A stretch of DNA of 43,627 bases from IMG/VR virus record IMGVR_UViG_3300009151_000127, positions 1 to 43,627 of that record, one strand, 5' to 3'. This document shows positions 1 to 43,627 of the stretch, piece by piece (positions within the stretch are counted from its first letter, which is position 1; each line of letters starts with the position of its first letter). The position numbers and the translations under genes were made by a program. The notes beneath the pieces were generated by a model. The model did no database searches and was not told the origin of the DNA. It was given only the letters and a program-made list of their open reading frames with translations. The DNA is from a virus.

Positions 1-1
1 A

Positions 2-106
2 ACTGCTACTCTACGCCAATTAGAGTTCCCTGCCGTCACACATCAGAACGGATTCGGGGCACAATACTGTCGCCTGTGCGGGCTTATTTGGCGTTATTTT
101 GCCTAG
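2..106 (+). CDS. Possible 3' end of a plus-strand gene (partial)
   Basis: Frame 2 is open from the window edge to a TAG at 104-106 and would encode a 34-residue C-terminus ending near GAQYCRLCGLIWRYFA, with a CxxC pair. Its stop shares a CTAG with the stop of the minus-strand GIY-YIG gene (103-105), a common arrangement for convergent genes, which is the main reason to take it seriously. The stretch is more GC-rich than its surroundings. Against it, 34 open codons can occur by chance, and frame 1 is also open over this stretch (to about 132). I do not recognise the protein. Confidence 0.35.
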   Translation, partial: TATLRQLEFPAVTHQNGFGAQYCRLCGLIWRYFA

Positions 107-537
107 TTTTCTTGAAGTTTCTTAATGTGTGAGCCATGTACACGTACTTGAATATGACCGTTATAATAGTCATTTGATTCCAGTACTCGTCTACTAAACT
201 GCTCACGAGCCTCTATATAAGAGCATTCTGCCTTGGATTTACAATAGAAAAGTATTTCTCTAGTGAAGTTGTGTGTGCCTAATTCCGCAATGTCCTTGCT
301 TAGTTCTGGTGAGCTACCGTAGTATTCACGCCAATCACTGTCAATTTTGCTACGAATTTTCTTCTTTTTCTTTGTGCCGTTCTTTAACTTTACAGTCTTG
401 TAGGTCGTTTTAGAGAATTTTGCTAGTTTTTTGCCTATGTACCTACGCCCGCTGAGAACATTTGTTATAAGATATACAAATCCTATACAGTCCTCTGGAA
501 GCAGTTCTATTAATTGATTCTCGTAAGTCCATGACAT
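103..537 (-). CDS. GIY-YIG nuclease-like protein
   Basis: This 144-residue protein resembles GIY-YIG endonuclease domains. The paired motifs are GFVYLIT (residues 19-25) and RRYIGKK (31-37), followed by an Arg in the WREYYGSS segment (about residue 70) and a Glu-rich helix around YIEAREQF (107-114), which fits the usual order of catalytic Tyr, Arg and Glu. A lysine-rich stretch (about 48-61) suggests DNA contact. Similar short GIY-YIG proteins are common in T4-like phages; whether they are homing or repair nucleases is usually unknown. It is the last gene of the leftward 55-47-46 operon, 15 bases after the 83-aa gene. No separate DNA-binding module is visible, so a free-standing homing role is not demonstrated. 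Confidence 0.8.
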   Translation of the reverse strand: MSWTYENQLIELLPEDCIGFVYLITNVLSGRRYIGKKLAKFSKTTYKTVKLKNGTKKKKKIRSKIDSDWREYYGSSPELSKDIAELGTHNFTREILFYCKSKAECSYIEAREQFSRRVLESNDYYNGHIQVRVHGSHIKKLQEN

Positions 538-552
538 GCAGTAGTTAGCAGT

Positions 553-804
553 CTAGTCCTCACTGGTCGAGCCTTTTTGATTGCGTTTGTGTGCCTTTTT
601 CTCTGCCATGTCTACGTCTTTCCAACGTCGCCATTCCATTATAGAAACTCGTCGTTTAGAGCAGACTCGCCTAATTTCTGACAGCAGTGCGCGAGTATCC
701 ATACCCGCTCTTTTAGTGCCTTCATTGAGCCATTTTTGATTTTGCTCAAAGTATAATCTGAATAATCGCATGATTTCCGCATGCAGTTCTTCATCCTGAT
801 GCAT
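553..804 (-). CDS. Small conserved basic protein of unknown function
   Basis: This 83-residue protein is strongly charged. A helical N-terminal half (residues 5-30, ELHAEIMRLFRLYFEQNQKW) is followed by a central RRVCSKRRVSIMEWRR basic segment and a Lys-rich tail ending TSED. Its start codon overlaps the gene 46 stop by one base (TAATG on the minus strand), which suggests translational coupling to gene 46. I do not recognise a domain. From memory, short proteins of this appearance occur near gene 46 in marine T4-like phages. The basic composition would suit nucleic-acid or protein contact, but that is inference. Confidence 0.75.
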   Translation of the reverse strand: MHQDEELHAEIMRLFRLYFEQNQKWLNEGTKRAGMDTRALLSEIRRVCSKRRVSIMEWRRWKDVDMAEKKAHKRNQKGSTSED

Positions 805-2582
805 TACTCATTGATCTCCAAGTCGTTAGCATAGCTAGTAAAGCCATTTTCTTTAATAACTTTTAGTACATTGTTAACACGACCAATCAATTCATCCTTG
901 TGCGATATCAAGAAAATATTCTTCTTGCGTTCACGTGCCATCTTTTTAAGCACAGCTAGTGCGCCCTCAACACCTGACGCATCAAGTCCGTTGTCAATAA
1001 GCTCGTCAACAAACAACAGGTTGATCTGCTGATATAAACTTTCCCATACATCACGGAAACTCCACGACAGCGACAAGATAAGACGGTTACGTTCTCCTCG
1101 ACTTAGATTATCAAAGTCTAAGTCTTGCCCCAGTTGTGTTATTAGAACTGTCAGATCATTTTGGAACAGCACAGTATGAGGTAAACCCATCTTGTCTAAG
1201 TAGTAGGTCAATCTGTTGTTCAAATAAGCTAGGTTTTGATCTATGATCTTCTTACGTATAAAACTATCCTTGCTGGTCAATAACTTGAGCAAGAACTCTT
1301 GATGCTCTTTAAGTCGAGTGAGATTGTTAACACGGTCCCAGTTGATTTCCTGTATAGCAGTGTGTCGCAGTTCGTCAATTTGCTCTTGATAAGGATCTGT
1401 TTCCCCGTCCTTGATCACAAGGTTAGTTTCCAGAGTTTTTAAATTGTTCTGATGTTTAAGTGCTTGCTCAACTGTGTCATAGTAAGTATCTGGTCGAGCA
1501 CTTGTCTCACCAACAGCAGTAATTTCTGCTTGTATTTTAGCACGATCTTTTGAGACCTTGTCAAAATATTTCTTAGCCTCATCGAGATGCTTGATAGCAG
1601 TAGCAGACATTTCTTCATGCTTGTGATCATGTAATTCTTGTCCACAAGCGTGGCAGGTCTTGTTAGCCAGCTTGGCGAGCTCGCCGTCATACTTTGTGAC
1701 GCTTCGCTCTGCTTGCGCTATCGCGCTGTCTAACGTAGCACGTTCCTTATTTAGGCTTTTCAGCTTCGCTGCCTTTTCTTCATAGGCCTTGAGCTCCGCA
1801 TGCTTCGCAAGCTCAGCGTCAATATCTACACTTTCTAATTCTACGATTGCACGAGCAATCTTTTCAATATCAATATCGTGTTGACTATTCCAAGCGGTTT
1901 GTCTTGTCAGCAAGCTATCAACGCTTAGTTGGATTTTTTCATTACTTTTCTTTGCGGCTTCAATGTCTGCTGATTCTTGAGTAATGCTATCTTTAGTTTG
2001 TTTAATTAATTCTTTAAGTGTTTCTGCTTTTTCACTTAGTAAAGTAATACCTAGTAGCTGTTCGATGATAACACGTTGGTCGTTAGCCCGCATGGACAAA
2101 AACGGTTCGGTATAAGTGTTAAGAGCAACCACGTGCTTGAACATGTCGTGCGACATTCCTAGAAGTTCATCCAAGTCTTTCTGGGTTTCTCGCATGTCGC
2201 CCTGTGCATCATCGGTTTCTTCACCGTCCTGTTCTACATCATTAACATAGAACTTCATTAGTGTAGGTTTTCGACCTCGCTCAACACGATAGTCAACCCC
2301 GTCTTTTTCAAACGCCAGTGTGACCAGCATGTTCTTATTGTTAATCTTATTGATAAGATTGTCTTTTTTAATGTTAGTAAGTGCATTGCCAAACAAAGCA
2401 AAACTAAGAGCATTTACAATAGTTGTTTTCCCAGTACCATTACGGCTACCGCTATCGTCGCCACCCTGATCTAAGTTTTCACCTAGTACAAGTGTTAAGT
2501 TTTGTTGTGCGAAATTCACAGCCTGGGTTTGATTACCCACACTCATAAAGTTTTTAACAGTTAATTCTTTAATTTTTATCAT
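804..2582 (-). CDS. 46: Recombination endonuclease subunit gp46 (Rad50/SbcC-like ATPase)
   Basis: The 592-residue SMC-family ATPase partners gp47 to resect DNA ends for recombination-dependent phage replication. The Walker A loop is GSRNGTGKT (residues 45-53, Lys52). Two coiled-coil arms flank a zinc hook CHAC (Cys310 and Cys313). The C-terminal ATPase half carries the ABC signature LSRGERNRL (493-501), Walker B LLFVDE (522-527) and a switch His in ISHKDE (His561). The length is close to T4 gp46 (about 560). It overlaps the 77-aa gene upstream by 4 bases and the 83-aa gene downstream by 1 base, so the set is probably co-translated. All expected catalytic elements are present, so it looks intact. 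Confidence 0.97.
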   Translation of the reverse strand: MIKIKELTVKNFMSVGNQTQAVNFAQQNLTLVLGENLDQGGDDSGSRNGTGKTTIVNALSFALFGNALTNIKKDNLINKINNKNMLVTLAFEKDGVDYRVERGRKPTLMKFYVNDVEQDGEETDDAQGDMRETQKDLDELLGMSHDMFKHVVALNTYTEPFLSMRANDQRVIIEQLLGITLLSEKAETLKELIKQTKDSITQESADIEAAKKSNEKIQLSVDSLLTRQTAWNSQHDIDIEKIARAIVELESVDIDAELAKHAELKAYEEKAAKLKSLNKERATLDSAIAQAERSVTKYDGELAKLANKTCHACGQELHDHKHEEMSATAIKHLDEAKKYFDKVSKDRAKIQAEITAVGETSARPDTYYDTVEQALKHQNNLKTLETNLVIKDGETDPYQEQIDELRHTAIQEINWDRVNNLTRLKEHQEFLLKLLTSKDSFIRKKIIDQNLAYLNNRLTYYLDKMGLPHTVLFQNDLTVLITQLGQDLDFDNLSRGERNRLILSLSWSFRDVWESLYQQINLLFVDELIDNGLDASGVEGALAVLKKMARERKKNIFLISHKDELIGRVNNVLKVIKENGFTSYANDLEINE

Positions 2583-2812
2583 ATGTCCAGCTTATCCCGA
2601 ATGGCTACAACAGCACATTGATGGCATATATCTCTTCCTAGGGTATTAGTTACGATTTCGTAATCTTCTTCTTTAAATCCTTCGCCCGTACTATACCTTC
2701 TGCAGACAGTATCAGTACCAGTCCAAAAATGTACAACTTTGCTTTTTTCTTTTTTAGCTAGATAAACCCCAGTAGCAGGGTTCGGATCATTATTAACTAT
2801 GTGTTCTTTCAT
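2579..2812 (-). CDS. Small protein between genes 46 and 47, unknown
   Basis: This 77-residue protein lies between genes 47 and 46 and overlaps each by 4 bases, so it is very likely expressed with them. It has three cysteines, one in VCRRYSTGEG (about residue 37) and a CHQC pair (about 63-66), plus several His and a central FWTGTDT. That spacing could bind a metal, but this is a guess from composition. T4 also has small genes between 46 and 47; I cannot show homology to them. No membrane segment or signal peptide is visible. Confidence 0.75.
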   Translation of the reverse strand: MKEHIVNNDPNPATGVYLAKKEKSKVVHFWTGTDTVCRRYSTGEGFKEEDYEIVTNTLGRDICHQCAVVAIRDKLDI

Positions 2813-3819
2813 AGACTATTATAAATCTCCAACAGGGTATTTTTGTCAAACTGATCAGAGTCGATACTGATAATTTGACTTGACACGATCTGATCCACAC
2901 TTTCAAATGCTTGGATATCAATGTTAGTGTTAATCTCAAGATCTTTCTTTTCTGCAATTAGTGTAAGTTCGCGAATGTCGTAGTCTGCAATAAATTTTTC
3001 TTTAATAAAACTAGCTTCTTCAAAGCTAATATCAATATCCAACGTAACCCGTAAATGCTGTTTAGGCAGTATTACTTCGTCAGCGCGATCAATTAGTTCG
3101 CTTAATTTAATAGTACGGAACGTAGGCTGTTTAGGCCAAGTGTGATATTTTGGAGTTCCACCCCATTCTAATACCATCATACCACGTTCGTCATCCCATG
3201 CGTCTGCATAGTTGTGCGGAAACGCATTGCCGATATAGATCATGTTTTTTTGTTGCTGACGTTTGTGAAAATGTCCGCTAAATCCCAGCTCGTAACCTTT
3301 AAAACTATCCAGTTTAATTTCACCGTGATCAGGCATTTGTACCATGGCATTCATAAAGAAGCTAGGAAGCTCAAAGTGACCAAATATATACTTGCCGCCT
3401 TTTTTACCTATCGACTTCCATTCGTCACCGACAAGCCAGGGACAGAGTGTAACGTCCCCAATGGTAGTCGGTTCATGCACCACGGTGATGCCGGGAATAT
3501 ATTTTCCAAACTCAACACTGTGTATATCCCGTTTATCTTTATAATACAAATCATGATTACCAGGGAAAAAGTAAAATGCATCGAACGCCTGACCGAGCTT
3601 TTCCAAGGCCCGCAAGCTATAGTCCATAGTAGTGATATTAAGACTATTGCGATTGTGATGCCAATCACCCATAAATATTCCAACATCGCACCCCTCCTCT
3701 TTTGCCTTAGAAATATACCAATCTACAAAGTCTTCGCAGTCTTGATTGTGTACTGAGCTGTTAGATTTTAATCCAAAGTGAATATCGGTGAAACATGCTA
3801 CTTTTTTGAATAAACTCAT
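2809..3819 (-). CDS. 47: Recombination endonuclease subunit gp47 (Mre11/SbcD-like)
   Basis: The 336-residue metallophosphoesterase is the nuclease partner of gp46. The five phosphoesterase motifs are present in order: TDIHFG (Asp12, His14), GDWHHNRN (Asp52), PGNHD (residues 86-90), FGHFE (His148) and SGHFHKR (His183, His185). The length matches T4 gp47 (339). The C-terminal half (about 210-336) would be the capping and gp46-binding region. The start ATG overlaps the gene 55 stop by 4 bases (ATGA), and its own stop overlaps the 77-aa gene. The 55-47-46 neighbourhood is typical of T4-like phages and places the gene in the recombination/replication module. Confidence 0.97.
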   Translation of the reverse strand: MSLFKKVACFTDIHFGLKSNSSVHNQDCEDFVDWYISKAKEEGCDVGIFMGDWHHNRNSLNITTMDYSLRALEKLGQAFDAFYFFPGNHDLYYKDKRDIHSVEFGKYIPGITVVHEPTTIGDVTLCPWLVGDEWKSIGKKGGKYIFGHFELPSFFMNAMVQMPDHGEIKLDSFKGYELGFSGHFHKRQQQKNMIYIGNAFPHNYADAWDDERGMMVLEWGGTPKYHTWPKQPTFRTIKLSELIDRADEVILPKQHLRVTLDIDISFEEASFIKEKFIADYDIRELTLIAEKKDLEINTNIDIQAFESVDQIVSSQIISIDSDQFDKNTLLEIYNSL

Positions 3820-4652
3820 TCACTGCTTTCCTCATTGTGTCTTTTTAGTGCCGCGGCATGTTCGCCAGCACCGGTTCTACTATAACTAGGATTCATACCG
3901 TTAATTTCTAAAATGTCGTCACGTATATTCTGATTACGTTTTTCAATATTAATAATGCGTACAAAGCTATTAGTTACTGCCGCAGTAAAATAAGCAAACG
4001 GGTTGTCTGATTTGCTTTCGTCGAATTGTAATCCAATTTGTGTTAACTGTAAGATAGCTTGACCTTTCATTTCGTCATTGTATGTGTAGCCACGAACGTT
4101 GCCGCGAGTAGCATATCTCTCACATAATTTTAACATCATTCTAGCTAGGGTGTTAGTAATTTGGCCAGCATCTTTATCAAAGTGTCCGGTATCTAACGGA
4201 CCCTTCCAATGACTTTTACCCACACAAATTAATGTTTCGCCCGTTGCATCATCAAATTTCCAATGTTGAAATGGGGGAAAATTTACTTTGTCTCTGTGGT
4301 CTGCTAGACTTTTTGGATTCTTTTTACGAACAGTATTAAGTGGAATATGATCAAACGTCATCACTCTAAAAACTACGTTAATTTTAGTAATCTTTTTATA
4401 GTCTACTTCACAGTCAGCTTGTTTAACCTTTTCACCAAGTGCCTTGCGCCGCTGATATTCTTGATCGCCCTGACGCTTGGCCTGCACACGTTTGGCTTCT
4501 GCGATAGTTCGAATATTAATTTTATCCAAGCCTGAAACAATCAAATCATACTGATGATATTTTGGGTCTGTAAAGCTACAATATGATGTTTTGCTTCTAT
4601 GTATTTCCAACAACATATCTTTGTTGTTTAGGTAGTTAACTTTTACTGTCAT
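3816..4652 (-). CDS. 55: Late-transcription sigma factor gp55
   Basis: This 278-residue protein matches T4 gp55 at both recognisable ends. VNYLNNKDML (residues 5-14) parallels T4's N-terminal YNYVNNKELL, and SDNPFAYFTAAVTNSFVRII (215-234) parallels T4's NPHAYITQACFNAFVQRI, the sigma region 2-like segment that binds RNA polymerase and the late -10 box. About 130 residues (roughly 30-165) lie between them that T4's 185-residue protein lacks; from memory, marine relatives carry a similar segment. The C-terminus (AALKRHNEESSE) shows no obvious counterpart of T4's hydrophobic clamp-binding tail. It is the first gene after the minus-strand promoter at 4674-4702, with a GGAG ribosome site 8 bases before the ATG. 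Confidence 0.92.
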   Translation of the reverse strand: MTVKVNYLNNKDMLLEIHRSKTSYCSFTDPKYHQYDLIVSGLDKINIRTIAEAKRVQAKRQGDQEYQRRKALGEKVKQADCEVDYKKITKINVVFRVMTFDHIPLNTVRKKNPKSLADHRDKVNFPPFQHWKFDDATGETLICVGKSHWKGPLDTGHFDKDAGQITNTLARMMLKLCERYATRGNVRGYTYNDEMKGQAILQLTQIGLQFDESKSDNPFAYFTAAVTNSFVRIINIEKRNQNIRDDILEINGMNPSYSRTGAGEHAAALKRHNEESSE

Positions 4653-4673
4653 TGATCATTCTCCGGATATGCT

Positions 4674-4702
4674 ATTATAAACTATGCACTTTATAAAGTC
4701 AA
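4674..4702 (-). promoter_or_regulatory. Sigma70-type promoter for the 55-47-46 operon
   Basis: On the minus strand the sequence reads TTGACT (4702-4697), a 17-base spacer, then TATAAT (4679-4674). This is one base from the consensus -35 and an exact consensus -10 at the ideal spacing. It lies about 22 bases upstream of the gene 55 start. It implies that the late sigma factor and recombination genes are transcribed early or in the middle period by host-type RNA polymerase. Its -35 box shares base 4702 with a divergent late promoter. Confidence 0.85.
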
Positions 4703-4709
4703 CTAAATA
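4702..4709 (+). promoter_or_regulatory. T4-type late promoter (ACTAAATA)
   Basis: ACTAAATA lies 26 bases before the ATG of the tube-cap gene and resembles the gp55-dependent late -10 box TATAAATA. It matches four further boxes in this window at similar distance from a start codon. It is the weakest match of the five, with C for A at the second position. It probably drives the 48-like/53/hub/5/25 operon. Confidence 0.65.
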
Positions 4710-4735
4710 TTATACCAAAAGGATAATATCATATT

Positions 4736-5731
4736 ATGGCAATTGACTTAAATTCAGCAATCTCAGCATCATCTAATGCTATAGGTTCGGCTTCTAGTGC
4801 AATCGGATCAGCAGGTCGATTAGGCAGTGCCCTTTCCAGCGCATTCACATCAGATAATCCGATTAGTGCTATTAGATCCATAAACTTACCAGAAGCAGGA
4901 GAAGCGATCGGTGACATCACAGAAGCAATAAGTTCTTTTGGCGGCGATGCTAATGCAGACGACTGGCGTGTTAGATTAAGTTTGGCTAAATGGGTTACAT
5001 TCAAAAAAAGCCCAGTATTGGCACCTTTAAAAGATGCAGGCGGCCTAATATTTCCCTATACTCCGTCGATCAAAATCGCCAGCGCCGCAAATTACGATAT
5101 TTCACGCACCACTCATACAAATTACAGCATGCAATCTTTTAAAAATAGTGATCCTGGCGAAATAACAATTACTGCACCAATGTATGTGTCAGATGCTACA
5201 GAAGGACTATACTGGATTGCCATGGTTCATTATTTACGTAGTCTAACCAAAATGTTCAGCGGAGCTGATATGAAAGCAGGAAACCCTCCTCCGGTTATTA
5301 TGTTAAACGGTTATGGAAATTATGTTTTTAAAAATGTTCCTGTAGTAGTTAAAATGTTTACTACCACAATCGATGAAAAATCAGACTACATCGGAGTTCC
5401 AGTAGTTGGCAGTGCTGCCGGAGCACTAGCTGGAGTTGCTGATAGCCTCGGCGGGCTAACTGATGAGATTGGAGGTTTAGCGGGCGACGGCCTAGTAGGT
5501 GATATTGCAGGCGGCATCGGTGCAATAGCAGGCGGAGTCGGTCAAGTAGCTGGCTTGTTAGGATCATTCGGAGTCGGGGGATCAACATCAGGTGGCCTTA
5601 GTCACGTACCTACAGAAAGCAGTTTTTCAATTACACTGATACCAGTATACAGCAGACTCAGCGCCCGCAAATTTAGTCTCGACCGATTTGTTACTGGCGG
5701 ATATTTAAACAACACATTCGGATATATTTAA
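4736..5731 (+). CDS. 48: Baseplate tail-tube cap/initiator protein (gp48-like)
   Basis: This 331-residue structural protein resembles cyanophage proteins annotated as gp48, which caps the baseplate hub and starts tail-tube assembly. After an Ala/Ser/Gly-rich N-terminus (1-75) comes a conserved core with DWRVRLSLAKW (about 80-90), PYTPSI, THTNYSMQSF and LRSLTKM, then a PPPVIMLNGYGNYVF segment. A Gly/Ala-rich insertion (about 225-285) precedes a C-terminal strand region. The length is near T4 gp48 (364) and gp54 (about 320). The immediate neighbour is gp53. Gp48 and gp54 share the tube-like fold, and I cannot exclude that this is gp54 or serves both roles. Confidence 0.75.
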   Translation: MAIDLNSAISASSNAIGSASSAIGSAGRLGSALSSAFTSDNPISAIRSINLPEAGEAIGDITEAISSFGGDANADDWRVRLSLAKWVTFKKSPVLAPLKDAGGLIFPYTPSIKIASAANYDISRTTHTNYSMQSFKNSDPGEITITAPMYVSDATEGLYWIAMVHYLRSLTKMFSGADMKAGNPPPVIMLNGYGNYVFKNVPVVVKMFTTTIDEKSDYIGVPVVGSAAGALAGVADSLGGLTDEIGGLAGDGLVGDIAGGIGAIAGGVGQVAGLLGSFGVGGSTSGGLSHVPTESSFSITLIPVYSRLSARKFSLDRFVTGGYLNNTFGYI

Positions 5732-5732
5732 T

Positions 5733-6035
5733 ATGGCTGCAATCTATTCTAATTCAAGCCCTTGGTATATTACCAATTTTACCAATAATTATCTTGATAT
5801 TCTAAGTATCAGACCAGTCGCCGCAGACATTGATGATTTTTTGTATACTATAGAATCGCAATATACATACCGTCCTGATCTGCTAGCGTATGACCTATAC
5901 GGAGATCCGTCCTTATGGTGGGTCTTTATCCAACGCAATCTCGACATGCTACAAGATCCAATTTTTGATTTTGTTCCCGGAACACAAATTTACATTCCAA
6001 AAAACAGCAGTTTAAGAACTGTGCTAGGATTATAA
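5733..6035 (+). CDS. 53: Baseplate wedge protein gp53
   Basis: This is a 100-residue wedge component. It shows the gp53-family core: a Y-rich N-terminus, then AYDLYGDPSLWWVFIQRN (about 51-68), which matches the family's 'GDP.LWWVI...N' signature, and a C-terminal FVPGTQIYIP resembling the binding loop ending of LysM-type domains. It is about half the length of T4 gp53 (196), which I believe is usual for marine T4-like phages. It starts one base after the gp48-like stop codon and ends one base before the next gene, in a single late operon. Confidence 0.88.
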   Translation: MAAIYSNSSPWYITNFTNNYLDILSIRPVAADIDDFLYTIESQYTYRPDLLAYDLYGDPSLWWVFIQRNLDMLQDPIFDFVPGTQIYIPKNSSLRTVLGL

Positions 6036-6036
6036 T

Positions 6037-8283
6037 ATGGGATTGTTTGATGCCGCTGCCGCAACGATAAGTTCTATTGGCGGCGCAGTAAGTAAATTTA
6101 CACCCGGGGGTCCCGCTTCAGGAATGAGCGGAACAGTCAATACATCAACAGGTATACTTTCAGGAGTAGGCAATCTTTTCAAGAAAATTAAAGGACCAAA
6201 GTTTCCGTTACTTAACCCGTTGCATGCATATGCCAGTTATACCTATTCGATTGGACTAGCATGTCTAAGTGAAGAAGAAGCTAATTTTCCTGATAAGACG
6301 TACATGGCAGGAAAACGTCTCAAAGCATTGATTTGTAAATCAGCCAATGCTGATCCAAACAATAGAATTAAAACAGCATACGGAAAGTTTGATTTTTTTA
6401 TTGATAATCTAGTACTCCAACAAAATCTAGGTTTTGCAGTAGCTAGCAATAATACAAACGTAACTAACTTTTCATTCACGATCACAGAACCGTATAGTAT
6501 GGGATTGTTTATGATTGCATGTCAAACCGCCGCCCAACAACAAAAACATGATAACTGGAGAGATGCTCCTTTCTTATTAACTATTGAATTTAGAGGTAAC
6601 AAAGAAACAGGAAAAATGTCCAAGGTTCCTGGAACTAGTCGATTCATTCCTTTTTACTTTAGTAACATAACCTTGACCGCAACAGAGGAAGGCAGCGTTT
6701 ACAAATGCGATTGTATGGCAATATGTGGCGCGGCACTATTAGAGCAGAATTCATTATTTAAAACCGATGTATCTCCAGCCGGTAGAACTGTACGAGAAAT
6801 ATTGCAAACCGGCGAAAAAAGTTTACAGAAAATTGTAAATGATAGACTACAAGAAATGGTTACAAAAAAAGTTGTAGAAGTTGCTGATCAGATTGTAATA
6901 CTATTCCCTAACGAGATTGCAACTGGAGAACCGGAAGTGGGCCCTGCAAAACCAGTTACTAAAGAAGTTGCGTCAAGTGCAACGGTTTCTGTGAATCCTA
7001 CTGATGTATATAAAAAATTAGGTGTTAGTGAAAGTACAATAAACAAAACCCTAGTCCAACAAGATGACGACTCAAATGCGCTTGGCAAGGCAAAATTAGG
7101 CTTTGATCAAAAAAGAAAAGGTGCATCCGTTACAGGTAAAGAAAATTTAGTATACAACACACAATCAAGTACTTGGATTCGTGGAAATTTAACTACAGAT
7201 CCTTCTCTAGCAGAAATGAAATTTTCACAAGAAACTGATATACCTAATGCTATAAATCAAGTTCTACTAGTAAGTGATTATTCCAGTGAAGCACTAGATT
7301 CTAAAAACATTACAGCAGAAGGATATCGCCAATGGTGGAGAATTGACACACAGGTTTATATTTTAGATAGTAAAGAACAAAAGGGTACAGGAGTCAAACC
7401 TAAATTGTTTGTGTATAGAGTGATTCCCTACCATGTGCATGCTAGTAGAATGATGCCGCCTAATACCAAGCCTCCGGGATTTGATAACGACACATTAAAA
7501 GCCACTGTTGTAAAGCAGTATCAATACATCTATACGGGTAAAAACGTAGATATCATACGATTTAATATTGAAATAAATCAAGGGTTCTCTACTATAATGG
7601 CAGCTGATAATTTGACCTATACTCGAGATAAAGTAACGGCTGGTAATACCGGAGGCTCCAATCAAGGAGCGGCCGGCCAAACTGCACCGCTGGTTCCTGG
7701 CAATAATCCTGACACAAAAATTGGTACAAATCCAACTCAAGTTGTATATTCGGGAACAACAACTACAACTTCAAAACTAGGCGGCGCCGGCCAGGGAGCA
7801 GAAACTCCGGCTGTTAGAGCCGCGAGATTATTTCAAGACTGTGTGACAAATCCAAATGAAATGTATAATCTAGACATGGATATTATAGGCGATCCATATT
7901 GGATTGCACAAAGTGGTCTTGGAAATTATACATCGCAACCAATAGGCGAGAATATAAACAGAGACGGGAGTGTTAATTATCAAACAGGAGAAACTGATAT
8001 ACTTGTTAATTTTAGAACTCCTATAGATGTTAATCAAAATACTGGACTATATAAATTTAGCGGCAACACAAAATCTTCTCCGGTTACGATGTTTAGCGGA
8101 ATTTATTGCATAACAGATTTAACTAGTTCATTTATTGGTGGTACGTTCAAACAGAACTTGACCGGCTTTAGACGTCCAGGCCAAGAATTAAGTGCAGTTG
8201 AAGAAAGAGAAAAACTGTTTAGTACAAAAAATCCTCCGGTGGTTGATACCCGCGGCGGCAAAGGCGGGGAGGATGAGATGTAA
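6037..8283 (+). CDS. Large baseplate protein, probable hub component
   Basis: This 748-residue protein sits between gp53 and the gp5 spike. The N-terminal 55 residues are Gly/Ser-rich. A beta-rich domain follows (about 60-240), with motifs such as YGKFDFFIDNLVLQQ and FSFTITEPYSMGLF. A charged linker (about 260-380) leads to a second globular part (about 395-520) with WWRIDTQVYILD, YRVIPYHVHASRMM and YQYIYTGKNVDIIRF. The C-terminus (about 590-725) is beta-rich, and the last residues are charged (GGKGGEDEM). The position beside gp5 and the two beta domains suggest the hub that holds the spike, a gp27-like role, but I see no direct gp27 signature. The stop overlaps the gp5 start by one base (TAATG). 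Confidence 0.8.
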   Translation: MGLFDAAAATISSIGGAVSKFTPGGPASGMSGTVNTSTGILSGVGNLFKKIKGPKFPLLNPLHAYASYTYSIGLACLSEEEANFPDKTYMAGKRLKALICKSANADPNNRIKTAYGKFDFFIDNLVLQQNLGFAVASNNTNVTNFSFTITEPYSMGLFMIACQTAAQQQKHDNWRDAPFLLTIEFRGNKETGKMSKVPGTSRFIPFYFSNITLTATEEGSVYKCDCMAICGAALLEQNSLFKTDVSPAGRTVREILQTGEKSLQKIVNDRLQEMVTKKVVEVADQIVILFPNEIATGEPEVGPAKPVTKEVASSATVSVNPTDVYKKLGVSESTINKTLVQQDDDSNALGKAKLGFDQKRKGASVTGKENLVYNTQSSTWIRGNLTTDPSLAEMKFSQETDIPNAINQVLLVSDYSSEALDSKNITAEGYRQWWRIDTQVYILDSKEQKGTGVKPKLFVYRVIPYHVHASRMMPPNTKPPGFDNDTLKATVVKQYQYIYTGKNVDIIRFNIEINQGFSTIMAADNLTYTRDKVTAGNTGGSNQGAAGQTAPLVPGNNPDTKIGTNPTQVVYSGTTTTTSKLGGAGQGAETPAVRAARLFQDCVTNPNEMYNLDMDIIGDPYWIAQSGLGNYTSQPIGENINRDGSVNYQTGETDILVNFRTPIDVNQNTGLYKFSGNTKSSPVTMFSGIYCITDLTSSFIGGTFKQNLTGFRRPGQELSAVEEREKLFSTKNPPVVDTRGGKGGEDEM

Positions 8284-9935
8284 TGGGAAATCTATCAAGC
8301 GGTAGGGTAATTGCCTCACAAAATAAATTACCAAGTCCCGGACCGTATACAGCTAGGATTATTGGCTATTTAGATTCAACCTACATGGGGCTATTAGAGG
8401 TTGAAATTTTGCGAGAAACTGGCAACAGCACTGCCGGCGGAGAACTACGTCAGGTCAGGTACCTAAGTCCATTTTTTGGAAGAACATCAGCTACCGGCTT
8501 AAAAGAGACTAATGACTTTGATCCAAGAAATTACGACAACACGCAAAAAAGTTATGGTATGTGGATGATTCCGCCCGATGTGGGATCTTTGATATTGTGT
8601 ATATTTGTTGACGGTGAACCTGATAGAGGTTATTATCTAGGATCTATTCCTGATGAAAATATGAACTTTATGGTTCCTGGAATAGCTGCCACAAACAATG
8701 TCCTCGGCGGCGATACCTATACTAGATATCCTGTTGCTGAATATAATAAAGCTGTTCACGACACATCTGACAGAGTAACACAGATTGTAAAACCTAAACA
8801 TTTATTTGCTGACGTGCTAAGTGCCCAGGGATTGCTAGCAGATGACATACGGGGCCTTACTACCAGTTCAGCAAGGAGAGAATTTCCTAGTCAAGTATTT
8901 GGTATTAGTACTCCAGGCCCCATTGACAAGCGTGTCAATGCTCCACGCACTCCTACAGGCAAATCAGATGCCAGAGTACCAAATGCTGCCACCAGTCGAT
9001 TGAGCGGTAGTACATTTGTCATGGATGACGGCGATGATAAGTTTATACGCAAGACAGCGGCAAATGCTGGACCACCAGAATATGAATCAATTGAAGCATT
9101 AGATAAAGATGCAGTACCTACAGGCGATGTAACTATTCCGCATAATGATTTAATTAGATTGCGCACTAGAACAGGACATCAAATATTATTACACAATTCT
9201 GAAGACTTGATCTACATTGGCAACGCCAAAGGTACTACTTGGATAGAATTATCTAGCGACGGCAAAATTGATATATTTGCCAAAGACAGTATTAGTGTTC
9301 ATACAAAAGCAGATATGAATTTTTATGCTGATCGAGATGTTAATATAGAGGCCGGCCGCAATATAAACATGAAAGCTGCCGCAGGTCGTGTACAGGTCGA
9401 ATCTAAAACTGATCTTAATTTAATTATAGGTGCCAATGGAGTTATAACCACAGCTGGCAGTTTACAAGTTAAAACAACTGGACTTAATAATTTTACATCC
9501 ACTGGCGCTACAAATATTAAAAGCTCTGCTAAAATTAATCTCACGTCCGGTACAGATACTAATATTAAAGCCGGAGCAAAACTTACACAAAATGCAGCCG
9601 CATACTATTCTCTGCCAGGTGGCGGCGGAATAGGAGCGGTTACAGCAGTTGCTTCAGCCGCATCAACTGCGTCTGCATTAAGTACCTTTGACAATGTTTA
9701 TAATGCCACCGGCGATAAGATTTCTAGTATTATGAAACGGATACCAAATATTGAACCGTGGCCTCAGCATGAGCATCTAGATCCATTGTTTATGACTACA
9801 AGTGCGACAGATAGAGAAAATCCAGAATCAGTTAGCTTCACAGCAAATCCAGATAATCAACTAGTTCCAAAATATTATAACTCATATACCACTGGGACAG
9901 ATACTTTTGACCCACCACCGCCACCGGCGAACTAA
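8283..9935 (+). CDS. 5: Baseplate central spike gp5 (no lysozyme domain visible)
   Basis: This 550-residue spike protein has an N-terminal OB-fold region (about 18-125: GPYTARIIGYL, then YGMWMIPPDVGSLILCIFVD). A linker follows, and then a beta-helix (about 289-440) made of short repeats such as KIDIFAKDSISVHTKADMNF and DVNIEAGRNINMKA, typical of gp5C/VgrG needles. A C-terminal segment contains IEPWPQHEHLDP and ends PPPPPAN. T4 gp5 carries a lysozyme domain between the OB and helix parts; I see no such domain here, so wall digestion is probably done by another protein. A strong AAGGA site after its stop serves gp25. Confidence 0.88.
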   Translation: MGNLSSGRVIASQNKLPSPGPYTARIIGYLDSTYMGLLEVEILRETGNSTAGGELRQVRYLSPFFGRTSATGLKETNDFDPRNYDNTQKSYGMWMIPPDVGSLILCIFVDGEPDRGYYLGSIPDENMNFMVPGIAATNNVLGGDTYTRYPVAEYNKAVHDTSDRVTQIVKPKHLFADVLSAQGLLADDIRGLTTSSARREFPSQVFGISTPGPIDKRVNAPRTPTGKSDARVPNAATSRLSGSTFVMDDGDDKFIRKTAANAGPPEYESIEALDKDAVPTGDVTIPHNDLIRLRTRTGHQILLHNSEDLIYIGNAKGTTWIELSSDGKIDIFAKDSISVHTKADMNFYADRDVNIEAGRNINMKAAAGRVQVESKTDLNLIIGANGVITTAGSLQVKTTGLNNFTSTGATNIKSSAKINLTSGTDTNIKAGAKLTQNAAAYYSLPGGGGIGAVTAVASAASTASALSTFDNVYNATGDKISSIMKRIPNIEPWPQHEHLDPLFMTTSATDRENPESVSFTANPDNQLVPKYYNSYTTGTDTFDPPPPPAN

Positions 9936-9944
9936 GGATAACAT

Positions 9945-10394
9945 ATGGCATCAAATTCCAATTTATATAAAAAGATTAAAATACCATCAAACACTACTAA
10001 GTCGACTAAGCAATCTCCGACTAAAATGTATCGTGGATTTAGTACTGTTAGCACAGCAACAGAAAACTTTGCCCTGTACGACTATGAACTGATTAAGCAA
10101 GATTTATTAAATCACTTTTATACCCGTCAGGGCGAACGTCTTATGCAACCCGAGTTTGGAACAATCATATGGGATCTGCTGTTTGAACCACTAACAGGCC
10201 ACATTAAAGATCTTATCTTGCAAAATGTTAATGAGATTGTTAACTATGATCCTAGAGTTCAAGCAGAAAGTGTTATAGTCACATCGTACGACCAGGGAAT
10301 ACAAATTGAATTTACACTAACATATGTAATCTATAATGTGCAACAAAAAATACAATTACGATTTGACCAAGACAACGGCCTGTTAGTAGCGTAA
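9945..10394 (+). CDS. 25: Baseplate wedge protein gp25
   Basis: This 149-residue wedge and sheath-initiator protein belongs to the gp25 (W_0025/'lysozyme-like') family. The signature region is present: DYELIKQDLLNHFYTRQGERLMQPEFGTIIWDLLFEP (about 46-83), with the conserved GER...PEFG segment, followed by NYDPRV. In T4, gp25 completes the wedge core with gp6 and gp53 and starts sheath polymerisation. The first 35 residues are a Lys/Ser/Thr-rich extension. It lies last in the operon that starts at 4736; a new late promoter follows immediately. Confidence 0.95.
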   Translation: MASNSNLYKKIKIPSNTTKSTKQSPTKMYRGFSTVSTATENFALYDYELIKQDLLNHFYTRQGERLMQPEFGTIIWDLLFEPLTGHIKDLILQNVNEIVNYDPRVQAESVIVTSYDQGIQIEFTLTYVIYNVQQKIQLRFDQDNGLLVA

Positions 10395-10418
10395 TTAACT
10401 ACGCATATAATTTTATTC

Positions 10419-10426
10419 AATAAATA
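10419..10426 (+). promoter_or_regulatory. T4-type late promoter (AATAAATA)
   Basis: AATAAATA lies 19 bases before the gene 6 ATG, in the 51-base gap after gp25. It fits the late -10 box NATAAATA and lacks a sigma70 -35. It is expected to drive gp6, the giant protein, the fibre and the protease (10446-31812), which have no other clear promoter between them. Confidence 0.75.
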
Positions 10427-10445
10427 CTGTACACTAGGATAGATC

Positions 10446-13400
10446 ATGAGTTCAACGGATAGACAAAACAACCTGTTAATTAATCAGGATTGGAAGAAAA
10501 TATATCAAAGTTTCCGCAATGCAGATTTCCAAAGTTACGACTTTGAAAATTTACGCAGAACTATGATTGAGTATCTGCGTACTAATTATCCTGAAGATTT
10601 TAACGATTACATTGAATCTAGTGAATACCTTGCCCTAATTGACCTTATTGCGTTCCTAGGCCAAAGCATAGCTTTCCGCGTTGATTTAAATGCTCGTGAA
10701 AACTTTTTGGAACTGGCCGAACGCCGTGATAGTGTACTACGCCTAGCACGATTGATCAGTTACAACGCTAAACGCAATATTGCCGGACAAGGATTGCTAA
10801 AGTTTAATACAATTCAAACTACAGAAACAGTAGTTGACAGCAACGGCCGCAATCTAGCAGGTCAGGTAATTGCATGGAATGACCCAAGTAATACTAACTG
10901 GAACGACCAGTTTATCAAAGTTATGAATGCGGCACTCCCTGCATCACAACAATTTGGTAACCCTAGTGCCAAAGCAACAATCTACGGTATTCCTACAGGA
11001 CAATATCGATTTAGCGGCAGCAATACTGATCTACCGATCTATTCGTTTACTAAGATGGTGTCAGGCCGTCAGATGAATTTTGAAATCACTAGTACAACAT
11101 TTAGTGGAAAGTCATTTATATACGAAGAGGCACCTAAAATAGGTAACCACCCGGCTTGTATATACAGAGATGACGGCCACGGTGCAGGCAGTAGCGGTAC
11201 TGGATTTTTCTTTAATTTTACAGAAGGCACATTGAATGTTGGATCTTTCGTCATCGATCAACCTACTAGTAACGAATCAATAGATATAGATGCTCAGAAT
11301 ATTAATAATAATGATGTTTGGTTATATAGACTTGACCAAAAAGGTCTTGAGTCCGAGGCATGGACACAAGTTTCGTCAGTTACTGGTAATAATATTATCT
11401 ATAATAGCATCAGCAAAAACATTAAAAATATCTATAGTGTTATCACAAGAGCCGGCGATGCAATTAGCTTGAGTTTTAGCGACGGTACCTTTGGAACTCT
11501 CCCGTTAGGTACATTTAGAACTTATTACAGAGTGAGCAACGGATTAAATTATACCATTAACCCTGCAGATGTTCGAAACGTATCAATAACAATTCCATAT
11601 ACTTCTGTAACAGGATCACCTGAGACAATAACAATCTCATTAAACCTAGTCACTTCTGTGTCAAATGCTAGTCTTTCTGAAACCAATGCAGATGTTAAAA
11701 CCAATGCACCACAAACATACTATACGCAAAATCGCATGATCACTGGCGAGGATTATAACATTAGTCCGTTGTCTGTAACACAAGAAGTTGCAAAAGTTAA
11801 AGCAATCAATAGAGCTAGTAGTGGTATTAGTAGATATTTTGACCTAGCTGATCCAACAGGCAAATACAGCTCAACAAACTTGTTTGCAGATGATGGTATA
11901 TTGTATCAAAACTCTTACAGCTTTGATACACGATTTAAGTATGCTACTAGAACAGACATTGAGGGTGTTATCTATAATACTATATTTCCAATTCTTAAAA
12001 AACCTGATTTAAGAAATTTTTATTATGCAAATTATACCAAAGTAACAAATCCTAGCTTGATATTTTCTTGGTTTAGTATTTCAAGTGACTCTAGCTCATC
12101 TACAGGTTATCTCGGCTCATCTTCAAGTGCCCCGTACAAGGTAGGAACAGCCGCCACTAACGATCTAACATACTTGGTGCCACAGTCGCTAGTTAGATTT
12201 ACCGCGCCAGCAGGCAAATATTTTGATACCAAGAAAAAGAATATAGTAACATCAATACCTGCTAGCGGAATAGTTCCTGCCGGCGGCATAACTTATATAT
12301 GGGCTGAAGTGGTATCTGTTACAGGCGACGGCACAGCAGTAGCTCCACAAGGAGCAATCGTCCTAAATAGGGTAGTACCATCAACTGCTATAGTATCTCA
12401 AATTATTCCAAAACTATCTACCTCAATTGATACAACACTTATTACAACTATAATTGATTTAGTATTTGCTAATAAACCATTCGGGTTACGATATGATACT
12501 ACATTGCAGTCATGGCAAATTATTTTTGAATCTAACTTAGATATCTCTAGTAATTTTAGTTTGACTAATCAAGGTAACACATCAAACCTTGGATTAGATT
12601 CTAGTTGGATATTATTATTCACAACTGATAACGAATTCTATACTGTTACTACTCGACAGTTACAGTATGTTTTTGAAAGCAATTCACAAGTTAGATTTTA
12701 TTTTGATACAAATGAAAAGATCTATGATGTTACATCAAACACTGTAGTTAGCGATAAAATTAAAATATTAAGTGTTAATACTCAACCTGATAATACATCT
12801 GCATTTACCTATGATTTAGATTGGGATGTAGTTTCTGAAATTAACGGAATTGACGGTTATATAGATAATAAAAAAATAGCAGTGTCATTTGCTGATTCTG
12901 ATAATAACGGAGTAGTTGATAATCCGCAATTGTTTTTAGATATTGTAGATCCGTTAACATTGCCTCTTACAAAATATATTATTCAAGAAAAATATTCGAT
13001 ATCTGTTGGGCAGGAAGATTATCAATACATGGATAATTCTAATAATACTGTAATTATTAAGCAAAAAGAATCAGACACTGGATCGTTAACTCAGTATGCA
13101 GACGGCCAATATTTTTATTTTGTTACATCAAATGTTGTTAAGAAGTTAAATTTAAAATTAGGCCAACTTGTTCCTAATTTAGATTATAAAGTATATGTCG
13201 GCAGGGACAACTTAAAATTTCAATATACACATAGCGCAGATTATGAATCAAGAATTGATCCGGGAGTAAGTAATATAATTGACATTTATGTCCTAACAAA
13301 AAATTATGACACACAATTTAGACAATGGTTAAATGGTGCCGCAATATCAGAGCCGTTACCACCGAGTTCTGATCAATTACATGATACTATTGCACCTTCA

Positions 13401-13892
13401 TTGAATTTAATTAAATCAATTAGCGATGAAATTATATATCATCCAGTTAGCTATAGAATATTATTTGGAGCAACTGCTAGTACAAATCTACAAGCTATAT
13501 TTAAAATTACTAAAAATTCTAATAGTGTGGTTTCCGATAATGATATTAAAGCAAGAACTATAACTGCAATTAATCAATTTTTTAGTTTAGACAACTGGGA
13601 CTTTGGCGACACCTTTTATTTCTCTGAATTGTCGACATATATTATGACCCAGTTATCTCCTGACGTTACAAATTTTATTGTTGTTCCAAGAGAAAGCGGT
13701 GTTTACTTTGGAGGACTATTTGAAATAAAATGTCCAAGTAATCAGCTATTCATCAACGGCGCCACTGTATCTGATATTGAAATTATTTCAGGAATAACAT
13801 CAGGAAACATTAAATCAGTTACTGGATCAGCGTTGTCAACAGCCTCGTCAACACAAGTAATAACTAGTTCGTCATATGGAGCATCTAAATAA
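10446..13892 (+). CDS. 6: Baseplate wedge protein gp6
   Basis: This 1148-residue wedge protein has the conserved gp6 N-terminus: a DFENLRRTMIEYLRTNYPEDF stretch (about 30-50), then FLGQSIAFRVDLNARENFLE and RRDSVLRLARLISYNAKRN (about 94-113). A baseplate_J-like central region follows, with LPLGTFRTYYRVSNG and the TYYTQNRMITGEDYN motif. The C-terminus ends in Ser/Thr-rich repeats. In T4, dimers of gp6 form the ring that holds the wedges together. It is much longer than T4 gp6 (660); the extra length seems to lie in a beta-rich region (about 480-960). The stop overlaps the giant gene's start by one base (TAATG). Confidence 0.93.
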   Translation: MSSTDRQNNLLINQDWKKIYQSFRNADFQSYDFENLRRTMIEYLRTNYPEDFNDYIESSEYLALIDLIAFLGQSIAFRVDLNARENFLELAERRDSVLRLARLISYNAKRNIAGQGLLKFNTIQTTETVVDSNGRNLAGQVIAWNDPSNTNWNDQFIKVMNAALPASQQFGNPSAKATIYGIPTGQYRFSGSNTDLPIYSFTKMVSGRQMNFEITSTTFSGKSFIYEEAPKIGNHPACIYRDDGHGAGSSGTGFFFNFTEGTLNVGSFVIDQPTSNESIDIDAQNINNNDVWLYRLDQKGLESEAWTQVSSVTGNNIIYNSISKNIKNIYSVITRAGDAISLSFSDGTFGTLPLGTFRTYYRVSNGLNYTINPADVRNVSITIPYTSVTGSPETITISLNLVTSVSNASLSETNADVKTNAPQTYYTQNRMITGEDYNISPLSVTQEVAKVKAINRASSGISRYFDLADPTGKYSSTNLFADDGILYQNSYSFDTRFKYATRTDIEGVIYNTIFPILKKPDLRNFYYANYTKVTNPSLIFSWFSISSDSSSSTGYLGSSSSAPYKVGTAATNDLTYLVPQSLVRFTAPAGKYFDTKKKNIVTSIPASGIVPAGGITYIWAEVVSVTGDGTAVAPQGAIVLNRVVPSTAIVSQIIPKLSTSIDTTLITTIIDLVFANKPFGLRYDTTLQSWQIIFESNLDISSNFSLTNQGNTSNLGLDSSWILLFTTDNEFYTVTTRQLQYVFESNSQVRFYFDTNEKIYDVTSNTVVSDKIKILSVNTQPDNTSAFTYDLDWDVVSEINGIDGYIDNKKIAVSFADSDNNGVVDNPQLFLDIVDPLTLPLTKYIIQEKYSISVGQEDYQYMDNSNNTVIIKQKESDTGSLTQYADGQYFYFVTSNVVKKLNLKLGQLVPNLDYKVYVGRDNLKFQYTHSADYESRIDPGVSNIIDIYVLTKNYDTQFRQWLNGAAISEPLPPSSDQLHDTIAPSLNLIKSISDEIIYHPVSYRILFGATASTNLQAIFKITKNSNSVVSDNDIKARTITAINQFFSLDNWDFGDTFYFSELSTYIMTQLSPDVTNFIVVPRESGVYFGGLFEIKCPSNQLFINGATVSDIEIISGITSGNIKSVTGSALSTASSTQVITSSSYGASK

Positions 13893-16800
13893 TGGCTGAT
13901 AGTATCAACCCGTCTGGATCAAACAGCGTAGCCGCAAACTTTCTTCCAAATTTTTATAAAACTGATTCTAACAAGAAGTTTTTACAAGCAACTGTTGATC
14001 AGCTAGTACAACCTGGTACTGTTAAAAAGATTAACGGATACATTGGTCGTAAAAGTTCAAAAGCCACAGTTGGCAGCGATGTGTTTATCAATGCTCTGAC
14101 AGTAGAACGACAGAATTATCAGTTTGAACCTAGTTTTGTTGTCAATGATACACTAGGTAATACAACTTATTTTAAAGATTATATTGACTATATTAATCAG
14201 CTAGGGGTATTTGGAAGCAATACTTCAAATCATGCTAGATTAAACTCTCAAGAATTTTACAGTTGGAATCCTCATATCGACTGGGATAAATTTGTTAATT
14301 TTCAAAACTACTATTGGTTGCCATATGGTCCCGACCTTATCACAATCTATGGACAAAAGCAAAAGATCGACAGTACATATAATGTAACGGTTGAATCAGC
14401 AGGTGACGGAAATCAATACTTGTTCACACCTAACGGATTAACTCGTAATCCTGTACTTAGATTATATCGAGGACAAACATATAAATTTAAAATCAAAAGT
14501 CCCGGCAACCCGTTCAGTATTAAATTACTACCAACACTGGGAACATCTGACAGATATGTAATACCACAAATTGACAAGTACGGAGTTGTTGACGGCACAA
14601 TAACTGTAACGCTACCTCCTAACTCTCCTAGCATATTATATTATCAGAGTGAAACTGATCTGGCATTGAGCGGGGTAATCCAAGTATTTTCATTAGAAGA
14701 CAATACTGTAATTGATGTTGAACAAAATATATTAGGCAAAAAATACTATGTATTAGCTGACGGAACACCGTTGAGCAACGGTATGAAAGTGGCATTTGGT
14801 GGAACAGTTATTCCTGAAAAATATGCTACCGGAAACTATTATGTAGAAGGTGTAGGTACAGCAATCACACTAGTCAACGAAGCAGTGCTTGAAGTAGTGT
14901 TTCCATTCACAAGCAATGTTGCAGTATTATTTGATACAACTCCATTTGATACATTGCCGTTTAGTGACGTTGAGGGATATGCTGGTAAGACTGATTATAT
15001 TCTTTCTAATAGAGGCAGCGCAGACCATAACCCATGGGCACGATACAATCGATGGTTTCATAAAGATGTCATCGAAGAAAGCGCAACAGTTAACGGTAAA
15101 ACACCATCATTGGATCAAACAGCACGAGCTGTTCGTCCTATTATTGAATTTGAAGCAAATTTAAAGTTATTTAATTTTGGTACTAAAGCAGTAGACGACG
15201 TTGATCTAGTTGACACATTCACTAAGGATGTATTCTCGACCATTGAAGGATCTCTAGGATACAACATTGACGGTACCGCTCTTGCACCCGGACATCGAGT
15301 GTTGTTTACTGCGGATACTGACTTGTTAGTTAAAAATAAAATATATCAAGTTAGCTTTGTTAATATAGAAACTCGTCGACAAATACATTTAACTGAAATA
15401 TCTTCGCCGTCAGATAACGCTACTGTATTGGTAAAACAAGGATTGAAAAATCAAAGCCAAACATACTGGTATAGTAATAAAACTAAGGCTTGGAAGTTAG
15501 CTCAACAAAAGATAACAGTTAATCAGCCTCCACTATTTGATATAGTTGACGCGGCCTCAAACAGCTATGGAGATATTTCATATTATCCAGGATCAACATT
15601 TGTAGGCACAAAATTGTTTTCTTATAAAGTATCGTCTACCGGTACCGCTGATGCTGTATTGGGATTTCCGTTAACGTATAAAAATATTAATAATATTGGT
15701 GATATAGTTTTCAGCTTTGATCTAACTACAGATACATTTGATTATAAGAAAAACAATCTTAGTGTAGCAACCGTTAGGGCAGATTTAGGCTACTTAGTAA
15801 GTCAGGATTATATCGGAAATCCAATTTATATTAACGGCTGGAAGACTTGTGAAGTAGCAAATACACAAGCCGCCGTCAGAATTTATAAAAATTCAAGCAT
15901 CAAATACGATTTCAATATTGATATTTTTGATGACATATCAAAATTAAGTGACCTAGTTGTTAAAGTTTATATTAATGGCGTGTTATTAGACAACAGATAC
16001 TGGTCTGTTGTTACAAATTCTTTTTATAAATCAGTCAAGCTAGTTAATCCTCTAACTGATTCTCAAGTACTAACAATTAAAGCATATGCATCACAGCCTA
16101 TTAACAATAACGGCTATTATGAAATACCGTTAAACTTTCAAAATAATCCTCTTAATGATTATGTTACTACTTTTACACTAGGAGAGGTAAAGGATCATGT
16201 TAGTTCAATAATAGAAAACATACCGCCGGCCTTGCTGGCATTGGTTCCGCCTGATCCTGATCAACATACTCCGTTAACTACAGTTGGTAATATAACAACT
16301 GATCCCGATTATGTAAATCTTAGAGACCTAGGCAGTATAACTCAATACGGCACTAAGTTTGTACAGCATAGTGGTCCGGGAAGTCTATCGACTTATCATA
16401 TTACTTCTCAGACAAACAATATAGTACGATCAATAGAAAAAGCAAGAGAAGATTACAATAATTTTAAGAAAATAGTCTTGACAATTGCAGAAAAACTAGG
16501 AGTAGATTCTACCCCAGCAAAGCAAGTAGATTTAATCTTAGATAAGATTAATAAAGATAAACCAACTAACTTGCCATATTATTTTAGTGATATGGTTCCC
16601 TATGGCTCTGCTGTACGAACAGATATTAAAGTTGTTGATTATCGAATTAAAACTTATCCTCTAACTAATATTTTTACATTGGCTACGTTGAGTAATAAAG
16701 CAGTTGGCGTATACTTAAACGGAGTACAGTTAATACACAATAGCGAGTATACTTTTGACCAGACTGGGTTTGTAATCATTGCAGATAAAGTACAAATGGC

Positions 16801-19800
16801 TAACGGAAATATTATTACAACTTACGAATATGATAATACTGACGGAAGTTTTGTGCCAGAGACTCCGACTAAACTAGGTATATGGCCAAAATACGAACCT
16901 AAAATTTATCTTGACACTACATTGATTACTCCTAGAATGATGATTCAAGGACATGACGGAAGTCTAACGTTGGCATTTGGAGACTATCGAGATAATATTA
17001 TTTTAGAATTAGAAAAAAGAATCTTTAATAACATTAAGGTAGAATACGATCCTAAAATATATGACATTTTTAATGTTATTCCGAGCTACGGACACGATCA
17101 AATTTACAGTAGAACAGAATTTGATCAAACTCTTGCCCCGAGTTTTTATAAATGGACATCTTCAATTAATAGAGATTTTTCTAAACCTCTAAGTTACGAT
17201 AGAACAAATTCATTTACATACAATTACAAAGGACACGCTACTCCAGACGGAAAGGATGCACCTGCATACTGGAGAGGTATTTACACTTGGATGTATAACA
17301 CTGATCGTCCACATTTGTGTCCTTGGGAGATGCTAGGTTTTACAATTGAGCCTAACTGGTGGCAAGATACATATGGTCCAGCACCATACACTTGTAACAA
17401 TACCATACTATGGACAGATATCTCAAAAGGTGTAGTTAAGCAGCCTGGTGTGCCTCCAACTGTACTATCTCAATATATTAAGCCATGGTTGTTAGCTCAC
17501 CTACCAGTAGACGAATCAGGCGTTTTAATTAGCCCACTTCAGTCTGATGTGGTATCAGGTATAATTACCCCATCAACAAATAATGATTTTGTATTCGGTG
17601 ATAACAGTCCGGTTGAAGCAGCCTGGAGAAGAAGTAGTCACTATCCGTTTAGCATACTAATAACTTCTATGTTGTTAACCCCATCTAAAACTTTTGGATT
17701 AGTATTAGATCGATCAAGAATTGTAAGAGATTTAACAGGACAACTTGTATATAAAGAAACAAATCGACGTATACGACCGTCAGATATAGTCCTACCTAAT
17801 ATTTCTACAAGTTCTGCTCGGGTGCAAACAGCAGGAATTATCAACTATATTGTAAATTATATCTTAAGTGATAGTTTAAAATCTTACACTTCTTACAAAT
17901 ATGATTTATTAAACTTGTCAGCAAAACTTAGCTATCGTATTGGAGCTTTCAGCAGTAAAGAAAAATTCAATTTATTACTAGATAGCAAAACCCCGCTGAG
18001 TTCAGGCAGCATATTTGTTCCACAGGAAGATTATGATATTGTCTTAAACAGCTCAAGCCCCCTTAAGAAAATCACATACAGTGGAATTTTAGTAACAAAA
18101 TTATCTGACGGTTATGAATTAAAAGGTTATAGCCTAACTCAGCCATATTTTAATTATTACAATCATGTACAATCTGGCAATCCTCTCAACGTAGGTGGCA
18201 TCTCAGAAGGATTTTCACAGTGGACTGCTAATCAGCAATATGCTGCCGGCACTATTGTTAAGTACAATAATGTTTATTACAGAGTACAGGTCACTCATAC
18301 TGATACTGGAACATTTAAAGCATCTTACTTCCAAGCATTAAAATCAATTCCTATCATTGGTGGAAGAACTGTTATATCACGTAAGTTATGGGACAGAAGT
18401 GAATCGATTAGAATCCCATACGGAACTAAATTTGATACTATACAAGAAGTATACGATGTAATTATCGGATACGGTGAATGGTTAAAAGATCAAGGATTTG
18501 TTTTTGACGACTATAATCCTAACCTAGATGCAATTGCCAACTGGGAAACTAGCGGTAAAGAATTCTTATTCTGGACAACTCAAAACTGGTCATCAGGACA
18601 AGATAAATGGGCAGAGTGGACACCGGGTACTCCGATCGTATTTGATTCTATCTTGCGCTACAACGGAGATTATTACAAAGCTATTATAACTGCTCCGGGT
18701 TCTGCAATATTTGATCAAGAAGATTTTATCAAGCTAGAAGGATTAAGCACAGTTGGCAGTAGCGTTATTAGTCTAAGTCCGTCTGCAGGAAAATTAACTT
18801 TTAATACAAAATTATGTGTAATAGATGATATTAGAAATGCATTTAACGGCTATGAAATATTTAAAGTAGATGGCACACCATTAAATTCTGATTTCCTTCA
18901 GTCATATAGAAAAGAAAATTATGTTACCTATTCTCCTCAATCTAATGATGGGATTTATTGTGCAACATTTTATCTAGTACAAAAAGAACAAGTAGTACTT
19001 CTTAAAAATACTACCATGTTTAATGATACAATTTATAACCCACCGAGCGGTTACAAACAAGATCGAATTAAAGTATCAGGATATGTGAGTGAGAACTGGT
19101 ATGGCGGCTTTGATATTCCAGGATTTATATTTGATCAGGCTATCGTTGATTCTTGGGCCGCATGGAAAGATTATGCATTGGGGGATATTGTCAAGTATAA
19201 AGATTTTTATTATAGTGCTATTCATTTCCTATCAGGTACTGAAGCGTTTAATATATCTGACTGGGTAAAACTTGACAAACAACCAAAAGCACAATTACTA
19301 CCAAATTGGAATTACAAAGCAAATCAATTTACTGATTTCTATAATTTAGATAGTGATAACTTTGATATTAACCAACAAAAAGTAGCTCAACATCTTATTG
19401 GTTATCAAAAGCGACAGTATCTTGAAAATATTATACAGGATGACGTTAGCGAATTTAAATTTTATCAAGGAATGATTCGTGAAAAAGGTACACAAAATGT
19501 ACTTAATAAATTGTTTGATGTATTAAGCGCCGACGGAAAAGAAAGTTTAAACTTTTACGAAGAGTGGGCTGTAAGATCAGGACAATATGGCGCTAGTTCT
19601 GGATTTGAAAATATTGAATTTATTTTAGATGAGTCGTTATTTAAAAATAACCCGCAAGGATTTGAACTAGTAAATCAGATTGCTTCGACTAACTATTATG
19701 ATTTTATTATTAGACAAGCACCAGCTAGTGTTTATATAAAACCATTAGGCTATGTTTCTGCACCTTGGCCTAAATTACAAAATTATAATCCTTACTTACG

Positions 19801-22800
19801 AAGTGCGGGTTATGTAAGAGAAAGCGATATTGCATTCACTTTTAAATCAATTGATGAAGTACTAACAGCTGATATTAACTTGTTTAATAACGGTGATTAC
19901 ATTTGGTGTACATTTGAAGACACTTCGTGGAATGTTTACGAATATACAGATCTTAATTTGCGTGTATTAGAAGGTGAATTAAATGCAGGTGTTGTGTATA
20001 GTATTCCTAATAAAACTCTTACTATTAAGTGTGAAGATTTAATAACACTATCCGTAGGAACATATATTGGATTATCTGGAGTTACAGGATTAAACGGATT
20101 TTATAAAATTACGTCGATTGAATTAAATGCATTTACAGTCTCAGCTACTATTCCAGTCTGGCCGCTAACGCCACCTACTAGCGCACTTCCTACATGGACA
20201 CCTGCTAGCGATTTAATTGTGTATGCATTGATCAGCCGTAGAACATCATCTATCGACACGATCGATACTGCGGCATCTAGATCACTGTCTCCAGGAGAAT
20301 TGTTATGGACTGATGATAGCGGAACTGGAAAATGGGCATCGTGGATCTACAATCCAGTGTATTCGGAAGTCGATATTAAAAATTCTCTTCCTATAACTGA
20401 ATTAAAATACGGAAAAACATTAGCTATCAGTAAATCTGGGAATGTTGTAGCAATATTGAATGGCCTGGCAGAAACAATTATATACCAACGTTCTGGCCTA
20501 GCATGGGTGCAACAGCAAGTATTATCTAAACCGTTTATTGCTAAAGAAGTCTCTGGGTTTGACCCTAATCCAACCGCACGAGTCGGCGACGCCGCATCCT
20601 TCTCACCAGACGGCGCATGGTTTGCCATCGGTTCCCCATTAGTCAGCTATGCATCTACTAAGCTAGTCGGAGTCTGGTCTAATTCTGTAACTTATGCAGT
20701 TGACGATATTGTTTCAATAGGTAATGTATACTATCAAACACTACAGTCTGGCGTTGTTGGGATTAACCCGACAAGTAATAATATAGTATGGGAACTATTA
20801 CCGTATCTTAAAACAGACGCATTCGGAACAAATACTAATAGAACATTGCACGGCGCAGTTAGTTTATATAAAAGAAATCCGAACGGATTATATGATCCAG
20901 TTGATACTATACTAAGTCCACTATTTCAAACTAATGAACGATTTGGTTCAAGTTTAGTATTCGGAGATAACGAGCTATATGTATCTGCTCTAGGATACGA
21001 TACTAATAGAGGTCGTGTTTACAAGCTAAACTATACTACGATAGAACGTGTTTCTACAATGTATAACTCAGTTGGTAGTGAATTTGGCATATTAGCAGTT
21101 ACTTCAACTGCTGGAGTGCAGTCTAATATGTCCGTTATTGGCACAGGTTTTAAATCTGGCCAAACTGTTGCATATACTTTAACTAAACTATTTTTTGCTA
21201 TTGGCGATAGCATTTCAGCAGTTAAAGTTGGTATGTATGTAAGCGGAACAAATGTAACATTCCCTACACAAGTATATTCAATCTATTACGATCTAACCTC
21301 AACATATAGAGGGTATGTAGTAGTACAAGCTGAGCAAGATCTATCAAATATTTTAAATGTTACTTTTTCTGATACTACAACATCGCTAACTCGTACAGTA
21401 GTACAAGTGACACCGATGAACACAGTATTGTTAAGTGGCAGTCCTGATTCAGAGCCTAGCGGCATTATAAAATTTGTAACTATAAGTTGGGCACACGACT
21501 TATCTAAAATTTATGCCGGTGAAACAAATCAAAGTAACTTTGGAAATGCAATTTCGTTAAGTACTGATACTACAGTATTAAGTATATCTGCTTCAGCAGG
21601 CTCAGTTGCAGGTAAAGTTTATATCTACAAAAAGTCTGCCGGAACGTTTAGTACAATCCCTACGCAAACACTTGTAGGAATTGATTATAATTTTGGACAA
21701 GCGGTGTCGCTGTCTGACAGCGGCGAATATCTAGCAATATCAGACGATTTAACAGATGGTACTAGTATTATTCAACAAGGTAGAGTTAGTGTATATAAAT
21801 CTAACGGATCTACATACAGCCTATATCAAAATTTAGTAAATTATCAACCTCAGATAAATGGAAGATTTGGTAGCGAAATGTCGTTCATGAATGATTCTAA
21901 AACATTAGTTGTTTACAGTACACACGGAGATACTGATGTAGAATTAACATTTAATTACGATCAGGTATTACATCCGACTATCTCAGGAAATGCAACTACC
22001 TTTGATAAGAAATCTACAAATTTTGTAACAACTAATACAGATACTGGGCGTGTAGACATATACGATAGATACTCATCAAATTGGGTATTCAGTGAAACAT
22101 TATCTGCTGATACCCGAACTGCTTCTGGATACGGATCAGCAATTGCAGTTGGTAATAATAGTGTATTTGTCGGAGCACCATTTACAATTGATCAAGGGTT
22201 GCGTTCAGGTAAAGTTTATAACTATATTAAAAATACAAATACATATTCTTGGACAATTAAAGATATCGAAATTGACAAACCAGATCCTTATAAGATCAAA
22301 CAAGTATTTCTATATAATAAAACTACAGACCAGTTACTAAAAAAACTTGATGTTATTGATCCATTACAAGGAAAAATTCCAGGCATTGCTGCCGAAGAAA
22401 TAAAGTACTCTACTTTTTATGACCCGGCAATATATTCAGTAGGAACAGATGTTACTGTTGATGATAATGCCCAATGGACCACTGACCAAGTCGGTGCCTT
22501 ATGGTGGGATTTACGTACTGCTAAATTCATAGAAAGTTATGATTCATCAATATCCTACCGAAACAGCACATGGAACACTCTAGCACACGGAGCAAGTATT
22601 GATATATATGAATGGGTATCAACTACATTGCTTCCAGCAGAATGGGATAAGAGAACTGATACCGAAGTTGGCCTAGCTCAAGGAATTAGCGGAGTATCAT
22701 TATATGGAAATACTGCATATTCTGTAAAAAAGAAATATGATACAATAAGTCAAACATTTAAAAATACATATTGTTATTGGGTAAAAAATAAAAAAATTGT

Positions 22801-25800
22801 TCCTAATGTAGTAGGCAGACACATTTCCGCCGCTGAGGTATCTAACTTAATTGCAAATCCTAGAGGACAAGGATATACCTACATTGCAATAACAGGTCTA
22901 AATTCTTTTAGCTTAGTTAATACTAAATCATTATTAACTGATACAGATACTGTGTTGTCGGTAGAATACTGGACAATAGATAAAACTGATCAAAATATAC
23001 ATAGCCAGTGGAAATTAATTAATTCGTCTACTAGCACAACTATTCCTAAAAATATTGAAAAGAAATGGTTTGATAGTCTATGCGGTAAAGATGACTACGA
23101 TAGAGTAGTACCGGATATTAACCTTCCGATTAAATTACGTTATGGTATCGAAAATCGCCCACGTCAGGGAATGTTTATAAATCGTATTGAAGCTCTTAAA
23201 CAGGTAGTAGAAAAAGCAAATGCAGTTTTACTAAAAAATCAAATTGTTGAAAACAGAGATATATCAGCATTAAGCTCTTCGGAGGATTATCCAAGTTTAA
23301 TTTCCGGAAAATATGACACCACGGCTGATACAGCCGCAGAATTAGTCTATGCCAATGTTGGAGGATTTAAACGTCCAATACTATCACCGACGATAATTGA
23401 CGGAAAGATAACAGGTATTGTTATAACATATTCGGGACAAGGCTATGTTTCTGCACCGTATATTGATGTATTTGGATCAGGTGCCGATGCAAAAATTAGA
23501 ACTATAATTAGTACCGACGGGCTTGGAAAGATCATAGGTGCAACTATTTTAAATGCTGGATCGGGATATGATAATAGCACACTAGTATTAGTTAGAGATT
23601 ATTCAGTGTTAGTATATCAAGACGAAAATGCATCAAATAACTGGAGCATTTATTCATACGATCCGGTCGGTTTGCTTTGGTCAAGAATTAGAACTAAGAC
23701 ATATAATACCGCTGATTATTGGTCTAAGGTCGACTGGTATGCATCTGGTTATAGCTCTTTTACTGCCGCAGATTATTCTGTAAATACCTACTCGGGATTA
23801 TCTCAAATATCAGATTCTGTAGCTATCGGAAAATTAGTTATTGTGAGATACAGTGGAACATCTGGCTGGCAGCTTTTGGTAAAATATGCAAACTCAGTCA
23901 GTATTGATTGGACACAGTCATATAAGATAGTCGGTATAGAGAAAGGAACTATTCAACTTAATTCTGATTTATATAGTTTCTCAGGAACACCAGTTGGATA
24001 TGATGCTTCAACTTATGACGGAACAATGTTTGATACAGTTGCGTCAAACGAGTTAAGAATCATACTAACCGCATTACGAGATAATATTTTTATTGATGAC
24101 TTATCTAGTGCATATCTTGATTTGTTTTTTGTCAGCATACGTTATATATTCACAGAACAGTTGTATATTGATTGGGTTTTTAAAACTAGTTTTATCAAAG
24201 CAAAACATAATGTTGGCGAATTAAAACAACCAGTAACGTATCGCAACGATAATTTAAGTAACTTTGAAGATTATGTTAATGAGGTTAAACCTTATAGAAC
24301 TAACATTCGAGAATATATCAGTTCTTATGATAAAATTGACACTAGCCAAACATCTATTACTGATTTTGATTTGCCGTCAGCATATGAAAATAAAATCATC
24401 TCATCGATTCTAACTTCGATTAGTAATAATACTATTAACGTTGCAGACCCTATTGTAACAACATATCCGTGGAAACACTGGCTAGATAATATCGGCTACA
24501 CTGTAACATCTATCGAGTTAGTAAGTGCAGGCTCTGGCTATATTTCGGAACCTAAAGTGATTATTTCTAATGGTGCAGGAACAGGCGCAACAGCAACCGC
24601 ACTGGTATCCAACGGGTCAGTTAGCAGAATTATACTATTAACAAATGGTAAGAGATATTTGTCAGCTCCGACGATTACATTTGCCGGCGGCCTAGCTGCC
24701 GATGGAATTTCTGCAAGAGCAGTTGCTATAATTGGAACTAGTTCAGAATCAATAATCGGTAATAATGTTGTACGATCTAATTTAATAAAAATAAAATTCG
24801 ATCGAATTACCCAGTCCTATTTTATAACTACCTTACAGCAAACAGAAATAAAAACCGGAGCAAGTGGTCTATATCAATTTACACTAACATGGGCTCCGGA
24901 CATACGAATAGGAACATCAAGTGTTACTATTAATGGAGCATTAGTATTACGAGATTTGTACAAATTAAAGATCATACAATCTACCACCAAGGGATATACT
25001 AGTTATAGTGGCCTGTTAGAATTTACTACAGCGCCGGCAGTCGGCTCAGTTATTTCAATAACGTACTTGAAAGACTGGTCATTATTAAATGCTGCCGACC
25101 GTATTCAGTATTACTATAACCCGCGATCTGGAGATTTAGGTAAAGACTTATCTCAGCTAATGACCGGTATTGATTATGGTGGAGTCATTGTTGATGGTTT
25201 AAACTTTGACCTTAGTACCGGATGGGATTCAAACGGTTACGGAACTGATTCATGGGATGAATTTGATGATGGATTTGATGATTACATAACCGTAGTTCCG
25301 GCAAATACTCATTCATTTACTTTGCCATATGTTCCTGCAACAACAGCAGTGCTCAATGTTTACTATATAAAAAATATTGTAAATACCTACACGTCTAACG
25401 GAACACAAACCCAATACAAGTATAATATTACTAACACTCGACCAATTGTTACTGCTTCTTTTTCAGTTACCTCAACTGGCGTAGTTACTAAGACTACTGG
25501 CTCGGGTAATAGCGGAACTAGTCTAAAGGTATTAGATACAACTGGTATTGTTGTTGGAATGGGTATCATAGGAGCAGGTTTTAATTCATTACACATAGTA
25601 AAAGAGATAGTTAATTCAACCACCTTAAGAATCAACAAAGCGCCGATATCAGCCATTGGCCCGACTTTAGATTTTGTTAACAATTCTGCCGGGTCTAGTA
25701 CAATACTAGTTTCAAACACCTCCTCATTACGACTTGGTGATATAGTAACTAGCACAGCAGTTAACGCATTTAATTCTAATGCTAAAATTAAAACAATTGT

Positions 25801-28800
25801 CAACAGTACTACACTGATACTAGATCAAATTTTAATAGCTAATATCCCTAATAACTCAGCTATAACATTTTCTCGAGTATTAGTAACGCCAATCGACTTA
25901 ACAGTTTATGCAACCGGTACCATCACATTAGCTACACCGTTAGCATCCGGTACTGTATTGTCAATCGAAGGTCCAGCAACATCGATCAGAATTGATGATC
26001 CGTTTTTCGGAACAGTTAATCAAACTAACAATGCGGCTGTCATGCTATCACCAACAGGTACCGGATTGACTAGTACGTTTGTGATTCCAAACACTTTTGT
26101 AGTTAATAATAAAGATGAGTTTATTTGGAGAAAGAGCACAAGTGATGGATCTGTTGCTCCGCAAGTTGACTACGATTCAGCGATAAGCGGCGGCGACACT
26201 TCTAAAACTATAACTGGGGCATTTGCAACAGCAACTGGATTAGCAGCCGATGATATTATACTTGACGGTGACGGATTTGTAACACCGACTTCAAGTCCAG
26301 CACCGGAAGAAGTAGTTCCAGGACAAGTAGTTGATTCAGTAGCTATTAAAGTATATGATCAACCAAATTCAGGATCTGCTTCGGTAAAAATTGACAATTA
26401 CATTTCTAATGGAACACAATCGAGTTTTGTTATATCACAAACTCCTAATAGTCCAAGAGCTGTTATTGTTAAAATTGGTAATACCATTAAGACATACGCT
26501 ACAGATTACACAGTTGACTATAAGACTAAAACTATAAAGTTTGTTGTAGTTCCAACAGCCGGGCAAACAGTCAGTATTTTTAGTATTGGGTTTAGCGGTA
26601 AAAATATTTTAGATCTTGATAACACAACCGGCAACGGAACTACGGTTGAATTTATTACTAAAGCGCCGTGGCTAGCTGAGATTACATCATTAATATATCT
26701 AAACGGAAAAGCAGTAATTGCTCAATTATTTAAAACAGACACTACCTACGAAAGCCCAAATAGAGTAGGAATTAGATTTAGCACGGCGCCCGCTATCGGA
26801 GATTTAATTAATTATATTATTGTTAGCGGCACTCAACAGACATTTGCGGTAACTGCTACTGAAAAAATTATACCTACAGTTTCAGCGACTACTTTTCCAT
26901 TAACTTACCCTATTGGAAACTCACTACCGAATGAAGCTAGTATTATAGTTAGAGTTGATCAAACAATTCTACCCGGACCAAGTAACACATATTATACGAT
27001 TGGAAGCAATAAATTAAACTACTCGATCGGTGCAAGTACATTTACCCCAGGATCTTTGAATTCATCAGATATAACAGTGCTAGCAGATAGTAAATTACTA
27101 AAAGTAGGTGCTGACTATTCTGTTGATCTTAACGGTATTACTGTAAAGATTAATAAACGTGTTTATAATTTAAACAAAGGAAAACAGTTAGTTATAATAG
27201 TTTCAGCTGACGCAGGATATATTTACTATCCGCCAACACAAAACACTATAACATTATCAACCGGAAAAACTGGAACCGGCCCATATCAAGCAACATTTAG
27301 GATTGCCCAACAAGATACTCCACCGTTAACTGGTGTAAATTATATCATAGCTGGAAATGCTAATCCATTATATAACGGAACGTATACCTGTACTGCTAGT
27401 ACTGTAACATCGATTACATTACAGTATGCATTAGATCCAGGCGCTTATTCAATAGCCCACGAAACTACAATAACTCCTGTAGCTGGTAGTATTGTTTTTG
27501 CTCAAGCATACACATCTTCTAATCTTATAGAAATTATTAGTTCATATCAGCATGATATATTGGATATTAATAGAACAAGTGTTAGCGTATCTTTCTCACA
27601 GTCAGTTGTAGCAGATACTCCAGAGTACTATTATTACAAAGATATTGCCGGTGGACGACTAGTGTTATCAAGACCAGTAATAGATGACGGATATGTATGG
27701 GTAACAAAAAATAATATATTACTATCTCCAACTGTTGATTACAAAGTCAATGATAGTAAAGATAGTATTACGCTAGCAGTATCTCCGCAATTAAATGATA
27801 AATTTATGTTAATTACTTTTAGTAGTAACATTATCACTGCCGGTGTTGCTTATATGCAATTTAAAGATATGCTTAATAGGGTACATTATAAGAGACTAAG
27901 TGTCAATAAGAAAACAACACTAGTACAAGATTTAAATTTCAATGATTTACAGATTGTAGTTGCTGATGCTAGTAATTTTGATAAACCTAATCTTTCACAA
28001 AATAAACCAGGCGTAATTGAAATCAAAGGTGAACGAATTGAATATTTTGTGTTGACCGGTAATACATTGAGTAATATTCGCCGAGGCACGTTAGGCACTG
28101 GAATCCCTAACAAACATGTAAGCAGTTCAATAGTGCAGGATATAGGACCAAGCGAAACTATACCTTATGTTGACACTTCTTTAACTGAGCAAATAGTATC
28201 TGACGGCACAACAACAATTCCGTTGTCCTATACTCCTGCTAACGTAAACGAAATTGAAGTATTTGTTGGCGGCTACGATATATCAGAATGGCTACCAAAT
28301 ACTAATTATTTTGTTGGAACTATATTTTCATATGCTAGCTATACTTACAAAGTGACAGTAAATCATACAAGCGGCTCAACATGGGGAGACGTAGTTAATA
28401 CAATACAACAAGATGGAACTATTATAGCTAGAAAGATTTCTGCTAATTTAGTATACATGTTTTTTATTGGAAATATTCGATTACGTAAACGTACATATAC
28501 AATGCATAATAGTAATATCGCTCCTAATAGTCCAGAAGGTGATATAACACTTTCTGCAGATTTCACAGTAGACGGTATCACTAATAAGATCACATTGCTT
28601 ACACCATTGCGTGTGGGAACTCGTGTAACAGTTATAAAACGCACTGGAATTAATTGGGATATTGGCTTAAATAATGATAGTAAGATTAGTAATTTCTTAA
28701 AAGCAACTCCTGGAATCAGCTATTCTCCGTTAAGAACAAGTGTTCCTACAGTTCTTAGTGCAACAAGTTTTGATAGTAATAACGGAACACTCGATACGAG

Positions 28801-28828
28801 TAGTATAACATTCGATAAACAAGGATAA
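13892..28828 (+). CDS. Giant mosaic baseplate/tail protein (gp7 position)
   Basis: This is a 4978-residue virion protein in a single uninterrupted frame, directly after gp6 where T4 has gp7 (1032 residues). The N-terminus has NFLPNFYKTDSNKKFLQATV and HIDWDKFVNFQNYYWLP (about 129-145), which I associate with marine T4-like structural proteins. Later parts include a conserved Trp-rich region (about 1127-1168), five carbohydrate-binding-like WxxxxxY motifs (at about 1444, 1573, 1755, 2262 and 4800), a seven-repeat FG-GAP-like propeller (2173-2780), GxGYxxxP repeats (3174-3234, 3537-3600), a DYVNEVKPYRTNIREY motif (about 3458-3473), many beta repeats (about 3730-4550) and a C-terminal RRGTLGTGIP module. 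No enzyme motif was recognised. Gp7-like wedge-initiator function is inferred from position only. Confidence 0.9.
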   Translation: MADSINPSGSNSVAANFLPNFYKTDSNKKFLQATVDQLVQPGTVKKINGYIGRKSSKATVGSDVFINALTVERQNYQFEPSFVVNDTLGNTTYFKDYIDYINQLGVFGSNTSNHARLNSQEFYSWNPHIDWDKFVNFQNYYWLPYGPDLITIYGQKQKIDSTYNVTVESAGDGNQYLFTPNGLTRNPVLRLYRGQTYKFKIKSPGNPFSIKLLPTLGTSDRYVIPQIDKYGVVDGTITVTLPPNSPSILYYQSETDLALSGVIQVFSLEDNTVIDVEQNILGKKYYVLADGTPLSNGMKVAFGGTVIPEKYATGNYYVEGVGTAITLVNEAVLEVVFPFTSNVAVLFDTTPFDTLPFSDVEGYAGKTDYILSNRGSADHNPWARYNRWFHKDVIEESATVNGKTPSLDQTARAVRPIIEFEANLKLFNFGTKAVDDVDLVDTFTKDVFSTIEGSLGYNIDGTALAPGHRVLFTADTDLLVKNKIYQVSFVNIETRRQIHLTEISSPSDNATVLVKQGLKNQSQTYWYSNKTKAWKLAQQKITVNQPPLFDIVDAASNSYGDISYYPGSTFVGTKLFSYKVSSTGTADAVLGFPLTYKNINNIGDIVFSFDLTTDTFDYKKNNLSVATVRADLGYLVSQDYIGNPIYINGWKTCEVANTQAAVRIYKNSSIKYDFNIDIFDDISKLSDLVVKVYINGVLLDNRYWSVVTNSFYKSVKLVNPLTDSQVLTIKAYASQPINNNGYYEIPLNFQNNPLNDYVTTFTLGEVKDHVSSIIENIPPALLALVPPDPDQHTPLTTVGNITTDPDYVNLRDLGSITQYGTKFVQHSGPGSLSTYHITSQTNNIVRSIEKAREDYNNFKKIVLTIAEKLGVDSTPAKQVDLILDKINKDKPTNLPYYFSDMVPYGSAVRTDIKVVDYRIKTYPLTNIFTLATLSNKAVGVYLNGVQLIHNSEYTFDQTGFVIIADKVQMANGNIITTYEYDNTDGSFVPETPTKLGIWPKYEPKIYLDTTLITPRMMIQGHDGSLTLAFGDYRDNIILELEKRIFNNIKVEYDPKIYDIFNVIPSYGHDQIYSRTEFDQTLAPSFYKWTSSINRDFSKPLSYDRTNSFTYNYKGHATPDGKDAPAYWRGIYTWMYNTDRPHLCPWEMLGFTIEPNWWQDTYGPAPYTCNNTILWTDISKGVVKQPGVPPTVLSQYIKPWLLAHLPVDESGVLISPLQSDVVSGIITPSTNNDFVFGDNSPVEAAWRRSSHYPFSILITSMLLTPSKTFGLVLDRSRIVRDLTGQLVYKETNRRIRPSDIVLPNISTSSARVQTAGIINYIVNYILSDSLKSYTSYKYDLLNLSAKLSYRIGAFSSKEKFNLLLDSKTPLSSGSIFVPQEDYDIVLNSSSPLKKITYSGILVTKLSDGYELKGYSLTQPYFNYYNHVQSGNPLNVGGISEGFSQWTANQQYAAGTIVKYNNVYYRVQVTHTDTGTFKASYFQALKSIPIIGGRTVISRKLWDRSESIRIPYGTKFDTIQEVYDVIIGYGEWLKDQGFVFDDYNPNLDAIANWETSGKEFLFWTTQNWSSGQDKWAEWTPGTPIVFDSILRYNGDYYKAIITAPGSAIFDQEDFIKLEGLSTVGSSVISLSPSAGKLTFNTKLCVIDDIRNAFNGYEIFKVDGTPLNSDFLQSYRKENYVTYSPQSNDGIYCATFYLVQKEQVVLLKNTTMFNDTIYNPPSGYKQDRIKVSGYVSENWYGGFDIPGFIFDQAIVDSWAAWKDYALGDIVKYKDFYYSAIHFLSGTEAFNISDWVKLDKQPKAQLLPNWNYKANQFTDFYNLDSDNFDINQQKVAQHLIGYQKRQYLENIIQDDVSEFKFYQGMIREKGTQNVLNKLFDVLSADGKESLNFYEEWAVRSGQYGASSGFENIEFILDESLFKNNPQGFELVNQIASTNYYDFIIRQAPASVYIKPLGYVSAPWPKLQNYNPYLRSAGYVRESDIAFTFKSIDEVLTADINLFNNGDYIWCTFEDTSWNVYEYTDLNLRVLEGELNAGVVYSIPNKTLTIKCEDLITLSVGTYIGLSGVTGLNGFYKITSIELNAFTVSATIPVWPLTPPTSALPTWTPASDLIVYALISRRTSSIDTIDTAASRSLSPGELLWTDDSGTGKWASWIYNPVYSEVDIKNSLPITELKYGKTLAISKSGNVVAILNGLAETIIYQRSGLAWVQQQVLSKPFIAKEVSGFDPNPTARVGDAASFSPDGAWFAIGSPLVSYASTKLVGVWSNSVTYAVDDIVSIGNVYYQTLQSGVVGINPTSNNIVWELLPYLKTDAFGTNTNRTLHGAVSLYKRNPNGLYDPVDTILSPLFQTNERFGSSLVFGDNELYVSALGYDTNRGRVYKLNYTTIERVSTMYNSVGSEFGILAVTSTAGVQSNMSVIGTGFKSGQTVAYTLTKLFFAIGDSISAVKVGMYVSGTNVTFPTQVYSIYYDLTSTYRGYVVVQAEQDLSNILNVTFSDTTTSLTRTVVQVTPMNTVLLSGSPDSEPSGIIKFVTISWAHDLSKIYAGETNQSNFGNAISLSTDTTVLSISASAGSVAGKVYIYKKSAGTFSTIPTQTLVGIDYNFGQAVSLSDSGEYLAISDDLTDGTSIIQQGRVSVYKSNGSTYSLYQNLVNYQPQINGRFGSEMSFMNDSKTLVVYSTHGDTDVELTFNYDQVLHPTISGNATTFDKKSTNFVTTNTDTGRVDIYDRYSSNWVFSETLSADTRTASGYGSAIAVGNNSVFVGAPFTIDQGLRSGKVYNYIKNTNTYSWTIKDIEIDKPDPYKIKQVFLYNKTTDQLLKKLDVIDPLQGKIPGIAAEEIKYSTFYDPAIYSVGTDVTVDDNAQWTTDQVGALWWDLRTAKFIESYDSSISYRNSTWNTLAHGASIDIYEWVSTTLLPAEWDKRTDTEVGLAQGISGVSLYGNTAYSVKKKYDTISQTFKNTYCYWVKNKKIVPNVVGRHISAAEVSNLIANPRGQGYTYIAITGLNSFSLVNTKSLLTDTDTVLSVEYWTIDKTDQNIHSQWKLINSSTSTTIPKNIEKKWFDSLCGKDDYDRVVPDINLPIKLRYGIENRPRQGMFINRIEALKQVVEKANAVLLKNQIVENRDISALSSSEDYPSLISGKYDTTADTAAELVYANVGGFKRPILSPTIIDGKITGIVITYSGQGYVSAPYIDVFGSGADAKIRTIISTDGLGKIIGATILNAGSGYDNSTLVLVRDYSVLVYQDENASNNWSIYSYDPVGLLWSRIRTKTYNTADYWSKVDWYASGYSSFTAADYSVNTYSGLSQISDSVAIGKLVIVRYSGTSGWQLLVKYANSVSIDWTQSYKIVGIEKGTIQLNSDLYSFSGTPVGYDASTYDGTMFDTVASNELRIILTALRDNIFIDDLSSAYLDLFFVSIRYIFTEQLYIDWVFKTSFIKAKHNVGELKQPVTYRNDNLSNFEDYVNEVKPYRTNIREYISSYDKIDTSQTSITDFDLPSAYENKIISSILTSISNNTINVADPIVTTYPWKHWLDNIGYTVTSIELVSAGSGYISEPKVIISNGAGTGATATALVSNGSVSRIILLTNGKRYLSAPTITFAGGLAADGISARAVAIIGTSSESIIGNNVVRSNLIKIKFDRITQSYFITTLQQTEIKTGASGLYQFTLTWAPDIRIGTSSVTINGALVLRDLYKLKIIQSTTKGYTSYSGLLEFTTAPAVGSVISITYLKDWSLLNAADRIQYYYNPRSGDLGKDLSQLMTGIDYGGVIVDGLNFDLSTGWDSNGYGTDSWDEFDDGFDDYITVVPANTHSFTLPYVPATTAVLNVYYIKNIVNTYTSNGTQTQYKYNITNTRPIVTASFSVTSTGVVTKTTGSGNSGTSLKVLDTTGIVVGMGIIGAGFNSLHIVKEIVNSTTLRINKAPISAIGPTLDFVNNSAGSSTILVSNTSSLRLGDIVTSTAVNAFNSNAKIKTIVNSTTLILDQILIANIPNNSAITFSRVLVTPIDLTVYATGTITLATPLASGTVLSIEGPATSIRIDDPFFGTVNQTNNAAVMLSPTGTGLTSTFVIPNTFVVNNKDEFIWRKSTSDGSVAPQVDYDSAISGGDTSKTITGAFATATGLAADDIILDGDGFVTPTSSPAPEEVVPGQVVDSVAIKVYDQPNSGSASVKIDNYISNGTQSSFVISQTPNSPRAVIVKIGNTIKTYATDYTVDYKTKTIKFVVVPTAGQTVSIFSIGFSGKNILDLDNTTGNGTTVEFITKAPWLAEITSLIYLNGKAVIAQLFKTDTTYESPNRVGIRFSTAPAIGDLINYIIVSGTQQTFAVTATEKIIPTVSATTFPLTYPIGNSLPNEASIIVRVDQTILPGPSNTYYTIGSNKLNYSIGASTFTPGSLNSSDITVLADSKLLKVGADYSVDLNGITVKINKRVYNLNKGKQLVIIVSADAGYIYYPPTQNTITLSTGKTGTGPYQATFRIAQQDTPPLTGVNYIIAGNANPLYNGTYTCTASTVTSITLQYALDPGAYSIAHETTITPVAGSIVFAQAYTSSNLIEIISSYQHDILDINRTSVSVSFSQSVVADTPEYYYYKDIAGGRLVLSRPVIDDGYVWVTKNNILLSPTVDYKVNDSKDSITLAVSPQLNDKFMLITFSSNIITAGVAYMQFKDMLNRVHYKRLSVNKKTTLVQDLNFNDLQIVVADASNFDKPNLSQNKPGVIEIKGERIEYFVLTGNTLSNIRRGTLGTGIPNKHVSSSIVQDIGPSETIPYVDTSLTEQIVSDGTTTIPLSYTPANVNEIEVFVGGYDISEWLPNTNYFVGTIFSYASYTYKVTVNHTSGSTWGDVVNTIQQDGTIIARKISANLVYMFFIGNIRLRKRTYTMHNSNIAPNSPEGDITLSADFTVDGITNKITLLTPLRVGTRVTVIKRTGINWDIGLNNDSKISNFLKATPGISYSPLRTSVPTVLSATSFDSNNGTLDTSSITFDKQG
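18221..18340 (+). other. Carbohydrate-binding-like motif cluster 1 within the giant protein
   Basis: Residues 1444-1483 read W-x5-Y-x2-G-x2-V-x6-YY, with conserved aromatic residues as in ChtBD3/CBM5/12-type binding modules. Comparable segments start at nucleotides 18608 (a looser match), 19154, 20675 and 28289. The short length and the aromatic pattern are seen directly; sugar binding is inference. Confidence 0.55.
20408..22235 (+). other. Seven-repeat FG-GAP-like propeller within the giant protein
   Basis: Seven segments begin with an aromatic-or-hydrophobic/Gly pair followed by a beta strand and, in several, a Gly-x-Val-x-x-Tyr strand. They start at residues 2173 (YGKTLAIS), 2230 (RVGDAASF), 2350 (RFGSSLVF), 2549 (NFGNAISL), 2600 (NFGQAVSL), 2658 (RFGSEMSF) and 2746 (GYGSAIAV). 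The Ca-binding DxDxDG loops of integrin-type FG-GAP are absent, so it looks more like the FG-GAP_2 type. A sugar-binding-like motif interrupts repeats 2 and 3, and a beta domain interrupts repeats 3 and 4. Confidence 0.65.
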
Positions 28829-28832
28829 CAAG

Positions 28833-30149
28833 ATGGCGCAACAACTCTTAAACGCAGGTTCAACTGCAAATGACGGCACTGGGGATACTCTTCGGTCAGG
28901 TGCAATAAAAATAAATGCAAATTTTGCTGAACTATATGCAAACAGTACTTCTCAAATTCCTACTCAAACTGGAAATAGTGGTTTATTTTTAGCAACTAAC
29001 GGATCCACATTAAGTTGGGCAAATCCGTCAGCTAGTGCGTATCCTTCTCAATCTGGCCAAACTGGAAAGTTCTTATCAACTAACGGAACATCTGTTAGCT
29101 GGTCAGATGTGGTTATCGGTAATGCTAGCACAGTAACTAACGGAGTCTATACTAACGGAAGCTATGCAGATCCTAGTTGGATCACAAGTCTAGCAGGTAG
29201 TAAAGTTACTAATGCTGTGCTAACAACTTCAGTACAAGCAGACCCTGCCTGGTTAACTTCATTGGCTGTTAGCAAAGTTACTAATGCAGTATCGAGTGCT
29301 AGTACCTATGCAGATCCTAGCTGGATTACAAGTCTAGCAGGATCAAAATTATCTGGAACAGTAGTGGCAACAAACGGTGTAGTTACCTCTGGTACCTATG
29401 CAGATCCTGCATGGATTACAAGTCTAGCAGTATCAAAGTTAACCGGCACAATTATAGCAACGAACGGAGTTACTACTGTTGGCAGCTATGCAGATCCTAG
29501 CTGGATCACAAGTCTCGGTGAAACAAAAGTCCTACCAACTCAATCAGGCAGCAGTGGAAGATTTCTTACAACTAATGGAACATCTACTAGTTGGGCTACT
29601 GTCGATGCTACACCAACACAAACCGGTAACAGTGGCAAGTATTTAACTACTAATGGTACAGTACTTAGTTGGGGAACACCTAGCGGCACGATACCAACAC
29701 AAACTGGTAATAGCGGAAAATATTTAACTACTGACGGCACTAACGCAAGTTGGGCAACAGTGGCTGGACTAGTATCTCGAACAACAGTGTCGGCTACCAC
29801 TGCAAGTATAGCTAACAATGCCAATGCTAATGCAGATATTACTGGATTTAAATCCTATGCATTATTAAAAATTCAAACATCGGCAGCAGCCTGGGTCCGA
29901 ATATATTCAGACGCCGCATCTAGAACTGCTGATGCATCGAGAGCATCTACTATCGATCCGTTACCTAGTGCCGGAGTTATTGCTGAAGTAATCACAACTA
30001 GTGCGCAGACAATTCTTATAAGTCCAGGAGCATTTGGGTTTAACAGTGAAAGTTCGCCTACTACAACTATCCCAGTAAACATTACAAATCTTTCCGGCGC
30101 TGCCGCGGCAATTACTGCTACATTAACAGTACTACAGTTGGAAGCATAA
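28833..30149 (+). CDS. Repeat-rich tail fibre protein
   Basis: This 438-residue fibre-like protein starts 4 bases after the giant gene. Its N-terminus (AGSTANDGTGDTLRSGAIKI, about 8-27) is the attachment motif seen in many phage fibre proteins. Two repeat families follow: five exact-length 20-residue copies of a PTQTGNSGKYLTTNGTxxSW unit, and five copies of a YADPSWITSLAxSK unit. The C-terminal about 100 residues form a distinct beta domain (AAAWVRIYSDAASRTADASR ... IPVNITNLSGAAAAITATL), which I have seen on other marine phage fibres. A role in host contact is likely by composition and position. An AAGGA site precedes the ATG. No enzyme motif is visible. Confidence 0.82.
   Translation: MAQQLLNAGSTANDGTGDTLRSGAIKINANFAELYANSTSQIPTQTGNSGLFLATNGSTLSWANPSASAYPSQSGQTGKFLSTNGTSVSWSDVVIGNASTVTNGVYTNGSYADPSWITSLAGSKVTNAVLTTSVQADPAWLTSLAVSKVTNAVSSASTYADPSWITSLAGSKLSGTVVATNGVVTSGTYADPAWITSLAVSKLTGTIIATNGVTTVGSYADPSWITSLGETKVLPTQSGSSGRFLTTNGTSTSWATVDATPTQTGNSGKYLTTNGTVLSWGTPSGTIPTQTGNSGKYLTTDGTNASWATVAGLVSRTTVSATTASIANNANANADITGFKSYALLKIQTSAAAWVRIYSDAASRTADASRASTIDPLPSAGVIAEVITTSAQTILISPGAFGFNSESSPTTTIPVNITNLSGAAAAITATLTVLQLEA
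28959..29753 (+). repeat. Five 60-bp repeats in the fibre gene
   Basis: Copies lie at 28959-29018, 29043-29102, 29535-29594, 29613-29672 and 29694-29753. Each encodes 20 residues of the pattern [PS]xQxGxxGxxLxTxGTxxSW. The protein is more conserved than the DNA, so selection appears to act on the repeat protein, although copies 4 and 5 are also close at DNA level. Confidence 0.85.
29163..29530 (+). repeat. Tandem 72- and 90-bp repeats in the fibre gene
   Basis: Five tandem units begin at 29163, 29235, 29307, 29397 and 29487, so the first two periods are 72 bases and the next two 90 bases. Each encodes (Y/Q)ADP(S/A)W(I/L)TSL followed by a variable tail. The 18-base difference is a six-residue insertion (about ATNGV[VT]) present in the last two full units. 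Confidence 0.85.
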
Positions 30150-30150
30150 T

Positions 30151-31812
30151 ATGTCTGATACTCAAGAATATATTGTTACAGCAAATACTATGGACGATGC
30201 TACGTCTCTGCTTGACGATTTAGAAACTCCTGGCGGTGATCTCTATATTCCTGACAGAGCAGTAGAGGTAACTCAACGCAGGGAGATTAGTAGAAATACT
30301 CATTTCTTGTTAACTACTGAAGAAGCTGAACAGCTACGTAGCGATCCTAGAGTTATTGCTGTAGAATTAATGCCTAGTCTGCAAGGCATATCAGCAGTTC
30401 CTCATGGGATACGAACTAGCAATTTTGAAAAAAGTTCAACCATTGATGCCAACGATAAGAACTGGGGATTGCTCAGATGTACAGCAGGATCAAATTTAGC
30501 AACATGGGGAACTAATGGTTCTTTTACCCAAACAACACAAACAATTACTACTACTAGTTCTGGAAAAAATGTAGATGCTGTAATAGTTGATGCACACATA
30601 AATTTTAATCATCCAGAGTTTGCTGTAAATCCAGACGGTACTGGCGGATCTAGAGCTGTGCAATATGATTGGTTCCAGCATAGCGCCGCATTAGGATATG
30701 CTTCTACAGGAACATATAGTTATAGTGCTAGTTCAAGCAATCACGGAACACACACTACTGGCATTACTGCCGGAAATACTCAGGGCTGGGCAAGCGATGC
30801 AAATATTTACAATATGGAGTTTAACTATGCAGGCGGCAACGGCCCTCCCGGCTCCGCCGCTGACTGGTCTGTATTCATATTTGATTATATTAGAGCTTTT
30901 CACAACTCTAAACCAGTTAATTCTGCAACTGGGAAACGTAACCCAACAGTGACAAACAACAGCTGGGGATACTCATATAACAATATTGCTTTAAGTGGTA
31001 TAACTAGTGTAACTTATAGAGGTACTACTACTGCACTGTCCGGCACTGATGCAGCCAAGCGAACGATTTTACAAGACAACGGAATCCCAGTTCCGGCCAG
31101 CACGTATCTATATGCAACCCCCGCAAGAAGTGCCGGGGTTGAAGCTGACATCCAAGATGCTATTGCAGACGGAGTTATTGTAGTAGCAAGTGCTGGAAAT
31201 AGTTACTGGAATATGGCTACGTCGGATCTTGCAGATTATAATAATTCTTTTGTTGCTGGTGGATTTACATATTTTCCTACTCGAGGCTCTTCTCCAGGGT
31301 CAGCCGCTCAAGTAATTTGTGTAGGGTCAGCCGGCACAACTGTTTCAGAATATAAAAGTACTTTTAGCAACTATGGCAAGCGGGTTGATATATGGGCTCC
31401 GGGAAGTAATATTGTTTCCAGTTTTCGAGATTCAGCAGCCGCTACAGAATATGGAATTGTCCTTGCTAATGACACTAGAGATTCTGCGTATAAAATAGGA
31501 AGCATATCGGGAACTAGTATGGCAGGCCCGCAGGTAGCTGGATACTTAGCATGTTTATTAGAGCAATATCCTAATATGCGTCAATCAGAAGCACTGACTC
31601 ATTTGATTACTAACTCAACAAAGAATCAAATTGGATCAACCGGCGGCCTTGCTGGCGATTACACATCACTAGGTGATAACTCAAATAACAGATATTTGTA
31701 TTACCTAGCTGTGCGACCAGTAACGGGAACAGTTTCGCCAATGACTAGATACAAAGACCGACCCGCTACCGGCGCAATGTATCCGAGATTGAGAATACGA
31801 AGATATGGTTAA
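30151..31812 (+). CDS. Subtilisin-family (S8) serine protease
   Basis: This 553-residue protein has the full S8 triad in the usual order: Asp147 in AVIVDAHINF, His198 in SSNHGTHTTG and Ser456 in SGTSMAGPQVAG, with the oxyanion Asn350 in VASAGN. Residues 5-75 resemble an I9-type propeptide (YIVTANTMDDATSLLDDLE ... SDPRVIAVELMP). No signal peptide is visible, so it acts in the infected cell or as a virion part. It starts one base after the fibre stop and precedes more tail genes. It might process fibre or giant proteins, or digest host surface protein; neither is shown. The C-terminus (about 530-553) is Arg-rich. Confidence 0.93.
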   Translation: MSDTQEYIVTANTMDDATSLLDDLETPGGDLYIPDRAVEVTQRREISRNTHFLLTTEEAEQLRSDPRVIAVELMPSLQGISAVPHGIRTSNFEKSSTIDANDKNWGLLRCTAGSNLATWGTNGSFTQTTQTITTTSSGKNVDAVIVDAHINFNHPEFAVNPDGTGGSRAVQYDWFQHSAALGYASTGTYSYSASSSNHGTHTTGITAGNTQGWASDANIYNMEFNYAGGNGPPGSAADWSVFIFDYIRAFHNSKPVNSATGKRNPTVTNNSWGYSYNNIALSGITSVTYRGTTTALSGTDAAKRTILQDNGIPVPASTYLYATPARSAGVEADIQDAIADGVIVVASAGNSYWNMATSDLADYNNSFVAGGFTYFPTRGSSPGSAAQVICVGSAGTTVSEYKSTFSNYGKRVDIWAPGSNIVSSFRDSAAATEYGIVLANDTRDSAYKIGSISGTSMAGPQVAGYLACLLEQYPNMRQSEALTHLITNSTKNQIGSTGGLAGDYTSLGDNSNNRYLYYLAVRPVTGTVSPMTRYKDRPATGAMYPRLRIRRYG

Positions 31813-31841
31813 TGCGATTAAACTAGCAGTTAATTATCATT

Positions 31842-31849
31842 GATAAATA
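31842..31849 (+). promoter_or_regulatory. T4-type late promoter (GATAAATA)
   Basis: GATAAATA lies 21 bases before the ATG of the 204-aa gene, in the 58-base gap after the protease. It fits the late box NATAAATA. It probably drives the 204-aa gene and the first two fibre paralogs (31871-36297). Confidence 0.75.
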
Positions 31850-31870
31850 TAAGATAAAGAGAACATCACT

Positions 31871-32485
31871 ATGCAGAGCAAAGACTTAACGGGAGTTCAT
31901 ATAGAAGGTCATATAAAGATCTTCGATCCCATTTCCAATGAAATTTATGTCAACAAACGTAATGCTATACACTATGAAAATATGAGTATAGCATTAGCTA
32001 ACACGCTATCTAATAGTGGTAACGGCTTTGTTTACGAAATGGCATTTGGTAGTGGCGGAACTTCAGTAGATCCAACAGGTATTATCACATACCTAACACC
32101 AAACAGTTCGGGTGCAAATGCAAGTTTGTACAGTCAACAATTTAAAAAAGTTGTAGATGAACGCAGTAGTAATAATGTCGATCCTACACGTAACTATACA
32201 GAAGCTCGACATGTTACTGGCACAAACTATACAGATCTGTTTGTAACTTGTCTGTTGGATTACGGCGATGGAAATACCGCAGGTCAACAAGCATTTGACA
32301 ATGCTACCTCAACAACAACCGGATTAGTATTTGATGAACTAGGGTTAAAAAGCTATAATGCATCTGGCACAGGCCTGTTATTGACTCATGTTATATTCCA
32401 CCCTGTACAAAAATCATTAAATCGTTTAATACAAATTGATTATACAGTTCGTATTCAAAGTTTAACTGGCTTAGCAGGAGTATAA
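31871..32485 (+). CDS. Putative virion structural protein
   Basis: This is a 204-residue protein with no recognised enzyme motif. It is beta-rich. Its most conserved-looking part is KRNAIHYENMSIALANTLSN (about 29-48), followed by GFVYEMAFGSGGTS, and a C-terminal FHPVQKSLNRLIQIDYTVRI. From memory, similar proteins occur in the tail region of marine T4-like phages. It has its own late promoter and lies between the protease and the fibre paralogs, so it is likely a tail or fibre-attachment component. No signal peptide or membrane segment is visible. Confidence 0.75.
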   Translation: MQSKDLTGVHIEGHIKIFDPISNEIYVNKRNAIHYENMSIALANTLSNSGNGFVYEMAFGSGGTSVDPTGIITYLTPNSSGANASLYSQQFKKVVDERSSNNVDPTRNYTEARHVTGTNYTDLFVTCLLDYGDGNTAGQQAFDNATSTTTGLVFDELGLKSYNASGTGLLLTHVIFHPVQKSLNRLIQIDYTVRIQSLTGLAGV

Positions 32486-32488
32486 TCT

Positions 32489-34633
32489 ATGACTTATCAA
32501 GTTAGATTTACTGAAATTACTAATCCTAGCAAACCTGCGATAGTGGTCGCTGATCAAACATTGAATAATCAAACTTCAGTGACTCTTATCGGCAAAAATT
32601 ATAAAGGGTTTGCTCCAGTCCTTGCTGAAAATCTTTTACACTTACTAGAAAATTTTGCAAGCCCATCAGATAACCCGCCTGCTAACCCAGTTCAAGGTCA
32701 GTTGTGGTATGATAATACTCTTAATTTTTTAAATGTATATGACGGCACCGCTTGGTCCGCCGCAGGTTCTTTAAAGAAATCAGGAGTAGCTCCTGAAGTG
32801 ATTAGTAGTTCTAAAGGTGACTTGTGGGTTGATACAAATAATAGTCAACTATATCTATATTCAGGAAACAACTGGTTACTAGTAGGACCTCAATATAGTG
32901 CAGGAAAACAAACTGGCCCCATAGTAGAATCTATAGTTGACACTAATAATGTTACTCATAGTGTGATAAGTTTTTATGGTGCTTCCAGTAGCATAACTGA
33001 TACTAATAATTATAGAGTAGCTATTATTAGTAAAGATACATTTACGCCTAAATCAATTGTTTCTGGGTTTCCATTCATTCGACAAGGCTTTAATTTATCA
33101 TTAACTGACAGTAACAGCGAAACGTCTCCTAGTAAAATTTGGGGAACCTCAGAAAGAGCCGAAGCATTAGCAGTCAATGGTGTTAGCGTACTGGCTAGTA
33201 ACTTTCTAAGAGGTGATGTGTCGAGTACAAGTACATCGTCACTTAATATTAGAGCAAATGCTGGACTTAGTATAGGTAGTGATCTAAGTTTTAACATAGG
33301 TGTTGACGGTACTTCTACAATATTTTATTCTAAAAACAACGGAGATGCAATTGATTTTAAGTTGAAATATAATTCAATAACTAAAACAGTAATGCGTATC
33401 GATGCTAGAACTAGAATAGGTATTGGAACTAACAATGCAGATCCCCTAGCAACTTTAGACGTTGCCGGCACAATTATTATCAAAGACGATGCTACTAAAC
33501 CTGAACTAGGTAGATTGATTGTAAACGGAACATCAAATGTCGGTGATCTCAGCACAGGTCCGGGCGATCCCGGTGGTGCAAGTATTCAAACACTAGGCGG
33601 CTTGTCAGTAACAAAAAAATCTACTTTTGCTAACGATATTAATTTAACTGGCAAACTTTATATTACTACCGCAAACGGATCTTCAGCAATAATTCCAACT
33701 ACTACACTACAGTATGATATCGGTGATACGAATCACCGATTTAGAAATATATATGCACAGGCGTTTGTCGGAGGATTTACAGGATCTTTTTCAGGTATAT
33801 TAGATGGAAGTGTAACTGGGTCTGCCGGAAGATTAGCCAGCCCTACAACGTTTAAGCTTCAAGGCCAGCTGGATAGTAACGCTCAAGCGTTTGACGGACA
33901 AACAGTTAATGGTTCGTTAATTCTCACAACGACATTAAATGAAACTGCAATTTCTGCACAAACAGATGCCACGATACTCCGGGACAGCGATTACTTTTTA
34001 TTCCAGCGAAAAGATATTGGTTTATTAAAGGTAACTAAAAAATCATTACAACAGAATTTACCAGTAATGCCAATCGGTGCAATCCTACCATTTGCTGGAA
34101 TTACCCCGCCAGTTGGGTATGTTTTATGTGACGGAGCAGAAGTTTCTAAAACAACATACAAACTATTATATGATGTCATTGGAGATGTATACATAAGAGA
34201 TATAGCACTTGAACCGTTGCAAGGCTACGGCACATTTAGATTGCCTGACCTAAGAGGTAGATTTGCACTAGGCAAAGACAGCATGAACAACGGAATAAGT
34301 GTACCAAGCAGATTAAATGTAGCTCAGAACGTACAAACAATCACTGCCCCTGCTGACAGAGTTACTGACGTTACTGCTGATAATATCGGCACCGGCACAG
34401 GCAAAGACACAGTTACATTATTAGTTAAAAATCTGCCAGATCACAAACACTACTATACTGTTCCTGGTACAGGTTATCAAACTACTATCAGCCCACAAGT
34501 TGCAGTAACTGGTGCTAGCGGTATAGATAAAACTGGTAGCGTGGCCGATTCAACCCAACTAGGCCAGGCGGTAAATATTATGAATCCGTACTTGACTATT
34601 AATTATATTATTTTTACTGGTAACTTACAATGA
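32489..34633 (+). CDS. Tail fibre protein with C-terminal collar domain
   Basis: This 714-residue protein is the first of three paralogs. The shared N-terminal module (about 1-150) includes LIGKNYKGFA, AENLLHLLENFA, GQLWYDN and GDLWVDTNNSQLYLYSG. The middle part is beta-rich, with fibre-type text such as NADPLATLDVAGTIIIKDD. The C-terminus has a phage tail-collar domain (about 527-600: PIGAILPFAGITPPVGYVLCDG, FRLPDLRGRF) and a KNLPDHKHYY His-rich segment, as in T4 gp12 (short tail fibre) receptor-binding ends. The role is probably host attachment. Its stop overlaps the next paralog's start (ATGA). Confidence 0.88.
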   Translation: MTYQVRFTEITNPSKPAIVVADQTLNNQTSVTLIGKNYKGFAPVLAENLLHLLENFASPSDNPPANPVQGQLWYDNTLNFLNVYDGTAWSAAGSLKKSGVAPEVISSSKGDLWVDTNNSQLYLYSGNNWLLVGPQYSAGKQTGPIVESIVDTNNVTHSVISFYGASSSITDTNNYRVAIISKDTFTPKSIVSGFPFIRQGFNLSLTDSNSETSPSKIWGTSERAEALAVNGVSVLASNFLRGDVSSTSTSSLNIRANAGLSIGSDLSFNIGVDGTSTIFYSKNNGDAIDFKLKYNSITKTVMRIDARTRIGIGTNNADPLATLDVAGTIIIKDDATKPELGRLIVNGTSNVGDLSTGPGDPGGASIQTLGGLSVTKKSTFANDINLTGKLYITTANGSSAIIPTTTLQYDIGDTNHRFRNIYAQAFVGGFTGSFSGILDGSVTGSAGRLASPTTFKLQGQLDSNAQAFDGQTVNGSLILTTTLNETAISAQTDATILRDSDYFLFQRKDIGLLKVTKKSLQQNLPVMPIGAILPFAGITPPVGYVLCDGAEVSKTTYKLLYDVIGDVYIRDIALEPLQGYGTFRLPDLRGRFALGKDSMNNGISVPSRLNVAQNVQTITAPADRVTDVTADNIGTGTGKDTVTLLVKNLPDHKHYYTVPGTGYQTTISPQVAVTGASGIDKTGSVADSTQLGQAVNIMNPYLTINYIIFTGNLQ

Positions 34634-36297
34634 GCTATACGATAACCAAATCTAACGGAACAATCTTAACAGAATTAGTCGACGGTACGACCGATCAAGT
34701 TCACTCAAGTCTTACCTTAGTAGCTAAAAGTGCAAGTGCTTACGGCACTGCTCTTAATCAAAACTTTGTATACTTGTTGGAAAATTTTGCTAATTCAGTC
34801 CAACCAAGATCCCCAACTGTTGGTCAGCTTTGGTTTGATACCACACAAAATAGATTAAAAGTATATGATGGTGTTAATTTTAAAGTTAGCGGCGGCACTA
34901 TCGTGTCTGCTTCTTCCCCTAGCGGAATTAATGCAGGCGATATTTGGATTGATAGTAATAACGGACAACTACGATTTAACGATGGTACATCGACTAAACT
35001 AGCAGGCCCTGTTTATACAGCGGCCCAAGGTCTATCAGGATTTGTTGTAGACAGTGTTATTGGCACTGACCAACTCACTCATACTATTGCAAGTCTGTTC
35101 GTTGGTCAAACACTATTAGGTATTTGGAGTAATACTGAATTTACTCCAAGCACTGCAATATCTCAATATACTGGTACAATATATGTTGGATTTAATGCAA
35201 GTACATTTAGCGGAGTCAAATTAAGATCACCAGTTTCACAAGCTGACACATTATTGGCCGCAGATGGATCTAGTAAAACAGCAGAAAATTTTATATCAAC
35301 TACTGACGATTCGGCCACAGCCGGAACACTTACTATCAATAATGCCACTCCGTTAATATTAGGTGAAAGTGGAAATACTGAGATAAATGCATCAGCAATT
35401 TTATTTAATATTAAGTCAAACACATCTGGTCAAAATTTTAAAATTACCACTAGAAACGGATCAACATCTCAAACAGCACTATTTGTTGACGCAACTAATA
35501 ATTATATCGGACTTTTTAATTCAGCACCAACTGCAACACTACATGTAGGAACAGTTGCAACTCCAGGTAGTGTTATAATCGAAGGTAATTTAACAGTTAA
35601 CGGTGTTACAACAACTATTAATTCAACAACTATTAGTATTGATGATAAAAATATTGAATTAGGTAGTGTCGCTAGTCCAACTGATTCAACTGCCAATGGC
35701 GGTGGCTTTACCCTTAAAGGTACAACAGATAAAACGTTTACATGGGTAAATGGTGGAGCATACTGGAATAGTTCAGAACACGTAAATCTAGTAGCAAGCA
35801 AGGGTTATAAGATTAACGGTACGACCATATTAGAAGCAGGTATTCTTGGGCCTACTATACTTACTAGTAGTTTAACTAGTGTTGGTACGCTAACATCTTT
35901 AAACATAACTAATCTATCAATAACTGCTGATCTAAGCGGAAATGTAACATTAGCAAATAGCACACCAGCATTTGCGGATGGGAATATAGTCCTAGATCCT
36001 AAAGGTGCAGGTGTTGTTAACGTAAGTAGTTCTAAAATAAGTAACTTAGCTGATCCTGCCTCTGCGCAAGATGCCGCTACTAAAAAATATGTAGACACAC
36101 GGTCTGTAGCTATAAGTTTAACAACTACCGGACTATCTAACGCTCAAATTGCAACAACATACCTAGCTAAATTGTTCCCAAATACCGAATGGTCGAACGA
36201 TTCTATCTGTAGGGCAGTGTGTACAGACGGCGCAGGAACAGCAATTAGGAAGTTTATAATGCAAACCGGCGTCTGGGTCTATCAGAATGACCTGTAA
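34630..36297 (+). CDS. Tail fibre-like protein (second paralog)
   Basis: This 555-residue protein shares the N-terminal module of its neighbours: NQNFVYLLENFANSVQP, GQLWFDTTQNRLKVYDG and GDIWIDSNNGQL (about 1-125). The middle carries a fibre module with GNLTVNGVTTTINSTTISID and FTLKGTTDKTFTWV (about 315-380), common in marine phage fibres. The C-terminus is a different short domain (about 490-555) ending KFIMQTGVWVYQNDL, without a collar or protease motif. It overlaps the preceding gene by 4 bases, so the two are probably made together. A role in the fibre shaft or adhesin is inferred. Confidence 0.85.
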   Translation: MSYTITKSNGTILTELVDGTTDQVHSSLTLVAKSASAYGTALNQNFVYLLENFANSVQPRSPTVGQLWFDTTQNRLKVYDGVNFKVSGGTIVSASSPSGINAGDIWIDSNNGQLRFNDGTSTKLAGPVYTAAQGLSGFVVDSVIGTDQLTHTIASLFVGQTLLGIWSNTEFTPSTAISQYTGTIYVGFNASTFSGVKLRSPVSQADTLLAADGSSKTAENFISTTDDSATAGTLTINNATPLILGESGNTEINASAILFNIKSNTSGQNFKITTRNGSTSQTALFVDATNNYIGLFNSAPTATLHVGTVATPGSVIIEGNLTVNGVTTTINSTTISIDDKNIELGSVASPTDSTANGGGFTLKGTTDKTFTWVNGGAYWNSSEHVNLVASKGYKINGTTILEAGILGPTILTSSLTSVGTLTSLNITNLSITADLSGNVTLANSTPAFADGNIVLDPKGAGVVNVSSSKISNLADPASAQDAATKKYVDTRSVAISLTTTGLSNAQIATTYLAKLFPNTEWSNDSICRAVCTDGAGTAIRKFIMQTGVWVYQNDL

Positions 36298-36323
36298 CCT
36301 ACTAGAAATTTAAGATATAACAG

Positions 36324-36331
36324 CATAAATA
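36324..36331 (+). promoter_or_regulatory. T4-type late promoter (CATAAATA)
   Basis: CATAAATA lies 24 bases before the ATG of the third fibre paralog, in the 58-base gap that separates it from the second. It fits the late box NATAAATA and is followed by TATAAG. Confidence 0.75.
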
Positions 36332-36355
36332 TATAAGAATAAGGAACTGAGCCAG

Positions 36356-37852
36356 ATGTCATACACCATAAATAGATATAGCGGGACACAAATTACAGTA
36401 GTAGCTGATGGCACTATTGATAGTACCCTTGATATTAAGTTAATCGGTAAGAATTACGCAGGATACGGTGAAGTACAAAATGAAAATTTTGTAGCTTTGC
36501 TAGAAAACTTCGCTAATACTACACAACCACCAAAACCACTTTCAGGCCAAGTTTGGTTTGATAGTGCAAATAGCAAATTAAAATTCTTCGACGGCAATAA
36601 ATTCCGTACAACTGGTGGAGCAGAAACTGGAGCGACCCGCCCGACTGGGCTAACACTTGGTGATTTCTGGTTTGATACTGTTAATAATCAACTTAATGCA
36701 TGGAACGGTACTGATTATACCCTAGTTGGACCTCAAGTTGCCGCAGGATATTCGACTACACAAGTTAGATCTAGAACTGTGCGAGCATTAAATGGTAGCA
36801 CATCTCCGATTGTTGAAGCATTAGTAGGTAACACTACGTTATTTGTAGTCAGTAATGTAGACGTCAACCCAATAGACGGTGGTATTGAAACTGGATTAAC
36901 TGCTTCGGGATTTACTAAACTACATAGAGGCATAACACTTGCATCTACAAATAACGATTCACAACCAGGACAAACTACCGATGGTACAAGATTTTGGGGC
37001 ACTGCTACTAATTCTGATAGATTGGGTGGATTTGCTTCCGCTGATTTTGTAAAATCTAATAGTGCGGGATTTACTAATTTAGTTAATTTCGCTGATGTAG
37101 GTTATACTGTTGGTAGTCCTGTAGCAAGATTACATGTGTTTAATGAAAGCAATCTAAACCCGGTAATAGAAAATCAATCAAACAACCAGATCCAGTTTAG
37201 AACAAGAAACTCAATAACAGAAGCTGTGTACAAGCCGATGACATTGTTGGGTCCAGATATACTTCCGGGACAAGATGCTACATCTAATCTTGGTTCTGCT
37301 ACAGTAAAGTTTGTAACAATTTACGGAGCAAATTTTACTGGAACTTCAGCAAAAGCTGATACATTGTTGTTGGGAAGTAATTATGTTTCGGCCAGTACTG
37401 CATCGTCAGCTAGTACCATTGTTGCTAGAGATTCTAGTCAGAATATTGCTGCCAACTTATTCAGCGGTACTGCTACTGCGGCACAATATGCTGACTTAGC
37501 AGAAAAATATCTAGCTGATAAAGATTACGAAGTTGGTACAGTAGTATCAGTAGGCGGTGAAAAAGAAGTTACTGCTTGCCAAACAAATGACCGTGCAGTC
37601 GGTGTAGTCAGTGCCAACCCTGCATTTATGATGAATAAAGATCTAGTAGGCGGCACGTATATCGCACTTAAAGGTCGAGTTCCAGTTAAGGTATTTGGCC
37701 AAGTTGCCAAGGGCGATCGTATGCGAGCATTTAAAGACGGTTCAGCTATTTCGATAGCTGATGATTATACTAACTCGGATGTGGTCTTTGCGATTGCTTT
37801 AGAATCAAGTGATGATGCTGGAATCAAACTTATTGAATGTATAGTGTTATAA
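36356..37852 (+). CDS. Tail fibre-like protein (third paralog), distinct C-terminal domain
   Basis: This 498-residue protein has the shared N-terminal module: LIGKNYAGYG, NENFVALLENFANTTQ, GQVWFDSANSKLKFFDG and GDFWFDTVNNQLNAWNG (about 28-125). The middle is fibre-like. The C-terminal about 120 residues begin QYADLAEKYLADKDYEVGTV and continue through VTACQTNDRAVGVVS, ALKGRVPVKVFG and KGDRMRAFKDG. This resembles the G2-type C-terminal domain of some phage appendages, which can act as an autocleaving trimerisation chaperone; that link is from memory and tentative. It has its own late promoter and lies before another late promoter. Confidence 0.85.
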   Translation: MSYTINRYSGTQITVVADGTIDSTLDIKLIGKNYAGYGEVQNENFVALLENFANTTQPPKPLSGQVWFDSANSKLKFFDGNKFRTTGGAETGATRPTGLTLGDFWFDTVNNQLNAWNGTDYTLVGPQVAAGYSTTQVRSRTVRALNGSTSPIVEALVGNTTLFVVSNVDVNPIDGGIETGLTASGFTKLHRGITLASTNNDSQPGQTTDGTRFWGTATNSDRLGGFASADFVKSNSAGFTNLVNFADVGYTVGSPVARLHVFNESNLNPVIENQSNNQIQFRTRNSITEAVYKPMTLLGPDILPGQDATSNLGSATVKFVTIYGANFTGTSAKADTLLLGSNYVSASTASSASTIVARDSSQNIAANLFSGTATAAQYADLAEKYLADKDYEVGTVVSVGGEKEVTACQTNDRAVGVVSANPAFMMNKDLVGGTYIALKGRVPVKVFGQVAKGDRMRAFKDGSAISIADDYTNSDVVFAIALESSDDAGIKLIECIVL

Positions 37853-37853
37853 C

Positions 37854-37861
37854 TATAAATA
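37854..37861 (+). promoter_or_regulatory. T4-type late promoter (TATAAATA, exact)
   Basis: TATAAATA is the exact T4 late -10 box. It lies 24 bases before the ATG of the 344-aa gene and starts one base after the preceding stop codon. It is the best of the five late boxes in the window. Confidence 0.85.
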
Positions 37862-37885
37862 AACAGAACTTAAAAGAGGACAATT

Positions 37886-38920
37886 ATGACTGTAGGTGTA
37901 GGTAATCAAATTCAAACTGCTGAATATATTGCAATACAATCTGTAATTGCACCAATTCTGGGCATCGGCTCTGGCCAGACTGGTTACGGACAAACAGTTC
38001 GCAGTTCATCTGCAGGTGTCGTGCAATACAGCAAAATCACATCACAACAATGGACAAACTTAAGAAACGATATTGTTGCCACCCGCCAGCATCAAAACGG
38101 TCTTACTATCTTGGATAAAACACTAGGTGATCCTGGATATATTGCACTTCAAAGTTTGAAAATTCCTACTACTGACACAACAATTAAAGAACAGGATCGC
38201 GCGGCATATCTAGCATTGGCCAATCAATGTGTTACTGACAAATCACTAGTTGATGCCGCACAACAAATTTCAACTGATTTATTGAATCCAACAGGAGCAA
38301 CTGCCAACGGCATTAGAACTGCAACATGGAATACTACAATCAGTCATACTGTAACAGTGACCTTTCCTCCAACTGCCGCACAAGTTACAGCTGGACTCAA
38401 TCAATTAGATGTTGCAAGATTTTTCTTTAATACTGGCGGAAAGATTCAATTCAGTGCTGCCCGCTGGGATCTCTTGGATAAAACTGGTGCAGGAACACCT
38501 GGTACAAAAAATTATTCTTGGAATCAGCTGTTAGTCAACTCAGGTATTATTAGTTTTGGTGCTACTGCAACTACCAAAGTCGGTAACGGAACTATTAATG
38601 CTGATACTGCACAGATTGGATACTATAATCTACTTGCAAGTACTGGTATAGAGTATCAACAGTATATAAACGCATACACAGTCGGCCTAGATTTTTATCA
38701 GCCGAACGAATGGCGAATTTTTGCAAAAGCTAATAGTGACGGCTCATTGACATTTAGAATGGTGTTCAACGACCTTGCAACTGTAACTGGCCACAGTCCT
38801 GTTTTTGGTATTGACGAAGCAGTGACCGGCGTAACATTTAGCTTTGTTAAAGCATTGTACTGCTCGGGCAATACTAATGTTATAGTTCCAGCCCCTGTTG
38901 CTACTACTACTGCGCTCTAA
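37886..38920 (+). CDS. Putative virion protein, 344 aa
   Basis: This protein has no recognised domain. The N-terminal half is helical, with an NQIQTAEYIAIQSVIAPILG start and a LALANQCVTDKSLVDAAQQI segment. The C-terminal half is beta-rich (VGLDFYQPNEWRIFAKANSD, LTFRMVFND), with a Thr/Ala-rich end. An own exact late promoter and a strong ribosome site (AAAAGAGGA) suggest high late expression, as for a virion component or a fibre tip. It is the last gene before transcription switches to the sigma70-type promoter at 38939. It could also be an assembly factor. Confidence 0.72.
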   Translation: MTVGVGNQIQTAEYIAIQSVIAPILGIGSGQTGYGQTVRSSSAGVVQYSKITSQQWTNLRNDIVATRQHQNGLTILDKTLGDPGYIALQSLKIPTTDTTIKEQDRAAYLALANQCVTDKSLVDAAQQISTDLLNPTGATANGIRTATWNTTISHTVTVTFPPTAAQVTAGLNQLDVARFFFNTGGKIQFSAARWDLLDKTGAGTPGTKNYSWNQLLVNSGIISFGATATTKVGNGTINADTAQIGYYNLLASTGIEYQQYINAYTVGLDFYQPNEWRIFAKANSDGSLTFRMVFNDLATVTGHSPVFGIDEAVTGVTFSFVKALYCSGNTNVIVPAPVATTTAL

Positions 38921-38938
38921 AATCAATCACCTAAATCG

Positions 38939-38967
38939 TTGACTTGATAATTAAAGTAGTGTATACT
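38939..38967 (+). promoter_or_regulatory. Sigma70-type promoter of the glycosyltransferase operon
   Basis: TTGACT (38939-38944), a 17-base spacer and TATACT (38962-38967) make a near-consensus sigma70 promoter 25 bases before the ATG of the 116-aa gene. The -35 box is identical to that of the gene 55 promoter. No late NATAAATA box is present in this gap. Confidence 0.85.
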
Positions 38968-38992
38968 TTGTACATTACTCGAGAGATTATCA

Positions 38993-39343
38993 ATGGACGA
39001 AAAAATTCAAAAAGCCTTTTCGGTTGCCAATTATATGGCAACTTTATCAAACCAGAAAAGAATTCTGCTAGAAGAATATACCCAAAAATTAGTCTACTAT
39101 ACCAATGGTGCAACATTTAAAGTATCAGAAGAACTAATTGCATTTACTAAACTAGTTCTTGACCTCGGGTACACCGCCGATGTTCCGTTTATCGATAGTA
39201 ATAATCTCCCAATAGTTATCAATGATGTCCAGGATTTTCTTGACAATCTAGTATCTGTGTATTTTGAAGCAGTGAATGAATATTCTGTAAAATATGCAGA
39301 AATTAAAAATAAAAGAAAAATTGAGGATATAGTTAGTCTATGA
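38993..39343 (+). CDS. Small conserved phage protein, unknown
   Basis: This is a 116-residue, probably mostly helical protein with the stretch VANYMATLSNQKRILLEEYT (about 12-31) followed by QKLVYYTNGATFKVSEELI. I recall similar small proteins in T4-like cyanophages, without known function. It is the first gene after the sigma70-type promoter, and its stop overlaps the next start (ATGA), so it may set the translation of the glycosyltransferase genes. No catalytic, membrane or signal motif is visible. Confidence 0.78.
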   Translation: MDEKIQKAFSVANYMATLSNQKRILLEEYTQKLVYYTNGATFKVSEELIAFTKLVLDLGYTADVPFIDSNNLPIVINDVQDFLDNLVSVYFEAVNEYSVKYAEIKNKRKIEDIVSL

Positions 39344-40188
39344 CCGTTGGTGCAATAATATTTGCTCAAAACAATGGCGGCATTGATTATGTTAAATTGG
39401 CAAACTTCGCCGCCTCTAAAGTTAAACAGCATCTAGGCATACCGGTTAGTTTAATAACTGATAGCAGTAAATGGTTATTATCAAACTTTCCAGAACATAA
39501 CTTCGATCAAGTAATTGATCTTCCTAAAGATACAAATAATCAAACTAAAAAATTTAGTGACGGTAAACTGTCATCTAAAATGTTAGAATGGAAAAATCTT
39601 TCAAGAAACCAAGTATATAATTTAACACCTTATGATAAAACATTGGTATTAGACAGTGATTATATATTAAATTCAGATGTGTTAAAACCTGCGTTAGACC
39701 TTGATCACGATTTTCAAATTTATCAAAATAGTTTTGATCTTGCACTGGGTAGAGACTCAGTTGAATTTAAAACTATAAATCAATACAGTATTCCGTTTTT
39801 CTGGGCTACAGTTTTTATATTTCAAAAAACTCCATTAACTGAAGTGTTTTTTAATCTAATAGATTATATCAAATCTAACTGGACATATTACAGAACATTA
39901 TATACAATTGAATCCCCTATATTCAGAAACGATTTTGCTTTTAGCATTGCCATGCACATCATATCAGGCAACACTACAAACAGCTTTTCTATAGCATTAC
40001 CGGGAACAATGACATACACAGCTGACACTGATATACTAGTCACTGCCGAGGGCAATAGTATGCAGTTTTTAGTTGAAAAGAAAAATTATCCCGGAGAGTA
40101 TCTAATGTCAAAAACATCAGGACTGGACATTCATGTTATGAACAAATATAGTCTTGTGCGATTTATCGACGGAGGTTGTGGTGTCTAA
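39340..40188 (+). CDS. GT-A-type glycosyltransferase-like protein (pair A, first)
   Basis: This 282-residue protein begins GAIIFAQNNGGIDYV and has a DxD motif in TLVLDSDYIL (Asp105, Asp107), the usual nucleotide-sugar and metal site of GT-A enzymes. It resembles the next gene (same AQNN start and DxD context), so the two form a paralog pair. PFFWATVFIF lies after the DxD region. A phage enzyme that glycosylates virion protein, DNA or host polysaccharide is possible; the substrate is unknown. It overlaps the upstream gene by 4 bases and the next gene by 8. Confidence 0.75.
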   Translation: MTVGAIIFAQNNGGIDYVKLANFAASKVKQHLGIPVSLITDSSKWLLSNFPEHNFDQVIDLPKDTNNQTKKFSDGKLSSKMLEWKNLSRNQVYNLTPYDKTLVLDSDYILNSDVLKPALDLDHDFQIYQNSFDLALGRDSVEFKTINQYSIPFFWATVFIFQKTPLTEVFFNLIDYIKSNWTYYRTLYTIESPIFRNDFAFSIAMHIISGNTTNSFSIALPGTMTYTADTDILVTAEGNSMQFLVEKKNYPGEYLMSKTSGLDIHVMNKYSLVRFIDGGCGV

Positions 40189-41020
40189 AGGATTTGTAGT
40201 TCTTGCACAAAATAATAAAACAGTTGACTACGTTACTCAGGCATATGCTCTGGCATTGAGTATTAAAGCAAGCCAACTTGAATATAATTCGATCAGTTTG
40301 ATAACTAACGATCCAGTGCCAAAAAAATATCAAAAGATTTTTGATCAAATTATTCCTATTCCGTTTAATGATGATGCAGGAAATACAGAATGGAAGGTTG
40401 AGAATCGATGGAAAATATTCCATGCAACACCCTATGATGAAACTATAGTGCTTGATACAGACATGCTAATGTTAGAAGATATTTCCAGCTGGTGGGAGTA
40501 CTGTAGCAACTATGATATTAAATTTTGTTCACGTATTAAAAATTACAAAATGGATATTGTAGAAGATAAAGTACATAGAAAAGCATTTATAGCAAACAAC
40601 TTACCCAATGTGTACTTTGCGTTACACTATTTTAAAAAGTCTGATACAGCATACAATTTTTATAAAGTATTGGAATTCGTATGTAATAACTGGGAATGGA
40701 GTTATGATCATTTTGCTATAAAAGAGTATCAGAAATGGTTGAGTATGGATTTAACAGCAGCCATCGTAGTCGATATGATGGGATTAACAGAAACAGCTCT
40801 AGACAAAAATAGTCCACTGGAATTCATACACATGAAAGTTCCGCTATTAGGTTGGTCCACTGGTACAGTTAATTGGAGCAGTACTGTGCCTGTTAATTTA
40901 ACCAGTACCGGCCATCTTGAAGTTGCTAATATACGTCAACATAAATTATTTCATTATGTTGAAAAAGACTTTATTACGAAGTCTATTTTGAAAAAATTAG
41001 AGGCAGCGGCAAATGACTAA
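40181..41020 (+). CDS. GT-A-type glycosyltransferase-like protein (pair A, second; GTG start)
   Basis: This is the paralog of the preceding gene. I place the start at the GTG at 40181 because GGAGG (40171-40175) lies 5 bases before it and the protein then begins SKGFVVLAQNNKTVDYV, aligning with its twin. A TTG at 40154 would add nine residues with no support. It is 279 residues long, with a DxD motif in TIVLDTDMLM (Asp92, Asp94). WWEYCSNYDIKFCSRI and PLEFIHMKVPLLGW follow. It overlaps the first gene's stop by 8 bases and the 178-aa gene by 8. Its acceptor is unknown. Confidence 0.75.
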   Translation: MSKGFVVLAQNNKTVDYVTQAYALALSIKASQLEYNSISLITNDPVPKKYQKIFDQIIPIPFNDDAGNTEWKVENRWKIFHATPYDETIVLDTDMLMLEDISSWWEYCSNYDIKFCSRIKNYKMDIVEDKVHRKAFIANNLPNVYFALHYFKKSDTAYNFYKVLEFVCNNWEWSYDHFAIKEYQKWLSMDLTAAIVVDMMGLTETALDKNSPLEFIHMKVPLLGWSTGTVNWSSTVPVNLTSTGHLEVANIRQHKLFHYVEKDFITKSILKKLEAAAND

Positions 41021-41549
41021 AGTTCAAAAATTTTATGCAAACTACCTTGAGGATACTAGACAGATTTATGGTATTTCAAATCATAAATCTTCAGATATCA
41101 GCATTGAAATCACACGTACTGAGTTTTTAGATTTTATTACCGGCGTAAAAGATTTTCACAATTATACTATAAGCAAAAAAAGTTTAGTGAAGTGTAGTGA
41201 AGCAATTGCTGAACCCTCCAATAGTATATTTTTCTTAATCAACGAAAAACCTAAAAAACAAACTGAATTGATAGTGGATTGGAATTTGAATACCAAGTCT
41301 TGGACATTTTCAATATCGAATGACTGCAAATCCCCTACTGTTGATAGAGTATCTCCTCAAGCATTATTTTTTGTTGTATCAAAAGAAAATTTCAATCTCC
41401 TGTTTAAAACTATAATTATTAATATTGCTGATCTAGATGTCGGCCCGGTAACTGTACCGTTTTCTACAGAAGTTGAACATACTCTATCTAATATAGAGCT
41501 AGCAACACGATTTACATTTAAGTCTTACGGATTAAACATTTATGATTAA
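41013..41549 (+). CDS. Orphan protein between the glycosyltransferase pairs
   Basis: This 178-residue protein lies between the two glycosyltransferase pairs and overlaps each neighbour by 8 bases. I do not recognise it. It has no DxD motif, membrane segment or signal peptide. Its middle has strand-rich text (ELIVDWNLNTKSWTFSIS, about 85-102), and the C-terminus contains TLSNIELATRFTFKSYG. The operon position suggests a partner, chaperone or acceptor for the neighbouring enzymes; that is inference only. Confidence 0.7.
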   Translation: MTKVQKFYANYLEDTRQIYGISNHKSSDISIEITRTEFLDFITGVKDFHNYTISKKSLVKCSEAIAEPSNSIFFLINEKPKKQTELIVDWNLNTKSWTFSISNDCKSPTVDRVSPQALFFVVSKENFNLLFKTIIINIADLDVGPVTVPFSTEVEHTLSNIELATRFTFKSYGLNIYD

Positions 41550-42435
41550 GATTATTGAACAAGACATCATATTTCTCAGCTATGACGAACCCAATGCTGA
41601 AAAAAACTACGCTAAATTATTAGAAATATTTCCATGGGCAAAGCGTGTACACGGAGTCAAGGGTAGCGATGCCGCACATAAAGCCTGTGCCAAACTAAGC
41701 GAAACAGAATATTTTGTTACTGTAGATGCTGACAATATTGTAGATCCCAAGTTCTTAGAAGTAGAAATAGACCTAGACGCACTTGGATTAACTAGTGAAA
41801 ATGTGTTCAGTTGGTGTGGCAAGGTTTATGTAAACGGACTTATGTACGGCAACGGCGGCCTTAAATTGTGGACACGTAAATTTGTCAACGAAATGCGTAC
41901 ACATGAAAATAGTGATCCAGAGGATAAAAAAGGTCTTGTAGAGTTTTGTTTTGACGATAGATATTATCAATTCAATGAAAACTACAGCGAGAGCTTTACT
42001 AACGAAACTCCGTTTCAAGCATGGAGAGCAGGATTCCGTGAAGGTGTAAAGATGAGCTTAGATCAAGGTGCCAAGGTTAATAATTTAAGTAAAATTTGGT
42101 GGCAAAATTATCAACGTTTACTTATATGGTGCAATATTGGCGCTGATGTAAAGAACGGTTTATGGAGTATATATGGAGCTCGCGAAGGTGCATATTTGAC
42201 CAATTGTACTGATTGGGACTATGCCAATGTTCGTGACTTCCAATGGCTTACAAATGAGTGGGAACTCAAATACAGTCGAGTAACAGAAAAAATGCTACCT
42301 TATGAGATAATGGGACTAGGCGAAACACTTGCCCACGAATGTGGTCTAGAATTATTTGATCCTAATGAAATGACCAGTAAGTTCTTTAAGAAAGTATACA
42401 GTAACAGCCCAAGGATTATACGTAGACGTGTTTGA
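41542..42435 (+). CDS. Glycosyltransferase-like protein (pair B, first)
   Basis: This 297-residue protein begins IIEQDIIFLSYDEPNAEKNY and has TVDADNIVDP (Asp62, Asp64), a DxD motif with the context of GT2-type phage glycosyltransferases. VNGLMYGNGGLKLW and ETPFQAWRAGFREGVKMSL are shared in pattern with its twin downstream. It is the longer of the pair: the last about 50 residues (TEKMLPYEIMGLGETLAHEC...) are missing from the twin. It overlaps the 178-aa gene by 8 bases and its twin by 8. The substrate is unknown. Confidence 0.82.
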   Translation: MIKIIEQDIIFLSYDEPNAEKNYAKLLEIFPWAKRVHGVKGSDAAHKACAKLSETEYFVTVDADNIVDPKFLEVEIDLDALGLTSENVFSWCGKVYVNGLMYGNGGLKLWTRKFVNEMRTHENSDPEDKKGLVEFCFDDRYYQFNENYSESFTNETPFQAWRAGFREGVKMSLDQGAKVNNLSKIWWQNYQRLLIWCNIGADVKNGLWSIYGAREGAYLTNCTDWDYANVRDFQWLTNEWELKYSRVTEKMLPYEIMGLGETLAHECGLELFDPNEMTSKFFKKVYSNSPRIIRRRV

Positions 42436-43117
42436 TATTATTTTTATTAGTTATAACGAGCCCAACGCCGAAGAAAATTTTAGTCGTTTAAAATTGAGAT
42501 TCCCGTTGGTAAAACGTGTTGATGGCATCAAAGGTATACATCAAGCACACATCGCCGCCGCAAAGAAATCATTTACTAGAATGTTTTGGGTAGTAGATGG
42601 AGATGCTGAAGTACTAGATACATTCAATTTTGATTATAAGCCAGCTGATTTAGAAATGGTACATGTGTGGAGTAGTCGTAATCCTATTAATGGACTAGAG
42701 TACGGTAACGGAGGTATTAAATTACTGCCCCAGAAACTAACGATTAACATGGATATAACTAATATAGACATGACCACTAGCATCAGTAGTAAGTTTAAAG
42801 CAGTGCCGGAAATCAGCAACATCACAGTGTTTAATACAGATGCGTTCAACACTTGGCGTAGCGCATTTAGAGAGTGCTGTAAACTATCTAGTAAAACAAT
42901 TAACGGCCAAGTTATACACGAAACTGAACAGCGCCTTGATGTTTGGTGTACGCTTAACGATAGCGTTCAATATGGGTTTTATGCCTATTCAGGCGCACTC
43001 GCCGGCAGAGCATACGGAGAAAAAAATGCCTCCAATAAGGAGGCATTATTTAAGATAAATGATTTTACTTGGCTAGAAGCTCTGTGGCTAACGGAAAAAT
43101 CTCAGCTATCACTTTAG
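42428..43117 (+). CDS. Glycosyltransferase-like protein (pair B, second; GTG start)
   Basis: This 229-residue paralog of the preceding gene starts with GTG overlapping its stop by 8 bases. It retains ISYNEPNAEENF (about 8-19), WVVDGDAEVLD (Asp57, Asp59), NPINGLEYGNGGIKL and AFNTWRSAFRECCKL. Its end aligns with the twin up to INDFTWLEALWL and then stops, so it lacks the twin's last domain. Its final 53 bases overlap the end of thyX on the other strand, and the thyX terminator hairpin (43025-43047) lies within its coding sequence. Weak ribosome binding (AAGGA 12 bases before the start) suggests coupling to the first gene. Confidence 0.8.
   Translation: MFDIIFISYNEPNAEENFSRLKLRFPLVKRVDGIKGIHQAHIAAAKKSFTRMFWVVDGDAEVLDTFNFDYKPADLEMVHVWSSRNPINGLEYGNGGIKLLPQKLTINMDITNIDMTTSISSKFKAVPEISNITVFNTDAFNTWRSAFRECCKLSSKTINGQVIHETEQRLDVWCTLNDSVQYGFYAYSGALAGRAYGEKNASNKEALFKINDFTWLEALWLTEKSQLSL
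43025..43047 (-). terminator. Intrinsic terminator of thyX
   Basis: AATGCCTCC and GGAGGCATT form a perfect 9-bp stem around a 5-base loop. On the minus strand the stem runs into T residues (complement of A 43020-43026), a good intrinsic terminator 17 bases after the thyX stop. On the plus strand it is followed only by ATTT, so it should be weaker there. It sits inside the last glycosyltransferase gene. Confidence 0.85.
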
Positions 43118-43627
43118 CACAAGCAATGGCAACTTCTTGGTGCTCTTTCTGTGTGCCATTAGCACTACGTAATTCAATAAAATGAATCCAACTGCGCAGT
43201 GTGCCATTCATATATAAACGACTTTCTATCATACCTTCTGGCAATACAGCACGAGCTTGCTCTTTAGCAATACCATTATCAATGGCCCATGTGTATGCTT
43301 CGATAGCGGCGAGTTTAACACGCTTCTGCGCATTTTCCCAATCCATTGCTAGCTTGCGTGACTTGGGATTATCTAACACAACTTCTATTGAGTTTTGTCT
43401 ATTTTTGGGATCTTGTAACCGTGCTTCTCTAAGTACAAATGACAAGTCTTTAGTAGGATCAGCATATCGTTGGCTGAACTCTTGGAAACTGAAACTTCTG
43501 TGTCGCAGGATTTGTCGGGCAATATCTCGGGTTGTTGTAATTTCGATACAGGCACTGACCATTTCGAGTGGGCTCCAGTGTTGGTGTTTGACCAAGTACT
43601 TGATGAGTTTTTCTGATGTGTCTGTGT
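43065..43627 (-). CDS. thyX: Flavin-dependent thymidylate synthase ThyX (N-terminus cut by window edge)
   Basis: The visible 187 codons carry the ThyX signature RHRSFSFQEFSQRY, the FAD and dUMP-binding motif, and the C-terminal substrate part LRSWIHFIELRSANGTQKEH. ThyX makes dTMP from dUMP using FAD and folate without a DHFR partner, and supplies nucleotides for phage DNA synthesis. A TTG at 43593-43595 could be read as a start, but the frame is open to the edge (TDTSEKLIKYLVKH...), which continues the family sequence, so the true start lies beyond the window. ThyX is usually about 210-250 residues. The gene converges on the glycosyltransferase operon. Confidence 0.95.
   Translation of the reverse strand, partial: TDTSEKLIKYLVKHQHWSPLEMVSACIEITTTRDIARQILRHRSFSFQEFSQRYADPTKDLSFVLREARLQDPKNRQNSIEVVLDNPKSRKLAMDWENAQKRVKLAAIEAYTWAIDNGIAKEQARAVLPEGMIESRLYMNGTLRSWIHFIELRSANGTQKEHQEVAIACAKVIAEIFPLATELLAK

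Follow-up and report, generated by a model that had tools for sequence, protein, structure and literature searches.

Baseplate propellers in described phages and the giant of the window

Beta-propellers in phage baseplates were already known. PhiKZ gp131C (PDB 4GBF), on the periphery of the baseplate of a jumbo phage, was a beta-propeller with seven blades and a suspected receptor-binding domain, and the receptor-binding protein (RBP) of Staphylococcus phage phi11 (Gp45) had a baseplate beta-propeller thought to bind the GlcNAc of wall teichoic acid (PMC4901313). In phage CBB, Kelch-type propellers were encoded by separate genes, one of which was detected in virions (PMC5259590). The propeller analysed here resembled gp131C in its seven predicted blades and in belonging to a jumbo-phage baseplate, but the gp131C propeller was the C-terminal domain of its own protein, whereas ours was an insertion in a hairpin of a conserved protein core. 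The phi11 RBP was likewise a beta-propeller in a baseplate, but it had five blades, was trimeric with a stem and a tower, and was a separate protein. What was new in our case was the place in the operon, the graft in one core hairpin, the apparent history of one gain and one loss, and a domain that was the least conserved part of its giant and carried inserts on few loops. A full-text search of one literature library for FG-GAP together with baseplate and phage found no paper.

The stretch of DNA that we analysed (the window) was a 43.6-kb virus record with a T4-like baseplate-type gene order. Namely, a hub/lysozyme gene was followed by gp25, a gp6-like gene, the giant, a gp9/10-like gene, a subtilase and collar/fibre-like proteins:

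8283..9935 (+), baseplate hub/lysozyme-like gene (phrog_13211)
9945..10394 (+), gp25-like wedge protein (PF04965, 9.8e-12)
10446..13892 (+), gp6-like wedge protein (phrog_10646/219)
13892..28828 (+), baseplate giant, 4978 aa (phrog_10938 family; gp7/gp8 position in the T4-like baseplate operon)
13892..19969 (+), left part of the conserved core, residues 1-2026 (tblastn/blastp matches in jumbo phages)
22238..23230 (+), right part of the conserved core, residues 2783-3113
28833..30149 (+), protein with a T4 gp9/gp10-like N-terminal domain (PF07880, 6.6e-7)

Since the order in T4 was gp6, gp7, gp8 and gp9, the giant lay in the gp7/gp8 place, and its location was that of the T4 gp7 wedge, between gp6 and gp8/gp9. 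We dropped the idea that it was a gp7 homologue by sequence: profile comparison over its first 1000 residues detected none (hhalign probability 0.1%), and a PDB search with its N-terminal profile gave no match. Therefore, the baseplate placement rested on gene order and on relatives. The phrog_10938 profile scored 1046 bits on the giant, and this family was also present in RaK2, PA5oct, Atu_ph07 and CBB, with RaK2 gp465 matching the profile over its full length. The giants of RaK2, CBB and PA5oct shared the homologous core and the operon place, and in RaK2 and PA5oct the giant, including its hairpin region, was without a propeller. Two cultured relatives provided virion proteomics: PA5oct gp355 was detected in the virion (record note 'ESI-MS/MS'), and CBB_236, the giant-family gene in CBB, was represented by 21 peptides in mass spectrometry of CBB virions (PMC5259590 Table 4). 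These data, together with the gene order, supported a baseplate-wedge protein filling the gp7/gp8 place of a jumbo T4-like phage, in agreement with the original prediction of a phage baseplate giant. Nearly all such giants of jumbo phages were labelled just as 'virion structural protein'.

Several other genes of the window were of separate interest. A subtilisin-like protease (PF00082, 2.1e-24) was located at 30151-31812, right after the gp9/10-like gene in the baseplate/tail operon, and was possibly virion-borne. The fibre-like protein at 36356-37852 had a weak match to Peptidase_G2 (IMC autoproteolytic), under the cut-off. On the opposite strand (103-4652), a SegE-like GIY-YIG homing endonuclease (103-537) stood beside AAA/SMC and metallophosphoesterase genes resembling gp46/gp47.

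Evidence for a seven-bladed propeller

It had been predicted that the interval 20408-22235, residues 2173-2782 of the ORF 13892-28828 (+), encoded a seven-bladed FG-GAP-like propeller with units starting at residues 2173, 2230, 2350, 2549, 2600, 2658 and 2746. Our analysis assigned residues 2171-2793 of the giant to the propeller. The Pfam family FG-GAP_2 (PF14312) scored 29.0 bits on residues 2125-2835, above its cut-off of 23, and matched 38 of 51 relatives (best 3.9e-17). When the whole giant was scanned, the score was 17.1 bits, under the cut-off, with the best stretch at 2739-2776 in blade 7; the window was thus marginal by itself and the relatives carried the argument. WD40 matches occurred in 5 of the 51 relatives, and we took them as general propeller similarity rather than membership of that family.

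We then used a blade HMM trained on the relatives, from which the window and its 81% relative were excluded. Against all 4978 residues it matched only at 2171, 2236, 2348, 2548, 2600, 2656 and 2745, that is, at just the predicted units, with nothing better than E = 0.03 elsewhere:

20402..20527 (+), blade 1, residues 2171-2212 (blade HMM 4e-8; model strands)
20582..20911 (+), blade 2, residues 2231-2340, interrupted between strands 2 and 3 (model strands; blade HMM weak because of the split)
20933..21520 (+), blade 3, residues 2348-2543, interrupted between strands 3 and 4 (blade HMM 9e-6)
21533..21676 (+), blade 4, residues 2548-2595 (blade HMM 1e-11)
21686..21838 (+), blade 5, residues 2599-2649 (blade HMM 2e-14)
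21857..22105 (+), blade 6, residues 2656-2738, with a 43-aa 2-3 loop (blade HMM 1e-13)
22124..22267 (+), blade 7, residues 2745-2792 (blade HMM 2e-12)

Because the HMM was trained on orthologous blades, it was no proof of internal repetition on its own, and for this reason a model built from six blades was scored on the seventh and compared with the best of 200 shuffles. Blades 3, 4, 5 and 6 scored above all 200 shuffles (11.0, 23.3, 21.3 and 11.1 bits, respectively). Blades 1 and 7 were correctly placed, with scores (7.3 and 5.6 bits) that did not exceed those of the best shuffles. The model did not recover blade 2, which was split by an insert.

Structure prediction pointed to the same fold. 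The AlphaFold2 model of the region, based on 51 sequences, had pLDDT 88.3 and pTM 0.84, and Foldseek returned integrin alpha-5 first (E 6e-10), at a low TM that was probably due to the inserts. Since the inserts clouded this comparison, we also modelled an insert-free relative, L065 (pLDDT 86.7, pTM 0.87). Each of its best 36 PDB matches was an integrin alpha chain, with E values between 1e-13 and 4e-11 and a target TM of no more than 0.66, and these matches spanned the whole domain. Its strand list consisted of seven sets of four, which would fit a closed ring, and the seven blades were present in both predicted models. Thus, profile search, predicted structure and fold search concurred in confirming the region as a seven-bladed FG-GAP_2-type beta-propeller, as originally proposed.

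Integrin alpha chains, the best fold matches, had seven FG-GAP-type blades as well, but the propeller of the giant differed from them in having no calcium loops, about 16% identity and no other integrin domains. The lack of integrin-type calcium loops had been foreseen: the motif D-x-[DN]-x-D-G between strands 1 and 2 was absent from the giant and from 50 relatives, and PF01839 (integrin-type FG-GAP) was not among the Pfam matches listed. PhiKZ gp131C was found neither among the PDB sequence matches of the propeller profile nor among the best 50 fold matches. Some of the Foldseek matches were GH74 xyloglucan hydrolases, and gp131C has also been suggested to be an enzyme (PMC4901313, the phi11 paper), so that a glycan hydrolase or lyase degrading the envelope from the baseplate had to be considered. 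However, the GH74 matches had TM < 0.2, no Pfam enzyme family was matched and integrin propellers headed the matches of the insert-free relative, which made an enzyme very improbable.

When phage records were searched for the propeller itself, at the DNA level and by tblastn, there was no match, with the exception of a weak one between the propeller of a distant relative (L134) and cyanophage S-MbCM6. The giant of this cyanophage (7022 aa, T4-GC_108) was similar to that of the window in its operon place (gp25, gp6, giant, gp9, gp10) and in its FG-GAP_2 stretch (1.4e-38), and it also contained LamG (Laminin_G_3) and YHYH. It had no match to either core profile; apparently its propeller had been grafted independently into a different giant, or else the core homology had been lost. 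Integrin-like FG-GAP propellers thus occurred in giants encoded by the baseplate operons of two or more separate T4-like phage groups. The S-MbCM6 gene (L169, 6780-27848) was annotated just as a virion structural protein.

Insertion in the core hairpin, gain and loss

The propeller was flanked by the two strands of a core hairpin:

20330..20353 (+), first strand KWASWIYN, residues 2147-2154 (empty-site alignment with L111, SCTP-2 and L086)
22244..22270 (+), second strand YSWTIKDIE, residues 2785-2793 (empty-site alignment; model strand 663-668)

It started after the first strand, and in the model the second strand also completed blade 7 as its final strand. The hairpin region was kept without the propeller in RaK2, PA5oct, SCTP-2, L086, L115 and L111, and RaK2 had about 80 residues where the window giant had 750. 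Across the empty site, the chain read NRWAVYYFNSGKWNLDYKEQDVIDCNLM in SCTP-2 and GELIWVDENTNNKWAVYKKGVYSWAQYRTQVDSVDLSKI in L111, while in the window it read GELLWTDDSGTGKWASWIYN, then the propeller, then NTYSWTIKDIEIDKPDPYKI. According to this alignment, the propeller replaced the turn of the hairpin. Since its two ends met at one spot, the core could keep its fold with or without the propeller, and the graft need not have disturbed it. From the predicted secondary structure and the empty sites we infer that the propeller was attached at blade 7.

The relatives were collected by a search with the core rather than with the propeller, and this gave 59 unique slots, 34 with a propeller and 25 without. 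On the right-core tree the propeller label needed only two changes, compared with a mean of 24.5 in 500 shuffles, and a deep clade had the propeller in 66 of its 67 rows. A tree built from the two flanks of the slot, with 36 rows and 1229 columns, agreed, and the AU test rejected a grouping of the propeller-bearing rows without L111 (p = 6e-17). According to the simplest account of these trees, the propeller was gained once by the ancestor of the deep clade and was lost once, cleanly, from L111, where the hairpin was empty and intact and the remainder of the giant was intact as well. It was also possible that a propeller-less segment was recombined into L111 instead of a deletion. Relocation of the propeller within L111 was considered and dropped, as no FG-GAP_2 match was found elsewhere in its 353-kb contig, which may be incomplete. 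One gain and one loss implied that the propeller was an optional module. Being a relative that naturally had no propeller although it fell within the propeller-bearing clade, L111 offered a good comparison for the role of the propeller.

Could the propeller be a mere spacer or stabiliser that filled volume in a larger baseplate and had no partner? The giants of the phrog_10938 family were long and had many beta-modules, and propeller-less relatives often had other material between the same anchors. This explanation was nevertheless very improbable, because a single origin retained across the deep clade argued for a role and because the sugar-binding-type inserts described below would be needless for a spacer. 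We also considered that the slot of the propeller-less lineages housed other known binding domains, and rejected it since Pfam found none there above the cut-off; the slot of SCTP-2 appeared LamG-like by eye and had no Pfam match.

The propeller diverged faster than the rest of the protein. Its mean identity to 35 relatives over all positions was 0.30, as against 0.56 for the N-terminal core and 0.55 for the right core, and the least conserved segments of the whole giant lay within it. Blades 6 and 7, which adjoined the core, were among the better conserved blades. High divergence can also result from relaxed constraint.

Loop inserts and the role of the propeller

The loops were measured against the L065 strands in 50 relatives. 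The 1-2 loops were nearly invariant (0-8 residues, mostly 2-5). Additions of at least 25 residues were concentrated in the 2-3 loop of blade 2 (38/50) and the 3-4 loop of blade 3 (45/50); they were less frequent in the 4-1 loop between blades 1 and 2 (14/50) and the 2-3 loop of blade 6 (9/50), and rare between blades 3 and 4 (3/50) and blades 6 and 7 (2/50). In the window giant, the corresponding loops had 73 aa in blade 2, 151 aa in blade 3 and 43 aa in blade 6, which bore out the claim that two units were split by inserted domains:

20675..20806 (+), CBM5/12-like module within the 2-3 loop of blade 2, residues 2262-2305 (family HMM 1.2e-5)
21044..21496 (+), all-beta module within the 3-4 loop of blade 3, residues 2385-2535

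The first insert corresponded to the carbohydrate-binding-like motif predicted at residue 2262. On the whole giant, Pfam CBM_5_12 (PF02839) scored 45.6 bits (cut-off 26.2; 6.9e-12), and the window giant had five CBM5/12-like copies in total. Such copies were present in 21 of 122 unique slots, namely in 20 propellers and in Atu_ph07, and their position varied by phage, either in blade 2 or between blades 1 and 2. Their profile match suggested modules of a sugar-binding type. The module of the blade 3 insert recurred at residues 3872-3978 of the giant. In integrins, the I domain is an insert on a propeller blade loop, and integrin alpha thus resembled the propeller of the giant in having inserts on blade loops.

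We consider, with a probability of roughly 60%, that the propeller was exposed on the baseplate as an optional module for contact with the host. A host-contact surface was the best reading because the propeller was not always present, diverged fast and bore inserts of a sugar-binding type, and because the phi11 RBP and PhiKZ gp131C provided precedents. The large inserts on few loops, with 1-2 loops that hardly changed, also fitted an exposed surface facing the host. According to the proposed mechanism, the propeller, grafted between the strand ending at 2154 and the strand starting at 2785, would stand out from the baseplate, anchored at blade 7. Together with its loop inserts (CBM5/12-like on blade 2, all-beta on blade 3) it would form an accessory surface, which might touch or hold the host envelope, either a glycan or a protein, before the contractile tail fires. 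On the other hand, the downstream tail-fibre genes could do all the receptor binding.

The main competing explanation was a platform for protein-protein docking inside the virion, for example for tail fibres, the S8 protease or the neighbouring wedge. Propellers commonly serve as protein docking domains, the better conserved blades 6 and 7 lay beside the core, and several fibre-like genes and the subtilase were encoded downstream. However, L111 had cleanly lost the propeller with the rest of its giant intact, the propeller was the least conserved part of the protein with large variable inserts, and some inserts were of a sugar-binding type; we therefore regard docking as a less likely role, with about one chance in four.

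A bolder and rather doubtful extension would be that the core hairpin served to dock a removable unit for host recognition. In that case, the propeller would be a self-contained module that could be gained, lost or fitted with different sugar-binding inserts while the wedge was undisturbed, and it would determine host range at the baseplate itself, separately from the tail fibres. For this variable part of the baseplate giant, the fold, the precise site of insertion and the evolutionary history were now described, and the empty sites served as a natural control, so that the role of the propeller became testable.

Related modules were observed elsewhere. GSGY-type repeats, which occupied residues 3160-3235 (about 23369-23596) and 3537-3621 (about 24500-24754) of the giant, matched phrog_460 and recurred in Atu_ph07, Phosso and the S-MbCM6 giant, as a beta-module common to baseplate giants. 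Moreover, Sinorhizobium phage Phosso (L167, PV764938) had two adjacent ORFs annotated as hypothetical (48338-57826 and 57900-68978, about 3160 and 3690 aa), which held most of its 36 FG-GAP_2 matches (best 5e-13) and appeared to encode FG-GAP arrays of great length, located outside the baseplate operon.
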